A stretch of DNA of 64,000 bases, taken from assembly GCF_001701025.1 (NCBI RefSeq), contig NZ_CP016793.1, forward strand, positions 3,224,001-3,288,000, given 5' to 3'. Position numbers and translations under genes: made by a program. Shown in pieces: positions 1 to 64,000 of the stretch. The notes under the pieces are model-generated. The model searched no databases. It saw nothing but the letters and a program-made list of their open reading frames with translations, and was not told the origin of the DNA. The DNA comes from Lentzea guizhouensis. GTDB lineage: Bacteria; Actinomycetota; Actinomycetes; Mycobacteriales; Pseudonocardiaceae. Position 1 is the first letter of the stretch. Every line of letters starts with the position of its first letter.

Positions 1-118
1 AGGGCATCGTCTACGCGGGCTGGAACAGCGACTGGTTCCAGCTGTTCCTCGGCGTGATGCTGCTGGCGGCCGTGCTGGTCAACAACATGCTGCGCCGCCG
101 GGCGGAGAGGGTCAGGCG

Positions 119-122
<4 letters not shown>
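1..122 (+). CDS. Sugar/inositol ABC transporter permease, 3' end only
   Basis: Only the last 39 codons are in the window; the gene starts upstream. The visible C-terminus is one hydrophobic segment ([18 protein letters not shown]) followed by a basic tail ([10 protein letters not shown]), as in RbsC/BPD_transp_2-type permeases of the inner membrane. Its TGA stop overlaps the ATG of the next ATPase gene (ATGA at 119-122), so the two are translationally coupled parts of one importer. Myo-inositol as substrate is inferred from the iol genes downstream; the solute-binding protein must lie outside the window. Confidence 0.75.
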
Positions 123-885
<763 letters not shown>

Positions 886-889
<4 letters not shown>

Positions 890-1816
890 CGGCGCTGGAG
901 GTGCTGACCGTCGGCCGGGTCGGGGTCGACCTCTACCCGGAGCAGTCCGGCGTGCCGCTGGCCGACGTCAGCACGTTCGCCAAGTCGCTCGGCGGCACCG
1001 CGACCAACGTCGCGGTCGCCGCCGCCCGCCTCGGCCGCCGGGCCGGGGTGCTCACCAAGGTCGGCCCGGACGGCTTCGGAACCTATGTGCGCCAGGCACT
1101 GGAGGGGTTCGGCGTGTCGTCGGCACACGTCGGCACGTCGCCGGATCTGCTGACACCGGTGGTGTTCTGCGAGCTCAACCCGCCCGCCGACCCGCCGCTG
1201 CTGTTCTACCGGCTGCCGACCGCCGGACCTGACGCTGACCGACGCCGACGTGCCGTGGGACGTCGTGCGGGACGTGCCGCTGCTGTGGGTGACCGGCACC
1301 GGGGTTTCGGCGGAACCGGCGCGCGCAACCCAGCGGAAGATGCTGGAGCACCGCGGCCGTCGCGCGCACACCGTGCTGGACCTCGACCACCGGCCGATGT
1401 TCTGGCCGGACGTCGAGACGGCGCGGGCCGAGATCGGCTGGATGCTCGACCACGTCACGGTCGCGGTGGGCAACCGGACCGAGGTGGAGGTCGCGGTGGG
1501 TACCGCTGATCCGGATCTCGCCGCTGATCGGCTGCTGGCGCGCGGGTTGTCGTTGGCGCTGGTGAAGAAAGGCGCCGACGGCGTGCTCGTGGCCACGCCG
1601 GAGGGCCGGTGGACGGTCGAGCCGAACCTGGTCGAGGTGGTGTGCGGGCTCGGCGCCGGTGACGCGTTCGGCGGGTCGCTGGTGCACGGCCTGCTGTCGG
1701 GCTGGGACCCGGTGCGGACCGCCCGCTACGCCAACGCGGCCGGCGCTTTGGTGGCGTCCCGGCTGGCCTGCGCCGACGCGATGCCCGACCAGAAGGAAAT
1801 CGAGGAACTCCTGTGA
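886..1816 (+). pseudogene. iolC: 5-dehydro-2-deoxygluconokinase IolC, interrupted by a frameshift
   Basis: PfkB-family kinase that phosphorylates 2-deoxy-5-keto-gluconate in myo-inositol breakdown. The N-terminal half (GTG 886 through LLFYRLPTA near 1224) is in one frame; the rest, from PDLTLTDADVPWDVV to the stop at 1816, is in another, including the PfkB C-terminal motif GLGAGDAFGGS. A net loss of two bases, or gain of one, within about 1219-1228 (a run of C/G) explains the switch. Everything else looks intact, both halves overlap their operon neighbours correctly, and the rest of the pathway is whole, so a sequence error is as likely as a real mutation. Confidence 0.85.
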
Positions 1817-2718
1817 TCACTGACGGCCAGTGGCGCGAACTGTTGTGGCGGCGTGCGGAGGACCCCGGTTCGATCAGACGGGCCTACCAGGCGCGCAAGC
1901 GGCGGCAGACGTTGTTGAACGGCAAGTCCACTCTGTTCCTGGTCGCGGCGGACCACCCGGCACGCGGTGCGCTCGGGGTCGGCGGCGACCCGCTGGCGAT
2001 GGCGGACCGGCGCTCGTTGCTGGCGCGGCTGCTGACGGCGCTCGCCAACCCCGACGTCGACGGTGTGCTGGGCACGCCGGACGTGATCGAGGACCTGTTG
2101 CTGCTGGACGGCCTGAACGAGCGGGTCGTCATCGGCTCGATGAACCGCGGTGGCCTGGCCGGCGCGGACTGGGAGATCGACGACAGGTTCACCGCCTACT
2201 CCGCGGCGTCCATCGCGACGTTCGGGCTGGACGGCGGGAAGATGCTGCTGCGCCTGGTCGACTCCGACCCCGGCACGATCCCGACGCTGGAAGGCTGCGC
2301 GCGGGCCGTCGCCGAACTGGCGGAGCACGGCCTGATGGCGATGGTGGAACCATTGCCGTACCAGCGTGACCACAACGACAAGCTGGTGCTGCAGAGGGAT
2401 GCCGCCGCCTTGTCGCGAGCTTCGGCCGTGGCCGCCGGGCTGGGTTCGACGTCCGCCTACACCTGGTTGAAGCTGCCCGCGCCGGAGGAACCGGAGGTCG
2501 TGCTGGACACCACGGCGTTGCCCGCCCTGGTGCTCGGCGGCGTGCCGTCCGCGAGGCCGGAGGACGACCTCGCGTCGTGGGGCCGGTCGCTGCGCCACGA
2601 CGCCGTGCGCGGCTTGGTCGTCGGCCGCGCGCTGCTCTACCCGCCAGACGGTGACGTGGCCGCCGCCGTCGCCGCTGCCGCCGAAGTCCTCCGCGCCGCG
2701 AAGGGGATCACGGAATGA
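1813..2718 (+). CDS. DeoC/LacD-like class I aldolase of the inositol operon (Cgl0158 type)
   Basis: 301 aa. Resembles the Cgl0158-family aldolases found between iolC and iolB in actinobacteria, which probably stand in for IolJ and cleave 2-deoxy-5-keto-gluconate-6-phosphate to DHAP and malonate semialdehyde. A TIM-barrel aldolase pattern is visible (TLFLVAADHPARGALGV near the N-terminus, MAMVEPLPYQ in the middle, VRGLVVGRALLYP near the C-terminus). It overlaps iolC by 4 bases and iolB by 4 bases (ATGA). The family assignment is confident, the exact reaction is inferred from position. Confidence 0.75.
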   Translation: MITDGQWRELLWRRAEDPGSIRRAYQARKRRQTLLNGKSTLFLVAADHPARGALGVGGDPLAMADRRSLLARLLTALANPDVDGVLGTPDVIEDLLLLDGLNERVVIGSMNRGGLAGADWEIDDRFTAYSAASIATFGLDGGKMLLRLVDSDPGTIPTLEGCARAVAELAEHGLMAMVEPLPYQRDHNDKLVLQRDAAALSRASAVAAGLGSTSAYTWLKLPAPEEPEVVLDTTALPALVLGGVPSARPEDDLASWGRSLRHDAVRGLVVGRALLYPPDGDVAAAVAAAAEVLRAAKGITE

Positions 2719-3602
2719 CGCTGCACCGTCCACACGGGACGCTCTCGAACTCGGCCGACGTCATCTCCTTGTTGCCGGAGGACGCGGGCTGGACGTACAC
2801 CGGCCTGCGGGTGCTGCGCCTGGAAGCGGGGTCGGTGCGCACGATCGAGACGGGTGAGTTCGAGGCGTTCGTGCTGCCGCTCGCCGGTTCTCTGACCGTC
2901 GAGGTCGATGATGAGCGGTTCGAGCTGCAGGGCCGCGAGTCGGTGTTCACCCGCGTCACGGACTTCGCTTATGTGCCGCGTGATGCCTCGGTTCGGCTGT
3001 CCTCAGTGGACGGATGTGAGGTCGCGCTGCCGATGGCCCGGTGTGAGAACCGGTTGTCGCCCGAGTACGGCCCGGCGGACGGTGTTCCGGTCGAGGTGCG
3101 CGGTGCCGGCAACGCGACCCGCCAGGTCACGAACTTCGGCGTGCCGGGCGTGTGGGACCACGCGGACAAGCTCAACGCGTGCGAGCTGATCACCCCGGAC
3201 GGCAACTGGTCCTCGTACCCGCCGCACAAGCACGACTCCTCGGAGCCGTGCGAGGTCGAGAACGAGGAGATCTACTACTTCCGGATCGCCGACCGGGACG
3301 GCGTGACACCGTCGCGGACGGGTTTCGGCTTCCACCGCACCTACACCGACGACGGCACGATCGACGAGGACGTGACCGTGCGCGACGGCGACGTCTTCCT
3401 GATCCCGCGCGGCTACCACGGCCCGTGCGTGGCGGCGCCCGGTTACCCGATGTACTACCTGAACGTGCTGGCAGGGCCGGGTTCTTCGCGTTCCATGGCG
3501 TTCTGCGACGACCCGGCGCACACGTGGGTCCGCGACAGCTGGGCCGATCAGGAACTGGACCCGCGTTGCCCGGTGACGACCGCAGAGGGGCGGGTCAAGT
3601 GA
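2715..3602 (+). CDS. iolB: 5-deoxy-glucuronate isomerase
   Basis: 295 aa, matching the usual IolB length. IolB is a double cupin that isomerises 5-deoxy-D-glucuronate to 2-deoxy-5-keto-gluconate. Visible family features are the metal-binding stretch NWSSYPPHKHD...CEVENEEIYYF in the second half and the C-terminal PRGYHGPCVAAPGYPMYYLN. It overlaps the preceding aldolase (ATGA) and the following iolD (GTGA), confirming one co-translated operon. Confidence 0.93.
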   Translation: MTLHRPHGTLSNSADVISLLPEDAGWTYTGLRVLRLEAGSVRTIETGEFEAFVLPLAGSLTVEVDDERFELQGRESVFTRVTDFAYVPRDASVRLSSVDGCEVALPMARCENRLSPEYGPADGVPVEVRGAGNATRQVTNFGVPGVWDHADKLNACELITPDGNWSSYPPHKHDSSEPCEVENEEIYYFRIADRDGVTPSRTGFGFHRTYTDDGTIDEDVTVRDGDVFLIPRGYHGPCVAAPGYPMYYLNVLAGPGSSRSMAFCDDPAHTWVRDSWADQELDPRCPVTTAEGRVK

Positions 3603-5452
3603 AGCTCACGACCGCACAGGCTCTCGTCCGCTGGATGCTCGCCCAGCGGACCGAGCTCTTCGACGGCACGCACGCGCCGCTGTTCCCCGGCGTGTTCGCG
3701 ATCTTCGGCCACGGCAACGTCCTCGGCATCGGCAACGCCCTGGAGGAGGTCCGCTCCGAGCTGCCGGTGTGGCGCGGCCACAACGAGCAGGGCATGGCAC
3801 TCGCCGCGGTCGGCATCAGCAAGGCCACCCACCGCCGCCAGGTCGGCGTCGCCACCTCGTCCATCGGCCCCGGCGCCCTGAACATGGTCACCGCCGCCGG
3901 CGTCGCCCACGCCAACCGCCTGCCGCTGTTGCTGCTGCCCGGTGACACCTTCACCGGCCGCGCCCCGGACCCGGTGCTCCAGCAGGTCGAGCACTTCCAC
4001 GACCCGACCGCGACGGTCAACGACGCCTTCCGCGCCGTCTCCCGCTACTTCGACCGCATCACCCGCCCCGAACAGCTGCTGTCGACGCTGCCCCAGGTCG
4101 CCCGCGTCCTCACCGACCCGGCCGACTGCGGCCCGGTGACCCTGGCCCTGCCGCAGGACGTCCAAGCCGAGTCCTACGACTTCCCCGACGCGCTCTTCAA
4201 GCCGGTCGTCCACCGCCTGACCCGGCCCCGTCCCGACCTACACTCCCTGGCCGAGGCGGCCCGCTTGATCCGTTCGGCCTCCCGCCCGCTCCTGGTCCTG
4301 GGCGGCGGCGTCCGCTACTCGGGTGCCGCCGGCCGGGCCCTGCGCTTCGCCGAACAACACGGCATCCCGATCACCGAGACCACCGCCGGCCGCACCCTGG
4401 TCCCCCACGACCACCCCCTGCACGCCGGACCCCTGGGCATCACCGGCTCCACCTCGGCGAACGTCCTGGCCGGCGAGGCCGACCTGGTCATCGCGGTCGG
4501 CACCCGCCTCCAGGACTTCACCACCGCCTCCTGGACGGTGTTCGCCCCCGACGTGCACCTCGTGTCGCTGAACGCGGCCCGCTTCGACGCCGTGAAGCAC
4601 GGCGCGACCGCCCTGGTCACCGACGCCGACGAGGGCCTGCGCGAACTGACCGACGTCCTCGGCTCCTGGCAGGCGCCCGGTGGGTGGTCCGCGCGTGCCG
4701 CCGCGGAACGTGCCAAGTGGGACGCCCACATCACCTCCCTGCGCGCTCCCGGTTCGGACCTGCCGACGTACGCCCAGGTCGTCGGCGTGGTGAACGAGGT
4801 CAGCGGCCCGACCGACTACGTGATGACCGCGTCCGGAGGCCTCCCCGGTGAACTGATCGGCGGCTGGCGCGCCACCGGCGCGGCCACCATGGACGTCGAG
4901 TACGGCTTCTCCTGCATGGGCTACGAACTGGCCGGCGCCTGGGGAGCCGCTATCGCCCACACGTCCGGCGTGGTCACCACCCTGCTGGGCGACGGCTCCT
5001 ACCTGATGCTGAACTCCGAGCTCTTCTCGGCTTCGTTCGCCGGCCACGGCTTCGTGGCCGTGGTCTGCGACAACGACGGCTACGCGGTCATCCACCGCCT
5101 GCAGACGGGCCAGGGCGGCACCGGCTTCAACAACCTCTACGCCGACTGCCGGACCTCCCACGCCTCACCGCCCCGCACCGACTTCGCCGGTCACGCGGCG
5201 GCGATGGGCTGCGCGGTGTTCCCGGTCGACTCGCTCGACGGCCTGGAGGATGCCTACCGCAAGGCGCGCGAGGTGGCGGCCGGGGAGAAGCGACCGGCCG
5301 TGGTGGTGATCCGCACGCATCCGTCGTCGTGGACGGAGGCCGGGGCGTGGTGGGAGGTCGGGGTGCCGGAGGTCTCACACCGCGCCGAGATCGCGGCAGC
5401 TCACGACGAGGTCGTCGCCGGAAAGGCGAAGCAGGTCCGCTACCTGGGCTGA
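3599..5452 (+). CDS. iolD: 3D-(3,5/4)-trihydroxycyclohexane-1,2-dione hydrolase (ThDP enzyme)
   Basis: 617 aa from GTG 3599, chosen because it gives the family N-terminus (KLTTAQALVRWMLAQ) and a GTGA overlap with the iolB stop; the frame stays open farther upstream but reads through iolB. IolD opens the cyclic diketone ring to 5-deoxy-glucuronate. The thiamine diphosphate/Mg site is GDGS...CDNDGY (GDG to ND spacing about 25 residues) in the C-terminal third, with the N-terminal pyrimidine-binding domain carrying HNEQGMALAA. Last gene of the visible iol operon; iolG, iolE and iolA/mmsA are not in this window. Confidence 0.93.
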   Translation: MKLTTAQALVRWMLAQRTELFDGTHAPLFPGVFAIFGHGNVLGIGNALEEVRSELPVWRGHNEQGMALAAVGISKATHRRQVGVATSSIGPGALNMVTAAGVAHANRLPLLLLPGDTFTGRAPDPVLQQVEHFHDPTATVNDAFRAVSRYFDRITRPEQLLSTLPQVARVLTDPADCGPVTLALPQDVQAESYDFPDALFKPVVHRLTRPRPDLHSLAEAARLIRSASRPLLVLGGGVRYSGAAGRALRFAEQHGIPITETTAGRTLVPHDHPLHAGPLGITGSTSANVLAGEADLVIAVGTRLQDFTTASWTVFAPDVHLVSLNAARFDAVKHGATALVTDADEGLRELTDVLGSWQAPGGWSARAAAERAKWDAHITSLRAPGSDLPTYAQVVGVVNEVSGPTDYVMTASGGLPGELIGGWRATGAATMDVEYGFSCMGYELAGAWGAAIAHTSGVVTTLLGDGSYLMLNSELFSASFAGHGFVAVVCDNDGYAVIHRLQTGQGGTGFNNLYADCRTSHASPPRTDFAGHAAAMGCAVFPVDSLDGLEDAYRKAREVAAGEKRPAVVVIRTHPSSWTEAGAWWEVGVPEVSHRAEIAAAHDEVVAGKAKQVRYLG

Positions 5453-5503
5453 ACCCCAACAGCGGATATCGCTCCGGGAGGGCTGTCGCGAGGATGGCCC
5501 TCC

Positions 5504-6439
5504 ATGAGCAAGCGGACGATCGGGCTCGGCGCGGCCGGCGCGGCCGTCGTCCTGTTCGCGCTCGGGGTCGTCCTGTTCGTGCCACAGCTGGTCTACCCAC
5601 CTCCGCCCGGTCTCGACCTGCGGACCGTGACCGAACCCCAGGCGCGGGTCGTGCTCCAGCGCGAGTCGTCGCAGACCGCCCTCCGTTCGAGCCTGCTGCA
5701 GTTCTTCGGCGGGCTCCTGCTCGCGGCAGGTGGCGCGGTGACCTGGTACCAGGTCCGGGTCAACAGGGACGGTCAGATCACCGACCGCTACAGCAGGGCG
5801 GTCGAACACCTCGCCAACGACAACGCGGACGTCCGCATCGGCGGGCTCTACGTGCTGGAGCGGATCTCCAAGGACTCGCGGAAGGACCGCCGGTTCGTCC
5901 AGGTCACCATCGGCAGCTTCGTGCGCAACCGGGTGCCGTGGGCGGTCGGGTCACCTGACGGCCCTGAACACCCGACGCCGACCGTGGACGAGCGGCTTCC
6001 GTGGTTGCGCATGCGTGCCCCCGACGTGCAGACCGCGCTCGCCATCCTCGGTCGTCGGCCGGAGCCGCCGGAGGCCCTGACGCTGCGCCTGTCCCGAGTC
6101 GACCTGCGCGGCGTGCAGCTGGAGAACCAGCAGCTGGTGGGCGCGGACCTCCGCAGGTCCAACCTCGCCCGCGCCTGGTTGCGCGGCACCCGGCTGGACG
6201 GGTGCGACTTCCACGCCGCAGACCTGCGCAAGGCCAGCCTCGTGGGCGCGAGCCTGCGGAAGGCCTCGCTGCGCAACGCGCACCTCGAAGGTGCCGACCT
6301 GACCAGCGCCGACCTGGCGGAAGCGGATCTGCACGGTGCTCACTCCGATGCCACGACCGTCTGGCCGTCCGGACTCACGCCCGACGTCCTGCGCCACCGT
6401 GGAGTGATCGGTTCCACAGCGTCACCGCCCAGTGACTGA
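5504..6439 (+). CDS. Membrane-anchored pentapeptide-repeat protein
   Basis: 311 aa. Two N-terminal hydrophobic segments (GLGAAGAAVVLFALGVVLF and LLQFFGGLLLAAGG) anchor it, followed by a conserved actinobacterial stretch (ITDRYSRAVEHLANDNADVRIGG is its core) and a C-terminal run of A(D/N)LxxA pentapeptides from about residue 205 that should fold as a right-handed beta-helix. Function of this family is unknown. A 7-bp inverted repeat (5477-5483 with 5497-5503) ends exactly at the ATG and puts a GAGGA ribosome-binding element in its loop, so initiation may be tuned by this hairpin. Confidence 0.8.
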   Translation: MSKRTIGLGAAGAAVVLFALGVVLFVPQLVYPPPPGLDLRTVTEPQARVVLQRESSQTALRSSLLQFFGGLLLAAGGAVTWYQVRVNRDGQITDRYSRAVEHLANDNADVRIGGLYVLERISKDSRKDRRFVQVTIGSFVRNRVPWAVGSPDGPEHPTPTVDERLPWLRMRAPDVQTALAILGRRPEPPEALTLRLSRVDLRGVQLENQQLVGADLRRSNLARAWLRGTRLDGCDFHAADLRKASLVGASLRKASLRNAHLEGADLTSADLAEADLHGAHSDATTVWPSGLTPDVLRHRGVIGSTASPPSD

Positions 6440-6477
6440 GACGACCCCACGCTCGGGAACAACACGCCGCCCGCATC

Positions 6478-6515
6478 CCCTTGAACATTTGGTTAGGTCT
6501 ACGAACGTTCAAGGG
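6478..6515. promoter_or_regulatory. Inverted repeat upstream of the OYE-family gene, probable operator
   Basis: CCCTTGAAC (6478-6486) is repeated in reverse complement as GTTCAAGGG (6507-6515) with a 20-base spacer that also contains the palindrome GAACGTTC (6503-6510). It lies directly before the GTG at 6523, where repressors of OYE-type reductases usually bind. The cognate regulator is not encoded next to it, so the binder is unknown. Confidence 0.45.
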
Positions 6516-6522
6516 AGCCCCC

Positions 6523-7518
6523 GTGAGCTTGCTCTTCTCCCCGCTGACCCTGCGGAGCGTCACCCTCCCCAACCGCATCGCGGTCAGCCCGATGTGCCAG
6601 TACTCGGTGGCGAAGGAGGACGGCGTCCCGACCGACTGGCACCTCGTCCACCTCGGCTCCCGTGCCGTCGGCGGTGCCGGCCTGGTCATCGCCGAGGCCA
6701 CGGCGGTCGTGCCGGAGGGCCGGATCTCCCCGCAGGACACCGGCATCTGGAACGACGAGCAGGTCGAGGCCTGGCAGAGGATCACGAGCTTCATCAAGGA
6801 GCACGGTTCCGTCCCCGGCATCCAGCTCGCGCACGCCGGGCGCAAGGCGATCGGTGACTGGGTGCCGGTGGCGCCCACGACCGAGCCGTTCCCCGGTGGC
6901 AACCAGCCGGAGAAGATCACGAACCACACCGGGATCGTCAAGGCGTTCGTCGAGGGGGCCATCCGGGCGCTCGCGGCCGGGTTCGAGGTGCTCGAGATCC
7001 ACGCCGCGCACGGGTACCTGCTGCACGAGTACTACTCGCCGCTGACGAACGAGGGCAGCCTGGAAGAACGCATCGCCGTGCCCGTCGAGGTCACGGCCGC
7101 GGTCAGGGCCGCCGTCGGGCCGGAGGTGCCGGTGATCGTGCGGATCAGCGGGACCGACTGGGTCGAGGGCGGGTGGACGGCCGACGACAGCGTGGTGCTG
7201 GCGACGGCGCTCAAGGCCGCGGGTGCCGACCTGATCGACGTGTCCAGTGGTGGCAACACGGCGCAGGCGGAAATCCCGATCGGGCCCGGCTACCAGGTGC
7301 CGCTCGCTGAGGCTGTGCGGCGCAAGGCAGACGTGCCCACGGGTGCGGTCGGCCTGATCACCGAGGCGAAGCAGGCCGAACAGGTGTTGGACGACGGTGC
7401 CGCCGACCTGGTCCTGCTCGCGCGCGAACTGCTCCGCGACCCGTACTGGCCGCTGCACGCGGCACAGCAGTTGGGTGTGGAGGTCCGGGCTCCGAGGCAG
7501 TACGCCAGGGCGTTCTGA
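6523..7518 (+). CDS. NADH:flavin oxidoreductase, Old Yellow Enzyme family (YqjM-like)
   Basis: 331 aa from GTG 6523, preceded by AAGGGAG; the frame extends to 6481 but without a ribosome-binding site. FMN-dependent ene-reductase TIM barrel, cytosolic, reducing activated alkenes with NAD(P)H. Family marks: SPMCQYS with the YqjM-type regulatory cysteine, QLAHAGRKA, the active-site EIHAAHGYLLHEYYSPLTN, and the C-terminal phosphate-binding VLLARELLRDPYWPLHAA. Single-gene transcription unit: inverted repeat in front and a strong terminator behind. Confidence 0.9.
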   Translation: MSLLFSPLTLRSVTLPNRIAVSPMCQYSVAKEDGVPTDWHLVHLGSRAVGGAGLVIAEATAVVPEGRISPQDTGIWNDEQVEAWQRITSFIKEHGSVPGIQLAHAGRKAIGDWVPVAPTTEPFPGGNQPEKITNHTGIVKAFVEGAIRALAAGFEVLEIHAAHGYLLHEYYSPLTNEGSLEERIAVPVEVTAAVRAAVGPEVPVIVRISGTDWVEGGWTADDSVVLATALKAAGADLIDVSSGGNTAQAEIPIGPGYQVPLAEAVRRKADVPTGAVGLITEAKQAEQVLDDGAADLVLLARELLRDPYWPLHAAQQLGVEVRAPRQYARAF

Positions 7519-7532
7519 TCAGGCCTGACGAG

Positions 7533-7573
7533 TTCAAGGGTTGGGTGGCTTGATCAGCCACCCAACCCTTGAA
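7533..7573. terminator. Bidirectional rho-independent terminator
   Basis: Perfect 18-bp stem (7533-7550 with 7556-7573) around the 5-base loop TGATC, between convergent genes (OYE reductase ending 7518, DUF3073 gene ending 7590). The stem sides carry AAGGG/CCCTT rather than long T tracts, typical of high-GC terminators that serve both strands. Confidence 0.85.
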
Positions 7574-7589
7574 GCTCGCCAGGCTGGAT

Positions 7590-7775
7590 TCAGCGACGGT
7601 AGTCGTCGTAGTCGTCGTACGGGTCGTCGTGGCTTTCTTCGCCACCACTCCCGTTCGGCGACGTTTCGCCACCAGACAGCTCACGCTGCAGCGCAGCGAA
7701 GTCGGTCTCATGAGAGCTGTATTTGAGCTCCCTGGCGACCTTCGTCTGCTTGGCCTTCGCTCGGCCGCGCCCCAT
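7590..7775 (-). CDS. DUF3073 protein
   Basis: 61 aa. Starts MGRGRAKAKQTKVARELKYSS, the diagnostic N-terminus of the actinobacterial DUF3073 family (Rv0810c in M. tuberculosis), and ends in an acidic, Tyr-rich tail (DDPYDDYDDYRR). The start at 7775 is chosen from this conserved N-terminus; the frame remains open to 8009 but the added residues look random. Function unknown; small, basic head and acidic tail suggest a nucleic-acid or protein-binding role, which is inference only. Confidence 0.92.
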   Translation of the reverse strand: MGRGRAKAKQTKVARELKYSSHETDFAALQRELSGGETSPNGSGGEESHDDPYDDYDDYRR

Positions 7776-7948
7776 GGCTCGACCCCCTCGCACAGGGACG
7801 GGGGCGGCCGGGGGAACGGCGGCCCCACTCGTCTCGACAACTAGTTCCTGGTAACTACCGTACCGTGCCGATGGGGTTCCTCGCGACGCGGTAGGCGTGA
7901 CACGTACCGCCAAATCTCCCGGCCGCCCTCGCGTGGAAGGATGCACAG

Positions 7949-8812
7949 GTGCCCAGACCGTTCGTCGCCTACCTACGGGTGTACGAACCGTTATCGGTCT
8001 TGGACGCACCGCTAGCGGTCAAGGTGCGAAAAGCCCTGGAAGCGGGCCCGATCCCGCGTTCGGAGGTCGGTGACCGCGAACGGGAGCTGTGGTTGCGATC
8101 ACAGTTGGCCAAGAAGTTGCTCCCGGGCGGTTCGCACTTCGAGGTCATGACCATCAGCCCGGCCGAGGTGCCGACGTCTGACGCCGCGCGTGTCGGCCCA
8201 GGACCCCTCGTCTGCCCGCTCGACCTCAGGGCCCGGTCCGCGGCGGCTCTGGTGGGCTTCCTGGCCTCCGCGCAGCCCGTTCTGCAGGACGCGGCCCTCA
8301 GCATCGCCCCGGAAACGGTCCGAGCGCGCGCGTCCGCCGTGATGGCCGAGCTCTCCGCCGGCGCCGTTCACGTGATCTCCACGACGTGGACGGTCCCGCT
8401 GCCGTGGTTCGCCATGGTCGACCCCGCTCAGCGGCGGGTGGTGCTCGCGAGCGCCCAGGACGACCCGGAGCGGCAGGTGTCCTGGCGGGTCGCGATGGCC
8501 GACGCACGGCGGCGTGTCGCGCGGGCGTTGAAGGTCGTGAAGACCGCGCTGGGCGACGACGGGCCCGCCAAGGTCCTCGCCGACACCGGTCGCTGGCTCG
8601 AGCACTTCCACCCGCACTCCGCCGTCGAGCTCGACTACGGCGGCCTGGTGCAGCTGGTGAACGACAAGGACCTGCTGGAGGACTCCTCCGCGACCGATGT
8701 GAACGCCATCGTCGACGCGCTGGAGACCGGTGACGCCGAGGAGGTCGCGCTGCGCTACGAGTCGCTGCGCGAGTTCTGGGGCGAGCTGGCCCGCCGCGAA
8801 CGCCACGGCTGA
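7949..8812 (+). CDS. Conserved actinobacterial protein of unknown function
   Basis: 287 aa from GTG 7949 (PRPFVAYLRVYEPLSVLD). No catalytic motif recognised; no signal peptide or clear membrane segment. Proteins with this N-terminus recur across actinobacteria, in my recollection next to DUF3073 or biosynthetic core genes. Low-complexity is absent and codon use matches the host. The C-terminus converges on, and overlaps by about 57 bases, the broken MFS gene on the other strand. Confidence 0.75.
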   Translation: MPRPFVAYLRVYEPLSVLDAPLAVKVRKALEAGPIPRSEVGDRERELWLRSQLAKKLLPGGSHFEVMTISPAEVPTSDAARVGPGPLVCPLDLRARSAAALVGFLASAQPVLQDAALSIAPETVRARASAVMAELSAGAVHVISTTWTVPLPWFAMVDPAQRRVVLASAQDDPERQVSWRVAMADARRRVARALKVVKTALGDDGPAKVLADTGRWLEHFHPHSAVELDYGGLVQLVNDKDLLEDSSATDVNAIVDALETGDAEEVALRYESLREFWGELARRERHG

Positions 8813-9930
8813 AGCAGCCCCCACCCGGCCACCGACGCCACCGCCGCCAGCAGCATCGCCGCAGGCCAGCCCACGTGCACGGCCACCCACGCCGAGACCG
8901 CCGGCGTGAGCGTCGCGCTCAGGTAGTTGGAGCTGTTCTGCATGCTGATCGCGGTCGCGCTGCGGCCCTCCGGTGCCAGTTCACCCGCTTCGGTGACGGC
9001 GAGCCCGTTCCACGCCAGCGCGACCACGGCGGTCGGCACCAGCACCGCCACGAGCACCGGCAACGGGGCCCGGTCCAGCGCGGCGGTCAGCGTGAACCCC
9101 ACCGCCATCACCACCGCGAGCACCCGCAACGGCCCGACCCGGCTGCCCACCGGTCCGACCAGATCCCGCCGCGAGCCGGCCGGCCCCGCCGAGCGCCTGC
9201 GCCACCCGAACACCACGGCCGGTCGTCACGGCCAGGCCGCGGTGCTCGTGCAGCAGCGGCACCAGCAGCGTCGCGGCGGTGAACTGGGGCACGACCAGCA
9301 GCCCGCTGGCCACGGCCAGCCTGATCAGCCGGGGGTCCTTGAGCACGAGCCCGTGCGAGCCACCGCCGCGCGTCGCCCCCGGCGGTTCGCGGACCAGCAA
9401 CGCGACCGCGAGCGCCACGAGCCCGGTCACCGAGGCCAGCGCCACGAACGCCGCCGGAACGCCGGACGCGATCGCGACGCCGGGCAGGAGGCCGCGGTCA
9501 GGGCCGCACCGAGCGGGGTCGCCGTCTGCCGCACGCCCATCGCGAGCCCGCGCTTGCCGCTGGGGAACCAGGACATCACCGCGCGGCCGCTGGCGGCGTT
9601 CACGCTGGCCCCGAAGAGCCCGGCACCGAGCAGCGCGAGACCCGCGACCCACGCGTTGCCGACCGCCACGCCGAGCAGGCATCCGGCGGCACCTACGCCG
9701 CCGATGGTCATCGCGAGCCGTTCACCGCGCTTGTCCGCGAAGAAGCCCCACGGCACGAGAGCGATCATCGTGCCCAGGTTGACCGCTCCCAGCAGCAGCC
9801 CCACCTGGGGCAACGTCAGGCCGAAGTGATCACGGAGCTGGGGGCTGACGGCGGAGAGACCGAGGAAGACCGCCGCGTTCGTGCCCTGTGCGAGCGCCCC
9901 CGCGAACAGCACGACCCAGCGGTACCCCAT
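8755..9930 (-). pseudogene. MFS transporter gene with multiple frameshifts
   Basis: Twelve-helix major facilitator remains: GYRWVVLFAGALAQGTNAAVF (start, ATG 9930) through ATPLGAALTA is in one frame; ASGVPAAFVALASVTGLVAL to LLHEHRGLAVTT is in a second; the C-terminal helices (LRVLAVVMAVGFTLTAAL...) are in a third. The first switch lies near 9485-9510 and at least two more between about 9150 and 9230, where VFGW, AQALGGAGRLAAG and VGSRVGPLRVL alternate between frames. As given it cannot make a full transporter. Substrate unknown. Indels cluster in G/C runs, so sequence error is possible. Confidence 0.8.
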
Positions 9931-9987
9931 GAAGGCACGCTAGGTCCGCCGCCCAGAAAGTGGAACGACGGTCCCAGATTGTGGGAG

Positions 9988-10596
9988 TCAGCGCTTGGGG
10001 CGGTGGTGCCCGCGCTCCGCCGCCAGCAGCTCGTCGACCGACGCACTACCGCGCTGGTAGCGCGACGCGATCTCGGCGTTGAGCCTGTCCACGACCACCT
10101 GCACCTCGCGCCGCCGCACCGACACCGACGCCTCTTCCGAGATGAACGTCTCCAACACCTCGCCGAGGCGATCGTCGGACAACTTGCTCACGTCGGAGAG
10201 ATCGACATCGGAGATCAGCGCTTCCACGTGCCGTTGATGCGCATCAGCACGTGAGGGCTCATGGGTCTGGTACCGGCCGAGGCCGGTAGCCGGCCCGACA
10301 GCGTTCGAGGAGAGGATCGTGGCCAGCTGGTCGACCACCGCCGAGCCGCCGGAGCTGCGGCGCTGCTGCTCGGCACGCACGATGTCGATCCGCGCGTGCA
10401 GCAACCGCCGCAGGTAGGACAGGTCGGTTTCTTCCTGCGCGGCCTCGTCGCGGAGTTCGCGCACCTCGACGAGCGGGCGCTGCTCGACGCCCTCCGTGTA
10501 GTCGGGGGCGAGCACCCGGTCGATTCGGCGGCGCCCGCCAGGACGCACCTCGATCACGTGTCCATCCTGCGGTAGATCCTCCTCACCCGCCAACAC
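9988..10596 (-). CDS. rsiG: RsiG-family c-di-GMP-dependent anti-sigma factor
   Basis: 202 aa, helical. RsiG holds the sporulation/motility sigma factor WhiG when loaded with c-di-GMP, and binds the nucleotide through E-x3-S-x2-R-x3-Q-x3-D motifs. Two copies are visible: ETDLSYLRRLLHARID in the N-terminal half (Q replaced by H) and EASVSVRRREVQVVVD near the C-terminus (perfect). That motif pair, the helical composition and the length fit Streptomyces RsiG. GTG 10596 is the first start; an in-frame GTG at 10557 (VIEVRPGGRRRIDRV) is an alternative. The partner sigma factor is not in the window. Confidence 0.82.
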   Translation of the reverse strand: MLAGEEDLPQDGHVIEVRPGGRRRIDRVLAPDYTEGVEQRPLVEVRELRDEAAQEETDLSYLRRLLHARIDIVRAEQQRRSSGGSAVVDQLATILSSNAVGPATGLGRYQTHEPSRADAHQRHVEALISDVDLSDVSKLSDDRLGEVLETFISEEASVSVRRREVQVVVDRLNAEIASRYQRGSASVDELLAAERGHHRPKR

Positions 10597-10617
10597 ATCC
10601 CATGCACCAAAGTTGTC

Positions 10618-11478
10618 TCAAATGTGCACGCCGAGGACCTTGCGCGCCTCGTCGGGAGACAACGGAGGCCGTTGCGCGATCTTCGCGAGACCCGCGGCAC
10701 GGGCGACGAGCTGTGCGTTGTCCCGCACCGGCACGCCTCGCGAATAGCTGATCGTGTCTTCCATACCCACGCGGAGGTGCCCACCCGCCCCCAATGCGGT
10801 GAACATCACTGGCAGCGTGGTCCGGCCGATCCCGGTGGCGGAGAACGTTGCCCCGTCCGGCAGAGCGTTCACTGCGGCAACCAGCGTCCGCGCGTCTCCC
10901 GGCATCCCGCCGGGCACGCCCATGACGAAGTCGACGTGCACGTGTCCACCCGCCGGGAGGCCGTGCTGGTCGAGCAGCCGCTGCAACGACGCCAGCTGAC
11001 CGATGTCGAAGATCTCGTACTCCGGGACGATGCCGCGTTCCTGCATGCCCTTGTGCAACGCGACGATGAACTCCCACCGGTTCATGAACACGTCGTCACC
11101 GAAGTTGACGGTTCCCATCGTGCAGGACGCCGAGTCAGGCATCGCCTCCAGCACGCGCAGCCGGTCCGCCTCGGGGTCGTGCACCGACCCGCCGGTGGAC
11201 AGCTGGACCACGAGGCCGGTCTCGGCCCGCAACGCCTCGACCGTCGCCTTCAGCAGACCGAGGTCGAGCGACGGCTTCGCGTCCGCGCCGCGGATGTGGA
11301 CGTGGATCATCGCGGCGCCGACCTGCTCGCAGCTCCGCGCCGTCGAGACCAGTTCCTCCAGGGTCACCGGAAGTGCCGGGACGTCGGCTTTCGCGTGCTC
11401 CGCTCCGGTGGGAGCGACGGTGATCAGCGTGCCCAGTGACATGTACCGGACTGTAGCGGGCTGGCCGCCAACCTTCAT
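10618..11478 (-). CDS. BKACE family beta-keto acid cleavage enzyme (DUF849)
   Basis: 286 aa. Zn-dependent enzymes of this family condense a beta-keto acid with acetyl-CoA (archetype: 3-keto-5-aminohexanoate cleavage enzyme Kce). Metal-site motif MIHVHIR (HxH) and the second-site GGHVHVDFVMG are present, as is the barrel motif VQLSTGG. ATG 11478 has GGAAGAG a few bases upstream; an internal ATG at 11442 is the alternative. Substrate cannot be told: no lysine-fermentation or carnitine genes are adjacent. Confidence 0.87.
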   Translation of the reverse strand: MKVGGQPATVRYMSLGTLITVAPTGAEHAKADVPALPVTLEELVSTARSCEQVGAAMIHVHIRGADAKPSLDLGLLKATVEALRAETGLVVQLSTGGSVHDPEADRLRVLEAMPDSASCTMGTVNFGDDVFMNRWEFIVALHKGMQERGIVPEYEIFDIGQLASLQRLLDQHGLPAGGHVHVDFVMGVPGGMPGDARTLVAAVNALPDGATFSATGIGRTTLPVMFTALGAGGHLRVGMEDTISYSRGVPVRDNAQLVARAAGLAKIAQRPPLSPDEARKVLGVHI

Positions 11479-11576
11479 CGTCTCTTCCAGTGCTCAGCGG
11501 GGCACCTCGCGGCACCGCGATGTACCCACCTGACCAGCGGAACAGAGGAGAAGGCCGACGGCCAGCCCGCTTGGGC

Positions 11577-12638
11577 TCAGCCCCTCAGGTTGCGAACAGC
11601 TTCCCGGCCCAGTCCGGGCGTGTCCGCGGGCACCGAGTCGGGATCGATGCGCGCTGCCACCTGACGCTCCCCGGCACCGGCGACCAGCTCGGACTCGACC
11701 GGTACGGACCTCTTGACCAGCGCCAACGCGATCGGCCCCAGTTCGTGGTGCTGCACGACGCTGCCCACCCGGCCGACCACGCGGCCGTCCAGCTCGACCG
11801 GGTCACCGGTCTCCGGCTGGCCGTCGGCAGAACCATCCAGGTGGAGCAGGAGCATGCGGCGCGGCGGGCGGCCCACGTTGTGGACCTTCGCGACCGTCTC
11901 CTGGCCGCGGTAGCAGCCCTTGTTCAGGTGCACCGAGGACTCGATCAGGTTCACCTCGTGCGGGATCGTGCGCTCGTCGGTGTCGATGCCCGGCCGGGGC
12001 CGCAGCGACTCGACCCGCAGCGCCTCGAAGGCGAAGCTGCCGGCCGGGCGCGCACCCGCGTCGGTGAGCCGCTGCCACCACGACGCCAGCTCGGCGCGCG
12101 GCACCAGCAGGTCGAACGAGCTCTGACCGGGCCACGACCTGCGCCGCACGAAACCCTCGCCGAGCGCCACCACGTCCGCGGGCACCGGCAGGTCGAGCTT
12201 CTCCAGCACCGCGACCGCGTCCGGGCCGACCACCGTGAGCAGCGCGAGCTCCGCCGTGGCGTCGCGCGGCTCGACCTTCGACCAGAAGACCATCTTCTTC
12301 AGGTACGCGAGCAGGTCGTCGACCTTCTCCACGTCCAGGAACACCGTGCCGCCGACGTTCGCGACCACCATGTGGTGCTCCAGCCGGCCCTGCGCGTCGA
12401 GGATCAGCGCCTCGGTGCCGGCGTCCTCGCCGAGCAGCTCGAAGTGCTGGCTGGTGAGCTGGTGCAACCAGGTCAGCCGGTCCTCGCCCGGTACCGCGAT
12501 GATCCCGCGGTTCGAGCGGTCCACGACGACGACCGAGCGGGCGGCCGAGCGTTGTTCGGCGAACGGGTCGCCGTAGTGCCAGGCGACGCCGGCGTCGGTG
12601 GAATCGTCTGGCGGCGGGACGGCTCCTGGAAAGCTCAC
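11577..12638 (-). CDS. ygfZ: YgfZ/GcvT-fold tetrahydrofolate-binding Fe-S maintenance protein
   Basis: 353 aa from GTG 12638, whose GTGA overlaps the stop of the upstream Fur-family gene. The family signature K-G-C-Y-x-G-Q-E is present (KGCYRGQETVAKVHNVG). YgfZ helps assemble or repair certain Fe-S proteins using folate. The order Fur, YgfZ, PabC with DUF3073 nearby mirrors Rv0810c-Rv0812 in mycobacteria, with the regulator as an addition. Co-transcribed with the Fur-type gene. Confidence 0.9.
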   Translation of the reverse strand: MSFPGAVPPPDDSTDAGVAWHYGDPFAEQRSAARSVVVVDRSNRGIIAVPGEDRLTWLHQLTSQHFELLGEDAGTEALILDAQGRLEHHMVVANVGGTVFLDVEKVDDLLAYLKKMVFWSKVEPRDATAELALLTVVGPDAVAVLEKLDLPVPADVVALGEGFVRRRSWPGQSSFDLLVPRAELASWWQRLTDAGARPAGSFAFEALRVESLRPRPGIDTDERTIPHEVNLIESSVHLNKGCYRGQETVAKVHNVGRPPRRMLLLHLDGSADGQPETGDPVELDGRVVGRVGSVVQHHELGPIALALVKRSVPVESELVAGAGERQVAARIDPDSVPADTPGLGREAVRNLRG

Positions 12639-13078
12639 TCGGTCTCCTGGTCCTGCTTCAAACAGTCGCGGCACGTGCCGGACAGCGCGAGATGACTGGC
12701 ATCCAGTTCGAACCCCTCGCGGTCCCGCAATGTTCCGCCCAGCGGCCCGAGCAGCTCACACGGGATCTCGTCGATCCGGCCGCAGACGTGGCACACCAGG
12801 TGCACGTGCTGGTGCTCGTCGACCGAGTAGCTCGGCGCGCCGTGCCCGAGGTGCGTGTGCCGCACCAGGCCTAGCCGGTCGAGCAGGTCGAGCGTGCGGT
12901 AGATCGTCGTGATGTTGACCGTCGGCGCCGTCTCCTGGACGCGCTGGCAGATCTGCTCGGGCGTCGCGTGCCCGAGCACCTTGACCGCGTCCAGCACGAG
13001 CTGGCGCTGCGGCGTCATCCGCATGCCGCGGTCGTGCAGCGTTTTGCGCAGGCCTCTTGCGGTCTCCACGACAGCCAT
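12635..13078 (-). CDS. Fur-family transcriptional regulator
   Basis: 147 aa from ATG 13078; upstream extension of the frame to 13252 runs through the divergent pabC and is discarded. N-terminal winged helix (GMRMTPQRQLVLDAVKVLGHATPEQI, then TIYRTLDLLDRLGLV), regulatory metal site HQHVHLVCHVCGR and a second structural pair CRDC near the C-terminus give the CxxC...CxxC structural zinc site. Metal specificity (Fe, Zn, Mn or peroxide) cannot be decided. The promoter shares a 27-base gap with pabC, so both may respond to this protein. Confidence 0.88.
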   Translation of the reverse strand: MAVVETARGLRKTLHDRGMRMTPQRQLVLDAVKVLGHATPEQICQRVQETAPTVNITTIYRTLDLLDRLGLVRHTHLGHGAPSYSVDEHQHVHLVCHVCGRIDEIPCELLGPLGGTLRDREGFELDASHLALSGTCRDCLKQDQETE

Positions 13079-13105
13079 GTTAATCACTGCTAGTAGGCTC
13101 CAGCC

Positions 13106-13948
13106 ATGCGCGTGCTGGCACTGCTCGACGGAACCCTCGCTGACCCCGACGCCCCGCAGATCCGTGTCGACGACCTCGGTCTGATGCGCGGTGACGGCGT
13201 CTTCGAAACCATCCTCGTCGTCGACGGGAAGCCCCGCGAGCTGTCGCCGCACCTGGACCGGCTGGAGCGGTCGGCGGCCATGCTCGACATGCCCGTCCCG
13301 CCGCGCGCGGAGTTCGAACGCGCGGTCGAGCTCGTCATCGGCAACTGGACCGGTGGCAGCGAGTTCGCCCTCAAGCTCGTCTACACCCGCGGCGTCGAGG
13401 GCGGCGACGGCACCGGCACCGGCTTCGCGCTGGGCATGGAGATCGGCGCGAAGGTGCTCAAGCAGCGCGCCGAGGGCCTGTCCGCGGTGACGCTGGACCG
13501 CGGCATCGAGGCCGACCTCGCCGACCGCGCGCCGTGGCTGCTGCTGGGCGCCAAGTCGCTGTCCTACGCGATCAACATGGCCGCGATCCGCGAGGCCGAG
13601 CGCCGCGGTGCCGCCGAGGTCATCTTCACGACCTCCAGCGGCTCCGTCCTGGAGGGCCCGACCTCGACGGTCATCCTGGTGCGCGGCAAGACCCTGGTCA
13701 CGCCGCCCTCCAAGCTCGGCATCCTGCCGGGCACCACCCAGTACGCGCTGTTCCGCGCCGCCGAGCGCGCCGGCTGGACCGTGCTCGTGGAGCCGGTCCA
13801 GACCGGCGAGCTCTACGACGCCGAGGGCGTGTTCCTCGCGTCCAGCGTCCGCAAGATCACGCGGGTGACCACGCTGGACGGCAAGCAGCTGCCCGACTCG
13901 GCGGCCCTGCTGACCGAGCTGCAGGGCCTGTACGAGTCCGAGTACTGA
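13106..13948 (+). CDS. pabC: Aminodeoxychorismate lyase (class IV PLP enzyme)
   Basis: 280 aa. Releases p-aminobenzoate from 4-amino-4-deoxychorismate for folate. Fold-type IV features: the PLP lysine in GAKSLSYAINMAAIREA, and E-GxTSN-like VLEGPTSTVILV followed by LGILPGTTQYALF. Divergent from the Fur-family gene and next to ygfZ, the same pairing as Rv0811c-Rv0812, which ties folate supply to the folate-dependent YgfZ. A D-amino acid or branched-chain transaminase is the alternative, less favoured by context. Confidence 0.82.
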   Translation: MRVLALLDGTLADPDAPQIRVDDLGLMRGDGVFETILVVDGKPRELSPHLDRLERSAAMLDMPVPPRAEFERAVELVIGNWTGGSEFALKLVYTRGVEGGDGTGTGFALGMEIGAKVLKQRAEGLSAVTLDRGIEADLADRAPWLLLGAKSLSYAINMAAIREAERRGAAEVIFTTSSGSVLEGPTSTVILVRGKTLVTPPSKLGILPGTTQYALFRAAERAGWTVLVEPVQTGELYDAEGVFLASSVRKITRVTTLDGKQLPDSAALLTELQGLYESEY

Positions 13949-13960
13949 TCTTCCTCCGGG

Positions 13961-16495
13961 TCACCTGAGTCCGGCGTCGACCGCGGCCATCAACGTGCCG
14001 CGGTCACCGGACATCTCCCAGAACATCGCGCCCAGCAGGTTCTTCGACTTGAGCCACGCGGTCTTGCGCTGGATCGACCACACGTCGTCGAAGGTCCACC
14101 ACTGGTTGCCGGTGTAGCAGGACGTCGCCACGGCCACCTCGTCGTGGTGCACGGTGCAGTTCGGCACCGACGCGACGAGGTTGGCGTACCCGCGCGTGCC
14201 CGCCTCCTCCGGGAACTGGCCCGGCGCAGCACCTCCCGCCTGCTGCCACTCGCCGTTCTTGCCGCCGTTGACCACGTTCTGCCAGCCGCGGCCGTAGAAC
14301 GCGAGCCCGAGCGTGATCTTGCGTGGTGGCACACCCGCGTCGAGGTAGGCCTGGACCGTGCTCTCCACGCTGAACTTGGTCGTGTACGGGTCGTCCGGGT
14401 CGGGGTAGAGGTTGCCCTGGTGGCCGGTCCGGTTGGGCTCCCACGAGTTGTCGCTGCCGGAGCCGTGGAAGTCGTAGCCCTGGACGTTGAAGATGTCCAT
14501 CGACTGTGCGACCCGCCCGAGCTCCCAGCCCGCCTCGATCTTGGCCGGGTCGGCCGGCGTGAACGCGGTGAGCTGGTAGCGCTTGCCGGTCGTGGTGCTG
14601 TACGCGTCCATCTGCCGGCGGAACTCCTCGATCAGCAGGCTGTTGTTGACCTTGTCCTGCGGGCCGAAGTGGTTGCCCGCGTGGCCCTCGGCGCCCGGCC
14701 ACTCCCAGTCGAGGTCGAAGCCGTCGAAGATGCCCGCCGCGGTGCCGGGACCGCCGGCGCCGTTGTACACGGGCAGGTTGCCCTTGAGGTAGATGTCGAT
14801 GCACGACGACACGAACTTCTTGCGCGCCGCGTCCGTGGCCGCAACGTCGGAGAAGTACTTCGAGTACGTCCAGCCGCCGAGCGAGATCAGCACCTTCAGG
14901 TTCGGGTGCTTCGCCTTGAGCTTCTTGAGCTGGTTGTAGTTGCCGCGCAACGGTTCCCAGCCGCTGTCCGCCACGCCGTCGACGGACTGCGCCGCGCTCA
15001 TCGGCCTGCTGTAGTCGGCTTCCGCGTCACCGGCGCCGTCGCCCTGGTTGGGGTCCTGCGGGTCCGGGCTCGTGCCCTTGGTGACGCCGTGCAGACACGT
15101 CAGGTTGACCGGGTCGATGTTGCCGAACGCGTAGTTGACGTGCGTCAGCTTCGCGGCGTCCATGTCCTTCACGAAGTACTGGCGTCCGTAGATGCCCCAC
15201 TGCACGAAGTACCCGACACGGGCGTAGCCGCCGACGATGTCACTAGTGCGCTCGTTGAGCGCGTTGCTCGGTGCGGAGACGTTGTCGTAGATGTCTCGCG
15301 CGCGCACGGTGAACGTGTAGTCCGTGGACGGTGCAAGGCCGGTGACGACCGCCGTGGTGCCGGAGACCGTCTGCTTCACGGTCGTGCCCACGTAGACGTC
15401 GTAGTTCGCCACACCGCGGTTGTCAGTGGATGCGTTCCACGCCAACGTGATGCTGCCCGCGTCCTTCGCCGTGGCGCGCAGGTTGCCCGGTGCGGTCGGC
15501 GGGGTCGTGTCGTCGGCGGGGTTGTTGGTGGTGACGGCCAGTGCCGCGCTCGGAGCGCTTTGCGTGCCCTTGGTGTCCTTGGCGCGCACCGTGAAGGAGT
15601 ACGCCGTGTTCGGGTTCAGGCCGGTGATGATCGTGGACGTCGTGGTGGAGCTGCCGGCGAGCGTGGAGCCGTTGTAGACGTCGTAACCGGCGATCGGCAA
15701 CGAGCCAGGATTGGACGCGGTCCACTGCAGCGTCACCGTACGCGTGGTCTTCGTCGGTGACGTGAGACCCGTCGGGGTGCTCGGCGGGGTGTCCGCGCTG
15801 CCGTCGCAGTTCGCGTTGTTGATCCGGCAGGTGACCGGGTCGACGTTGGAACTGATGGCGAACGTCGGGCTGTACGGCTCGGTGCTGCCACCCGCGGCCA
15901 CGGTCTTGTTGTAGTGCGCGGGGGTGATGGTGACCTGGTTGCCGTTCTGGCTGACCGTGCCGTTCTGGCCGTTGCTGACCGTCACGCCGTTGGGCAGCGT
16001 GAAGGAGATGGACCAGTCGCTCACCGCGGCGGCGGTGTGGTTGCGCACGATGAACTTCGCCGAACCGCCGGCCACCGAGTAGTCGGCGGTGAGCCCGGTC
16101 GGGACCGGAGCGGGGTCACCGCTGCCGTCGCACGCCATGCCGTTGATCGTGCAGGCGGTCGGGTCGGCCGCGGCGCTCAGCGTGAACGTCGGGCTGTAGG
16201 GATCGGTGTTGCGTCCGGCGGGGATGTTGTTGATGTAGAACGCCGGGGTGAGCGTCACCCGCGTGCCGTTCTGGGTGGTGGTGGCGTTCTGGACGTTGCC
16301 GACCGTGACACCGGCGGGCAGGTCGAACTTGACCGACCAGCCGTTGAGCGAGGCCGTGGACGCGTTGGCGACCACGAGCTTGGCGCTCGTGCCGGTGCGG
16401 GTGAAGGTCGCGGTGATGCCCGTGGCGGCTTGTGCAGGGACCGCCAGGGCTGTCAACGCGACCAGAATCGCTAACAGGGCAGGGAATCGGCGCAT
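13961..16495 (-). CDS. Secreted modular GH18 chitinase with two CBM2-like and two FnIII domains
   Basis: 844 aa. Signal peptide MRRFPALLAILVALTALAVPAQA; then two similar carbohydrate-binding type 2-like modules (about 24-125 and 134-235, each starting TATFTRTG/ADYSVAGG-like and ending C-xIN-xxCDGS), two fibronectin III modules (about 240-325 and 335-420), and a GH18 barrel from about 428. The catalytic DxxDxDxE is in FDGFDLDWEWPG near residue 590; the substrate-side motif SLGGWTYS precedes it. It hydrolyses chitin outside the cell. Having both binding modules and linkers at the N-terminus is common in actinomycete chitinases. Confidence 0.94.
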   Translation of the reverse strand: MRRFPALLAILVALTALAVPAQAATGITATFTRTGTSAKLVVANASTASLNGWSVKFDLPAGVTVGNVQNATTTQNGTRVTLTPAFYINNIPAGRNTDPYSPTFTLSAAADPTACTINGMACDGSGDPAPVPTGLTADYSVAGGSAKFIVRNHTAAAVSDWSISFTLPNGVTVSNGQNGTVSQNGNQVTITPAHYNKTVAAGGSTEPYSPTFAISSNVDPVTCRINNANCDGSADTPPSTPTGLTSPTKTTRTVTLQWTASNPGSLPIAGYDVYNGSTLAGSSTTTSTIITGLNPNTAYSFTVRAKDTKGTQSAPSAALAVTTNNPADDTTPPTAPGNLRATAKDAGSITLAWNASTDNRGVANYDVYVGTTVKQTVSGTTAVVTGLAPSTDYTFTVRARDIYDNVSAPSNALNERTSDIVGGYARVGYFVQWGIYGRQYFVKDMDAAKLTHVNYAFGNIDPVNLTCLHGVTKGTSPDPQDPNQGDGAGDAEADYSRPMSAAQSVDGVADSGWEPLRGNYNQLKKLKAKHPNLKVLISLGGWTYSKYFSDVAATDAARKKFVSSCIDIYLKGNLPVYNGAGGPGTAAGIFDGFDLDWEWPGAEGHAGNHFGPQDKVNNSLLIEEFRRQMDAYSTTTGKRYQLTAFTPADPAKIEAGWELGRVAQSMDIFNVQGYDFHGSGSDNSWEPNRTGHQGNLYPDPDDPYTTKFSVESTVQAYLDAGVPPRKITLGLAFYGRGWQNVVNGGKNGEWQQAGGAAPGQFPEEAGTRGYANLVASVPNCTVHHDEVAVATSCYTGNQWWTFDDVWSIQRKTAWLKSKNLLGAMFWEMSGDRGTLMAAVDAGLR

Positions 16496-16539
16496 GCGGA
16501 ACTCCAGTTTGGTGAAGGTTCCGCGGCGGCCTGGTGGCT

Positions 16540-16569
16540 ACCGTATTTGGTCTGGACCACTTACGTCAA
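16540..16569 (-). promoter_or_regulatory. Chitinase promoter with DasR-type operator (dre)
   Basis: Reading toward the chitinase: -35 TTGACG (16569-16564), 18-base spacer, -10-like TACGGT (16545-16540). Within the spacer and overlapping its edge is TTTGGTCTGGACCACT (16546-16561), whose core TGGTCTGGACCA matches the palindromic DasR element ACTGGTCTAGACCAGT at all but the centre and flanks. DasR is the GlcNAc-phosphate-sensing repressor of chitinases in Streptomyces; a site between -35 and -10 would block polymerase directly. Confidence 0.7.
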
Positions 16570-16580
16570 CGCCGTGGTCC

Positions 16581-17432
16581 TCATTGCCGCGGGAGGAACC
16601 TGACCGTCGTACCGGGCCTGGCCTGCCCGAGAAACCGCAGGTGAGCGCGGTCGACCACGCCGATGACGGGGTAGCCGCCGGTCGTCGGGTGGTCGTTGAG
16701 GAAGACCACGGGCTGCCCGTCCGGCGGCACCTGGATCGCGCCGGTGATCATGCCCTCGCTGGGTATCTCGCCGTCACGACGATTCAGAACGGTGCCCCGC
16801 AGCCGCGCACCGACCCGGTTGCTGCGGTCGCTGACCGTCCAGGACCCCTGGCGGAGCTGGGTTTCCGCGTCCTCGAACCAGTCGTCGCGCGGGCCGAGCG
16901 TGACGGGGACCGTGATGGTGTCCGGTGCGTGGAACGGCGGCACGACGTCTGCGCCGTTCGCCGCGTTCGGCGCACCGAGGTCGAGGACGTCCTTGTCCCG
17001 CAACGGGTCTGGACCGATTCCGGAGAGCAGGTCGGTGGAGCGGCTGCCGAGCTCTTCCGCGGCGGTGATGCCGCCGGAGACGGCGAGGTAGGTGCGCAGG
17101 CCGGTCTGCGGGGTGCCGATGGTCAGCGTGGCGTTCGGCGGCAGGTGGAGCGGCTGGTGTGAGTCGGCGAGCTTGCCGTTGATCCGGACCTCGACCGCCG
17201 GGCCGGTGACGGCGACCGTGCAGGAGGTCTCCGCTGCGAGCTCCAGGCCGCCGAGCAGGAGCTCGAGCCCCGCGGCGGTCTCGTCGTTGCCCACCAGGCG
17301 GTTGGCGAGGGTGAGCGAGTGCGGGTCGACGGCACCGGACGGCGGCACGCCGAGGTGGGCGTGACCGGGGCGGCCGAGGTCCTGGACGAGGGCCTGCGGG
17401 CCGGTGCGGAGGATCCTGATCCGGCGGCTCAT
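16581..17432 (-). CDS. pxpC: 5-oxoprolinase subunit C (biotin-dependent carboxyltransferase family)
   Basis: 283 aa. AHS2/KipA-type domain: N-terminal LRTGPQALVQDLGRPGH and the internal GxPPSGxxD-like GVPPSGAVDPHSLTLANRLVGN are the family hallmarks. With PxpB and PxpA it forms the prokaryotic 5-oxoprolinase that recycles pyroglutamate to glutamate. ATG overlaps the pxpB stop (ATGA at 17429-17432). pxpA (LamB/YcsF) is not adjacent in this window. Confidence 0.88.
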   Translation of the reverse strand: MSRRIRILRTGPQALVQDLGRPGHAHLGVPPSGAVDPHSLTLANRLVGNDETAAGLELLLGGLELAAETSCTVAVTGPAVEVRINGKLADSHQPLHLPPNATLTIGTPQTGLRTYLAVSGGITAAEELGSRSTDLLSGIGPDPLRDKDVLDLGAPNAANGADVVPPFHAPDTITVPVTLGPRDDWFEDAETQLRQGSWTVSDRSNRVGARLRGTVLNRRDGEIPSEGMITGAIQVPPDGQPVVFLNDHPTTGGYPVIGVVDRAHLRFLGQARPGTTVRFLPRQ

Positions 17433-18016
17433 GCGACCACGAACCTGACCTGGTCACCAGGTGCGAGCAGCGCCGGGGTCTCGGCCTTCGGGTCGAACAG
17501 GGTGATCTCGGTGCGACCGATCAGGCGCCAGCCACCGGGGGTCGCGCGCGGGTAGGCGGCGGTGAACTCGCCGGCGATGCCGACGGATCCCGCGGGGACC
17601 TTGGTGCGCGGGGAGTCGAGCCGGGGTTGCTGGAGCTGCGGTGGCAGGCCGGTCAGGTAGCCGAAGCCGGGGGCGAAGCCGCAGAACGCGACCTCGTAGG
17701 TGGCCGCCGTGTGGAGTTCGACGACTTCCGCGGGGCTGATCTTCGCGGTTTCCGCGACGAGGTCCAGGTCGGGGCCGTCGTAGGTGATCGGGATGGTGAC
17801 CTCGCGGGACTCCGTGGCGGGTGCATGGGTCAGGTCGACGTCCTTGAGGGCTTCCCTGACGTGCTGCAGGGAGCCCTTGACCAGCACGGTCCTCGCCGCG
17901 GGAACGAGCTCCTCGATGCCGGGGAGTCCGTGCAGCGCGGCGCGGACGGCCGCGACCTCGGTCAGCGAGTCGACCTCGACCAGGAGTGCGTCTGTACCGC
18001 AGCGCCGCAGCAGCAT
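17429..18016 (-). CDS. pxpB: 5-oxoprolinase subunit B
   Basis: 195 aa, AHS1/KipI-type. Ends of the cyclophilin-like fold are recognisable: GDxAL-like start LLRRCGTDALLVEVD, and FxPGFxYLxGLP as FCGFAPGFGYLTGLPPQL, followed by RLDSPRTKVPAGSVGIAG. First gene of the pxpBC pair, cytosolic. A perfect 8-1-8 palindrome sits 25 bases before its ATG. Confidence 0.88.
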   Translation of the reverse strand: MLLRRCGTDALLVEVDSLTEVAAVRAALHGLPGIEELVPAARTVLVKGSLQHVREALKDVDLTHAPATESREVTIPITYDGPDLDLVAETAKISPAEVVELHTAATYEVAFCGFAPGFGYLTGLPPQLQQPRLDSPRTKVPAGSVGIAGEFTAAYPRATPGGWRLIGRTEITLFDPKAETPALLAPGDQVRFVVA

Positions 18017-18040
18017 GACCCCATGCTACGGGGAATCGTG

Positions 18041-18057
18041 GGATTGTTGAACAATCC
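18041..18057. promoter_or_regulatory. Perfect 8-1-8 palindrome upstream of pxpB
   Basis: GGATTGTT-G-AACAATCC, perfect inverted repeat 25 bases before the pxpB start. The TTGTTxAACAA core is the sort of site used by GntR-family repressors. It is probably the operator for pxpBC; no regulator gene is adjacent, so the binder is unassigned. Confidence 0.5.
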
Positions 18058-18109
18058 GACACGCGCAACCGCCAGATCGTTCACCGATCCGGCGGTGTGG
18101 CGGTGTCGG

Positions 18110-18721
18110 TCAGCCGACGATGCGCTGCAGCTGGGCGGACGCGTGGGCCTGCATGGGCTGGCCCACCATGGCGCGCTCCTCGACGTAGGCGAGGTCGCCG
18201 TTGACGATGCCGTAGAGGCGCTGAGCAGCGGTGACGTCCTTGGCCGTGGCGGTGCGGATCAACGCGTCGGTCTGGAACTCCCAGGCCGTCTGCTTGATCG
18301 GCTTGCCGTAGTACATCTCGATGATGCCCGTGTTGTGCGTGAGCAGCACCTCGATGGTGTCGTCCGGCTGCGGGCGCCAGAAGCCGCTCTCGCGCGCTGC
18401 CGGGCGGATGACCTCGCCGGCCTCGTTGAGCAGCCACGACCGTGCCTCGTAGATGAGGAACGGGCGGCCGTCGTGGGCGAAGGTGATCTGCTGGCCGAAG
18501 CGGAACGGGCCGTCGATCGTCGGGTAGACGATCTCGCCCTCGCCGCGCCAGACGCCCACGAGGGGGAGGACCGACAGGAGGGCGTCGTTGAGGTTCGCGC
18601 CTTCGCGCAGGTTCGCCGTGTCGCCTGGGATGGGCATGTCGGTGAACTGCGGGAGGTTGCGGGCGCGGGTGGCCTCTGCGCGTTGTTCGGCCAGGCGGAT
18701 GGCCTCGTCTCCGCTGGTCAT
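18110..18721 (-). CDS. Nitrobindin-like heme-binding beta-barrel protein (FABP family, DUF1794)
   Basis: 203 aa from ATG 18721. Family motif GxWxGxGxxxYP is present as GVWRGEGEIVYP, together with GFWRPQPD and the C-terminal region that supplies the heme-ligating histidine in Rv2717c-type nitrobindins (HASAQLQR). Such proteins scavenge or isomerise peroxynitrite. The ATG overlaps the stop of the 32-codon membrane ORF upstream (ATGA), so the two are coupled. Confidence 0.85.
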   Translation of the reverse strand: MTSGDEAIRLAEQRAEATRARNLPQFTDMPIPGDTANLREGANLNDALLSVLPLVGVWRGEGEIVYPTIDGPFRFGQQITFAHDGRPFLIYEARSWLLNEAGEVIRPAARESGFWRPQPDDTIEVLLTHNTGIIEMYYGKPIKQTAWEFQTDALIRTATAKDVTAAQRLYGIVNGDLAYVEERAMVGQPMQAHASAQLQRIVG

Positions 18722-18816
18722 CGCTGGTCGGAGTAGAGGCGGTACACGACGTAGGCGGCGAACCAGACGACCGCGATGGTCACGAGCACCAGGAGTCCGG
18801 TGAAGATGTGTTCCAC
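18718..18816 (-). CDS. Small single-pass membrane protein (32 aa)
   Basis: From GTG 18816: VEHIFTGLLVLVTIAVVW followed by FAAYVVYRLYSDQR. One hydrophobic helix of about 20 residues with a basic/acidic C-tail, and a stop overlapping the nitrobindin ATG. The frame stays open upstream to 18939 but those residues look random. No clear Shine-Dalgarno. Coding status rests on the sharp membrane-helix composition and the ATGA coupling; no known family recalled. Possibly a membrane tether or regulator for the heme protein, which is a guess. Confidence 0.5.
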   Translation of the reverse strand: MEHIFTGLLVLVTIAVVWFAAYVVYRLYSDQR

Positions 18817-19083
18817 CGGATGATGGTATCTCGGAGGGGTTGACGTGCACGGTTGTGGTGGCCGATGACACGGGGTGGCATGCGAAGAGCCACGCCTTCG
18901 GCGTACGGGGGGACTCCGTCCCCCTCGACCCCCTGACAACTGATCAAAGACTGGGCCAGCGCCCTCGGCGGGTAGATGGCACGCCGGTTGCTTTCGGCGG
19001 CTTGCGATTGCGTGGGTGCTTGCGTTCCGGCTCCCCTTTGGGGAAAGAGCCTCGGGCCTGCGGCCCTCGACAAAAGCAAAAGC
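18817..19083. other. Intergenic stretch with GC-rich hairpin, no gene seen
   Basis: Between the small membrane ORF and the sulfur-operon terminator. It contains a hairpin of GGGGGAC (18908-18914) and GTCCCCC (18918-18924) in a context of CCCCTCGACCCCC that resembles the short repeated intergenic palindromes of actinomycetes, plus a weaker GGGCC-TGC-GGCCC hairpin near 19052-19064. No convincing reading frame on either strand. Confidence 0.4.
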
Positions 19084-19107
19084 CCCGGCAGTGGCGTGAC
19101 TGCCGGG
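19084..19107 (-). terminator. Rho-independent terminator of the sulfurtransferase operon
   Basis: Reading on the minus strand after the DUF1416 stop: CCCGGCAGT, 6-base loop, ACTGCCGGG (perfect 9-bp stem), then GGCTTTTGCTTTTG, a T-rich trail. It closes the leader-DUF4395-sulfurtransferase-DUF1416 operon. Confidence 0.85.
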
Positions 19108-19129
19108 ACTTTCGTTCTGGAGCGTCAGG

Positions 19130-19429
19130 TCAGGCGACTGCGATCTGCAGTTCGTGGACGCCCGGACCCTCGGCCGAGACGTCGGCCTGGCCGTTGCCGG
19201 TCCTGTGCAGGGCCCGGACGGTCCAGCTGCCTGGCGCTGCGAAGAAGCGGAAGTCGCCCTCCGGGGAGGAGACGACCTCCGCGGTGAACTCGCCGGTGGA
19301 GTCCAGCAGGCGGACGAAGGCGCCGCCGACGGGGGTGCCTTCGGAGACGACCTTGCCCTGCAGGACGGTTTCCGAGGACGAGACGTCGATCGTGGTGCCC
19401 TGGACGGGCGCGCCGCACGAGTCGCTCAT
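19130..19429 (-). CDS. sseC: DUF1416 protein (SseC family)
   Basis: 99 aa from ATG 19429 (MSDSCGAPVQGTTIDVSS). A beta-sandwich of the carboxypeptidase-regulatory type (VLQGKVVSEGTPVGGAFVRL...EGDFRFFAAPGSWTVRAL), the same size as mycobacterial SseC (Rv0814c), which always follows a cysA-type sulfurtransferase. Role in sulfur metabolism inferred from this fixed pairing; it starts only 5 bases after the sulfurtransferase stop. Confidence 0.88.
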   Translation of the reverse strand: MSDSCGAPVQGTTIDVSSSETVLQGKVVSEGTPVGGAFVRLLDSTGEFTAEVVSSPEGDFRFFAAPGSWTVRALHRTGNGQADVSAEGPGVHELQIAVA

Positions 19430-19434
19430 GGGGA

Positions 19435-20280
19435 TCAGGCCTCCTTGCCGGTGCCGAGCTCGATCGGCACGCCGATGAGCGAGCCGTATTCGGTCCAGGA
19501 GCCGTCGTAGTTCTTGACGTCCTCGTGGCCGAGGAGCTCGCGCAGGGCGAACCAGGTGTGGGAGGAGCGCTCGCCGATGCGGCAGTAGGCGATGGTCTTG
19601 CGGGAGCCGTCGAAGCCTGCTTCGGCGTAGAGCTCGCGGAGCTCCTCGTCGGACTTGAAGGTGCCGTCCTCGTTGGCGGCCTTGCTCCACGGCACGTTCA
19701 CGGCCGAGGGGATGTGGCCGCCGCGCTGGGCCTGTTCCTGGGGGAGGTGGGCCGGGGCGAGGAGCTTGCCGGAGAACTCGTCGGGGGAGCGGACGTCGAC
19801 GAGGTTCTTGTTGCCGATGGCCTCGACGACCTCGTCGCGGAAGGCGCGGATCGAGAGGTCCTGCTCCTTGGCCTGGTAGGAGGTGGCTTCGCGGACGACC
19901 TCCTCCTTGTCGAGGGGGCGGCCGTCGAGCTCCCACTTCTTGCGGCCGCCGTCGAGGAGCTTGACGTCGTTGTGGCCGTAGAGCTTGAAGTACCAGTAGG
20001 CGTAGGCGGCGAACCAGTTGTTGTTGCCGCCGTAGAGGACGACGGTGTCGTCGTTGGAGATGCCCTTGGCGGAGAGCAGCTTCTCGAAGCCCTCGCGGTC
20101 GACGAAGTCGCGGCGCACCGGGTCCTGGAGGTCGTTCTTCCAGTCGATCTTAACGGCGCCCGGGATGTGGCCGCCCTCGTACGCGGTGGTGTCCTCGTCG
20201 ACCTCCGCGAAGACGACGCCGGGCGTCTGGAGGTTCTCCTCGGACCAGGCGGCCGAGACCAGCACGTTTTCACGGCTCAT
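19435..20280 (-). CDS. cysA2: Thiosulfate/3-mercaptopyruvate-type sulfurtransferase (two rhodanese domains)
   Basis: 281 aa from ATG 20280, preceded by GGGAGC. Two tandem rhodanese domains; the inactive first (VVFAEVDED...GHIPGAVKIDW) and the active second with CRIGERSSHTWF, where the cysteine takes the sulfane sulfur. The CRxGxRS/T loop is the thiosulfate-sulfurtransferase form. Ortholog position of Rv0815c CysA2. Transfers sulfur to cyanide or thiol acceptors in vitro; in vivo role presumably in sulfur-carrier or cysteine metabolism. Confidence 0.9.
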   Translation of the reverse strand: MSRENVLVSAAWSEENLQTPGVVFAEVDEDTTAYEGGHIPGAVKIDWKNDLQDPVRRDFVDREGFEKLLSAKGISNDDTVVLYGGNNNWFAAYAYWYFKLYGHNDVKLLDGGRKKWELDGRPLDKEEVVREATSYQAKEQDLSIRAFRDEVVEAIGNKNLVDVRSPDEFSGKLLAPAHLPQEQAQRGGHIPSAVNVPWSKAANEDGTFKSDEELRELYAEAGFDGSRKTIAYCRIGERSSHTWFALRELLGHEDVKNYDGSWTEYGSLIGVPIELGTGKEA

Positions 20281-20313
20281 CGAAGTTGCTCCCAATTGAG
20301 GTTCAGTGCTTTG

Positions 20314-20751
20314 TCATTGCGGACGGGCGAGGGCGGGTGCGTACCGGCGCAGCAGCAGGTACACCTCGCACCCGAGGCACAGGCCGAAGGCCGCGTTGAG
20401 GAACGCGGCGACCAGCGCGAGGCTGGTGGCGACGGTGCCGAAGGTGGTGTAGCCGGTGGCGTAGCCGATCGTGCCGAGCAGTGCGAACACGAAACCGACG
20501 CCCTGGGCGAAGCGCAGCGGGGCTGCTTCCTCGCGTTCGGTGGTCGGGGTGATGCGCGGCTGGATGGCGTAGCGGTAGACGTGACCCCACGGGTTGAGCT
20601 TCAGCGAGATGAACGCGCACATCGCGAAGAGCACGGTCTGGGCGGCGAGCAGGCGCCACCAGCCGGTGAGCAACACGATCGCGAGGACGACGGTGGTCAT
20701 CCAGGCGGAGAAGCGCGGTCCGCGCGGGTCTACAGGGGCATCTTTGGACAC
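20314..20751 (-). CDS. DUF4395 integral membrane protein
   Basis: 145 aa, GTG start with GGAGG upstream. Four hydrophobic segments (AWMTTVVLAIVLLTGW, AAQTVLFAMCAFISL, GVGFVFALLGTIGYATGY, SLALVAAFLNAAFGLCLG) and the DUF4395 hallmark LCLGCEVY with a C-x2-C at the end of the last helix. DUF4395 proteins occur with thioredoxin-like and rhodanese genes and may pass reducing equivalents or sulfur across the membrane; the role is inferred. It is 33 bases upstream of the sulfurtransferase and downstream of the leader ORF. Confidence 0.85.
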   Translation of the reverse strand: MSKDAPVDPRGPRFSAWMTTVVLAIVLLTGWWRLLAAQTVLFAMCAFISLKLNPWGHVYRYAIQPRITPTTEREEAAPLRFAQGVGFVFALLGTIGYATGYTTFGTVATSLALVAAFLNAAFGLCLGCEVYLLLRRYAPALARPQ

Positions 20752-20824
20752 GACGACCTCCGGACATTCGGACGAGGAGTGATTCAGTCCGTCAGAGGTG
20801 GCTGATGGGCGTCAAGCGGCCCAG

Positions 20825-20902
20825 TCAGCTCGTCGTGCGACACAGGCTGCTGCGCACGCGGCACAGGTCAACCGCGCGTCGCCTCGTGAGCAGCATGGTC
20901 AT
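20825..20902 (-). CDS. Cysteine-containing leader peptide of the sulfur operon (25 aa)
   Basis: Short ORF ATG 20902: MTMLLTRRRAVDLCRVRSSL then CRTTS, stop at 20825. It matches the actinobacterial putative-leader-peptide family (M-T-x-LLTRR-x-VDLCRVxSCLCR), small ORFs set just before sulfur-assimilation genes and thought to sense Cys-tRNA charging by ribosome stalling. Here it carries two Cys codons and lies 73 bases before DUF4395-cysA-sseC. A mechanism of attenuation is inferred; the intervening 73 bases show no strong terminator hairpin. Confidence 0.85.
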   Translation of the reverse strand: MTMLLTRRRAVDLCRVRSSLCRTTS

Positions 20903-20981
20903 GCCAGCGAGGGTAGTACCGGATCCCTCGGTCCGGGAGATATGTCCATCTGGTGGAACAACGCAGGTTCACTCGACCGGA

Positions 20982-21410
20982 TTAGGCCGGTTGCGCGCCC
21001 AGATGGGGGCGCAGGGCTTCGAGCAAGGTGTCGCGTTTCGGGACGCCGCCGACTCGCAACACCTCGGTGCCGTCGGCCGTCAGGGCCAGCGTCGTCGGCG
21101 TGCGCATCACGCCGAGCTGGGCGGCGACGTCCGGCAGGTTCGTCACGTCCAGTTCGGCGTGGGCGAGGCCGTCGGTGCGGTCGGCGAGGTCGCGCAGGAC
21201 CACCTTGGCGTGGCGGCAGGGCGCGCAGAACGTGGTGGAGAGCTGGACCAGGGTCACGCCCGGCGTGAGCAGCTCACGCACGGGCGCCGGCAGGTCGGCG
21301 GCTGCGGAGGAACGGGACGACTGCTTGATGCGGCCCTCGCGGACCTTGAGCAGCACACCGATCGCACTGGCCACGGCCAGCGCGCCCAGCAGCGCCCAGA
21401 CACCTGTCAT
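20982..21410 (-). CDS. thiX: Membrane-anchored thioredoxin-like protein ThiX
   Basis: 142 aa. N-terminal membrane helix (MTGVWALLGALAVASAIGVLL), then a thioredoxin fold with the active site CAPC (TTFCAPCRHAKVVL) and the cis-proline segment MRTPTTLAL. Same position as Rv0816c. The active-site cysteines follow the helix, so the domain's side of the membrane depends on topology. Its ATG overlaps the lmeA-like stop by 4 bases. Confidence 0.87.
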   Translation of the reverse strand: MTGVWALLGALAVASAIGVLLKVREGRIKQSSRSSAAADLPAPVRELLTPGVTLVQLSTTFCAPCRHAKVVLRDLADRTDGLAHAELDVTNLPDVAAQLGVMRTPTTLALTADGTEVLRVGGVPKRDTLLEALRPHLGAQPA

Positions 21411-22249
21411 CGTTGTTCCAACGGTACATCCGTGATCACGCCGCTCAGGGTGAACGCACCGTTCTCCACCTCGACGGCGGTGGGCTTCGCGCCGAACGGG
21501 AGGGCGCCGGGGTCGATCTTGATGGCGAGTGCGTTGCGCAGCTGCGGGACGAGCTGCTTGAGCGACGCGTCCTCGAGCTCGATGTCGTCAACGCTGATCT
21601 GGATGGCGCCGTCGACGAGCGCGATCTGGCCGTAGGCGGTGACCGTGACGGTCTTGCCGGCGAGGTTGGTCTGGCCGGAGAGCTTGATCGCGGCGGTGGT
21701 CTTGGGCTTGGGGGTCTCCGGCGCCACGGGCGTCGGGGTGGCGGTGGTGGTGCGGTTGTCCGGCTCGATCGAGAGCTTGTCGAACGGCGTGACCTGGTTC
21801 GCCAGCCGGTTCAGGTCGAGCGCCTTGATCCGCACCTTGCCGTCGACCTGGTCGATGGTGGCCTTGGAGACGTTGCCGGCGAGCAGGTCGCCGAGCTCGA
21901 CGCGGGTGTGGTGCAGGTCGGCCTCGATGTCGAGGTCGCGCAGCTCGATGTCCTTCTGCTCGTCCTTGATCGGCACGCCGTACGCGTCGATCTCCACGCG
22001 CGTGTAGTCGCCGCGGACCGCCTGCAGCACGAACGGGAAGCCGCTGATCCGGACCGACGGGTCCTCCTTGAGCTGCAGCTTCTCCCGCATCCGCTGCGCG
22101 ATCTGGTACTCGGCCGCCGCCGCCAGCGCGAAGTCGGCGGCCACCAGCAGCACGCCGAGCACGAGCACCGCGATGACGAGGAACTTGCCGCGCCGCGACT
22201 TCCGCTTGACCTTGCGCGCGCCGCTCTGTCCAGAGTGCCCTGCAGTCAT
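21407..22249 (-). CDS. lmeA: LmeA-family phospholipid-binding protein (DUF2993)
   Basis: 280 aa. Basic N-terminus then one membrane helix (FLVIAVLVLGVLLVAADFALAA), and a periplasmic DUF2993 domain beginning EYQIAQRMREKLQL...VRISGFPFVLQAVRGDY, the family's most conserved part. The position equals Rv0817c, LmeA, needed for late lipomannan mannosylation. A Thr/Pro-rich insertion lies in the middle (TTTATPTPVAPETPKPK). ATGA overlaps join it to both neighbours. Confidence 0.85.
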   Translation of the reverse strand: MTAGHSGQSGARKVKRKSRRGKFLVIAVLVLGVLLVAADFALAAAAEYQIAQRMREKLQLKEDPSVRISGFPFVLQAVRGDYTRVEIDAYGVPIKDEQKDIELRDLDIEADLHHTRVELGDLLAGNVSKATIDQVDGKVRIKALDLNRLANQVTPFDKLSIEPDNRTTTATPTPVAPETPKPKTTAAIKLSGQTNLAGKTVTVTAYGQIALVDGAIQISVDDIELEDASLKQLVPQLRNALAIKIDPGALPFGAKPTAVEVENGAFTLSGVITDVPLEQR

Positions 22250-23061
22250 CCCTCGTCCTCGACGTTGCCGGCGGTCCAGGCCGCCATCCGGTCTACCAGG
22301 TCAGGAGTCGTCGCAGACTCCGCGTGCCGCATGCCGGGCTCCAGCCACAGCTGCGCATGTCCGGAGGACGCGCGGTGCAACGACTTGGCGTGTTCCGGCC
22401 CGAAATAGTGATCCAGCTCACCGTGCACGACCAGCAGTGGGGTCGGCGTGACGCGCGAGACCACCTCCAGCGGGCTCTCGGGCACCTGTACCCACGGGTC
22501 ACCGAGCCGAACCCCGATGGCGCGGGCCGCGAGCTTGCCGTGCGGTTGCTCCAGCAGCCAGTGCACCCGGCGCATCGGCGCGGTCTCCCGCGACCACCAG
22601 CGCGCCGGCCCGCTGACCGAGATCACCGCGTCGGGCTTGGTCTCCTCCAGCGCCGCGTGCCGGATGACGACCGAGGCACCCATCGAGAACCCGACCGTGG
22701 CAACGCGGGTGTAACCCAGTTCACGAGCCGTCCGGACGGCCGCCTCGACGTCGTGGACCTCGTCGGCGCCGACCGTGCAGCGCCCGCCGGACCGGCCGTG
22801 GCCGCGGAAGTCGAACGCCACGACACCCGCGTGCCGGGCGAAACGGGCCAGCACCCGTGCCACGTACGGCTTGGTCACGTTGTTCGTGAACCCATGTCCC
22901 ACAACGAAAACGAGCGAGCTTTCACCCTTGTGGTGGACCCCGTGCAGGCGCACGCCGTCGTGTGACATGGATGTAACAGGCGTGACGCTTGTGGAAACAA
23001 CTGTGAGCACGGCTTCTTGACCTGGGACTTTCTCGGGGTGCACCGGTATTGTCTCCGTCAT
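22246..23061 (-). CDS. Alpha/beta hydrolase
   Basis: 271 aa from ATG 23061 (MTETIPVHPEKVPGQEAVLT). Nucleophile elbow G-x-S-x-G as VGFSMGASV, oxyanion-region VVGHGFTNN, the acid in VVHGELDHYFGPEH and His in MRHAES complete a plausible Ser-Asp-His triad. Substrate unknown. A shorter form from an internal ATG (MSHDGVRLHG) at about 22968 is possible. First gene of an overlapping three-gene operon with lmeA and thiX, and divergent from glnR. Confidence 0.83.
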   Translation of the reverse strand: MTETIPVHPEKVPGQEAVLTVVSTSVTPVTSMSHDGVRLHGVHHKGESSLVFVVGHGFTNNVTKPYVARVLARFARHAGVVAFDFRGHGRSGGRCTVGADEVHDVEAAVRTARELGYTRVATVGFSMGASVVIRHAALEETKPDAVISVSGPARWWSRETAPMRRVHWLLEQPHGKLAARAIGVRLGDPWVQVPESPLEVVSRVTPTPLLVVHGELDHYFGPEHAKSLHRASSGHAQLWLEPGMRHAESATTPDLVDRMAAWTAGNVEDEG

Positions 23062-23142
23062 CCGCAGGCAACGGGGCCCGGTCACCGTACGCCGCTGGTC
23101 TGGTCGTGGTGACCGACCACGGCCGACTTGGAGGGCGCCGCG

Positions 23143-23895
23143 ATGAGCATCGACGTGCTTCTGCTGACGACAGACCCCGACCCGGAGGCCGTGCTCCCCG
23201 CGCTGGCACTGCTCCCGCACGCGGTCCGCCCGCTGCGCCCCGAGGTGTCCGCGCTCCTCGAAGCGGGCCCCCACGACATCGTGCTGGTCGACGCCCGCAC
23301 CGACCTGGTCGGCGCCCGCTCGCTGTGCCGCCTGCTCGACTCGTCCGGCGTGGACGTCCCCGTGGTGGCCGTGGTCACCGAGGGCGGCCTGGTCGCGGTC
23401 AACTCCGACTGGTCGGTCGACGAGATCCTGCTCCCCACCTCCGGCCCGGCCGAGGTCGACGCCCGCCTGCGCCTGGTCCGCTCGCGCCGCGGCGCCACCC
23501 AGCCCGGTGGCGACGGCGCGCTGCAGCTCGGCGACCTGGTGATCGACGAGGCCACCTACACCGCGCGCCTCAAGGGCCGCCCGCTCGACCTCACCTACAA
23601 GGAGTTCGAGCTGCTCAAGTACCTCGCGCAGCACGCGGGCCGGGTGTTCACCCGCGCGCAGCTGCTGCAGGAGGTCTGGGGCTACGACTTCTTCGGCGGC
23701 ACCCGCACCGTGGACGTCCACGTGCGACGGCTGCGCGCCAAGCTCGGCCCCGAGCACGAGGCGTTGATCGGCACCGTGCGCAACGTCGGCTACAAGTTCG
23801 TCCGGCCGCCGCGTCCCGGCTCGTCCCGCCGCGCGTCCGATGTGGAGGCCACCGACTCCGTCCGCGTCCTGGATGACGAGTTGATCGCGCGGTAG
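23143..23895 (+). CDS. glnR: Global nitrogen regulator GlnR (OmpR/PhoB-type)
   Basis: 250 aa from ATG 23143 (SD TTGGAGG upstream; TTG 23128 rejected). N-terminal receiver-like domain with an atypical pocket ([18 protein letters not shown]) and a C-terminal winged helix ([20 protein letters not shown]...[16 protein letters not shown]...[11 protein letters not shown]). GlnR works without a partner kinase as a constitutive homodimer controlling glnA, amtB and others. Neighbour order with mshD equals Rv0818-Rv0819. A phosphate regulon beside the nitrogen regulator matters because PhoP and GlnR compete at promoters in Streptomyces. Confidence 0.9.
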
Positions 23896-23905
23896 GTTCG
23901 CCGGT

Positions 23906-24781
23906 GTGGCGGAACTGAGCTGGCACGACGAGCTGACGAGCGACCAGGCCGCGGAGGTCGCGCGGCTGCTGAGCGCCGCGGAGGCGACCGACGGCGTCGC
24001 CCCGGTGGGCGAGGCGGTGCGGCTGCGGATGCGGCCCGGAGCCACCGGCAGCAGGCACCTGCTCGCGACTGTGGACGGTGAGCTCGCCGGTTACGCGCAC
24101 CTCGACGTGCTGGGAGACTCCGGCGGCCACCAGGTCGCCGAGCTCGCCGTGCACCCCGGGCACCGCCACCGCGGCGTGGGTGCCGAGCTGGTGACGGCGC
24201 TGCCCGCCGAGAACCTGCGGATCTGGGCGCACGGCGGCCACCCGGACGCGGCCAGGCTCGCGCAGGAGCTCGGCTTCCAGAAGGCCCGCGAGCTGCTGCG
24301 GATGCGCCTGCGCGTGCAGGACGACCTGCCGGAGCCGACGCTGCCCGACGGCGTCACGATCCGGTCGTTCGTGCCCGGCAAGGACGAGGCCGCGGTCGTC
24401 TACGTCAACCACCGCGCGTTCGACTGGCACCCCGAGCAGGGCGCGATGTCCATCGAGGACGTCCGGGCCAAGGAGGACGAGCCCTGGTTCGACCCGGCCG
24501 GGTTCCTGCTCGCCTTCGACTCCGACGACCGGCTGGTCGGCTTCCACTGGACGAAGGTGCACACTCCCGCGCTCGGCGAGGTCTACGTCGTGGGCGTCGA
24601 CCCCGACCGGCAGGGTGGTGGTCTCGGCAAGGCGCTGACGCTGGCCGGCCTGCGGCACCTGCGTGACCAGCGGGTCGAGGAGGTCATGCTGTACGTCGAG
24701 TCGGACAACACGGCGGCGGTCCGGGTCTACACCAAGCTCGGATTCACCCTGTGGGACGCCGATGTCCAGTACGCCCGGTAG
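23906..24781 (+). CDS. mshD: Mycothiol synthase
   Basis: 291 aa from GTG 23906. Two tandem GNAT domains: a degenerate N-terminal one (ELAVHPGHRHRGVGAELV is its CoA loop) and the catalytic C-terminal one (GVDPDRQGGGLGKALT...YVESDNTAAVRVYTKLGF). It acetylates Cys-GlcN-Ins, the last step of mycothiol synthesis. 10 bases downstream of glnR, same order as in mycobacteria. Confidence 0.94.
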   Translation: MAELSWHDELTSDQAAEVARLLSAAEATDGVAPVGEAVRLRMRPGATGSRHLLATVDGELAGYAHLDVLGDSGGHQVAELAVHPGHRHRGVGAELVTALPAENLRIWAHGGHPDAARLAQELGFQKARELLRMRLRVQDDLPEPTLPDGVTIRSFVPGKDEAAVVYVNHRAFDWHPEQGAMSIEDVRAKEDEPWFDPAGFLLAFDSDDRLVGFHWTKVHTPALGEVYVVGVDPDRQGGGLGKALTLAGLRHLRDQRVEEVMLYVESDNTAAVRVYTKLGFTLWDADVQYAR

Positions 24782-24862
24782 TCAACAGATCGTCACAAAA
24801 CGCATACGCCCTGGTCACGCTGTCACTCGCTTGGCCGTGTGACCCGTCACTTCCCGTTCGGT

Positions 24863-24884
24863 GTTCACCTGTCGTTCACCCTGA
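24863..24884 (+). promoter_or_regulatory. PHO box (PhoP-binding direct repeats) before pstS
   Basis: Two adjacent 11-base units, GTTCACCTGTC (24863-24873) and GTTCACCCTGA (24874-24884), fit the actinobacterial PhoP direct-repeat consensus G(G/T)TCAYYYR(G/C)G. They sit about 96 bases before the pstS start, upstream of a -10-like GACTAGGT. This predicts induction of pstSCAB by phosphate starvation. Confidence 0.75.
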
Positions 24885-24979
24885 CTAGGTGGGCTGTCCA
24901 CCATGGCTACCTACCTTCCGAAGCGAGCGGCGACGTCCGTCGCGAAACCGCTAATGCTTCCGCAAGGTGGAGGACCAAG

Positions 24980-26086
24980 GTGAAGATCCAGCGGCACGGC
25001 GCCGTGCTCGGCCTCGTCGCGGCCAGCGCGCTTCTGCTCAGTGCGTGTGGTTCCGACAACAACACGGGCACGGGCGGCAGCACGAACACGCCCGCTGCCT
25101 CCGGGGTCGAGTGTGGTGGCAAGACCAACCTGAACGCCGAAGGCTCTTCCGCGCAGAAGAACGCGGTCGACGCGTTCGTGCAGGCCTACCAGGCGGCGTG
25201 CCCCGGCACCAACCTCGCGTACAACCCGTCCGGCTCCGGCGCGGGTGTCAAGAACTTCAACGCGGCCCAGGTCGACTTCGGTGGTTCGGACTCCGCGCTG
25301 AAGGAGGGCGCCGAGACCGAGGCGGCCACCAAGCGCTGCCAGGGCAACCCGGCGTGGAACCTCCCGCTGGTGTTCGGCCCCGTCGCCATCGGCTACAAGG
25401 TGTCCGGTGTGGACAGCCTCGTGCTGGACGCCAAGACCACCGCCGCGATCTTCTCCGGCACGGTCAAGAAGTGGAACGACCCGGCCATCAAGGCGCTCAA
25501 CGGCTCCGCGAACCTGCCGGACAAGGACATCGCGGTCATCTACCGCTCGGACGAGTCGGGCACCACCGACAACTTCCAGAAGTACCTGAAGGTCGCCGGC
25601 GGCTGGACCAAGGGTGACGGCAAGCAGTTCAAGGGCGGTATCGGCGAGGGCAAGGAGAAGTCCGCCGGTGTCGCGCAGGCCGTCGGCTCCATCGACGGTG
25701 CCATCACCTACGTCGAGTGGTCGTTCGCGCAGGACAACAAGCTCTCGATCGCCAAGATCGACTCCGGTGCCGGTGCGGTCGAGCTGACCGCCGAGACGGC
25801 CGGCAAGGCCATCGACGGCGCGAAGATCAAGGGCACGGGCAACGACCTGGTCCTCGACCTCGACTCGATCTACGGCTCCAAGACCGCCGGTTCGTACCCG
25901 CTGCTGCTCGCGACCTACGAGATCGTCTGCTCGAAGGGCTACGACGCCGACACGGCCAAGGCCGTCAAGGCGTTCCTCACGGTGGCCGCCACCACGGGCC
26001 AGGAGCAGCTCGCCGAGGCCGGCTACGTGCCGCTGCCCAAGGCGTTCCAGGACAAGCTGCTGACCGCCGTGAAGGCGATCGCCTGA
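24980..26086 (+). CDS. pstS: Phosphate ABC transporter substrate-binding lipoprotein
   Basis: 368 aa from GTG 24980 with GGAGG in front; the longer frame from 24839 runs through the PHO box and is rejected. Lipoprotein signal VLGLVAASALLLSAC with the lipidated Cys at residue about 25. PstS features: NAEGSSAQKNAVDAF, YNPSGSGAG, FGGSDSAL and RSDESGTTDNFQKYL, all of them phosphate-pocket loops. Captures phosphate outside the membrane for PstCA-B. Confidence 0.95.
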   Translation: MKIQRHGAVLGLVAASALLLSACGSDNNTGTGGSTNTPAASGVECGGKTNLNAEGSSAQKNAVDAFVQAYQAACPGTNLAYNPSGSGAGVKNFNAAQVDFGGSDSALKEGAETEAATKRCQGNPAWNLPLVFGPVAIGYKVSGVDSLVLDAKTTAAIFSGTVKKWNDPAIKALNGSANLPDKDIAVIYRSDESGTTDNFQKYLKVAGGWTKGDGKQFKGGIGEGKEKSAGVAQAVGSIDGAITYVEWSFAQDNKLSIAKIDSGAGAVELTAETAGKAIDGAKIKGTGNDLVLDLDSIYGSKTAGSYPLLLATYEIVCSKGYDADTAKAVKAFLTVAATTGQEQLAEAGYVPLPKAFQDKLLTAVKAIA

Positions 26087-26119
26087 GGTTGATGCGAGAC
26101 TTCGACAAACGCTGACGCG

Positions 26120-27184
26120 ATGAACGATCCCGTCGTGGCCAAGCGCCCCGCCGGCTCCGGTGCCTCCGGAGCCGAGCGGGGCGTTGCGGCTGCTCCCCAC
26201 GCCTCGGAGGCTCCGATTCCCCCGACACCGGAAGCTCCAGAAACCCCAAAGGCACCGCACGTTCGGCCCGGTGACCGCATCTTCCGCGGCCTGGCGACGG
26301 GGTCTGGTGTCTTCATCGTCGTCCTCATCGGCGCGATCGGCCTGTTCCTCATCCTGCAGGCCATCCCGTCGCTCGGGCTGGACAACGTCAACTTCCTGAC
26401 CAGTCGCGAGTGGAACACCACGGACCCGTCGAACCTGCGGTTCGGCATCCTGGACCTGACGCTCGTCACGGTCGTGGTCGCGGTGGTGGCCCTGCTGATC
26501 GCCATGCCGATCGCGCTGGGCATCGCGCTGTTCCTCACGCAGTACGCGCCGCGCAACCTCGCCCGGCCGTTCGCCTACATGGTGGACCTCCTCGCCGCGG
26601 TCCCCTCGATCGTCTTCGGCCTGTGGGGCCTGTTCGTGCTCGGCCCGGTGCTCTTCCCGTTCTCCGAGTGGCTGATCGCGAACCTCGGCTGGATCCCGCT
26701 GTTCGCCAAGGGCAACGTGAACGTGCAGCTCGGCGGCACCATCTTCACCGCGGGCATCGTCGTCGCGGTGATGATCCTGCCGATCATCACGGCCGTCAGC
26801 CGCGAGGTCTTCGAGCGCACGCCCACCATGCACATCGAGGGCGCCATCGCGCTCGGTGCGACCAAGTGGGAGGTCGTGCGCACCACCGTCCTGCCGTTCG
26901 GCAAGGCCGGTTACGTCAGCGCCTCGATGCTCGGCCTCGGCCGCGCGCTCGGTGAGACCATCGCCGTCGCGATCATCCTGAGCACCGCCACCTCCTCGTT
27001 CGGCTGGTCGCTCTTCGACGGTGGCTCGACCTTCGCGTCGAAGATCGCGCTGGCCGCGCCGGAGTTCAACGACGCGCGCTCGGCGGGTGCCTACATCGCC
27101 GCCGGTCTGGTGCTGTTCGTGCTGACCTTCGTCGTCAACGCCATCGCGCGCTCGATCGTCGCCGGCCACAAGGAGTACGAGTGA
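26120..27184 (+). CDS. pstC: Phosphate ABC transporter permease
   Basis: 354 aa. A proline-rich cytoplasmic N-terminus of about 50 residues, then six membrane helices beginning GSGVFIVVLIGAIGLFLI. EAA loop: EGAIALGATKWEVVRTTVLP. Partner of PstA in the phosphate channel. 33 bases after pstS, 4-base overlap with pstA. Confidence 0.94.
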   Translation: MNDPVVAKRPAGSGASGAERGVAAAPHASEAPIPPTPEAPETPKAPHVRPGDRIFRGLATGSGVFIVVLIGAIGLFLILQAIPSLGLDNVNFLTSREWNTTDPSNLRFGILDLTLVTVVVAVVALLIAMPIALGIALFLTQYAPRNLARPFAYMVDLLAAVPSIVFGLWGLFVLGPVLFPFSEWLIANLGWIPLFAKGNVNVQLGGTIFTAGIVVAVMILPIITAVSREVFERTPTMHIEGAIALGATKWEVVRTTVLPFGKAGYVSASMLGLGRALGETIAVAIILSTATSSFGWSLFDGGSTFASKIALAAPEFNDARSAGAYIAAGLVLFVLTFVVNAIARSIVAGHKEYE

Positions 27185-28095
27185 GCACCAACCTCGCGGA
27201 CCCCACGCGCCTCGCGACGCCGCCGACGTTCCAGTCGGTCAGCCTGCCCCGCCAGATCAAGAACGGCCTCGCCACCGCACTGGTGTGGGGCGCGTTCCTG
27301 ATCGCGGTCATCCCGCTGGTGTGGGTGCTCTACACCGTCATCCAGCGCGGGTTCCCGGTCGTCCTCGACGGTGACTGGTGGCAGAAGTCGATGTCGGGCC
27401 TGCTGGCCCGCCAGCAGGGTGGCGGCGCGTACCACGCGATCTACGGCACCCTGGTCCAGGGCCTGATCTGCGCGGTCATCTCCGTGCCGATCGGCATCAT
27501 GGTCGCGATCTACCTCGTCGAGTACGGCGGCCGCTCGAAGCTCGCCAAGGCCACGACGTTCATGGTCGACATCCTCACCGGTGTCCCCTCGATCGTCGCC
27601 GCGCTGTTCATCTACACGGTCTGGATCACGTACTTCGGCCTCGGCCGCAGCGCCTTCGCGGTGTCGCTCGCACTGGTGCTGCTGATGGTGCCGGTCATCG
27701 TGCGCACGACCGAGGAGATGCTGAAGATCGTCCCGGACGAGCTGCGCGAGGCCTCCTACGCGCTGGGCATCCCGAAGTGGAAGACGATCGTCAAGATCGT
27801 CATCCCGACGGCGCTGTCCGGCATCCTCACCGGCATCATGCTGGCCCTCGCCCGCGTCATGGGCGAGACGGCACCGGTGCTGGTGCTCGCGGCGTACGCG
27901 CCGTTCATCAACTACAACCTCTTCGACGGCCCGATGGCGTCGCTGCCGTTGATGATGGTGAACGAGCGCAACAACCCGACGCAGGCGGGCTTCGAACGCA
28001 TCTGGGGCGCGGCGATCACCCTCGTCGTCCTCATCACCCTGTTCAACCTCCTGGCGACCGTGATCTCGCGGGCGCTGGCGCCGAAGACGAAGTGA
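27181..28095 (+). CDS. pstA: Phosphate ABC transporter permease
   Basis: 304 aa from GTG 27181, GTGA overlap with pstC. Six helices with the EAA loop [21 protein letters not shown] and the PstA motif [15 protein letters not shown]. Forms the channel with PstC. Confidence 0.94.
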
Positions 28096-28105
28096 GCGGG
28101 CGGAC

Positions 28106-28882
28106 ATGGCCAAGCGACTCGACATCAAGGACCTGAACCTCTTCTACGGCAAGTTCCACGCCGTGGAGAACGTCTCGCTCGCGGTGCCGCCGAAGAACGT
28201 GACCGCGTTCATCGGCCCCTCCGGTTGCGGCAAGTCGACCGTGCTGCGGTCGCTCAACCGCATGCACGAGGTCGCGATCGGCGCGCGCGTCGAGGGCAAG
28301 GTGCTGCTCGACGGCGAGGACATCTACGCGTCCACTGTGGACCCGGTCGAGGTGCGCCGCACCATCGGCATGGTGTTCCAGCGCCCCAACCCGTTCCCCA
28401 CGATGTCCATCCGCGACAACGTGGTGGCCGGCCTGCGGCTCTCCGGCGTGAAGAACAAGAAGGAGCTCGACGAGGTGGCGGAGCGCTCGCTGCGCGGCGC
28501 CAACCTGTGGAACGAGGTCAAGGACCGCCTCGACCGCCCCGGTGGCGGCCTCTCCGGTGGTCAGCAGCAGCGTCTGTGCATCGCCCGTGCCATCGCCGTG
28601 CAGCCCGACGTGCTGCTGATGGACGAGCCCTGCTCGGCCCTGGACCCGATCTCCACGCTCGCGATCGAGGACCTGATCACGGAGCTGAAGAAGGAGTACA
28701 CGATCGTCATCGTGACTCACAACATGCAGCAGGCGGCGCGCGTGTCCGACCAGACCGCGTTCTTCAACCTGCTGGGTGTCGGTCAGCCCGGTCAGCTGAT
28801 CGAGGTGGACGACACGGAGAAGATCTTCTCCAACCCCGGGCAGAAGGCGACCGAGGACTACATCTCCGGCCGCTTCGGCTAA
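28106..28882 (+). CDS. pstB: Phosphate ABC transporter ATP-binding protein
   Basis: 258 aa. Walker [10 protein letters not shown], PstB-type [18 protein letters not shown], signature [14 protein letters not shown], Walker [15 protein letters not shown]-loop [13 protein letters not shown]. Energises PstSCA. Last of the pst genes; phoU lies convergently about 1.2 kb downstream on the other strand, as in mycobacteria (Rv0820, Rv0821c). Confidence 0.95.
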
Positions 28883-28910
28883 ATCCGCGGGTTCGGCTAA
28901 ATTGCTGGGC

Positions 28911-30104
28911 GTGAGCCCGCAGAGCAAGTCGCGCAAGAAGAAGCAAGGTTCTCGCCCCGGCCGCCGGCCTGAGCAGCAGTCCCCGTACGGGGCGTTGCTC
29001 GAGTCGGCGGCCGCTGTGCGTTCCGAGTCCTGGTTGCTCGCGGACGCCTGGGCGAGCGAGGTCGTGGCGTCGCTCTGGCTGGGGTCCTGGCGGTTCCCGG
29101 AACCCTCGCAGGCGTTCGAGTCCGAGCACGAGAAGCTCGTCGCGGGGGTGAGCGGGGCCGGTGACGAGGCCGCGCTGACCGCGCTGCGCGCGCTGTCCGG
29201 TGTGGCGTCGGGAGACCTGGCCGCCGAGGCTGCGGAAAGCCTTGCCGCGCAGGGGGTTGCCGACCCGGCGTGGTTCGTTCCCGGTGCGGCGCTGGAGTTC
29301 CGCGAGGCGTTCCTCGTCACGAACCTGCTGGGCGACGTCGAGGTCGTCGCGATCACCCAGGAACGCGCCGGTGCCGTGGAGACCGTGCTGTTCATGCGGC
29401 AGCCAGTGCTGGGCGCCACCGCGATCGAGCTCTTCGCGACGCCTGCCGAGGGCACGACCGCGTTGCTGCAGGACATGATCGCGTCCGCGCCGGGAGCGTT
29501 CCGGGACCTCATCATGCCGATGAGCGCGAGCGAGGCGTTCGACCGGGTGTGGCCGGACATCGAGCTGTTCTGGAACGAGGAGCCCGACGAGGAGGCGGAG
29601 GCCGGTCTGCTCGACGACGACGAGGAGGCGCGGCACCCGATCCAGCTGATGGCGCTGGCCGACGCGCGGGTGCGGGCGTTGGTGCCGGACGACTACACGA
29701 TCCCCGAACGTCCGGACAGGACGGACGAGGTGGTCGCGGCGTTCCTCGCGTCCGAGCACGGTGCGGCGCTGCCGGACGCCGAGCTGGCCGGGGCGCTCGC
29801 GCGGGTGCTCGCCGGGGAGGCCGCCGCACAGGACCGCGACCCGGTGGCGTACGGGCCCGCGTCGCTGACCGGCGTGCTGATCCTGGCCGTGGCGGCACGG
29901 CTGCACGTGTCGGACGAGGACCTGGCCCTGCTGCCCGAGGTCATGCGCGCGTGGGCGTACTTCACCGCGGACGCGCGGGACCTGCCGCGCGAGGAGGCGC
30001 GGGAGGCCTGGGACGCGGAACTGCCCACCGTGCTCGCCGAGTTCTCCGAGGCGTACGCCGATCCGGAGCTCGAAGCGGAGCGCGATGGGCAGCTTCGCGG
30101 TTAG
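28911..30104 (+). CDS. Conserved actinobacterial hypothetical protein, acidic, with basic N-terminus
   Basis: 397 aa from GTG 28911 (SPQSKSRKKKQGSRPGRRPEQQ), 28 bases after pstB. Basic N-terminal tail, then a soluble alpha/beta region (PGAALEFREAFLVTNLLGDVEVVAI) and a strongly acidic middle (EEPDEEAEAGLLDDDEEARH) before a helical C-terminal half. No signal peptide, membrane helix or catalytic motif. Possibly co-transcribed with pst. Not recognised as a named family. Confidence 0.7.
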   Translation: MSPQSKSRKKKQGSRPGRRPEQQSPYGALLESAAAVRSESWLLADAWASEVVASLWLGSWRFPEPSQAFESEHEKLVAGVSGAGDEAALTALRALSGVASGDLAAEAAESLAAQGVADPAWFVPGAALEFREAFLVTNLLGDVEVVAITQERAGAVETVLFMRQPVLGATAIELFATPAEGTTALLQDMIASAPGAFRDLIMPMSASEAFDRVWPDIELFWNEEPDEEAEAGLLDDDEEARHPIQLMALADARVRALVPDDYTIPERPDRTDEVVAAFLASEHGAALPDAELAGALARVLAGEAAAQDRDPVAYGPASLTGVLILAVAARLHVSDEDLALLPEVMRAWAYFTADARDLPREEAREAWDAELPTVLAEFSEAYADPELEAERDGQLRG

Positions 30105-30110
30105 TGGTTT

Positions 30111-30776
30111 CTAGATGTCGTCGTCGCCACCGTAGCCGGGCATCCGGCCGGTGACGACGAAGACGGTGCGCTTGGCGACCGACACGGCGTGGTCGCCGTA
30201 GCGCTCGTAGAAGCGGCCCAGCAGGGTCACGTCCACGGCGGCCGCGACTCCGTGCTGCCACTCCTTGTCCATGATCACCGAGAACAGGTGGCGGTGGATG
30301 TCGTCCATCGCGTCGTCCTCGTCCTCGAGGTTGCGCGCGCGCTCGACGTCCTTCTGCCGGATGACCTCGGCGGCCTCCGTCGCGAGCTTGACCGCGATCC
30401 GGCCCATCTCGGTGAAGTACGGCTTGACGTCCTCCGGCAGCGCCGAGGACGGGTGCCGGCGCCGCGCGGCCTTCGCCACGTGCAGCGCCAGGTCGCCCAT
30501 CCGCTCCACGCTCTCGGCCGCGTGGATCACCGCGAGCACGGTGCGCAGGTCGGTCGCGACCGGTGCCTGCAACGCGAGGAGCGCGTAAGCCTGCTCCTCG
30601 ATGCTGGAGCGGACGTCGTCGACCTTCTGGTCACCGCTGATGACCTGTTCCGCGAGACCGAGGTCGGCCTGCAGCAGGGCAGCGGTCGCGTTCTCCATCG
30701 CCTCAGCGACCATGCCGGTCATGTCGGCCAGTCGTTCGGCGAGCTGTTCTAGCTGGTCGGTGTAGGCCTCGCGCAT
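30111..30776 (-). CDS. phoU: Phosphate transport regulator PhoU
   Basis: 221 aa from ATG 30776 ([20 protein letters not shown]). Two three-helix bundles, each with the PhoU metal-cluster signature: [18 protein letters not shown] in the first half and [22 protein letters not shown] in the second. Represses Pho signalling when phosphate is plentiful. Mycobacterial counterpart PhoY2 (Rv0821c) has the same placement and strand. Converges on the unknown gene with only 6 bases between stops. Confidence 0.93.
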
Positions 30777-30848
30777 GGGGGTCAGCCTACGTTGCGGCCA
30801 TCGCGGCAGCGACATGCCGGCATGAACCGCGGGTGAACCCCAGGCGAA

Positions 30849-32621
30849 TCACTTCGCGCAGGGGTCCTGGCCCGCGTTCACAACGGACAGATCGTTCTTG
30901 TTGCCCGCGGCCTGGTTCTGACCTGCGGGAGGAGCGGCAGAACCGTTCTTCGGGTCGACCACCTTGCCGTCGAAGTCGGCACCGATGACCAGCATCACCG
31001 CGCCGCCCATCTCCGGGGCCTCCACGAGCTCCGCCTTGGGCACCGCGGCCCGCAGCGTCGCCGCCTTGTCCTCGAAGCCCTTCGCGTAGCGGATGATCGT
31101 CTTCGCCGCCCGTTCCGGGGCATCGCCCCGGGAGGAGACCTGGAAACCGACGCCCTGCAACGCGGTGGCGGTGCGCCCGGCCCCGCCGTCGTTGGCCGGG
31201 TCGCCGTTGAACACCTGGATCGAGAAGCTCTTCGGGTCGATCACCGAACCCTGCTTGGGCGCGGCGTTCTGCTCGCCGGGCTTCTGCTCGGCCGGCTTCT
31301 CCAGCGGCAGCGGAGTTCCGTCGATGATCGACTGGAAGAGCCTCTTGACGCCGTCCTCGTCCAACCGCTCGACGTTGTCGTCCGGGTTGTTGATGAGCTT
31401 GGCGTCGTCGGTCCAGTGCGGCATCGTCACGAACGACACCCGGCCCGCCTCCAAGCCCTGCAACGACTGCCCGAGCTCGAGCAGCTGCGCCACGCCGATG
31501 TTGTCGCCGACCGTCGCCCTCGTGAAGGCCTTGATGAAGTCGTTGAGCCGGCTGGGGTTCAGCAGCACTTCGCTCGACAGGGCCGTGCGCAGCATCGAGG
31601 ACATGAACTGCTGTTGCCGCGTGATGCGGGCGAAGTCCGAGGCGTCGTCACCCTGGACGTAGCGGGCGCGCACGTACTGCAGCGCCTGGTCGCCCTTGAG
31701 GATGTGCTTGCCCGGCTTGTCGATCACGACGCCGATCTCGTTGTCCTTGATCGGCTTGGACGTGCAGATCTCCACGCCGCCGACCGCCGTCGCCATCTCG
31801 CGGAAGCCGTTGAAGTCGATGCTGACGAAGTGGTTGATCTTGAGACCGGTCAGCTGCGTCATCATGTTCGCCACGCACTGGGGTCCGCCCTCGGCGTACA
31901 CGCTGTTCGCCATGACGTCCTTGGCCGGAGCCAGCGCGCCGCCGTACTCGCCGTTGTCCGAGTTCCAGCTGCGGCAGTCCGGCCGGTCGACGCGCACGTC
32001 CCGCGGCAACGACACCACGACCATGCGCTTCCGGTCGGCCGGGATGTGCGCCAGCATGATCACGTCGGAGCGGGCGCCCTTCTCGGTCGCCGTCGTGCCG
32101 ACGTTGTCGCCCGCCTTCGCGCCCGCCCTGGTGTCCGAGCCGACCAGCAGGAAGTTCTCGTCACCGAGCTGCTTCTCGGCCTGCTGCACCGCCTGCGAGT
32201 TGCCGCCGAGCGCGTCGATGTCCCTGAACTGCGAGTCGGCCCACTGCATCGCGCCCCAGCCGATGCCGGTGGACACGAACACCACGGCCGCCGCGGCGAT
32301 CGCACCGACCTTCGCGGCGCGCATCATCTTGCGCTGCTGCGGCGTGCGCCCGGCAGGACCCGCCTTCTCGTCGCTCTCCTCGCCGACGACGACGGGATCG
32401 GCGAACTGGGTCGCCTCCTCGTCCTCGTCGCCGTCGTTGAGCCACGGCATGAGCTTCGCGCGCCGTTCCTTGCGCTGACGCTCCTGCTCCAGCAGCTCGT
32501 CGTGCACGGCCGAGAACCGCGCGAGCGTGTGGTCGACCTCGCGGCGCTTCTTGACCTCCTCGCCGATGGCCTCCATCTCGGTGGTCAGCGACATCGGGTC
32601 GATGTCCTCGCGCCGCTCCAC
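30849..32621 (-). CDS. LytR-CpsA-Psr (LCP) cell-wall ligase, intact core
   Basis: 590 aa from GTG 32621, though the true start is probably GTG 34229 (see next entry). Cytosolic charged segment, one membrane helix (VGAIAAAAVVFVSTGIGWG), LCP domain with LLVGSDTRA, RSDVIMLAHIPADRKRMVVVSLPRDVRVD, the pyrophosphate-binding arginines and ALQYVRARYVQGDDASDFARITRQQQF, then a LytR_C domain (SIQVFNGDPANDGGAGRTA...). Joins glycopolymers such as teichoic acids or arabinogalactan to peptidoglycan. Rv0822c position next to phoU. Confidence 0.9.
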   Translation of the reverse strand: MERREDIDPMSLTTEMEAIGEEVKKRREVDHTLARFSAVHDELLEQERQRKERRAKLMPWLNDGDEDEEATQFADPVVVGEESDEKAGPAGRTPQQRKMMRAAKVGAIAAAAVVFVSTGIGWGAMQWADSQFRDIDALGGNSQAVQQAEKQLGDENFLLVGSDTRAGAKAGDNVGTTATEKGARSDVIMLAHIPADRKRMVVVSLPRDVRVDRPDCRSWNSDNGEYGGALAPAKDVMANSVYAEGGPQCVANMMTQLTGLKINHFVSIDFNGFREMATAVGGVEICTSKPIKDNEIGVVIDKPGKHILKGDQALQYVRARYVQGDDASDFARITRQQQFMSSMLRTALSSEVLLNPSRLNDFIKAFTRATVGDNIGVAQLLELGQSLQGLEAGRVSFVTMPHWTDDAKLINNPDDNVERLDEDGVKRLFQSIIDGTPLPLEKPAEQKPGEQNAAPKQGSVIDPKSFSIQVFNGDPANDGGAGRTATALQGVGFQVSSRGDAPERAAKTIIRYAKGFEDKAATLRAAVPKAELVEAPEMGGAVMLVIGADFDGKVVDPKNGSAAPPAGQNQAAGNKNDLSVVNAGQDPCAK

Positions 32622-34229
32622 CTTGGCGACACCCGCCGCCGGGGCGACCTGCGTGGCCTCGGGACCGGGGTCGTCCGCCGGGGCGTCCTCGGGTGCGTTG
32701 TTCAGCCGGTCCGCGACGCCACCGGGCGCGCCACCGAGCCGGTCGGCGACACCGCCGGAAACGGGCCTGGGCCCGCTCGACTCCGCCGCGTCGGCATGGA
32801 TGCCTGCCGGTCACGTCCCGGTCGGGGCACGGCCTGCGCCCGGTGTCCGGACCTTCGCCGGGAGCCGGCGGTCGCGGCACCCTGTTCACCGAAGGCGCGT
32901 CACCGGCGAGGAGCCTGCGCGGCCCACCCTCCGGCGGCACCGCGTTCGGCGGCAAGGCGTTGGGTGGCACGACGTTCGGCGGCACGGCGTTCGCGGCACC
33001 GTTCGGGTCGGGGCGCCGGATGCTGTTCGACGACGGCACGTCCCGGGTGCCTGCGGCCGGCCTCCGGCACGCCGCCGGGAGCCGGGGCGCGGGATGCCGG
33101 TGGAGGACGGGACGTCGTGCCTGCGCGGGCCGCCGTCGAGTGCCTCACCGGGAGTGGGCCTGCGGCCTCCGGTGCCGGGGACGCGGGATGCCGTTCGCCG
33201 ACGGCGGTCACCGGGAGCGAGCCGCCTCGGCCGCCACCGGGGCGTCGAGCCGCTGCACGCCGTCGGCGTCCGCGGGAACGCCGGGCGGGTCGCCGCATCT
33301 GCCGCTGGCCTCGCCGGGCCGCACGCCGGGGCGTCCGGCGCGCTGCGCACCGGTGGCCTCGCCGGGCCGCGCGGCAGGTCGGCGGGAGCCGGACGCCGCT
33401 GCGACCCGGTCACGTCACCGGCCTGGTCCGCCGGCACGCCGTTCGCCTCACCGGACGGTTCCGGTCGCCGAAGCGGTCCGTTCGCCTCGCCGGGTCGCAC
33501 GCCTGGTGCTTCGGCGGGCGGAACAGGCCTGCGCACCGATCCGCTGGCCTCGCCCGGTCGCACGCCTGGTGCTTCAGCGGGCGGAACAGGCCTGCGCACC
33601 GACCCGCTCGCTTCGCCGGGTCGCACGCCGGGAGCCGGTCGGCGGGGCGCGCCGTTCGCGTCGGGCCTCGGCCGCATCCCGGTCTGCTCACCGGGGTGAG
33701 CGCCGTTCTGCGGACCCTGGGCCGGGTTCTGCACCGGGTTCTGGGCTGGATTTTGGGGCGGCCGTGGCCGCGTTCCGGTTTGTTCGCCCGGACGGACAGC
33801 GCCGGGCGGGGTTCTGGCGGCCGGGCCGCGCGCCGGTCTGGTCGGCACGGCGTCACCGCGCCGGGCGCGCGCGCACCGTTCTGCTCGGGTTCAGGCCTGC
33901 GCCGCCGACCGGTCTGGTCGGCGCCTGGCCACCGGCGAGGCTCTGCGGTGCCGCGGTTGCCGCTGGTCGGCGGGCGGTTCCGGCAGCGAGCGACGGCCGG
34001 CTGCGGGTGGGTCTTCCGGCAGGGCACGCCTGCCGGTGGTGGAGGCGTCGGGCGAGCCAGGCGGGACGGGCCGGGGGATGTTCGTCCTGCTGTGCTGCTC
34101 GATGAGGTCCGAGACGCTCAGGCCCCCAGCGCCTTCCATCGAGCGACGTCTACGGCCGGTCGGCTGGTCGTGCTGGGGATCCTGATCACCGCGGGAAGAG
34201 GGGCCGCCACGTCGGGGGTCGTCGGGCAC
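32622..34229 (-). pseudogene. Proline-rich N-terminal region of the LCP protein, frame-disrupted
   Basis: GTG 34229 has a good Shine-Dalgarno (GGGAG, 6-base spacing) and begins PDDPRRGGPSS...GLSVSDLIEQH, the usual head of long actinobacterial LCP proteins. The following Pro/Arg/Gly-rich cytoplasmic region then changes frame: out near 33980, back near 33850, out again somewhere around 33.0-33.3 kb (NGAANAVPPNVVPPNALPP) and back near 32.85 kb, in phase with the LCP core. Start and core are in the same frame, so the shifts cancel. Two stops (33891 and 32886) interrupt that frame as given. Compensating shifts in GC-rich repeats suggest sequence errors. Confidence 0.65.
33484..33660 (-). repeat. 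63-bp tandem repeat inside the LCP N-terminal region
   Basis: Units start at 33484, 33547 and 33610 with exact 63-base spacing and only scattered substitutions; each encodes RPGEASGSVRRPVPPAEAPG-type 21-residue units, the third partial. Degenerate extra units extend either side. In-frame period preserves the coding frame. Confidence 0.85.
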
Positions 34230-34438
34230 CCAATCTCCCTTCAGGGTCAGAAGCGTTTAGCGGTTCGCTATTACGAGTTGACGACGACCGGGACACAAGG
34301 GTTGCATCACCGGCGTGTCAGTTGCGCCCGCGATACTACGGATGTAGGCGACTTCTGACGACCACTCCGGGTGATACGAATTCGATCAGTACGCGATTAT
34401 GAGCAGTCCGCTTGCCCTGAACGGGTGAGCTGGGTCAC

Positions 34439-35284
34439 TCAGCGGTAACCGATCACGCGTGTTTCGGCGATGGCACGCCGCCCGGACGCGGCGCCGGCGA
34501 GGCGCACCCGGCCGTCCGAACGGTACGCCACGGCGTTGCGACCCGACTGCTTGGCCGAGTACAGGAGGCTGTCGGCGCGCAGCAGCTGCTGCTCGGCGCT
34601 GACCGCCGGCCGTTGCGGAGCTTCGTCGGCGGGCGGCTCGTAGGCCAGGCCCGCGGAGACCGTCACGCGCAGCCCGGGAGCGATCTCGTGCCAGGGGTGA
34701 CGCTCGACACGTTCGCGAGCAGCCTCGGCCACCTCGACGGCCGCGACGGCGTCCACCCGCGGCAGCACGAGGACGAACTCCTCGCCGCCGTAGCGGGCGC
34801 AGAAGGCACCCTCCGGCAGGTCCTGCTGCAGCAGCTCCACCACGCGTTGCAGCACGCGGTCGCCGAGCAGGTGGCCGAAGGTGTCGTTGACCTGCTTGAA
34901 CCAGTCGAGGTCGATCAGCGCGATCGCGAGCCCGTGCCGGCACGCGCCGTGCTCGGCGAGCAGGTCGATCAGCTGCTGGTCGAGGTAGCGGCGGTTGTAG
35001 GAGTCGGTGAGGCTGTCGCGCAGGCTCTGCTCACGTGCCTCTGCGTGCTCCCTGCGCAGCCGGTCGACCTCGCGGCGCAGCTGCTCGGGGACGTGCGGCT
35101 CCTCGTCCTGGTCGGCGTGGACGAGGTCGAGCGCAGAGCGCAGGTGCTGGTAGGCCTGGCGCCACTGACCGCGGGAGGCGAGCAACGTCGCGATGGACTC
35201 GTGCAGCCCGACGAGCTTCGGCCCCTGCCCGACAGCGAGGTCGGCCTGCTCGTTCTCTGCGATTTCGGGTCGCAGCGCGGTCAT
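34439..35284 (-). CDS. GGDEF diguanylate cyclase with helical N-terminal domain
   Basis: 281 aa from ATG 35284. Active site R-Y-GGEEF with the preceding DxD-type metal residues in IALIDLDWFKQVND; the catalytic loop is intact, so it can be expected to make c-di-GMP. No RxxD inhibitory site at the usual position five residues before GGEEF (PEGAFCARYGGEEF). N-terminal about 75 residues look like a TPR-type helical pair (ASRGQWRQAYQHLRSALDLV) followed by a coiled linker. Cytosolic. Translation start is extraordinary: see the SD entry. Confidence 0.9.
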   Translation of the reverse strand: MTALRPEIAENEQADLAVGQGPKLVGLHESIATLLASRGQWRQAYQHLRSALDLVHADQDEEPHVPEQLRREVDRLRREHAEAREQSLRDSLTDSYNRRYLDQQLIDLLAEHGACRHGLAIALIDLDWFKQVNDTFGHLLGDRVLQRVVELLQQDLPEGAFCARYGGEEFVLVLPRVDAVAAVEVAEAARERVERHPWHEIAPGLRVTVSAGLAYEPPADEAPQRPAVSAEQQLLRADSLLYSAKQSGRNAVAYRSDGRVRLAGAASGRRAIAETRVIGYR

Positions 35285-35287
35285 CGC

Positions 35288-35300
35288 GATCACCTCCTTA
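35288..35300 (-). promoter_or_regulatory. Full-length Shine-Dalgarno match (13 bases) of the GGDEF gene
   Basis: TAAGGAGGTGATC on the minus strand is the exact complement of the 3' end of bacterial 16S rRNA (GATCACCTCCTTA). GGAGG is spaced 8 bases from ATG 35284, which decides that start over GTG 35293. Most genes here show 4-6 matching bases. Confidence 0.85.
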
Positions 35301-35425
35301 CCTGCCAGGTGTCGTCTCCTAAGAGGCGGCGCTTGAGCTAGAAGGACGCGTGGGGGTGCGATTTCCCCCGTCCGGTTGACCGCGAGCTGCTCCGATCCAG
35401 TGAGCTTGGGAGATCAACAACCCGT

Positions 35426-35878
35426 TCAGCCACCGAGACAGGGTGCGAACCCGTAGACCTCGTCGTCGAGGAGCACCACGTGCATGGAGCCGATCTGGCT
35501 ACCGACCACCGCGTCCTCCTGGCGCAGCGTCACCGTCACCGCGACGACGTACACGTCCCCGCGCGGGTGCGACTTCTCGCCAGGGGGTGCCCAGTCGGCG
35601 TCCACCCGAAGCGTGGACCAGGTCGGTTCGACCTTGATGGTGGCGCCGCGCATGTCGCAGGTCTTCTGCCGGAAGTCGGGGTGCTGGGTGTCCTTGAGCA
35701 GCTTGGTCTGCTCGGACGCGCCTTCGTCGCCCGCCTTGTTGACCCGTTCGTAGTACTCGCGGAACTTCGCCCGGTCGCCGTCGGACAGCGACACCGGCCG
35801 CGCCGTGCCCGTGACAGGGCCACCGCAGCCCGCGAGCAGCAGCAGTGAGAAGAGGAGAACCGCCGCGCGCTCAGCCAC
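35426..35878 (-). CDS. Putative lipoprotein
   Basis: 150 aa from GTG 35878, overlapping the dus stop by 8 bases. Lipobox: LLFSLLLLAGC with Cys at residue 18, so it should be anchored outside the membrane. Mature part has two further cysteines (KTCDM and FAPC near the end) that could form a disulfide. No named family recognised. Confidence 0.78.
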   Translation of the reverse strand: MAERAAVLLFSLLLLAGCGGPVTGTARPVSLSDGDRAKFREYYERVNKAGDEGASEQTKLLKDTQHPDFRQKTCDMRGATIKVEPTWSTLRVDADWAPPGEKSHPRGDVYVVAVTVTLRQEDAVVGSQIGSMHVVLLDDEVYGFAPCLGG

Positions 35879-36992
35879 CGGAGTGCATCACGTCCGCTCC
35901 GGCGGGAACGGTGGCGTCCTCGGGGTCGTCCAGCCACCCCTCGGGGAGCACCACCTTGGCCGCGGAACCCTGCCGGCCCCTCGGCCCCTCCGCGTTGGCG
36001 GGGAAGGGCACGTCCGCGTCCAGCTGCCCGATGAGGTCGTCCAGCTCCTGCAGGCTCGACACCATCGCGAACGCCCGCCGCGTGTCCCCGCCGACCGGGA
36101 ACCCGTGCCAGTACCAGGCCATGTGCTTGCGCAGGTCCCGCAACCCCTTGTGCTCACCGTCGTGCGCCGCGAGCAACCGCGCGTGCGTGCGCAACACCTC
36201 GGCGACCTCCCCGAGCGTCGGCCCCGGCGGCACCTCCTCACCCCGGAACGCCGCCTGCAGGTCGCGGAACAACCACGGCCGCCCCAGGCACCCGCGCCCG
36301 ACGACCACGCCGTCGCACCCGGTCCGCGCCACCATGTCCAACGCGTCCTGCGCGCTGAAGATGTCGCCGTTGCCCAGCACCGGAATGCTCGTCACGGCCT
36401 CCTTGAGCCGGGCGATCGCACTCCAGTCCGCCTTGCCCGAGTACCGCTGCGACGCCGTGCGCGCGTGCAACGCCACGGCCCGCGCACCCTCGTCCTGGGC
36501 GATCCGCCCGGCGTCGAGGTACGTCAGGTGGTCGTCGTCGATGCCGATGCGGAACTTCACCGTCACCGGCATGTCCCCGGCGTTGCGCACCGCGGCCCGC
36601 ACGATCTGCCGGAACAGCTCCCGCTTGTACGGCAACGCCGCCCCGCCGCCCTTGCGCGTCACCTTGGGCACCGGGCAGCCGAAGTTCATGTCCATGTGGT
36701 CCGCGAGGTCCTCGTCCACGATCATCCGCGTGGCCTCGCCGACGTTCTTCGGATCGACGCCGTAGAGCTGCATCGACCGGGGGTTCTCCCCCTCGTCGAA
36801 CGTGATCATGTGCATGGTCATCGGATCCCGCTCGACCAGCGCGCGGGCCGTGATCATCTCGCAGACGTAGAGCCCGGCCCCGTACTGACGGCACAGCTGC
36901 CGGAACGCCACGTTGGTGATCCCGGCCATCGGCGCGAGCACAACGGGCGGGTCGACGGCGTAGGGGCCGATCTTGAGGGTGGGCGCGGACAC
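35871..36992 (-). CDS. dus: tRNA-dihydrouridine synthase
   Basis: 373 aa from GTG 36992 (SAPTLKIGPYAVDPPVVLAPM); the longer frame to 37085 overlaps the gene before it and lacks conservation. FMN TIM barrel: VLAPMAGITNVAFR, the catalytic cysteine in MNFGCPVPKVTRKGGGAAL, HARTASQRYSGKADW and GNGDIFSAQDAL. Reduces uridine in the tRNA D-loop. Rv0823c position. Confidence 0.93.
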   Translation of the reverse strand: MSAPTLKIGPYAVDPPVVLAPMAGITNVAFRQLCRQYGAGLYVCEMITARALVERDPMTMHMITFDEGENPRSMQLYGVDPKNVGEATRMIVDEDLADHMDMNFGCPVPKVTRKGGGAALPYKRELFRQIVRAAVRNAGDMPVTVKFRIGIDDDHLTYLDAGRIAQDEGARAVALHARTASQRYSGKADWSAIARLKEAVTSIPVLGNGDIFSAQDALDMVARTGCDGVVVGRGCLGRPWLFRDLQAAFRGEEVPPGPTLGEVAEVLRTHARLLAAHDGEHKGLRDLRKHMAWYWHGFPVGGDTRRAFAMVSSLQELDDLIGQLDADVPFPANAEGPRGRQGSAAKVVLPEGWLDDPEDATVPAGADVMHSGG

Positions 36993-37002
36993 GGCTCCCA
37001 GG

Positions 37003-37353
37003 TTACGGCACTGACCTGCCCGGATCTTCACTGATCGGAACGGCCGGCGCCTCCAGCAGTGCGGCCTGGGCGCGATGCTGGTCACGTCCGCCGTTCGTCC
37101 ACTGGTGTTCCTCGTCCGCCGTGCACGCCCACGTCGGCTTGTCCTCCATCTCGAAGCAGTGGCCCAGCGCGATCAACTTCCGCTCCGCCGGCGCGATCTC
37201 GCGCTCGCTGTACCCGCCGTGCGCGATCGGCACCGCCCGCGCGCCGCACGTCGGGCACTGCTCGACGACCGGCCTCGCCAGTGCCGTGTTCAGCGCGTCG
37301 CACGTGTCCTGGTCGAACGCGACCAGCCGGACCTCCTCGACGGCGTCCCGCAT
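37003..37353 (-). CDS. Macrodomain C-terminal end with zinc-ribbon-like extension (possible gene remnant)
   Basis: 116 aa from ATG 37353. The beginning, AMRDAVEEVRLVAFDQDT, is what ends the macrodomain fold (last strand) in actinobacterial macro proteins; then comes C-P-T-C-G and a Trp/Cys-containing tail (FEMEDKPTWACTADEEHQW) that could bind zinc. The preceding part of a macrodomain lies immediately upstream in another frame, so this is probably the 3' half of a broken gene rather than a separate one. Confidence 0.5.
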   Translation of the reverse strand: MRDAVEEVRLVAFDQDTCDALNTALARPVVEQCPTCGARAVPIAHGGYSEREIAPAERKLIALGHCFEMEDKPTWACTADEEHQWTNGGRDQHRAQAALLEAPAVPISEDPGRSVP

Positions 37354-37537
37354 CGCCGTGGTCGCCGCCCTCCCACGCCGGCCCCACCGTGTGGCTCACG
37401 TACCGCACCGGCGCCAGGTCGAACGCGGGCATCGCCACCGCCTGCCCCGGTCGGCACGGTGCGAGTGCCGGCGCCGTCACGATCGCGTCGACGTTCTCCC
37501 GCGTGATGTCACCCAGAACGACCTCGATCACCCCCAT
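37354..37537 (-). pseudogene. Macrodomain gene remnant, 5' part
   Basis: From ATG 37537: MGVIEVVLGDITRENVDAIV, then directly APCRPGQAVAMPAFDLAPVRYVSHTVGPAWEGGDHGD, then a frame change into the gene end above. Against a normal ADP-ribose-binding macrodomain, the NAAN/GGGVDGAI catalytic loop (about 35 residues) and about 40 residues before the last strand are missing. Two internal deletions plus a frameshift mean no working macrodomain. Confidence 0.6.
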
Positions 37538-37669
37538 GCCGTGGAGCCTGGCATCGGAATTGCCTGTTGAACCCCCTTTTCCCGAAGTGCGAACAGGTTT
37601 TGGTGGTAGTGCCCCGATCGGGTGGCGGACCCCTTCTGCCAACATGCCCCTTGGAAGGGAGACCTGAGC

Positions 37670-38350
37670 GTGGGGGCGAGTCAGCTGATCAAGACCGGGT
37701 TCGAGCTCTTCTTCGAGGAAGGTCCCGTCGGCAGACGGACCGGTGGTGACGAGCAACAGGTCATCAGCGTGCGCGAGGTGGGCTGGCTGGCGATGCCCAC
37801 CGGCCGGCTCGTGGCCGCCGACCCGTTCGTGCTGTGGCCGGAGGACGCGGAGCCGTTCACCGCGACGTTCGAGCCGGGCAAGTACCCGGTCACGGTCTCC
37901 CTGGTCTCCTGGCTCGACCGCGACGGCTTCCCCGACGTGCGCCAGGGCTACCGGGTCGCCGCGGCCAAGCTGACCGTGCGCGACGAGCCGGCCTACGTGT
38001 GGGAGCCGGCCCTGGTGCCCGGCGAGCACGTGGCGCCGATGCTGCCCGGCCAGAGGTTCGGCTACGGCGTCGAGTCGAGCACCGGCGCGTTCTTCGACCT
38101 CTCCGCGGCGCCCGCCGTCGACCGGCTCGCCGGTGACGACCTGTCCGGCGACTGCGCGCTGATCGACGCGCTGAGCGCGGTCGGCGGTGGCCGCGGACCT
38201 GCGAACGTCACCGACGTCGAGTCCGGGCTGAACGTGGTGGCGTTCTCGACCGGCTGGGGCGACGGCGTCTACCCGACGTGGGTCGGCCGCAACCCGTCCG
38301 GCGACCCGGTGGCGTTCGTGACCGACTTCTTCGTCATCAACCGCTTCTAG
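37670..38350 (+). CDS. DUF4241 domain protein
   Basis: 226 aa from GTG 37670 with GGAAGGGAG in front (GTG 37622 also in frame, no SD). Family landmarks: GWLAMPTGRLVAADPF, GKYPVTVSLVSW and the C-terminal GWGDGVYPTWVGRN...VAFVTDFFV. Function unknown; DUF4241 proteins are often toxin-immunity or contact-system associated, which I cannot confirm here. Confidence 0.8.
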   Translation: MGASQLIKTGFELFFEEGPVGRRTGGDEQQVISVREVGWLAMPTGRLVAADPFVLWPEDAEPFTATFEPGKYPVTVSLVSWLDRDGFPDVRQGYRVAAAKLTVRDEPAYVWEPALVPGEHVAPMLPGQRFGYGVESSTGAFFDLSAAPAVDRLAGDDLSGDCALIDALSAVGGGRGPANVTDVESGLNVVAFSTGWGDGVYPTWVGRNPSGDPVAFVTDFFVINRF

Positions 38351-38397
38351 CCCGTTCGCCAGGTTTCGACTACTCCACATGGGGTACGCGGTGGTGC

Positions 38398-38880
38398 GTG
38401 AGCGAAGCCGAGGACTCCGAGCAACACAGGCTCGCGCGCAACCTCAACGAGCTCATGCAGGAGCTCCGCGTCGCGCAGGCCAGCGTGCAGATCCTGTTCG
38501 GCTTCCTGCTCTCCATCGCGTTCACCGAGAAGTACGCGAGCGTCGGTGCGTACATCCGGGTGACTCACCTGGTCACCATCCTCTGCGCCGCCGTCGCCGT
38601 CGCGTTCCTGACCGCCCCCGCCGCCTGGCACCGCGTGCTGTTCCGGCAGGGCCGCCGCGAGGACGTGGTCGGTTCCGGCAACACGTTCGCGCTGGTCGGT
38701 CTCGCCTTCCTCGCGCTGGCCATGACCGGCACCGTGCTGCTGGTCGCCGAGATGGTCATCGGCGGGTGGCCCGCGATCGCCGTGGGTGTGCTGGGGTTCT
38801 TCATCTTCGCCGGCCTGTGGTTCGCCTGGCCGTCGGCCAGGCGCTCAGCCGAGGGTGCTGACGAAGGCGAGCGCGCCTAG
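38398..38880 (+). CDS. DUF6328-like membrane protein
   Basis: 160 aa from GTG 38398. N-terminal RNLNELMQELRVAQASVQILFGFLL is characteristic of a small actinobacterial membrane family (DUF6328), followed by further helices THLVTILCAAVAVAFL, FALVGLAFLALAMTGTVLLV and IAVGVLGFFIFAGLWFAW. Four-helix integral protein, role unknown. Converges with and overlaps the next minus-strand gene by 36 bases. Confidence 0.75.
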   Translation: MSEAEDSEQHRLARNLNELMQELRVAQASVQILFGFLLSIAFTEKYASVGAYIRVTHLVTILCAAVAVAFLTAPAAWHRVLFRQGRREDVVGSGNTFALVGLAFLALAMTGTVLLVAEMVIGGWPAIAVGVLGFFIFAGLWFAWPSARRSAEGADEGERA

Positions 38881-39546
38881 GCCCGCCGCGACCGGTGCCG
38901 CCAGCACCAGCGCCCGCCTGCCCAGCCGCGGCATCTCGCGCAGCACCCTGATCCCCAGCGGGACCAGCGCGACGCACAACCCGGCCGTGCCCACGACCGA
39001 CAGCACCTCCGCGCCCTTCAGCACGCCCAGCGGCAACAGGCCCGTCGTCGCCAGCGCCACCGCGCGGACCGGCCCGAGCACACCGCCCAGGTACGCCCCG
39101 ATCGCGAGCACGTACCAGCCGAACATGATCGTGAAGGACAGGTAGCTGAACAGGTGCAGGTCGCCGTACCCGTCCGCGACCAGCTTCGTCGCCTCCTCGA
39201 CGCCGCGGTGCCTGACCGCGGAGAACGCCGCGTGGTCGACGCCGGCGTGGAACGTCCGCGCGAACAGCCCGACCGTCACCAGCACCCCGCCCCACGCCGC
39301 CCACATCGGCCTCTTGGGCGCGATCCGCCGCGCGACCTCGGCGACGGCGGGCCACATCACGACGTGGCCGGCCAGGAACGCCGTGTACGCCGCCGTCAGC
39401 AGCGCCGGGTGGTCCGCGGCGGCCTTGAGCTGGTCGGGGAAGAAGTAGTGGAACTGCACCCGCAACAGCGTGCCGGCCAGCAACAACACCGGCCCGAGCA
39501 CCAGCGCCACACCCGCCACCCACCCGTTCGGGAACCTGTTCGTCAT
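38845..39546 (-). CDS. Integral membrane protein of unknown function
   Basis: 233 aa from ATG 39546 (MTNRFPNGWVAGVALVLGPV). About six to seven hydrophobic helices (ALVLGPVLLLAGTLL, AAYTAFLAGHVVMWPAVAEVA, WAAWGGVLVTVGLFAR, IMFGWYVLAIGAYLGG and others), with His-rich turns FHYFFPDQ and FHAGVDHAAF. No transporter motif recognised. Its upstream region has a 9-bp inverted repeat. Confidence 0.75.
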   Translation of the reverse strand: MTNRFPNGWVAGVALVLGPVLLLAGTLLRVQFHYFFPDQLKAAADHPALLTAAYTAFLAGHVVMWPAVAEVARRIAPKRPMWAAWGGVLVTVGLFARTFHAGVDHAAFSAVRHRGVEEATKLVADGYGDLHLFSYLSFTIMFGWYVLAIGAYLGGVLGPVRAVALATTGLLPLGVLKGAEVLSVVGTAGLCVALVPLGIRVLREMPRLGRRALVLAAPVAAGLGALAFVSTLG

Positions 39547-39899
39547 GGTCGGGAACGCTTCCAGCGCGGCACCGCCACCGGATCGGCCCGCGGTCCGACC
39601 TCCCGCCTCGGACCACGGTCCGAGGCCCGCTGACAGACGTGGCCGCGTGGTCGTGACGGTCGTCTCAAGATTTTTCGTGGAACGTGTCGATTCGCAGCGT
39701 GGACGTTCGACGTCCGGGTAGACGGACGAGGGACCTGATCCGCCGAGGGCGGAATTCGGGTGAGACGAACGCGGCGATGCGGAACACTCGGACCCACCGA
39801 TGACTTCTGCCAGATCCGCCGGTCTCAACCGGCATCGACGACGATGCCGGCGGCCTTGGCCGCACCGCGACTGTGCCAGCTACCTAGTGAGGGCCTGAC
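39547..39899. promoter_or_regulatory. Divergent promoter region with a 9-bp inverted repeat
   Basis: 353 bases between the divergent membrane-protein and MFS genes. It contains GCCTCGGAC-CACG-GTCCGAGGC (39605-39626), a perfect operator-like inverted repeat nearer to the minus-strand gene, and an AT-richer patch AAGATTTTTCGTGG at about 39667-39680. No gene seen on either strand. Confidence 0.45.
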
Positions 39900-41348
39900 A
39901 TGCCTGCTGCGATCCAAGACCGCCCGACCGCGCAAAAGGGCCGAACACCCCTGGTGGTGCGCCTGCTGGTGCTGGCGACGTTCGTGGTGATCCTCAACGA
40001 GACGCTGATGATCAACGCGATCCCGCGCCTGATGGAGTCGCTGCACGTGAGCGAACAGGCCGCGCAGTGGGTCTCCACCGCGTTCATGCTCACCATGGCC
40101 GCCGTCATCCCGATCACCGGCTGGTTCCTGCAGCGCGTCACCACCCGCCAGGGCTACCTGATCGCAATGAGCGTGTTCATGGCCGGCACCGCCATCTCCG
40201 CCGCCGCGCCGACGTTCACCGTGCTGCTGGCCGGCCGCATCGTCCAGGCCGCCGGCACCGCCGTGATGATGCCGCTGCTGATGACCACGCTGATGACCGT
40301 CGTCCCCGAACAGGACCGCGGCCGCGTGATGGGCAACGTGACCCTCGCGATCTCCGTGGCACCCGCCATGGGCCCCGCGGTCTCCGGCCTGATCCTGCAA
40401 CTCGGCTCGTGGCGCCTGCTGTTCGTCGCCGTCCTGCCCATCGCCGGCGCCGTCACCTACTTCGGCCTGCGCCAGCTCACCAACATCGGCGAGCCCAAGG
40501 TCAGCACGATCGACTGGCTCAGCGCAGCCCTCGCCGCCCTCGGCTTCGGCGGCCTCGTCTACGGCCTCAGCCTCTTCGGCGAGGGCACCGACCACCTCGG
40601 CCCAACCATCGGCATCGTCGTCGCCGGCGCCGCCACCATCGCGTTCTTCGTCGTCCGCCAGCTGAGGTTGCAACGCACCGGCGCCCCGCTGATGGACCTC
40701 CGCGCGTTGCGCCACCGCACGTTCGCCCTGTCGCTGACCCTCATGTGCATCGCGTTCATGGCGTTGATGGGCTCGATGATGCTGCTGACGCTGTACCTGC
40801 AGAACCTGCGCAGCCTCTCCCCGTTGGAGACGGGCCTGCTCCTGATGCCGGGCGGCCTCGCCATGGGCCTCCTCGGCCCCACCGTCGGCAAGCTCTACGA
40901 CCGCCTCGGCGCCCGCCCCCTCATCATCCCGGGCTCCATCGCCATCGTGCTGTCCCTCGCCGGCTACACCCAGGTCTCCACCACCATGCCGTTCTGGCAG
41001 GTCCTGGCCCTGCACGCCCTCCTGATGATCGCACTGGCAGCCACCTTCACCCCCATCTTCACCCTGGGCATGGGCGCCCTCCCGGCAGACATGTACCCGC
41101 ACGGCAGCTCAATCCTCGGCACCCTCCAACAAGTCGCCGCCGCCCTGGGCACCGCCCTGGTCGTCACCGTGATGTCCGCCCGCTCCAGCTCCCTGGTCGC
41201 CGAGGGCGCTCTTCTCCCCGCCGCCCAACTGAGCGGCATGAGGTTGGCCTTCGTCGTGGCCACCGCCCTGGCCGTGGCCACCATCGTGGTGGCCTTCCTG
41301 CTGCCCAACCGCACCGCGTCCGCCGAGGGCGCCGTGGGCCACCACTGA
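39900..41348 (+). CDS. DHA2-family (EmrB/QacA) MFS multidrug exporter
   Basis: 482 aa, 14 predicted helices. Helix 1 is LLVLATFVVILNETLMINAI; the DHA2 motif C region appears as AVIPITGWFLQRVTTRQGYLIAMSVF and motif A-like; GTAVMMPLLMTTLMTVVPEQDRGRVMGN is the classic helix 4-5 segment. Proton-driven export of hydrophobic drugs is known for the family. No TetR or MarR neighbour, but the upstream region carries an operator-like repeat. Confidence 0.9.
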   Translation: MPAAIQDRPTAQKGRTPLVVRLLVLATFVVILNETLMINAIPRLMESLHVSEQAAQWVSTAFMLTMAAVIPITGWFLQRVTTRQGYLIAMSVFMAGTAISAAAPTFTVLLAGRIVQAAGTAVMMPLLMTTLMTVVPEQDRGRVMGNVTLAISVAPAMGPAVSGLILQLGSWRLLFVAVLPIAGAVTYFGLRQLTNIGEPKVSTIDWLSAALAALGFGGLVYGLSLFGEGTDHLGPTIGIVVAGAATIAFFVVRQLRLQRTGAPLMDLRALRHRTFALSLTLMCIAFMALMGSMMLLTLYLQNLRSLSPLETGLLLMPGGLAMGLLGPTVGKLYDRLGARPLIIPGSIAIVLSLAGYTQVSTTMPFWQVLALHALLMIALAATFTPIFTLGMGALPADMYPHGSSILGTLQQVAAALGTALVVTVMSARSSSLVAEGALLPAAQLSGMRLAFVVATALAVATIVVAFLLPNRTASAEGAVGHH

Positions 41349-41422
41349 CCCTTCGTCCACGGCCGAGGCTGCACCCGTTCCGCGGGCGCACCTCGGCCGT
41401 TCTCGTTGCCCAGCAGCCTCTC

Positions 41423-41863
41423 TCAGCCCGTCCGGGCCGGCACGGACGTCTCCCCCAAGATCATGCGCTGCGCCCGCGCCGTGTCCATGTACTCGCGAAC
41501 CCGGTGGACGAGCCCGTCCCGAAGCTCGAAGACCAGGCAGTAGTCGTTGGCGTACTGGTTCCCGTTGGCCAGAACCGCGGTCATGGTCTCCTCCACGACC
41601 ACCCGCTCCCCATCAACGTGAAAGCCGCGAAAGGCAACCGCCACGTCGCTCACGAACAACCGCGGAAAGTCCACCACGAGAAAACGCGTGATCGCCTCCC
41701 TGCCAACCATGTGACTCGGCACATCCAACGCAACCGCCGTGGCGTTCCCGGCCGGCGCGATCCACTCGGCGTCCTCGGTGAAGACCGCGGCAACCCGGTC
41801 GGCATCGCGACTGGCGAAGGCCTTCCACGCGGCTTGGACGATGGCACCACTGTTGTGCGACAT
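41423..41863 (-). CDS. SnoaL/NTF2-like protein
   Basis: 146 aa. Cone-shaped NTF2 fold pattern: AAWKAFASRDADRVAAVFTEDAEWIAP, IT(R)FLVVDFPRLFVSD, VVEETMTAVLANGNQYANDYCLVFELRDGLVHRVREYMD. Could be a polyketide-type cyclase, a ketosteroid isomerase relative or a non-enzymatic ligand binder. Last host gene before the integrated element. Confidence 0.8.
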   Translation of the reverse strand: MSHNSGAIVQAAWKAFASRDADRVAAVFTEDAEWIAPAGNATAVALDVPSHMVGREAITRFLVVDFPRLFVSDVAVAFRGFHVDGERVVVEETMTAVLANGNQYANDYCLVFELRDGLVHRVREYMDTARAQRMILGETSVPARTG

Positions 41864-42072
41864 CCCTCGACCCTAGGCAGGCGGCGACGGATCGGACTGG
41901 CGGTTTTCGGCCATGCTGACCACCCACGTACCCGAACGCGAGCCGCTGACGCTGAGTGGAAGCCCACCCGGCTCCTCGCGATCGCGGACCGAGCGAGGCG
42001 GGCATGCGATCCGCGAGGGCGCACAGCGCCCAAGCCTGCGGGGGTCTGGAGGTCGCCCCCAGAAGACACGAC

Positions 42073-42112
42073 GGGCGACGCGGTCCGCGCTTTCCGCGGA
42101 CACACGTCGCCC
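42073..42112 (-). terminator. Long hairpin, likely the ancestral tRNA-Lys terminator
   Basis: Nested stems: GGGCGACG (42073-42080) with CGTCGCCC (42105-42112), and GTCCGCG (42083-42089) with CGCGGAC (42095-42101). It lies just outside attL. Before insertion this would have been immediately 3' of tRNA-Lys, so it probably terminated that gene. Confidence 0.6.
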
Positions 42113-42118
42113 AAGGCC

Positions 42119-42154
42119 GTGGGCCGCCAGGGACTCGAACCCTGAACCCGAAGA
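42119..42154. repeat. attL: 36-bp tRNA-Lys 3' fragment
   Basis: Identical over 36 bases to 55831-55866. It contains the T-arm (GGGACTCGAACCCTGA on this strand) and the acceptor end, but no 5' half, so it is not a tRNA. The flanking base after the discriminator is CGG, not CCA, showing that the pre-insertion host gene did not encode CCA. Similarity continues imperfectly to 42161. Confidence 0.92.
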
Positions 42155-42268
42155 GTAAGAGCACTCGCTTGGCGTTGTTCGCCGATCTTCCTCGACAGTG
42201 CTCACTACCTGCGCGGATGCCGTCTTGATCTGAGCACTGTGGACAGTCGCTTCTCGACGTCTGTCGTC

Positions 42269-42291
42269 GTTTTGTGAGGGTTAAGTGTGGG
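42269..42291. repeat. Left copy of 23-bp terminal repeat, probable integrase arm site
   Basis: GTTTTGTGAGGGTTAAGTGTGGG; the right copy at 55761-55783 differs in one base (22/23). The two lie inside the element near each att site in the same orientation, as arm-type binding sites of tyrosine integrases do. Confidence 0.7.
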
Positions 42292-43005
42292 TTGATCTTT
42301 GTCTCTTGGACCCGCCCATACCCATGCCACCATCCCGACACTGAGCCTCGAACACGGCCGGTGGCGCTTGTTCCAGCTTTGGCGCGGCGCTGCCGGCCAT
42401 TGCCGTGTGGGCGATGCTGTAGCTGAGTGAGGTGCCGGGTTCCAGCGGCGACTATTCAGGGCACCGAACGTGTGCCACGCGTGCGGGTATCAACCTGCCG
42501 CCTCTTACTACCGCTGGTTTGGCCATAGCCTCGGGTGCCCCGGCGACACCTGTTGAGTCGATGGTCAGAGGCTGCCAGCTACGGGCCTCTTCGAGCAACT
42601 GGCTTCCGCGGGGCTGAGACGCCAGGAGCTGCGGGCCACATGGTTCGGTGGCAAGGCGGCGCAGCCGTCGCGGCAGTCGAGCGCCGTGCACAGCCGCCTG
42701 TGGTGACCGCGCTGGCGCTCGTCGGGAGTCGGGACGAATCGGGGCTCGGATCGTGTAAGCCGTCAGCTGGCGACCGAGGTCCGGCGCGCAGCGCCGCCCG
42801 GCCGACCGGCGGAGCGAAGCGGATGCCGGGAGTGCCGGGATGGATGTTGGCGCAGCGCCAGACCGCACGCGCCGCCAGCGGCGGCGCCTTGATCCTGTAG
42901 AGCCGAGTTCGGCAAGTGAGCTTGCGTCGCTCGCACAACTGGGGACGGACCTCCGAGCATGCGTACTAGGTGCGTGGCAGTGTTGCTAACGACGTGGCCT
43001 GGCTA

Positions 43006-43023
43006 GTCGACAGTAGTGTCGAC
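43006..43023. other. Stem-loop 1 upstream of RT gene
   Basis: GTCGACA-GTAG-TGTCGAC, perfect 7-bp stem with a 4-base loop, about 145 bases before the RT start. Either a regulator site or part of a structured RNA. Confidence 0.4.
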
Positions 43024-43097
43024 AGGGTCTTGCCGTAAGCGCTTCGTGGCTATGCTCAACGACCGTGAGAGTGAGGCAACGGATGTATGGATTCGTC

Positions 43098-43114
43098 CTC
43101 ACCTGCGAGGTGAG
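43098..43114. other. Stem-loop 2 upstream of RT gene
   Basis: CTCACCT-GCG-AGGTGAG, perfect 7-bp stem with a 3-base loop, 54 bases before the RT start. With stem-loop 1 it marks the segment most likely to be transcribed as leader or ncRNA. Confidence 0.4.
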
Positions 43115-43168
43115 AGCAACACCAGTTGCAGATATGTTCACTAGGGCTAAGCATGCCGGGAGTGACTC

Positions 43169-44857
43169 TTGAGGACCCTGTCCGTCCCGCAGTGCGCGCT
43201 ACTTTTGGGCGTGTCGTCGGCGAGAGTGCGGCACTGGTGTGAATCGGAAGTGATTCCTGCTGTCAAGTTTGGCGATGATTGGGTAATTCAAGACGAGCGC
43301 ATTGAACAATTTGGCAGAATCGAGAACCTGGAAACATTCGATCAGGATCTGCCGCTGAATTTCTCAAAAGCGCTATCGCAAATGGCTTCGCTGGACTTTA
43401 CGGAAGAGTGGATACCGGACATCCTGAGGCATGAAGACCTCTTGATGGAGCGCGAACGCCTTCTTTCTCGTGTTGAGGATCGGTACAGCCTAGGTATCAC
43501 AAACGCTGCCACTGACGTAGAGATTCCGAAAACTTCTTTCTTTGCTAGGGCAGGGCAGCTGCTGAGCCTACACGATCGGATCGCTTATCATGCGACCGTA
43601 GAGACTTTCGCTCAACGTATCGACACCTATCTTCCCGGTGTGGTTTTTTCTGCTCGTCTGGCACCGGAAGGATCCCGCAGGCTTCTTCATAATGGAGTAA
43701 AGCAGTGGCGGCGCTGGACACGATATGTGCGGGAGTCGGTAAAGGCGGAAAACCCCTGGCTGATGAAGACGGATCTTGCGGCGTATTTCGACTGTATTCG
43801 TCACGATATTTTGCTGCGAGAGCTGGGTACGCTAGGGGTTTCTAAAGAGACCCTAGAAAAGCTTGCCGGCCTGCTTCAAGCTTGGAGCCACTCCCCTGGT
43901 CAGGGGATACCTCAGGGGCCCGATGTGTCGAGGTTGCTTGGAAATTTCTATCTATCGTCGATCGACAAGATGATGTTGAATGAAGGATTCAAATACTCGC
44001 GATACATGGATGACATACGCATTGTAGGATCGACCAAATCCGAAGTCGTCCATGCAATCCGACGGTTTGGTCTGGAATGTCGTAAGCGCGGATTGATTGT
44101 CAGTGCATCAAAGACAAAAATTCTTCATGGCAAGGAAGCAAGGGAAGTTGACCTAGACGCTGCGCGCGACCTGGCGCAGTATTACATGGATGCGAGAAAG
44201 GCGGCGCAGGCAAAAAAGATTCTGCGCGAGATACTAGGCGACGCACTGAAGGATGATCATGAGATCGGAGTGCGCGCGGTACGCTTTAGCTTGAGAAGAT
44301 TGGGGCAGCTCAGAGAGGAAGACGTATGTAAGCAAGTGCTGGACAGACTGGATGACTTGGCTCCCGTAGCGCCAGTCGTGGGTGACTTCTTGGGTGCATA
44401 TATAAGCCGTCCGTTTGTCCAGGACGCTTTGAGTGCGTACTTGGTGGATGAGTCCCAGGTTCAAGACGACTACTTGGTGGCGTTTTTGTATGCGGCAATG
44501 CTGGAGCACCCCGGCTTGCTTCCGAAGGCTTGGGCCGACCACGCGCGCAAAACGATGCAGGACAGAAACCTGCCCGACCATCTCAGGGTGATCGCGGCGA
44601 ATGTGGTAGCGCTTAAACGTGAAGCAGTTGACATCAGCTGGATTCAGAACCAGGCGCGACGTGAGGCGAGCGAAGGTCTGCTGCGCGGCTATGCTGTGGC
44701 GCTTAGGCGCGCTGGCACGTTGGACGCGACGATATCGACAGTTTTGTCGAGTCGTTCTGACGGGCTTGCTCGGACAATCCGGTATTTGCACTCGATAAGT
44801 AATCTTCCTTCGATCGTTCGAGGTTATACGAGAGTCGGAGCGCATGCGCAGTTATAG
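43169..44857 (+). CDS. Reverse transcriptase with N-terminal HTH and helical C-terminus (Abi/UG-like)
   Basis: 562 aa from TTG 43169 (GGGAG 6 bases upstream; an in-frame TGA just before rules out an earlier start). Residues 1-50 (LSVPQCALLLGVSSARVRHW...FGDDWVIQDERIEQF) look like an excisionase/MerR-type helix-turn-helix. RT core about 125-330: motif A KTDLAAYFDCI, motif B GIPQGPDVSRLLGNF, catalytic YMDD at 279-282, then GLIVSASKTKIL. Residues 330-562 are all-helical repeats, as in AbiK/AbiA and other defence RTs. No maturase or endonuclease domain, so not a group II intron. Codon use and GC are foreign to the host. Confidence 0.85.
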   Translation: MRTLSVPQCALLLGVSSARVRHWCESEVIPAVKFGDDWVIQDERIEQFGRIENLETFDQDLPLNFSKALSQMASLDFTEEWIPDILRHEDLLMERERLLSRVEDRYSLGITNAATDVEIPKTSFFARAGQLLSLHDRIAYHATVETFAQRIDTYLPGVVFSARLAPEGSRRLLHNGVKQWRRWTRYVRESVKAENPWLMKTDLAAYFDCIRHDILLRELGTLGVSKETLEKLAGLLQAWSHSPGQGIPQGPDVSRLLGNFYLSSIDKMMLNEGFKYSRYMDDIRIVGSTKSEVVHAIRRFGLECRKRGLIVSASKTKILHGKEAREVDLDAARDLAQYYMDARKAAQAKKILREILGDALKDDHEIGVRAVRFSLRRLGQLREEDVCKQVLDRLDDLAPVAPVVGDFLGAYISRPFVQDALSAYLVDESQVQDDYLVAFLYAAMLEHPGLLPKAWADHARKTMQDRNLPDHLRVIAANVVALKREAVDISWIQNQARREASEGLLRGYAVALRRAGTLDATISTVLSSRSDGLARTIRYLHSISNLPSIVRGYTRVGAHAQL

Positions 44858-45697
44858 AAACCACTGTGCGGTAGGAGCGATGGTAAGAGCATGGGCTTCG
44901 CCGGAGACGGCGCCGCGGCGCTTGATCCGTTCCGCGTCTACGCAAATGAACTTGCTATCCTGATTCTCACCGAGCTTCATAATCTCTGCACGCTGCGCGT
45001 CGGTGCAAACTATATCGAAAATATCAGCGATGATCAGCTCGTAAGCTTGCGCATGCTCGCTAAATCGAATTTTATTTACGTGTTGCTTCACGTAATCGAA
45101 GCGCACGTCCAAAAAATCTTGGGCCTTAAGTGGCCCCTCGGAGAGCAGTTCCTCGCTGAACTCTCTAAATGCACCTACTTCGCGATTTTTTCCACTCTTG
45201 AACCAGTTCAGGAAGGTTAGAAGGTTCTTTCCGGGAACCCTGATTCGCAGGTCGTCTGAGCTGACTGAATCGATCGGAATGAGGCTGTCTGCGCGTACGC
45301 TCAGCTTGTTGAGATTATCCATTGCGCTCTTGTTGAACTTGTAGACTCCGCCAACTGGCTGATATTGGTCAGGGTATCGCTTCCCTTGGATTAGTAGGTA
45401 CTTTCCTTGTTGCTCGATGCGGATGAGGTATGACAGCGACACGCGTACTTCTTGCTTGCGTAGCCTGAAGCAATCGTATAGAAGTCGAAAGTTGTATGGA
45501 TGGTTGGCAATCATGTCGATCAAGGGTATAAGCAGTGCTGTTGCGATTCCGGTAAATAGACCCACCTTGATGGGCTCGCGCACCCAGATGAGAGCGACCG
45601 CCGAAGCTATGGCGAGGATTAGATAAGCTGCGATTCTCACGATCCATATTTTCTGTGTAGTTGAATATAGCGGATGACGCTGATTGTAATTCAACAA
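44852..45697 (-). CDS. Two-TM protein with degenerate NUDIX domain (SMODS-associated NUDIX-like)
   Basis: 281 aa from TTG 45697 (start uncertain, no clear SD). Two N-terminal helices (IAAYLILAIASAVALIWV and VGLFTGIATALLIPLIDMIA), then a domain starting SYLIRIEQQGKYLLIQGKRY, QPVGGVYKF, and a Nudix-box-like REFSEELLSEG with part of the GX5EX7REUXEEXGU pattern lost. This architecture matches the TM plus Sa_NUDIX effectors described in nucleotide-signalling defence (CBASS-type) loci, but no cyclase is here. Its stop TAA is the complement of the last RT codon: the two genes meet tail to tail with 6 bases shared. Confidence 0.7.
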   Translation of the reverse strand: MLNYNQRHPLYSTTQKIWIVRIAAYLILAIASAVALIWVREPIKVGLFTGIATALLIPLIDMIANHPYNFRLLYDCFRLRKQEVRVSLSYLIRIEQQGKYLLIQGKRYPDQYQPVGGVYKFNKSAMDNLNKLSVRADSLIPIDSVSSDDLRIRVPGKNLLTFLNWFKSGKNREVGAFREFSEELLSEGPLKAQDFLDVRFDYVKQHVNKIRFSEHAQAYELIIADIFDIVCTDAQRAEIMKLGENQDSKFICVDAERIKRRGAVSGEAHALTIAPTAQWFL

Positions 45698-46049
45698 TAA
45701 GGGCAGCTGGGTCTAAGTGGTCTTTGATCCTTGTGTTCGGTAGTTAATGCATGGCGTGGGCATTCGAGTCCTCAATGCTTCGAATTTTCATGGCGGAAAG
45801 TGATGCATTTGGCGCTTGGTGTCGTGACGGGTCAGTGCGACTTCTGATGGCTGCACCGGCAAGGCGAACAGGTCGCAAGCGATCAGCATGTGCCTCCTGT
45901 CTTCCGGCTCGTAGTTGAGGAGCGACAGACTAGACGCGAGGCGGTCGTTGTGGCCTCGTTTAGGTCGAACCGAGCCCAGGGAGCCGTCGTGGCGACACGC
46001 GGGACGCACCCACTTCCCGGTCGGCATGCTGACCGGTATATTTTCGGCC
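45698..46049. other. Intergenic region in cargo, no confident gene
   Basis: 352 bases between the TM-NUDIX and the XRE-ImmA operon. A minus-strand frame of 87 codons (46051 to 45788, beginning MAENIPVSMPTGKWVRP) is open and overlaps the divergent start at 46050, but has no Shine-Dalgarno and no family I recognise. It probably contains divergent promoters. AT-rich segment near 45740-45760. Confidence 0.3.
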
Positions 46050-46673
46050 ATGAAGTCGCATCCGTCAGCGGAGGACGTAGTCGGGGACCTGGGGGACAAG
46101 GTCGCCGAGGGGTTCGCGCGTGGAGTGGCGCTAACCCGAGATGATCTGGCGGAGTACCGTCGTCTGGCGCCGGGCTTTGCGGGTCAGGCGAGTGAGCGTG
46201 GCCTCGCCAACTGGATCCATGATCGACTTTGGTACAACCTCGGTGTCTACCTCGACGGGCTCGACGAGGTGCACTTCCATGATCAAGAGCCGCATCGCGA
46301 ACTTCGCATCGGACTGCGCTACCGCTTCCGGGTGAAGCGTCACACTGAGACAGGTGGTGTGAGTACCTACCCGACGCAGACTGCAATGGACTTCCTTCAG
46401 CAAGTCCCGGTGCAGGAGCCGTTTGATGGGTTCGACGAGATCTGTCTCATCGTCGGGTACGTCTGGGACTCCGAAGCTCGTAGCATTGGCCCTGCGGTGA
46501 TCTCGCTTCGTGAAGATCGTGACAAGGTCATCTGGGTGCACGAACTGCCTGAGCCTCCTCAGACTGGAGCGCTGCCGGTCAGTCCGCTGCCGCCTCAGAT
46601 CGACCCCAAGCCGCCTGTCGTGGCTGTCGAGTCCGACGATGCGAACGAGGAAGCTGGGAATGAAGGAGCATGA
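46050..46673 (+). CDS. Unknown protein paired with XRE-ImmA/IrrE regulator
   Basis: 207 aa from ATG 46050 (MKSHPSAEDVVGDLGDKVAE). Predicted alpha/beta core with HFHDQEPHRELRIGLRYRFRVKRH and FDEICLIVGYVWD, then an extended Pro-rich acidic tail (PPQTGALPVSPLPPQIDPKPP). ATGA overlap with the next gene shows co-translation. No known family assigned. By analogy with two-gene toxin-antitoxin-like pairs, it may be the partner whose level or cleavage the ImmA protein controls. Confidence 0.65.
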   Translation: MKSHPSAEDVVGDLGDKVAEGFARGVALTRDDLAEYRRLAPGFAGQASERGLANWIHDRLWYNLGVYLDGLDEVHFHDQEPHRELRIGLRYRFRVKRHTETGGVSTYPTQTAMDFLQQVPVQEPFDGFDEICLIVGYVWDSEARSIGPAVISLREDRDKVIWVHELPEPPQTGALPVSPLPPQIDPKPPVVAVESDDANEEAGNEGA

Positions 46674-47713
46674 GGGACTTTGGCGAGGTGCTCTCTACGG
46701 CACGTCGTGCGAGCGGCTTGACGCAAGAGGAACTGGCGGAGCTGGCGGAGGTCACGCAGGCGACACTGTCACGGTATGAAAATGATCAACGTGCGCCTGA
46801 TGATGATGTGTTGGAGCGGCTGGCGCGCGCACTTGGCGTGACTGCGGACCTCTTCCGCGCTGCTGGTCGTGTGCACGGTGGCCTGGCCGTAGATGCCCAC
46901 ATGCGACGACGTCAGTCAGCCAAGCCGACTGTTTGGCGTCAGCTTGAGGCACAGTTGAACATGTATCGACTTCATGCGCGACTGGTCTGTGAAGAGGTCT
47001 CAATCCGTGCTGAGCAAAGTATTCCGCGGTTGGACCTGTTCGAGACCACGCCGGAAGCTGCGGCCCGGATTGTCCGGATGCAGTGGCGCATGCCGGTTGG
47101 GCCTGTTCGCGGTCTCGTTCGTTGGATGGAGGCAGCCGGCTGCATCATCATCGAAGAAGACTTCGGGACAGCTCGTGTGGATGGCTTGTCTCAGTGGATA
47201 GATGACTATCCGGTCGTCATGATCAACATGCGAGCGCCAACGGATCGCAAGCGACTGACGCTAGCGCACGAGCTGGGACACCTCGTTCTTCACTCCGAGG
47301 ACGTGTCGGCGGAGATCGAAGATGAGGCGAACCGCTTCGCTGGCGAGTTCCTGATGCCGACGGAGATGGTGCGACCGCAGATGAGGACTCTGAACCTTGG
47401 GCGCTTGCACGATCTGAAGCGCGAGTGGGGTACCTCGATGCAAGCCCTCATCGAACGAGCTAACCACTTGAATCTGATCACGGCGTCGCAGCGGACGAAT
47501 CTCTATAAGTCCCTGAGCGCCAAAGGTTGGCGTACCAGTGAGCCGCTCAGCGACGAGCTCCTTCCCGAGGTGCCGTCACTTACGCGCGCTATCGGAGACG
47601 CAATGGCTTCGAAGGGTTTCAGTGCTGCCGAGATCGATCGGATTGCGGGGTTCGATCCAGCTGTGACCGATCATCCGTTCAGGCCTCAGCGCACACGGTT
47701 GCAGTTGGTTTGA
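46670..47713 (+). CDS. XRE-family HTH with ImmA/IrrE metallopeptidase domain
   Basis: 347 aa. N-terminal Cro/CI helix-turn-helix (LSTARRASGLTQEELAELAE...LSRYENDQRAPDDDVLERLA), then an ImmA/IrrE domain with zinc motif HELGH (LTLAHELGHLVLHSE) and downstream EIEDEANRFAGEFLMP, whose Glu is the third ligand. In ICEBs1, ImmA cleaves the repressor ImmR to trigger excision; fused versions are stress or TA-like regulators. Here it may regulate the AICE or be standalone cargo. Codon GC lower than host. Confidence 0.85.
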   Translation: MRDFGEVLSTARRASGLTQEELAELAEVTQATLSRYENDQRAPDDDVLERLARALGVTADLFRAAGRVHGGLAVDAHMRRRQSAKPTVWRQLEAQLNMYRLHARLVCEEVSIRAEQSIPRLDLFETTPEAAARIVRMQWRMPVGPVRGLVRWMEAAGCIIIEEDFGTARVDGLSQWIDDYPVVMINMRAPTDRKRLTLAHELGHLVLHSEDVSAEIEDEANRFAGEFLMPTEMVRPQMRTLNLGRLHDLKREWGTSMQALIERANHLNLITASQRTNLYKSLSAKGWRTSEPLSDELLPEVPSLTRAIGDAMASKGFSAAEIDRIAGFDPAVTDHPFRPQRTRLQLV

Positions 47714-47775
47714 GTGACCTCGGGGCAGTAGTACGTGAGACTGCTGCCCCTTGAAGTTCTGCGTAGGGTTGCACC

Positions 47776-48342
47776 GTGGATCTCGTTTCCTGGGCTACTC
47801 ATGCGGTCGATGATGCGCTGGCAGAGTCGCTGCCTCGCAGGTTTGCTCACGTCCTAGGCGTAGGCGCCAGAGCGCAGCTCGCGGCACCGCTGTTTGATTC
47901 GCAGGACCAGGACGTACTGGTGGCAGCTGCGCTGCTCCATGACATCGGTTACGCGCCACATCTAGCGCACACTGGGTTTCATCCGTTGGACGGTGCGCAG
48001 TTCCTGACGGGGTCGTCTGTGGACGTTCGACTGTGTGCGCTAGTGGCACATCACTCATGCGCATATCTGGAAGCGGAGCTGAGAGGGTTGTCGGCTCAGC
48101 TTGCAAAGTGGGTCGACGAGTGTACGGCGCTCCGTGATGCCCTCTGGTGGGCTGATATGACCACAACGCCTGATGGTGAGCCCACGAACGTGCTCGATCG
48201 AATCGGCGAGATCGAGAAGCGCTACGGTCCGGAGGATCTGGTGACCTTCTTCATCCGGCAGGCCAAGCCCGAGTTGGTTGGCGCGGTCGAGCGCACGGAG
48301 GAACGGCTGCGCGCTGCGGGAGTTGACTACACCGCGAAGTAG
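47776..48342 (+). CDS. HD-domain phosphohydrolase
   Basis: 188 aa from GTG 47776. HD metal site: RFAHVLGVGARAQ (H), AALLHDIGYAP (HD), and LVAHHSC/ WVDECTALRDALWWADMTT (later D). Probable nucleotide phosphohydrolase or phosphodiesterase. Similar proteins accompany HTH regulators in actinomycete mobile elements. Unrelated in codon use to the RT locus (higher GC). Confidence 0.8.
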   Translation: MDLVSWATHAVDDALAESLPRRFAHVLGVGARAQLAAPLFDSQDQDVLVAAALLHDIGYAPHLAHTGFHPLDGAQFLTGSSVDVRLCALVAHHSCAYLEAELRGLSAQLAKWVDECTALRDALWWADMTTTPDGEPTNVLDRIGEIEKRYGPEDLVTFFIRQAKPELVGAVERTEERLRAAGVDYTAK

Positions 48343-48800
48343 GGCGTCGTTCGATCCTCGAACCCGTGCTCGATCCGAAGCCGGATGGACGGGTGGATGT
48401 TGAGTGCGTCGAGGTCTCCGCGGCTGACCCAGTGAACTTCGCTGGACTCGTCGCTGGTACGCAGCTCGCCACCGACCAGCCGTGCCCGGAAGCAGATGGA
48501 GAACTGCTGCCGCACCTCGCCGTCCGTGTACGCGATGACATGCGCGGGGTCTGAGTACACGCCGATGATGCCGACGGGCTCGACGTCGACCCCGGTCTCT
48601 TCCTTGACCTCGCGGATGACGGTGTGGCCGATGGTCTCACCGACATCCTGTGCCCCGCCGGGGATCGAGTACAGGTCGTTGTCGGTCCGCCGGATCATCA
48701 ACAGCCGGCCTTGCTCGTCCTGCACGAACGCCGTCACCGCCACGACGATGTTGGTCGCCTTCGGGGCGTTCGGGTCGTTGTAGTGATCAATGCGAGCCAT
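48327..48800 (-). CDS. Nudix hydrolase, possible AICE immunity factor (Pif-like)
   Basis: 157 aa from ATG 48800. Full Nudix box GGAQDVGETIGHTVIREVKEE then TGV, fitting GX5EX7REUXEEXGU. pSAM2 encodes Pif, a Nudix protein that blocks redundant transfer between donors; position next to the regulator suggests an analogue, though sequence alone cannot prove it. It overlaps tail-to-tail with the HD gene by 16 bases and follows the DUF5919 gene on the same strand after a 10-base gap. Confidence 0.85.
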   Translation of the reverse strand: MARIDHYNDPNAPKATNIVVAVTAFVQDEQGRLLMIRRTDNDLYSIPGGAQDVGETIGHTVIREVKEETGVDVEPVGIIGVYSDPAHVIAYTDGEVRQQFSICFRARLVGGELRTSDESSEVHWVSRGDLDALNIHPSIRLRIEHGFEDRTTPYFAV

Positions 48801-48810
48801 GCCTACCTGC

Positions 48811-49554
48811 CTACCACTTCGGCGGCTTCGCGCCATCCCAGACGCCCTGGAAGCTCTCGGCGTACGTCTCGAAGAGGTCGCCTCCGGACAACCGCCGCAG
48901 GTGCAGGACCGGCGCGTGAGCTGCCATGAAGCCGTGCAGGTGCGTGTTCACGAGCATCTCGTCGTCGAAGCGGTAGATCGAGTTGTAGAGCGTCGTGCCG
49001 TGAAGTCGGATCTCCACACCAGGCACCTCGGCCAGCGGCTTGTAGATGGCCAGAGCGTTCCGGATCTTCGCGCCAAGCGTGGTCTTGCCGATGCCCTCTT
49101 CCTCGCTGCGGCGTGCGACCTCGCGGCTTGCCGGGTCTCCGAGCAGCAACCGGATCCGAACGCCGTTCTCTGCCTTCTGGCGCAGCGTCTTGATCAGGGC
49201 TGGATTGTCCACGAGGAACATGCCGGCGTAGACCAGGATCGAGATGCTGATCTTCGACTGCTCGATCAGGTGTCCCCAGATGTCCTGCGGCACGGCGTGG
49301 CGGTGCGCGTAGACCTGGACGACCTCGGACTCGTTGATCTCTTTCTTCTTCTCCGGCGCGACCGCGTCCGGCCAGAGGTAGGTCTCCGTCTCGCGAACCA
49401 TCGCCGCGATGGCGTGCCGGTGGCGCGGGTACGGCGTCCGATCCTGCGTGATCCACCGTTCGACGGTCTTCGGGTCCACGCCGGTTGCCTTGGCGACTTC
49501 ATCGAAGCCCAAAGTGTTGCGTAGCAACGCATCCCGCAAGCGTTGGTTCGGCAT
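48811..49554 (-). CDS. HTH plus DUF5919 (PLD-like) regulator
   Basis: 247 aa. Helix-turn-helix (LGFDEVAKATGVDPKTVERWITQDRTPYPRHRHAIAAM split as usual) followed by a domain with a phospholipase-D-like fold feel (ISILVYAGMFLVDNPALIKTLRQKAENGVRIRLLLGDP) that NCBI names DUF5919. Recurrent in Streptomyces and Amycolatopsis AICEs next to a Nudix gene, on the strand opposite the transfer genes. Likely controls element maintenance. Confidence 0.82.
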   Translation of the reverse strand: MPNQRLRDALLRNTLGFDEVAKATGVDPKTVERWITQDRTPYPRHRHAIAAMVRETETYLWPDAVAPEKKKEINESEVVQVYAHRHAVPQDIWGHLIEQSKISISILVYAGMFLVDNPALIKTLRQKAENGVRIRLLLGDPASREVARRSEEEGIGKTTLGAKIRNALAIYKPLAEVPGVEIRLHGTTLYNSIYRFDDEMLVNTHLHGFMAAHAPVLHLRRLSGGDLFETYAESFQGVWDGAKPPKW

Positions 49555-49712
49555 GATCTACCCTCCGTACAACTAGGGACGACTTCAATGTAGCCGAGAC
49601 GTCTGTAGTTGTCCTGATGTGTGGTGTTGACGTCCTGCCGATTCGTCGAAAGTCGTAGGTGTCGAAACGTCGGGGACCAGCCTCGACCGGCACGAACGAC
49701 AGGAGAACGACG

Positions 49713-50168
49713 ATGGCGATCACAGGTGGGAGCAGGCTCCCGGCGGGTCACGACTTCGTGTTCCCGAGGGGCGCGCTCGTGATGAGCGTTGAGCCGGTGC
49801 TCAAGTTCCAGTCGGCGGAGGACCGCGCCAAGGGGCTCCCCGCCGAGCAGGAAGTCGACAAGGACAACGGGCAGCTCGTGTGGTCTGTCCTCGTCATCGA
49901 CCAGGCGGCGGAGCGCAAGACGGATGCGGCGGTCACGGTCAAGATCTCCGCACCTCACCGGCCCGTCCCGCCTGAGGCGATCCCCGGTACGGACATCCGG
50001 CCCGCCGTGTTCGAAGGGCTGACTGTCACGCCGTGGATCGATGACAAGGGCTGCCGTGGTGGCCACGTCGGTGAGCGTCACCGCTGCCGGGCGAAGCTGG
50101 GCTACAGCCTGCGCGCCACGGGCATGAAGGCGGCCGTCGCGGCCAAGCCCGCACCCAAGGCGGCGTGA
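49713..50168 (+). CDS. AICE conserved hypothetical protein
   Basis: 151 aa from ATG 49713 with AGGAGAAC. Starts MAITGGSRLPAGHDFVFP and contains GQLVWSVLVIDQAAERKTDAAVTVKISAPHRP. Recurs as the first gene of the transfer region in AICEs, in my recollection; function unknown. Ala/Lys-rich tail. Heads an operon of seven genes through int. Confidence 0.75.
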   Translation: MAITGGSRLPAGHDFVFPRGALVMSVEPVLKFQSAEDRAKGLPAEQEVDKDNGQLVWSVLVIDQAAERKTDAAVTVKISAPHRPVPPEAIPGTDIRPAVFEGLTVTPWIDDKGCRGGHVGERHRCRAKLGYSLRATGMKAAVAAKPAPKAA

Positions 50169-50171
50169 TCC

Positions 50172-50372
50172 GTGGCCGACTTGATGCGCCTGCACCTGAC
50201 GGCGAACCTGCCGATTCGGGTGGAACCGCTTGTCTTCGCTGGACGGGTTGAGTTCCGGTTGGGCAACGCGTTTCCGGCCGTCCTGGTGGTCGACGCGGAG
50301 GCACTGCCTCGCCTTGCTGAGGCTGTCGCTGAGGGACAGACCGCTCTCGATGCGGCGCGGGGTGGTCAATGA
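50172..50372 (+). CDS. Small AICE protein
   Basis: 66 aa from GTG 50172, 3 bases after the preceding stop. Sequence MRLHLTANLPIRVEPLVFAG then RVEFRLGNAFPAVLVVDAEA suggests a small beta-rich fold with a helical C-terminus. No family recognised. Overlaps the next gene (ATGATG). Confidence 0.65.
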   Translation: MADLMRLHLTANLPIRVEPLVFAGRVEFRLGNAFPAVLVVDAEALPRLAEAVAEGQTALDAARGGQ

Positions 50373-50632
50373 TGGGGTTCAACGCCACCTGTACGCCCGG
50401 CCAAGACGCGGGCGCGGCCATGATCCGGGTGACGCCCGATGTTCCGGCGCTGGCTATCTACCTCGACCCGGTCAACATCGCGATCCAGCTCCCGCCCTTC
50501 CCTGGTGGTTCGGACGTGCTGATGCGGTTCTGTCGGGAGTTGTCGCGGGAGGCGGCCAAGCTGGCTGACCACCTGGGCAACCAGGAGGGGCGTCACGCGC
50601 TCGCGGAGGAGGCTCCTGATGTCCGCGGTTAA
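50369..50632 (+). CDS. Small AICE protein
   Basis: 87 aa from ATG 50369. IRVTPDVPALAIYLDPVNIA then a helical FCRELSREAAKLADHLGNQEG. No family recognised; coupled on both sides by overlaps, which supports a coding role. Confidence 0.65.
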   Translation: MMGFNATCTPGQDAGAAMIRVTPDVPALAIYLDPVNIAIQLPPFPGGSDVLMRFCRELSREAAKLADHLGNQEGRHALAEEAPDVRG

Positions 50633-50879
50633 CGCCATGCACTGGGGCCTGGCGGAACAGGCTCGGACGCTGAGCGAGGCGCACGACGTCTTGAGCAAGC
50701 TCCTGCCCAAACCGAAGTCCGCACCCGAGGTGCTGAGGGACTACTACCTCCGCTCGGCCGCCATCTACGCACGCGTCGCTGAGACCGATCGCAGCCACCA
50801 CCACGAAGCCATGTACTGGGCGAACCGTGAGCGCGAGAAGGGAGAGGCGATCAAGGTCACCAAGACGGCGAAGAAGTAA
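50619..50879 (+). CDS. AMED_5909 family protein
   Basis: 86 aa from ATG 50619 (MSAVNAMHWGLAEQARTLSE). Helical and basic at the end (REREKGEAIKVTKTAKK). Resembles proteins annotated AMED_5909 family in Amycolatopsis mobile elements; that naming is from memory. Function unknown. Confidence 0.65.
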   Translation: MSAVNAMHWGLAEQARTLSEAHDVLSKLLPKPKSAPEVLRDYYLRSAAIYARVAETDRSHHHEAMYWANREREKGEAIKVTKTAKK

Positions 50880-50967
50880 GCAGAAGTCCTTATTGGACAA
50901 AGCGCGTGACTCTGCTGGGTCACGTGGCGATGCCGCACGTCTTGTTGCGGTGCAAAGAGAACGTGAG

Positions 50968-51010
50968 ACGCAGGAGCGGAAACCGGCTACCAACCTTGCC
51001 GCTCCTGCGT
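50968..51010. other. 12-bp perfect hairpin inside the transfer operon
   Basis: ACGCAGGAGCGG (50968-50979) and CCGCTCCTGCGT (50999-51010) with a 19-base loop, in the 158-base gap before the zinc-ribbon gene. No T tract follows. Could be a partial terminator setting transfer-gene dosage, an RNA-stability element, or the double-strand transfer/replication locus. Confidence 0.6.
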
Positions 51011-51037
51011 TGTCCACCCAACTCGGGAGTGAACAAG

Positions 51038-51301
51038 ATGAGCGTAGAGCCTGAGCGCATTCGTGCGCTAGACGGGGATCAAGTGATCTCCACCAGGCAG
51101 ACCGTTTCCACCTACGCCGTGATGCTCGACGGCGGCTCGCTGGAGACGATGGAACTCACGGCGGCACAGGCTCGGGGCTTCGAATGCCTGACCTGTCGGG
51201 CGCAGCACACCGCCGCTTCGGGAGCGTTCCAGCCTGTTGGGCGCATCCCGAGTGTGGGCAGCGTCTTCCAGTGCCTCAAGTGCGCTGGCGGTGTGCGATG
51301 A
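51038..51301 (+). CDS. Small zinc-ribbon protein of the AICE
   Basis: 87 aa from ATG 51038 (MSVEPERIRALDGDQVISTR), with GGGAG 9 bases upstream; upstream frame to 50906 lies in the hairpin region. Two C-x2-C pairs (FECLTCRAQ and FQCLKCAGG) about 32 residues apart should bind zinc. Overlaps the TraB start (ATGA). Probably assists transfer or replication. Confidence 0.7.
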   Translation: MSVEPERIRALDGDQVISTRQTVSTYAVMLDGGSLETMELTAAQARGFECLTCRAQHTAASGAFQPVGRIPSVGSVFQCLKCAGGVR

Positions 51302-52761
51302 AGGGCAATCCATGGGTGGACCCCGCACCGTTTGAAGGTGCGCGTCCACGGGTCCCGTGGTGGGTGTGGCTTCCTGGCTGGATCAAGCTTCTGCTCGCGC
51401 CGGTCGCGCTGATCTGGCTCGCCGGCCGACTGGCCGTGAAGCTCGTCCTGGTGACGGGCCGGTACCCGGTCGCGGTCACGGCCTGTCTCGGCGGCTACAT
51501 CGGCTATCGCCAGTTCGGGCTGTCGCCGCTGGTCCTGGCGCTGCTGTCGCTCGTGTGTGCCTTGACGGTCTGGTACGGCCTCGATCGCGGCTCGTTCCTG
51601 CGGTTCGGCTGGTACCGCGTCCTGACCGAGTGGCGGCGGCTCACGGTCTATGTGCCGCACTGGCGCACGGTGATGCGGCTGGCTGAGCTGGCCAAGGACA
51701 GTCGAGGCAGGGAGTACCGGCCGAAGCTGCGGCGTGTCCGGTCGGAGGGGTGGCGGGACAAGGTCCGGGTTCGCATGATCCCGGCTCAGTCTCCGGAGCA
51801 GTGGGAAGCGCGACGGGACAACCTGGCGCACTCCTTCAACGCACGGTCTTGTCGGGTGCGGGTGCTGCGGCCGAGCGTGCTTGAGCTCGACTTCATCCAC
51901 TCCGATCCGCTGTCTCGTCCGGTCGCGGTGCCGCAACTCGCAGCCGTCGGGGACGTCGACCTCAAGCGCGTCGTCGTGGGCCGTACCGAGACCGGTAAGC
52001 CCTGGCGGTTGCGGCTGCTCGGCTCTCAGGTGCTCGTGGTCGGCGTGCCTGGTGCGGGCAAGGGCTCGGTGCTCTGGTCGATCGTCTGGCAGCTTGCCCC
52101 GGCCATCAAGGCTGGCATGGTCCGGCTCGTTGGAATCGACCCCAAGGGTGGCATGGAACTGGGGCAGTGTCCGGACGCGTTCGAGAAGGTGATCTACGAC
52201 AACGGGCCGGAAGCCGTTGCCCTGCTTGAAGAAATCGCCGCAGAGGTCAAGGAACGTGCGGCGCGGTACCGGGGCATCCGGCGCTTGTGGGCACGCGGCA
52301 CAGGTGAGCCGTTCACGGTCCTGATCGTGGATGAGCTAGCGGACCTGATCGCGTACCAGCCCGACCGGAACCTCCGCGAACGCGCTACGCGTGCCGTCCA
52401 GACGATCACCTCGCAGGGACGTGCTCCTGGCTACGCCGTGGTCGGCCTGGTCCAGGACCCGCGCAAGGAGGTCGTCTCCTTCCGGCACCTGTTCACCACC
52501 CGAGTTGCCCTGCGGCTCGATGAGCCGGTTCAGGTCGACATGGTGCTTGGGGATGGCGTTCGGCAACGGGGCGCGGCTGCTCACGAGATCAGCGAGAACA
52601 CGCCCGGTGTTGCCTGGCTCAAGGAGGACGGGCAGCGCGAACCGGAACGCGCGAGGGCCTTCCACGTCACGGACGCGGACCTGGTCGAGCTGGGCGTCTA
52701 TCTCGCCCCGGCCACCGTGCACGAGTTCCCAACCAGCGGTGAAGGGAGGGCGGCGGCGTGA
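51298..52761 (+). CDS. traB: FtsK/SpoIIIE-type DNA translocase (TraB of AICE)
   Basis: 487 aa. N-terminal membrane segments (WLPGWIKLLLAPVALIWLAG, YPVAVTACLGGYIGY, LSPLVLALLSLVCALTVWYG), then an FtsK motor domain with Walker A GVPGAGKGS and Walker B VLIVDELADL, plus sensor-like ITSQGRAPGYAVVGLVQDP. AICE translocases form hexameric pores that move double-stranded plasmid DNA between hyphae. GTGA overlap with the Rep gene. Confidence 0.93.
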   Translation: MKGNPWVDPAPFEGARPRVPWWVWLPGWIKLLLAPVALIWLAGRLAVKLVLVTGRYPVAVTACLGGYIGYRQFGLSPLVLALLSLVCALTVWYGLDRGSFLRFGWYRVLTEWRRLTVYVPHWRTVMRLAELAKDSRGREYRPKLRRVRSEGWRDKVRVRMIPAQSPEQWEARRDNLAHSFNARSCRVRVLRPSVLELDFIHSDPLSRPVAVPQLAAVGDVDLKRVVVGRTETGKPWRLRLLGSQVLVVGVPGAGKGSVLWSIVWQLAPAIKAGMVRLVGIDPKGGMELGQCPDAFEKVIYDNGPEAVALLEEIAAEVKERAARYRGIRRLWARGTGEPFTVLIVDELADLIAYQPDRNLRERATRAVQTITSQGRAPGYAVVGLVQDPRKEVVSFRHLFTTRVALRLDEPVQVDMVLGDGVRQRGAAAHEISENTPGVAWLKEDGQREPERARAFHVTDADLVELGVYLAPATVHEFPTSGEGRAAA

Positions 52762-54362
52762 CCGAGTACCTGACTCGCTCAGAGCGGATGAAGCAGCCGG
52801 CCGCGCTCGACATCGCTCGGGCCGTCGCTGAGGAGCACGGCGTCTGCGTCCGGCCGTTGGCCAAGGAACGGATCGACCTCGACACCGGACGTGTCGACAT
52901 CGTGCCGGTGCCATGCGGTTCGACCGTGGCCAGCGTGTGTCCCACCTGCGCGGAGAAGAATCGGCGTCTGCGGATGGCGCAGTGTCGTGAGGGATGGCAC
53001 CTGACCGAAGAGCCCGACTTCACGCCGAACGCCCCTAGCGACGATCAGCGGGAGCTGACCGCCTACCGGGCTGACCTCGTAAAAGCCTTCCGCCTAGCCC
53101 TCGATGAGGGTGATGAGGTCGGAGCCGAAGAGGTCCGGGAAGAGGTCGCAGAGGTCGATGCCGAACTTCGGCAACTCGGAGTCCGCGGTTCACTCCCCTC
53201 CCTGGAAGTGCCGCTCAAAGGTGTGAGGAAGCGGTCGACCAGGCGGCGACAGGACGCGCCCAACCTGCCTCGGCGGCCGGTCAGCAAGCGCACGGTCGGG
53301 AAGGTGTTCGGGGGCAAGTATCAGCCCTCGACGTTCCTCACACTGACGCTCGACACCTACGGAAAGGTCCGCAGCGACGGCACCCCCGTTGACCCGGCGA
53401 CCTACAACTACCGCCGCGCCGCTCGGGACGCGGTGCACTTCGCCGCGCTGCTCGATCGGTTCGTCCAGAACCTGCGCAGGTGCGTCGGCTGGGAGGTCCA
53501 GTACTTCTCGACGGTCGAGCCACAGCGGCGGTTGGCTCCGCACTGGCACGCGGCAGTTCGGGGATCGATCTCGCGGGCAGAGCTGCGGGCGGTTGCTGAG
53601 GCCACGTATCACCAGGTCTGGTGGCCTGAGCATGACGAGATCAAGTACGGCGGCGACAACCTGCCGGTCTGGGATGTCCGGGCCAAGGGCTTCGTTGATC
53701 CGCAGACGCGGAAGGCCCTGCCTACCTGGGAAGACGCGCTCGACCAGGTGGTGCGGCCCGCACATGTCGCACGGTTCGGGGTGCAGGTGCACTCCAAGGG
53801 CATCCTCGGCGGGACTGAAGAAGCCGGCCGCCACATCGGCTACCTGACGAAGTACCTCACCAAGAGCATCAACGAGTGCTTCGAGGCCCAGACGGCCCGC
53901 CAGGAAGACCACGCCGAACGGCTCTGCGCTGAGCTCGCGGTCACGCCCTGCTCGCCGCAATGCCCGGTCTGGTTGCTCTACGGCGTCCAGCCTCGCGGGG
54001 CTCGGCTGTCCACGGTGCCGGGCAAGTGCAAGGGGAAAGCGCACAAGCGGACCACGCTTGGGGTGGCTGGTCGTCGGGTGCTCGTGTCGCGGAAGTGGTC
54101 CGGGAAGTCGCTCGCCGACCACAAGCACGACCGGAAGACATTCGTTCGGCAACTGCTCGCGGAGGTCGGGATCAAGCCCGAGGACCAGCCTCAACGGGTC
54201 GTCTGGAACAACGTCGAGCCCGGCGACCCGAACGTGCCGCCTCGAGCCCATCTGCTCTTGAGTGCCGTCGCTGAGCGGCGGAGGTGGAAGGCCGAATACA
54301 CGGCCGCGCTGCTCGCATCTGCCGGACCTCCGGGGAGTTCGGCAACTCCGCACGCTGCTTGA
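52758..54362 (+). CDS. repSA: Rolling-circle replication initiator (RepSA family)
   Basis: 534 aa from GTG 52758. N-terminal CPTC zinc motif (VASVCPTCAEKNRRLRMA), HUH motif HWH in RRLAPHWHAAVRGSIS, and a downstream Tyr-bearing helix GRHIGYLTKYLTKSINE typical of RepSA relaxases; further Cys/His residues (CSPQCPVWLLYG). Nicks the element's dso to start replication after excision. Confidence 0.92.
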   Translation: MTEYLTRSERMKQPAALDIARAVAEEHGVCVRPLAKERIDLDTGRVDIVPVPCGSTVASVCPTCAEKNRRLRMAQCREGWHLTEEPDFTPNAPSDDQRELTAYRADLVKAFRLALDEGDEVGAEEVREEVAEVDAELRQLGVRGSLPSLEVPLKGVRKRSTRRRQDAPNLPRRPVSKRTVGKVFGGKYQPSTFLTLTLDTYGKVRSDGTPVDPATYNYRRAARDAVHFAALLDRFVQNLRRCVGWEVQYFSTVEPQRRLAPHWHAAVRGSISRAELRAVAEATYHQVWWPEHDEIKYGGDNLPVWDVRAKGFVDPQTRKALPTWEDALDQVVRPAHVARFGVQVHSKGILGGTEEAGRHIGYLTKYLTKSINECFEAQTARQEDHAERLCAELAVTPCSPQCPVWLLYGVQPRGARLSTVPGKCKGKAHKRTTLGVAGRRVLVSRKWSGKSLADHKHDRKTFVRQLLAEVGIKPEDQPQRVVWNNVEPGDPNVPPRAHLLLSAVAERRRWKAEYTAALLASAGPPGSSATPHAA

Positions 54363-54378
54363 TCAAAGGGGGAACATC

Positions 54379-54573
54379 ATGGAGACACACCAGTTCGAGC
54401 CACTGTGGACAGTCAGCGATGTTGCTGCCTACCTGAACGTTCCGGTCCACACGCTCTACGGCTGGAGGACCAAGAACTACGGCCCGCCTGCACGGCGCTT
54501 GGGGAAGCACCTGCGGTACCTGCCGTCCGAGGTGCGGAGCTGGTTCGAGCACCTGCTTGAGGAGGCGGCCTGA
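54379..54573 (+). CDS. xis: Excisionase (Xis), helix-turn-helix
   Basis: 64 aa from ATG 54379 (AAAGGGGGAAC upstream). Winged-HTH of the HTH_17 type: WTVSDVAAYLNVPVHTLYGW, RRLGKHLRYLPSEVRSWF. Directs integrase to excise. Its stop overlaps the integrase start (TGATG). It resembles the N-terminal 50 residues of the RT in the same element. Confidence 0.92.
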   Translation: METHQFEPLWTVSDVAAYLNVPVHTLYGWRTKNYGPPARRLGKHLRYLPSEVRSWFEHLLEEAA

Positions 54574-55754
54574 TGGGACGTCCACCTCTGGACCTCGGCA
54601 CGTACGGCGCGATTCGTTGCTACGAAACGGATTCCGGCTGGCGTGCCACCACGAAGTATCGCGACTACGACGGCAAGACGCGGCCGGTCGAGCGGTGGGG
54701 GAAGACCAAGAGTGCTGCGGAGCGGAGCCTCAAGAAGGCGCTCGCTGAGCGGAAGGGGCCGTCCGGCAGTTCGCTGACGCGCGAGAGCCGGTTCAAGGAG
54801 GCCTTGGACCAGTGGTTCACGAAGTTCCAGGCGCTCGCTGACGCTGGGAAGAGGTCTCCGAGCAGCGTCGACACCTACCGGAGCATCATGGATCGCCACG
54901 TGCTCCCTGGCCTCGGTGAGCTGCGGATTCATGAGATGACGGTGGCGCGGGTCGACGCGTTCCTTGGCGCGTTGTGGCGGTCGGTCAGCGTGGACACGGC
55001 AAAGACGGCCCGGTCGGTGATCTCGGGCGCCTTGCGGATCGCCGTCCGGGACAAGGCGCTGGACACCAACCCGGTCAGGGATGCGGAGCCGCTGGAGGCC
55101 GGCCGCAAGAAGAGTCCGCGGGCGCTCACGCTGGAGGAACGGGTCCGCTGGCTGGAGATGCTGGAGTCGGACCCCAGAGCTGTGAAGCGGGACCTGCCTG
55201 ACCTGTCGCGCTTCATGATGGCCACGGGCGTTCGCATCGGTGAGGCGCTGGCCGTCTACTGGGAGGACGTCGACTTCGAGGCTGGCACGGTCGCCGTGAA
55301 CTACACGGTCATCCGGGTCAAGGACATCGGCTTGATCCGGAAGTCGACCAAGACGGAGGCCGGTGAGCGAACGCTCCTGCTCCCACGATGGGCGCTCGAC
55401 ATGCTCCAAAGGAGGCGCAAGACCACCAGCTTCCCGAACGGGCCGATCTTCCCGGATGCCCTCGGCGGGCTCCGCGACCCGTCCAACACCCGGAAGGACC
55501 TCCGGAAGGCGCGCGGAGGGGACGAGTTCGCCTGGGTGACCTCGCACGTCTTCCGGAAGACGGCGGCGACCATCCTCGATGAGGCAGGGCTGTCCGCACG
55601 GCAGGTCGCGGACCAGCTCGGCCATGCTCGGCCGTCCATGACGCAGGACACCTACATGGGTCGGAAGCTGGTCGACCGGCGGGCCGCTGCCGCCCTGGAG
55701 AACGCGCTCGGAGCGCCAAAAGATGATCAAGCGGAAGACGACGAAGTTGAATGA
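54573..55754 (+). CDS. int: Tyrosine site-specific integrase
   Basis: 393 aa. SAM-like core-binding domain (ALDQWFTKFQALADAGKRSPSS) and catalytic domain with R in ATGVRIGEALAVYW, beta-hairpin K in STKTEAGERTLLLP, HxxR as HVFRKTAATIL, H in QLGHARPSM and nucleophile Tyr in TQDTYMG. Integrates the element into the tRNA-Lys 3' end; the gene ends 76 bases before attR, as is usual. Confidence 0.95.
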   Translation: MGRPPLDLGTYGAIRCYETDSGWRATTKYRDYDGKTRPVERWGKTKSAAERSLKKALAERKGPSGSSLTRESRFKEALDQWFTKFQALADAGKRSPSSVDTYRSIMDRHVLPGLGELRIHEMTVARVDAFLGALWRSVSVDTAKTARSVISGALRIAVRDKALDTNPVRDAEPLEAGRKKSPRALTLEERVRWLEMLESDPRAVKRDLPDLSRFMMATGVRIGEALAVYWEDVDFEAGTVAVNYTVIRVKDIGLIRKSTKTEAGERTLLLPRWALDMLQRRRKTTSFPNGPIFPDALGGLRDPSNTRKDLRKARGGDEFAWVTSHVFRKTAATILDEAGLSARQVADQLGHARPSMTQDTYMGRKLVDRRAAAALENALGAPKDDQAEDDEVE

Positions 55755-55760
55755 CCAGCG

Positions 55761-55783
55761 GTTTTGTGTGGGTTAAGTGTGGG
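55761..55783. repeat. Right copy of 23-bp terminal repeat
   Basis: GTTTTGTGTGGGTTAAGTGTGGG, one mismatch to 42269-42291. It lies between the integrase stop and attR, 47 bases from the att core, in the position of an integrase arm site. Confidence 0.7.
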
Positions 55784-55800
55784 GAGACCCGGACAAAGCG

Positions 55801-55829
55801 AAACCCCCAGGTCACTGACCTGGGGGTTT
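55801..55829. terminator. Bidirectional terminator between integrase and tRNA-Lys
   Basis: Perfect palindrome: AAACCCCCAGGTCA, one central base, TGACCTGGGGGTTT. T-tails on both sides (GGTTT and, on the other strand, GGTTT) suit termination of int (plus) and tRNA-Lys (minus). It belongs to the element, so integration replaced the original tRNA terminator. Confidence 0.8.
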
Positions 55830-55904
55830 GGTGGGCCGCCAGGGACTCGAACCCTGAACCCGAAGATTAAAAGTCTCCTGCTCTGCCAATTGAGCTAGCA
55901 GCCC
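55829..55904 (-). tRNA. tRNA-Lys (anticodon TTT)
   Basis: 76 nt including an encoded CCA (55831-55829). Acceptor stem GGGCTGC pairs with GCGGCCC (one G-T), D-loop AGCTCAATTGGCAGAGC, anticodon loop CTTTTAA with TTT, T-arm GGGTTCGAGTCCC. Integration target of the AICE: the 3' 36 bases are the att core. Confidence 0.95.
55831..55866. repeat. attR: 36-bp core within tRNA-Lys
   Basis: Identical to 42119-42154. It restores the tRNA's T-arm and acceptor 3' side from element DNA. The next bases outside the repeat towards the gene (TTAAAAGT) form the anticodon loop and belong to the host. Confidence 0.92.
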
Positions 55905-56110
55905 TCGCCGGGACAGCCTACCGATCGTCATCACGCCATGTCGCTCGGGTTACCCACCTCACGGTTGACGCACCCAACCCACCCAAACGACCCCCACAAC
56001 AACAGCCGAGAGGATTGGGCAAGAGAGCAACCGAATCGTCGTACCGCGACGCACCCCCGACCAGCTTCCATTGGAGTACCCGAAGAACAGCCACTCCAAG
56101 GAGCCAAGAC

Positions 56111-57184
56111 ATGCCGCTCGACCACTACGTCACCCTCGGCCGGTCCGGCCTCCGCGTCAGCCCCTTCGCCCTCGGCGCGATGACCTTCGGTGAGGACGTC
56201 GGGGCGGCCGGGTGCAGTGTCGAGGAGTCAGAGAAGATCCTCGACACCTACCTCGCAAACGGTGGGAACTTCATCGACACGGCCAACTTCTACACCAACG
56301 GGCACTCCGAGAAGATCCTCGGCGACTACTTCCACAACACGAAGACGCGTGACCGGGTCGTGCTCGCCTCCAAGTTCTTCTTCAACATGCACCCCGGCGA
56401 CCCGAACGGTGGTGGGGCCGGCCGGAGTGCGGTCAGGAAGCAGCTCGAGGAGACCCTGAGGCGGCTGCGGACCGACTACCTGGACCTCTACTGGATGCAC
56501 AACTGGGACCGGAACACCCCCGTCGAGGAGACCATGCGGGTCTTGGACGATCTGGTGGGATCGGGCAAGGTGCGGTACATCGGGTTCTCCAACGCGCCTG
56601 CGTGGGTGACGGCGCAGGCGCAGACCATGGCCCTCCTCAACCGGTGGACGCCGTTGATCGCGTTGCAGGTCGAGTACTCGTTGCTGGCGCGGACGGTGGA
56701 GGGGGAGGTGGCGCCGATGGCCAGGGAGATGGACCTGGCGTTGGTGCCGTGGAGTCCGCTCAAGAACGGGTTCCTGTCGGGCAAGTACCGGCGGGACGTG
56801 CAGGTTGCCGACTCGGAGCGGGTGAAGTTCGTGGGGCAGCCGAGCCAAGAAGAGTTCAGGGTCATCGATGTCGTGGCTGAGATCGCTGAGGAAACGAGCA
56901 CCACGTCGGCTGCGGTGGCGTTGGCGTGGCTCAGGCAGCGGGCCGGCACCGTGGTGCCGATCATCGGGGCGCGGAAGCTGGAGCACCTGGAGAGCAATCT
57001 TGAAGAGGTCGTGCTCGGGCCGGGGCACCTCGCCAGGCTCGACGAGGTGTCGAGGCCGGAGCTGAACTACCCGGCGCCGTTGCACGGGGAGCTCAGGGCC
57101 ATGTTGCAGTTCGCGGGCACGACGGTGGACGGGGAGCCGTCCGGCATCTACCCGCCCCTGCTCCTGAGCGATGTCCGGTACTGA
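56111..57184 (+). CDS. Aldo/keto reductase
   Basis: 357 aa from ATG 56111 with AAGGAG upstream. AKR tetrad visible: D in GGNFIDTANFYTNG with the Tyr of NFYTNG, K in DRVVLASKFFF and H in LDLYWMHNWD. NADPH-binding end PIIGARKLEHLESNLEEV. Substrate unknown. First host gene to the right of the element. Confidence 0.9.
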   Translation: MPLDHYVTLGRSGLRVSPFALGAMTFGEDVGAAGCSVEESEKILDTYLANGGNFIDTANFYTNGHSEKILGDYFHNTKTRDRVVLASKFFFNMHPGDPNGGGAGRSAVRKQLEETLRRLRTDYLDLYWMHNWDRNTPVEETMRVLDDLVGSGKVRYIGFSNAPAWVTAQAQTMALLNRWTPLIALQVEYSLLARTVEGEVAPMAREMDLALVPWSPLKNGFLSGKYRRDVQVADSERVKFVGQPSQEEFRVIDVVAEIAEETSTTSAAVALAWLRQRAGTVVPIIGARKLEHLESNLEEVVLGPGHLARLDEVSRPELNYPAPLHGELRAMLQFAGTTVDGEPSGIYPPLLLSDVRY

Positions 57185-57284
57185 AGGTGGAGCCTGCTCC
57201 ACCTGATCAACGGCAGCGTGCGTGACTGCACCACCAGCATCCGAACTGGAATCGTCTTCCTCATCCGAGCGAGGGGACACGACG

Positions 57285-58400
57285 ATGAAGAAGACGCTGG
57301 TAGGAGTGTTGGCGGCGGCCATGTTGTGCAGTGGCACGGCGATGGCCGCGCCGGGTGCCGGGCAGGTGCAGAAGCAGCTCGACGGGCTCGCCAAGGAGTT
57401 TCCCGCGGCGCTTGCCACGACCACGGAGGCGAACGGCAGGACGACCGCCTACACCGCGGGGACGGCTGAGCTGAACAAGCGGGTGCCGGTGCCCAAGAAC
57501 GGGCAGGTGCGGGCTGGGAGCAACACCAAGGCGTTCGTCGCGACGGTGGTCATGCAGCTCGTGGCGGAGGGCAAGGTCGAGCTGGACGCGCCGGTCACGA
57601 AGTACCTGCCGGGTGCGATCAAGGACGACCGGATCACGGTGCGGCAGCTGCTCAACCACACCAGCGGGCTCGCGAACTACACGAACTACCTGGGGCTGGA
57701 GAAGTTCGAGGAGCAGCAGCACCGGTACTTCGAGCCGCACGAGCTGCTGGCCGTCGGGAACCAGCACCCGGTGACGGGGCAGCCGGGTGAGAAGTTCAAG
57801 TACAGCAACACGAACTACGTGCTGCTCGGGTTGATCGTGCAGAAGGTGACCGGGCGGCCGATCGCGGAGAACGTCGACCAGCGGATCGTGCGGAAGCTGA
57901 ACCTCAAGGACACCTACTGGCCTGGCCAGGGGGAGCAGGGCATCCGCGGCAAGCACCCGAAGGGCTACAACCTCATCAAGGGCGTGCCCACCGACGTCAC
58001 CGAGCTCGACCCGTCGTGGGGCTGGGCCGCCGGGCAGATCATCTCGTCCACAAAGGACCTGAACTCGTTCTACCGGGCGCTGCTCAAGGGTGACCTGGTG
58101 CCCGCGAAGGAGCTCAAGGAGATGCAGAAGACGGTCAGCACCGTCGGGGAGATGTGGCCGGGCGCCGAGTACGGGCTGGGGATCGTCAGCTCGCCGTTGA
58201 CCTGCGGTGGCAGGTACTGGGGTCACGGCGGTGACATCCACGGGTACGAGACGCGCGGTGGTGTCACGGAGAAGGGCCGGGCGTTCAGCGTGGCGGTGAC
58301 GGCACTGCCCGGCACGTTCCAGGACACGCCGGAAGAGGCCGGCAAGGTGCACGAGACCATCCTGGCCACTGTGGACAGTGCATTGTGCGGTGCGAAGTGA
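57285..58400 (+). CDS. Secreted serine hydrolase, beta-lactamase/DD-peptidase family
   Basis: 371 aa from ATG 57285. Signal peptide MKKTLVGVLAAAMLCSGTAMAA. SxxK is SNTK (RAGSNTKAFVATVVMQL), YxN is YSN (FKYSNTNYVLLG) and the third motif is HGG (YWGHGGDIHG). Acts in the cell wall or outside on D-Ala-D-Ala or beta-lactam-like esters and amides; class C beta-lactamase, DD-carboxypeptidase and esterase all share this fold. Followed directly by a paralogue. Confidence 0.9.
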   Translation: MKKTLVGVLAAAMLCSGTAMAAPGAGQVQKQLDGLAKEFPAALATTTEANGRTTAYTAGTAELNKRVPVPKNGQVRAGSNTKAFVATVVMQLVAEGKVELDAPVTKYLPGAIKDDRITVRQLLNHTSGLANYTNYLGLEKFEEQQHRYFEPHELLAVGNQHPVTGQPGEKFKYSNTNYVLLGLIVQKVTGRPIAENVDQRIVRKLNLKDTYWPGQGEQGIRGKHPKGYNLIKGVPTDVTELDPSWGWAAGQIISSTKDLNSFYRALLKGDLVPAKELKEMQKTVSTVGEMWPGAEYGLGIVSSPLTCGGRYWGHGGDIHGYETRGGVTEKGRAFSVAVTALPGTFQDTPEEAGKVHETILATVDSALCGAK

Positions 58401-59422
58401 ACGTCATCGCCGCGGTAGCAGCTCTCAGTCTCATCACGCCCATCCCCCAGCAGCTCGACCAGATCGTCAAGGACGGCATGCCCGGTGTCGAGATGCACGT
58501 CAACGGCCGGGACCACGCCAAGGGCAACGCGCCGCTCAACGGGCGGGTGCGGGTCGGCAGCATCACCAAGTCGTTCGTGGCGGTGACCGTCCTGCAGCTG
58601 GTCGGCGAGGGCAAGGTCCAGCTCGACGGGCCGGTCAAGAACTACGTGCCGCGCATCGAGGACGAGCGCATCACGGTTCGGCAGGTCCTGCAGCACACCA
58701 GCGGTCTGCCGGAGTACGCGGTCGCCGTCGGGATCGCGAAGATCGAGGACGTCCGCAACCGCTACTTCGAGCCGTACGAGCTGCTGGAGGCGGGGCTCAA
58801 CCAGCCCAAGACCGGTGAGCCCGGCGAGAAGTACAGCTACAGCAACACGAACTACGTCGTCGCCGGTCTGCTCGTGCAGAAGGTCACCGGTCGTCCGGTG
58901 GCCGAGGAGGTGCAGCGCCGGGTGCTCGACCGGGCGCACCTGCGGGACACCTACTGGCCGAGCCAGGGCGAGCGGACCATCCGCGGCCGGCACGCCCGCG
59001 GGTACGTGCTCTCCGACATGTTCGACCCGGGCTCGAAGGTGGTGGACGCCACGGAGCTCGACTCGTCGCAGGCCTGGGCGGCCGGCGCGCTCGTTTCCAC
59101 GCCGCAGGACATCGCCCGGTTCTACCGCGAACTGCTCAACGGCGGCCTGCTGAAGAAGCCGCAGCTCGACGAGATGCGCAGGACCATCCCGATCGACGAC
59201 AGGAACGCGGCCGGGCTCGGCCTGGAGAGCACCAAGCTCAGCTGCGGTGGCGAGTACTGGGGCCACGGCGGCACGATCCACGGGTTCTCGAGCTTCGGCG
59301 CCGCCACGGACAGCGGGCGCCACACGGCGATCACCGCGACCGCGCTGCTCGGCACCTACGGCGACCCGCAGAAGTCGCTCAAGCAGATGCTGGACGTCGT
59401 CGACACCGCGCTCTGCAAGTGA
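58397..59422 (+). CDS. Second serine hydrolase, tandem paralogue
   Basis: 341 aa from GTG 58397, overlapping the preceding stop (GTGA). SxxK is SITK, YxN is YSN, HGG is conserved (YWGHGGTIHG). About half the residues align to its neighbour over the whole length, so a tandem duplication. The signal peptide is reduced (VNVIAAVAALSLITPIP), so export is less certain. Confidence 0.9.
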   Translation: MNVIAAVAALSLITPIPQQLDQIVKDGMPGVEMHVNGRDHAKGNAPLNGRVRVGSITKSFVAVTVLQLVGEGKVQLDGPVKNYVPRIEDERITVRQVLQHTSGLPEYAVAVGIAKIEDVRNRYFEPYELLEAGLNQPKTGEPGEKYSYSNTNYVVAGLLVQKVTGRPVAEEVQRRVLDRAHLRDTYWPSQGERTIRGRHARGYVLSDMFDPGSKVVDATELDSSQAWAAGALVSTPQDIARFYRELLNGGLLKKPQLDEMRRTIPIDDRNAAGLGLESTKLSCGGEYWGHGGTIHGFSSFGAATDSGRHTAITATALLGTYGDPQKSLKQMLDVVDTALCK

Positions 59423-60331
59423 TCAACGCGCGTACCGCAGCACCCACAACATCTCCTCCGAGCTGACCGGCTCCAGTGCGACACACGCCAGCAGCCAGTC
59501 CGTCAACGAGTCCGCGTCGAGGCCCGTCCCGATCAGCACCAGCTGCGTCGGGGCGGGCTCGACTGCTGTGAACGACACGTACGCGCCGACGGTGTGCAGC
59601 ATGAACGTGCCGTGCTCGAAACGCACGAAACCCTTGGCGCGGAACAGGCCCGGCGGCCGGGCGGCGAGGAGGTCCATGAACAGCTTCGGGTGCATGGGTT
59701 CCTCGGACGTGAACGTCACGCTGTCGTACGCGGCGTGGGTGTGCGTCGAGTGGTCTTCCAGGTCGTCGAACGTCAGCTGGCGCGGCCCGAGGTCCGGCGG
59801 CCGCACCTCGAACAGCAGCGCCGGGTCGATCCGGCCGAACGACACGGCGAGCACCGGCGCCTCGGTCGACAACGAAGGCAACGACGAGACCCGGTCCGCC
59901 TTGTTCAGCACCACCAGATCGGCCATCGCCAGGTCGCGGTCCAGGTGCGGAACGGCGCCGAACTCCACCGCGTCGACCACGTAGATCAACCCGCCGTACG
60001 ACACGCCCGGCGCCTGCAGGACCATCCTGACCAGCGCGGACGGCTCCGCGAGCCCGGACGCCTCGATCACGATCACATCCAGGTCCGACGTGGCCAGCTC
60101 GCCCAGCATCTCGCCCAGCTCGGAACCGTCGACCGCGCAGCACAGGCACCCGTTCGACAGCGTCACCATCGAGTCGACCTGCGCGGACACCGCGAACGCG
60201 TCGATGTTGATCGAACCGAAGTCGTTCACGACCACGCCGATCCGCGTGCCGCCGGACGTGCGCAGCAGGTGGTTGAGCAGGGTGGTCTTGCCGGAGCCGA
60301 GGAAACCGGCCAGGACGACTACGGGGATCAC
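59423..60331 (-). CDS. CobW/COG0523 metal-chaperone GTPase
   Basis: 302 aa from GTG 60331. G1 Walker A GFLGSGKTT, the metal-binding CxCC in NGCLCCAVDG, G3 EASGLAEPS, and NKAD as VVLNKADRV; C-terminal CobW_C domain with HTHAAYDSVTF. Delivers Zn or Co to target enzymes under metal limitation. Starts 12 bases after the LLM stop region (60343), same operon. Confidence 0.9.
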   Translation of the reverse strand: MIPVVVLAGFLGSGKTTLLNHLLRTSGGTRIGVVVNDFGSINIDAFAVSAQVDSMVTLSNGCLCCAVDGSELGEMLGELATSDLDVIVIEASGLAEPSALVRMVLQAPGVSYGGLIYVVDAVEFGAVPHLDRDLAMADLVVLNKADRVSSLPSLSTEAPVLAVSFGRIDPALLFEVRPPDLGPRQLTFDDLEDHSTHTHAAYDSVTFTSEEPMHPKLFMDLLAARPPGLFRAKGFVRFEHGTFMLHTVGAYVSFTAVEPAPTQLVLIGTGLDADSLTDWLLACVALEPVSSEEMLWVLRYAR

Positions 60332-60342
60332 GGCCACCCAGG

Positions 60343-61182
60343 CTACGCAACCAGCGAGATCAGGTGCGGGAGCGCCTCGTCGAGCGGCATGTCGAGCGCA
60401 CCTGGATAGACGATCAGCTGGTCGACGCCGAGGTCCTCGTACTGCCGGACCACCGACGGGTCCAGCGGGGCGGTGGCCACGACGTTGATCTCCAACGCGC
60501 CCAGCGCGTCGGCCCGCTCGGTCAACGCCGACAGCCGCCGCAACCGCTTCAGGTTCGCCGCGGTCTCCTCCGGCGTGCCGATGCCGATCCACGCGTTGCC
60601 ACGGGTCAGCGCCCGCCGCAACGCCGCGTCGCTCGCGCCACCTACGGCGATCCTGGCGTTCGCCGGCCGCGGGTGCGCGTCGACCCCGCTGAACGACACG
60701 TACCTCCCGTCGAAGGCAGGAGCCGGGGAGTGCCACAACGCGCGCATGGCGTCGATGTACTCGTCCGAACGGCGGCCGCGGTCCGCGAACGGCACGCCCA
60801 CCGCGGCGAACTCCTGGGGCAGGTAACCCGCGCCGACGCCGAGCGTGAACCGGCCACCGCTCAGCACGTCGAGCGTCGCCACCTGCTTCGCGAGCACCAC
60901 CGGGTTGCGCTGCGGCAGGATCACGATCCCGGTCCCCAGCTCCAGCCGCGAGGTGGCCGCCGCCACGAACCCGAGGCTCACCAACGGGTCCAGCATCGGC
61001 GCGTCCGGTTCGGCCGGCGACGGGTCGACCCGCGGTGACGGCAGCACCACGTGCTCCACCGCCCACCACGACCGGAACCCCAGCCGTTCCACCAGGCCGG
61101 CCAGCCGCAGTGCCTCGGCGGGTGCGATCGAGCCGCCGGTGTTGAGCCCCTGAACCCCCATGTCCATGACCACGGCAACCAT
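60343..61182 (-). CDS. LLM-class F420-dependent oxidoreductase
   Basis: 279 aa from ATG 61182 (internal ATG 61167 possible). Luciferase-like barrel: GFRSWWAVEHVVLPSP, GTGIVILPQRNPVVLAKQVATLDVLSGGRFTLGVGAGY is spread as in TIGR03619-type proteins, and RRSDEYIDAMRALW. Cofactor F420 is inferred from actinobacterial relatives. Substrate unknown. Confidence 0.87.
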   Translation of the reverse strand: MVAVVMDMGVQGLNTGGSIAPAEALRLAGLVERLGFRSWWAVEHVVLPSPRVDPSPAEPDAPMLDPLVSLGFVAAATSRLELGTGIVILPQRNPVVLAKQVATLDVLSGGRFTLGVGAGYLPQEFAAVGVPFADRGRRSDEYIDAMRALWHSPAPAFDGRYVSFSGVDAHPRPANARIAVGGASDAALRRALTRGNAWIGIGTPEETAANLKRLRRLSALTERADALGALEINVVATAPLDPSVVRQYEDLGVDQLIVYPGALDMPLDEALPHLISLVA

Positions 61183-61254
61183 CGAGTGACGTCGATCATT
61201 CCCCGAAGTGCAACGGATTCGGGGTTTCGCGCATCAGAGTGGCGAGAGGGGGCG

Positions 61255-61785
61255 ATGATGACCGAGTTCCTGGCCGCCGCCGTGGCGTTCCCGACCGTGC
61301 TCTTCAGCGTGCTGGTGCTCATCGTGCTGGCGTACTGGCTCACGGTCGCGCTGGTGGGCATGGACTTCGACGCCCCGGTGCTGCCCGTGTCGATCTCGCT
61401 GTTCGTCGTGATCACGTGGTTCGCCTCGCTGGTCGGAACGGTGCTCACGCCGGAGAACAAGCTCCGCTACGTCGTCCTCGCGGGCGCGTTGCTCGTCGGC
61501 GCGCTCGTCACGCGGATCGTGCTCATCCCCGTCAAGCGGTGGACGCGCCCGGAGAAACCCGCCTCTCGCAACGACTTCGTGGGCCGCGCGGCGATCGTGC
61601 GGACCGCTCGGGTCACCGAGCACTACGGCCAGGCCGAGGTCACCGCCGACGACGGTGGCACCGCCGTCGTGCAGGTGCGCGCGGCCCAGAGCACGGAGCT
61701 GACGGCGGGACAGACCGCGCTGATCTTCGACTACGACGCCGAGGGCGAGTTCTTCTGGGTCGTCGACATCACCACAGGGGGCTGA
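61255..61785 (+). CDS. NfeD-like membrane protein with OB-fold domain
   Basis: 176 aa from ATG 61255 (GAGAGGGGG upstream). Three membrane helices (VAFPTVLFSVLVLIVLAYWL, PVSISLFVVITWFASLVGTVL, YVVLAGALLVGALVTRIVLIP) then a soluble OB-type domain (VGRAAIVRTARVTEHYGQAEV). In flotillin operons such proteins pair with the flotillin. 1 base separates it from the flotillin ATG. Confidence 0.75.
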   Translation: MMTEFLAAAVAFPTVLFSVLVLIVLAYWLTVALVGMDFDAPVLPVSISLFVVITWFASLVGTVLTPENKLRYVVLAGALLVGALVTRIVLIPVKRWTRPEKPASRNDFVGRAAIVRTARVTEHYGQAEVTADDGGTAVVQVRAAQSTELTAGQTALIFDYDAEGEFFWVVDITTGG

Positions 61786-61786
61786 C

Positions 61787-63712
61787 ATGGGTGCCATTTC
61801 CACGGGGTTGCTGGTGCTGATCGGGGTGATCGCCGTCGTCCTGCTGATGGCGGTGATCACCATCAGCAGGCTGTTCAAGAAGTGCGAGCAGGGCAAGGCG
61901 CTCATCGTCTCCAAGATGCGCAAGGTCGACGTGACCTTCACCGGCACGGTCGTGCTCCCGGTGCTGCACAAGTGCGAGACGATGGACATCTCGGTCAAGA
62001 CCATCGAGATCAAGCGGGCCGGCAACGAGGGCCTGATCTGCAAGGACAACATCCGCGCCGACATCAGGATCACGTTCTTCGTGCGGGTGAACAAGACCGT
62101 CGAGGACGTCATCAAGGTCGCGCAGGCGATCGGCACCGAGCGCGCGAGCCACGAGGCCACGTTGCAGGAGCTGTTCAACGCCAAGTTCTCCGAGGCGCTC
62201 AAGACCGTCGGCAAGCAGCTCGACTTCGTGGACCTCTACACGCACCGCGACGAGTTCCGCGACCGGATCATCCAGGTCATCGGCACCGACCTCAACGGCT
62301 ACAGCCTCGAAGACGCCGCCATCGACTACCTGGAGCAGACGCCGCTCAAGCAGCTCGACCCGGCGAACATCCTGGACGCGCAGGGCATCCGCAAGATCAC
62401 CGAGCTGACCGCGATCGAGCACGTCAAGACCAACGAGTTCACCCGCAACGAGGAGAAGGAGATCACGCGCCAGAACGTCAGCGCGCGTGAGGCGATCCTG
62501 GAGCTCGAACGCCGGCAGGCCGACGCGGAGATCAAGCAGAGGCGCGAGATCGAGACCGCCCGCGCGCAGCAGGAGGCCGAGACCCAGAAGGTGCAGGCCG
62601 AGGAACGGCTCAAGGCCAACACCGCGTTCATCCGCACCGAGGAGCAGCTCGGCATCCAGACCGAGAACAAGGCCCGCGAGATCGCCGTGGCGGAGAAGAA
62701 CCGCGAGCGCGTGATCGCCGTCGAGACCGAGCGGATCGAGAAGGACCGCCTGCTGGAGGTCATCGCGCGCGAACGGGAGACCGCGCTGCGCATGATCGAG
62801 AAGGACAAGGAGCTCGAGCACGAACGGCGCGCCATCGCCGACCTGGTGCGCGAGCGGGTCGCGGTCGAGAAGACCGTGGCCGAGCAGGAGGAGAACATCA
62901 AGCGGTTGCGCGCGGTCGAGGAGGCCGAGCGCGAGCGGCAGCAGATCATCATCCGCGCCGAGGCCGAGGCGCAGGAGTCGCTGGTCAAGGACATCAAGGC
63001 TGCGGAAGCCGCCGAGCAGGCCGCGCAGCACCAGGCCCGCCAGGAAGTGTTGCTGGCGGAAGCGCGCAAGCAGTCCGCCGAACTGGACGCCACCGCCAAG
63101 ATCCGGCTCGCCGAGGGCGTCCAGGCCGAGGCCGCCGCCAAGGGGCTGGCGGACGTGCAGGTCAAGGAACGAGACGCCGTCGCCGTGGAGGCGCTGGGCC
63201 GTGCCGAGGCCGTGGTCGACCGGGAGAAGGCGCTCGCCGACGCCGAGGGCATCAAGGAACGCCTCAAGGGCGAGGCGGAGGGCCTGTCGCACAAGGCGGA
63301 GGCCATGGCCGCGCTGGACACCGCGACCCGCGAGCACGAGGAGTACCGCCTGCGGCTGGAGGCCGAGAAGGAGATCCGGCTCAAGGGCATCGACGTGCAG
63401 CGCCAGGTCGCGGAGGCCCAGGCGATGGTCCTGGCCGCGGGCCTGGAGAAGGCCGACATCGACATCATCGGCGGCGACACGGTGTTCTTCGACAAGATCG
63501 CGAACGCCATCACCGCGGGCAAGCAGGTCGACGGGTTCGTCGGCAACTCCGACGTGGTGCAGGCGCTGGGCCAGAAGTGGTTCGACGGCACCGGGAACTT
63601 CCCGGAGGACCTGACCAAGGTGCTCAGCTCGTTCACCACCGGTGACGCGCAGAACATCGCCGCCGCGATCGCGCTGACCCAGATGGCCAAGAACAACGGC
63701 CAGCCCGCATGA
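61787..63712 (+). CDS. floT: Flotillin-family (SPFH/Band 7) protein
   Basis: 641 aa. N-terminal membrane segment TGLLVLIGVIAVVLLMAVITI, Band 7/SPFH domain (about 40-200), then a long coiled coil rich in Glu/Ala/Arg (REAILELERRQADAEIKQRRE and after), and a C-terminal tail ending GDTVFFDKIANAITAGKQ and NIAAAIALTQMAKNN. Scaffolds membrane microdomains. Overlaps the downstream ATPase start (ATGA). Confidence 0.92.
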   Translation: MGAISTGLLVLIGVIAVVLLMAVITISRLFKKCEQGKALIVSKMRKVDVTFTGTVVLPVLHKCETMDISVKTIEIKRAGNEGLICKDNIRADIRITFFVRVNKTVEDVIKVAQAIGTERASHEATLQELFNAKFSEALKTVGKQLDFVDLYTHRDEFRDRIIQVIGTDLNGYSLEDAAIDYLEQTPLKQLDPANILDAQGIRKITELTAIEHVKTNEFTRNEEKEITRQNVSAREAILELERRQADAEIKQRREIETARAQQEAETQKVQAEERLKANTAFIRTEEQLGIQTENKAREIAVAEKNRERVIAVETERIEKDRLLEVIARERETALRMIEKDKELEHERRAIADLVRERVAVEKTVAEQEENIKRLRAVEEAERERQQIIIRAEAEAQESLVKDIKAAEAAEQAAQHQARQEVLLAEARKQSAELDATAKIRLAEGVQAEAAAKGLADVQVKERDAVAVEALGRAEAVVDREKALADAEGIKERLKGEAEGLSHKAEAMAALDTATREHEEYRLRLEAEKEIRLKGIDVQRQVAEAQAMVLAAGLEKADIDIIGGDTVFFDKIANAITAGKQVDGFVGNSDVVQALGQKWFDGTGNFPEDLTKVLSSFTTGDAQNIAAAIALTQMAKNNGQPA

Positions 63713-64000
63713 CGGTGTCCCACTCCCCTGGTCTGGACGCCGGTACCTACGAGGTGTTGCGGGCCCGGCTGGCCGAGCAGGCCGCCGGGCTCGCCCGGAG
63801 CACCGAGGCGCTGAACGACCGGCGCGTCGAGACGTTCGGCAGCCAGGCGCTCGAGCTCGTCGCCACCGAGCGCATCCGCACCGAGAACAACTGCGTGCCG
63901 CGCGACATCGTGCCGCTGGGCGAGCAGATGTTGTTCGGCTACAACGTGTTCCTCGGCCTCAAGCCGGAGACGGCGGTCGCCGACGTCTTCGCCGTGCACG
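63709..64000 (+). CDS. DNA-repair-ATPase-like protein, 5' end
   Basis: First 97 codons only; gene continues past the window. Begins MTVSHSPGLDAGTYEVLRAR and contains LNDRRVETFGSQALELVATE and RIRTENNCVPRDIVPLGEQM, then LFGYNVFLGLKPETAVADVF. This matches the N-terminus of the large (about 1600 aa) actinobacterial proteins annotated DNA repair ATPase, normally next to a flotillin; function untested. Confidence 0.75.
   Translation, partial: MTVSHSPGLDAGTYEVLRARLAEQAAGLARSTEALNDRRVETFGSQALELVATERIRTENNCVPRDIVPLGEQMLFGYNVFLGLKPETAVADVFAVH

Follow-up and report, generated by a model that had tools for sequence, protein, structure and literature searches.

A reverse transcriptase (RT) that carries its own helix-turn-helix (HTH) and runs tail-to-tail into a membrane NUDIX protein raises the question of whether the two genes form an undescribed defence system and of how such a pair could act together. 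We have addressed it in the window, by which we mean the whole 64,000-nt stretch of Lentzea guizhouensis DNA analysed in our study (NZ_CP016793.1, 3,224,001-3,288,000, forward strand; the host chromosome is a 10.0-Mb contig), and all coordinates refer to it. The first-pass annotation had regarded the pair as a candidate new defence system, to be given up if the pair proved to be already catalogued or if most homologues of the RT lacked the NUDIX gene. The former turned out to be the case: PADLOC-DB already holds RT_UG32 and RTasNUDIX, and because these catalogued models are the best matches of the two proteins (747 and 269 bits, respectively), we have dropped the new-system reading. Our comparison shows no difference from the catalogued pair, to which we add here a putative operator and the convergent layout. 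It is highly probable that the locus consists of a UG32 RT with a Cap16-like partner on an AICE. In the open-licence literature we found no description of an operator or of a Cap16 link for UG32 and, among the matches listed, no occurrence of RTasNUDIX; the founding 2022 UG/Abi survey is outside that coverage, and the operator or the Cap16 link may already be partly described in it.

The UG32 reverse transcriptase and its carrier element

The RT gene (43169-44857, plus strand) encodes 562 aa, starts at a TTG codon with an in-frame TGA one codon upstream, and is matched by RVT_1 (63 bits) as well as by the PADLOC profile RT_UG32, whose runner-up, UG23, reaches 215 bits; the AlphaFold2 model of the protein has a mean pLDDT of 93. 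These matches point to a UG32-type defence-associated RT (DRT) with a putative anti-phage function. At its N-terminus, a winged HTH covers residues 1-48 (43169-43312, plus strand): HTH_17 matches residues 4-47 with 24.7 bits in the whole protein (Pfam cut-off 27) and with 27.4 bits when the N-terminal 53 residues are taken alone, and in the AlphaFold2 model this region folds into a beta hairpin and two helices, predicted less confidently than the remainder. The fingers and palm follow at about residues 61-330 (43349-44158, plus strand), as judged from invariant columns and structural alignments, with D202 and the YMDD motif at 279-282; all 54 rows of alignment A1 share D202, D281, and D282. 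According to the model and the structural alignments, the C-terminal helical-repeat domain spans about residues 331-545 (44159-44803, plus strand), and its helices lie at residues 331-542 of the model. The first-pass description of an Abi/UG-type RT of 562 aa with an excisionase/MerR-like HTH, an intact YMDD core, and a helical C-terminus was thus accurate. An HTH beside such an RT is already known from a table in PMC8934634, which lists the Mycolicibacterium litorale RT (CP019882.1, 4836808-4838490), locus L025 in our study, as UG23 with HTH_17.

The C-terminal alpha-helical repeat, which is one criterion for Class 1 UG/Abi enzymes, is present in the window's RT. As in DRT6, DRT4/UG15, AbiK, Abi-P2, and AbiA, it accompanies the RT domain, and the proteins can be aligned over about 390-450 residues; the differences are an identity of 11-13%, the N-terminal HTH of the window's RT, which lies outside the matches (the model range begins mostly at residue 51-66), and, on the UG32 side, the optional Cap16-like partner. 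Because the structural alignment with DRT6, DRT4, and AbiK spans the whole HTH-less model, we have placed the RT in Class 1 (untemplated DNA synthesis); ranked by Z, the top single structural matches are RTs of DGRs and group II introns, which align over the RT domain. Judging by this fold, the UG32 RT would make DNA without a template. Class 3 DRTs are presented in PMC13275509 as nitrilases or phosphohydrolases fused to an RT, and a Pfam scan of the window's RT returned no match to such a fusion above the cut-off.

The carrier is an integrative element of 13.7 kb (42119-55866) inserted in tRNA-Lys. Its left attachment repeat (42119-42154) is an exact 36-bp copy of the 3' part of tRNA-Lys (36/36, blastn within the window), and the right one (55831-55866) lies inside the tRNA-Lys gene (55829-55904, minus strand). 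The RT-NUDIX pair occupies the left end of the element, and the right end holds a TraB/FtsK-type transfer ATPase (51184-52761, plus strand; FtsK_SpoIIIE, 39 bits), a pSAM2-type RepSA replication initiator (52758-54362, plus strand; PF20199, 337 bits), and a tyrosine integrase (54573-55754, plus strand; PF00589, 61 bits). All four features of pSAM2-type elements, that is, these three proteins and the tRNA attachment repeats, are present; by its gene content the element is an AICE of the pSAM2 type, as the earlier idea of a conjugative carrier had anticipated. It differs from such elements in a cargo of much lower GC: 53.3% in the RT and 49.4% in the partner, compared with 65.0% in the rest of the element and 70.0% and 67.8% in the flanks, so the cargo is indeed AT-richer than the host.

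Several other features of the element were recorded. A second near-exact repeat (22/23; 42269-42291 and 55761-55783) lies close to both ends, and its copies are perhaps arm-binding sites of the integrase. Past the NUDIX gene there is a protein with an XRE-HTH and an IrrE/ImmA-type (M78) domain (46670-47713; Pfam, with PADLOC RmrA models at no more than 207 bits), which by eye resembles the ORF past the NUDIX gene in locus L021 (10713-11888). Between the pair and the transfer genes are an HD-domain protein (47776-48342) and an HTH/PLD-like DUF5919 protein (48811-49554), and the transfer part of the element includes a canonical NUDIX hydrolase (48327-48836; PF00293, 68 bits); pSAM2 has a NUDIX protein, Pif, that acts in immunity.

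The NUDIX partner and its pairing with UG32

The partner gene (44852-45640, minus strand) encodes a Cap16-like 2TM-Sa_NUDIX protein of 262 aa, counted from a likely GTG. Its ORF is open to a TTG at 45697 (44852-45697, minus strand, 281 aa), and the GTG at 45640 is the likelier true start, matching relatives of 262-263 aa. In the numbering of the 281-aa ORF, two predicted hydrophobic membrane helices, 11-38 and 42-64 (residues 11-64; 45506-45667, minus strand), precede an Sa_NUDIX domain at residues 83-280 (44858-45451, minus strand; PF18167, 212 bits), and the coding 3' ends of the two genes overlap by 6 bp (44852-44857, the last 6 bases of the RT), which agrees with the two-TM NUDIX protein tail-to-tail with the RT that had been noticed at the outset. 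By this predicted architecture, two TM helices and then Sa_NUDIX, the partner is a Cap16-type effector, and several of its named relatives are annotated as 'CD-NTase-associated protein 16 NUDIX domain', which is Cap16. Its proposed likeness to the membrane effectors of cyclic-nucleotide defence is also seen in PADLOC, where CBASS 2TM effector models reach up to 223 bits. A pore homologue identified by fold was rejected: Foldseek with the partner model returned Nudix hydrolases (best E 1.2e-3) and no CBASS effector. In viral contigs, 49 pattern matches included 0 true relatives of the NUDIX protein.

The Nudix box bears on whether this protein is a pore or an enzyme. R178, E179, E182, and E183 are invariant in the partner family (54-row alignment A2), whereas inspection by eye shows changes in the GX5E half; the label of a degenerate NUDIX therefore suits only the latter half. 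An enzyme acting by hydrolysis on a nucleotide, such as the dNTPs used by the RT or the ends of its product, and thereby restraining or tuning the RT, would accord with the REFxEE part being invariant in 54 relatives. We consider it quite improbable, given the altered GX5E half, the two membrane helices found in all six NUDIX proteins examined, and the toxicity of Cap16 independent of its NUDIX site, the review PMC10419184 stating that Cap16 oligomerises and damages the inner membrane and that NUDIX-mutated Cap16 is still toxic.

With Cap16 of CBASS the partner shares domain order and family (PF18167), and it differs in its neighbourhood. Here it adjoins an RT convergently, whereas its Cap16 relatives cluster on the same strand with a CD-NTase or nucleotidyltransferase in four of the five plasmid loci inspected (of 39 records with a partner relative): a nucleotidyltransferase or DncV-like cyclase lies directly upstream in three, a CBASS cyclase lies three genes upstream on the same strand in one, and no cyclase is seen among the annotated genes around the relative in the fifth. 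Among the element's ORFs covered by a Pfam scan there was no cyclase domain or SMODS, and hence not the adjacent CD-NTase that characterizes CBASS. The claim that the locus lacks any nucleotide cyclase holds for these ORFs and fails for the host, in whose chromosome a SMODS CD-NTase, the only SMODS match in that genome, lies about 2.8 Mb from the pair (G000:C1:6110912-6111376; L105, L106; 149.6 bits).

Our set of UG32 loci has 14 distinct members, namely the window, L021-L030, which came from a single genome-contig scan, and L089, L094, and L095, which came from whole-genome searches. L096 and L097 are repeats of L021, a Pseudonocardiales MAG contig, and 18 further loci of the scan, which match over parts only, at 26-33% identity, were excluded from UG32. 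No further UG32-level matches were found in overlapping whole-genome sets of 396, 198, 245, 24, and 259; in a set of 60 relatives the window's own genome alone reached that level, and 829 plasmid and 12 phage records gave 0 matches to the RT at 80% coverage. Its 37 relatives in viral contigs are all weak (E 2e-8 or worse). A NUDIX gene lies beside the RT in 5 of the 13 evaluable loci (window, L021, L022, L094, and L095), L027, whose contig breaks off 14 bp past the RT, having been left out. The gene is absent from the other eight (L023, L024, L025, L026, L028, L029, L030, and L089; L024 is visible only 0.8 kb past the RT), so the second ground for giving up the new-system reading applies as well, and the RT must therefore be able to work alone. 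In L026, which lacks NUDIX, an OLD-like ATPase by eye (9745-11142, same strand, 58 bp after the RT) is possibly an alternative partner.

All five pairs are convergent, with overlaps of 6 bp (window, L021, L022) or 4 bp (L095) and a gap of 55 bp (L094); we infer a sixth, P0001 with P0079, from contigs of identical length. Pairwise identities of RT and NUDIX correlate (r = 0.97 over 15 pairs, which are not independent). The window's branch of the RT tree (7 rows, 98/96) contains four of the five paired loci and P0001, and the pair is present in all four loci that could be checked there (window, L021, L022, and L095, with P0005 and P0007 not among them); L094 pairs on another branch. Because pairs occur on two branches and diverge in step, and eight of the 13 loci lack NUDIX, the partnership is, as far as these sequences indicate, old yet optional.

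The same data bear on a reading in which UG32 is a stand-alone DRT and the NUDIX protein a separate CBASS-type or toxin-like neighbour that travels with it, perhaps driven by the host CD-NTase. Such independence would account for the eight loci without NUDIX and for convergent genes that form no operon, and a CD-NTase is available at 6,110,912; it fits less well with the divergence in step, with a pair kept across five loci and convergent every time, with the 2.8 Mb that separate that CD-NTase from the pair, and with the RT-associated NUDIX model of PADLOC outscoring the CBASS effector models on the partner (269 vs 223 bits). We judge it somewhat unlikely and continue with the joint action of the two genes.

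Sequences upstream of the UG32 genes

The 1.2-kb flanks of the 14 loci, compared by blastn, gave 19 matches, seven of them between about -45 and the start codon and the other 12 of 15-26 bp at unrelated offsets. Apart from the block before the start codon, considered below as an operator, this comparison revealed no recurrent flank and no conserved flanking RNA, the trait of Class 2 DRTs, among loci whose RTs are mostly 34-54% identical, so that an RNA could have drifted. This drift is what would be needed if the UG32 RT, like Class 2 DRTs, copied a non-coding RNA that is too divergent to show in the flanks. With the operator as the only recurrent flank, tRNA as the sole Rfam match, and a C-terminal repeat of the Class 1 kind, we regard such copying as very improbable and retain the Class 1 assignment. 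Separately, a 359-bp stretch, 74% identical, lies 3' of the RT at differing distances in L025 (10506-10864) and L028 (8847-9205); the L025 copy sits, by eye, in a resolvase-like ORF.

Ten of the 14 loci carry before the RT start the 16-bp palindrome TGAGCG-N4-CGCTCA, which is exact in six, has one mismatch in two, and has two mismatches in two; the other four loci show 4-6 mismatches, and 2 or fewer occur in 120 of 26881 random windows. Two or three TGAGCG half-sites lie within 60 bp before the start in 10/14 loci, against a background of at least two in 387 of 260032 60-bp windows elsewhere in the same loci. The palindrome starts 24-31 bases before the RT in eight of the ten (the start codon is ambiguous in L023 and L024), and by eye a TANNNT hexamer separates the half-sites in L089, L094, L029, and L030. 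All ten RTs with the palindrome have an A-T-x-[KR]-R recognition helix, a type found in 24 of the 54 rows of alignment A1 (8 rows are gapped there), and the window (SARVRH), L021, L022, and L095 have another helix and no palindrome. This association (10 with both vs 4 with neither, Fisher p = 0.001) may represent one single event, since the four site-less loci form one branch (98/96). The palindrome is likely the operator of the RT's own HTH, and these findings suggest that the UG32 HTH regulates transcription of its own RT, most likely as a repressor.

The six genomes scanned for site specificity had been picked as holders of an exact site, and six of the eight exact sites found there are consequently present by construction; beyond those six, two further exact sites occurred in about 26.6 Mb, and the reversed-pattern control gave three. 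An operator on the NUDIX gene too was not supported: in G939, the one genome with both operator and NUDIX, the only exact site is the one at the RT. In the window, the TGAGCG operator was not found, the best match within 80 bp having five mismatches. Upstream of the RT lies the inverted repeat CTCACCT-GCG-AGGTGAG (43098-43114), a weak operator candidate equalled by 44 of 1000 dinucleotide shuffles; that it occurs just once in the host genome carries little weight, the pattern having been derived from this very site. For sigma-70-like promoters, 0 were found vs 1.9 expected. Because the window and three relatives have no TGAGCG operator, self-regulation by the HTH of the window's own RT would hold by analogy only.

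A possible mode of action

Family, domains, pairing, and the operator in relatives, all read from sequence, are the basis of a joint mechanism to which we give an even chance and which combines untemplated DNA synthesis, self-regulation by the HTH, and an RT-triggered effector. The RT would oligomerise through its C-terminal helical repeat and synthesise DNA with no RNA template, as AbiK and DRT4 do, and its HTH would bind the RT's own promoter and keep expression low, in the window by the analogy given above. Phage infection would alter the RT or allow its DNA product to accumulate; the Cap16-like protein may respond to this altered RT or accumulated DNA rather than to a cyclic nucleotide, and would then oligomerise in the membrane and kill or arrest the cell. 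This mechanism is weakened chiefly by the absence of the effector from most loci and by the activities invoked being predictions from sequence. Three more points count against it: genes that act as one unit are seldom convergent, the host CD-NTase elsewhere, not the RT, could drive the NUDIX protein, and the RT's best structural matches by Z lie with DGR and group II intron RTs, as noted above. In a bolder form, which we hold to be unlikely, UG32 would be a self-repressing immune polymerase whose DNA product, perhaps still bound to the RT, would titrate the HTH away from the operator; polymerisation would in this way relieve repression and leave the cell committed to the action of the Cap16-like effector, DNA replacing the cyclic-nucleotide signal.

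UG32 belongs to the many catalogued DRT groups without a mechanism that we could find described in the open-licence literature. With a Cap16-type effector standing behind an RT and not behind a cyclase, the idea of a DNA product as the alarm for a CBASS-type membrane effector becomes testable, and the palindrome in 10 of the 14 loci offers a short binding site open to direct test and a starting point for learning how such RTs may be silenced.
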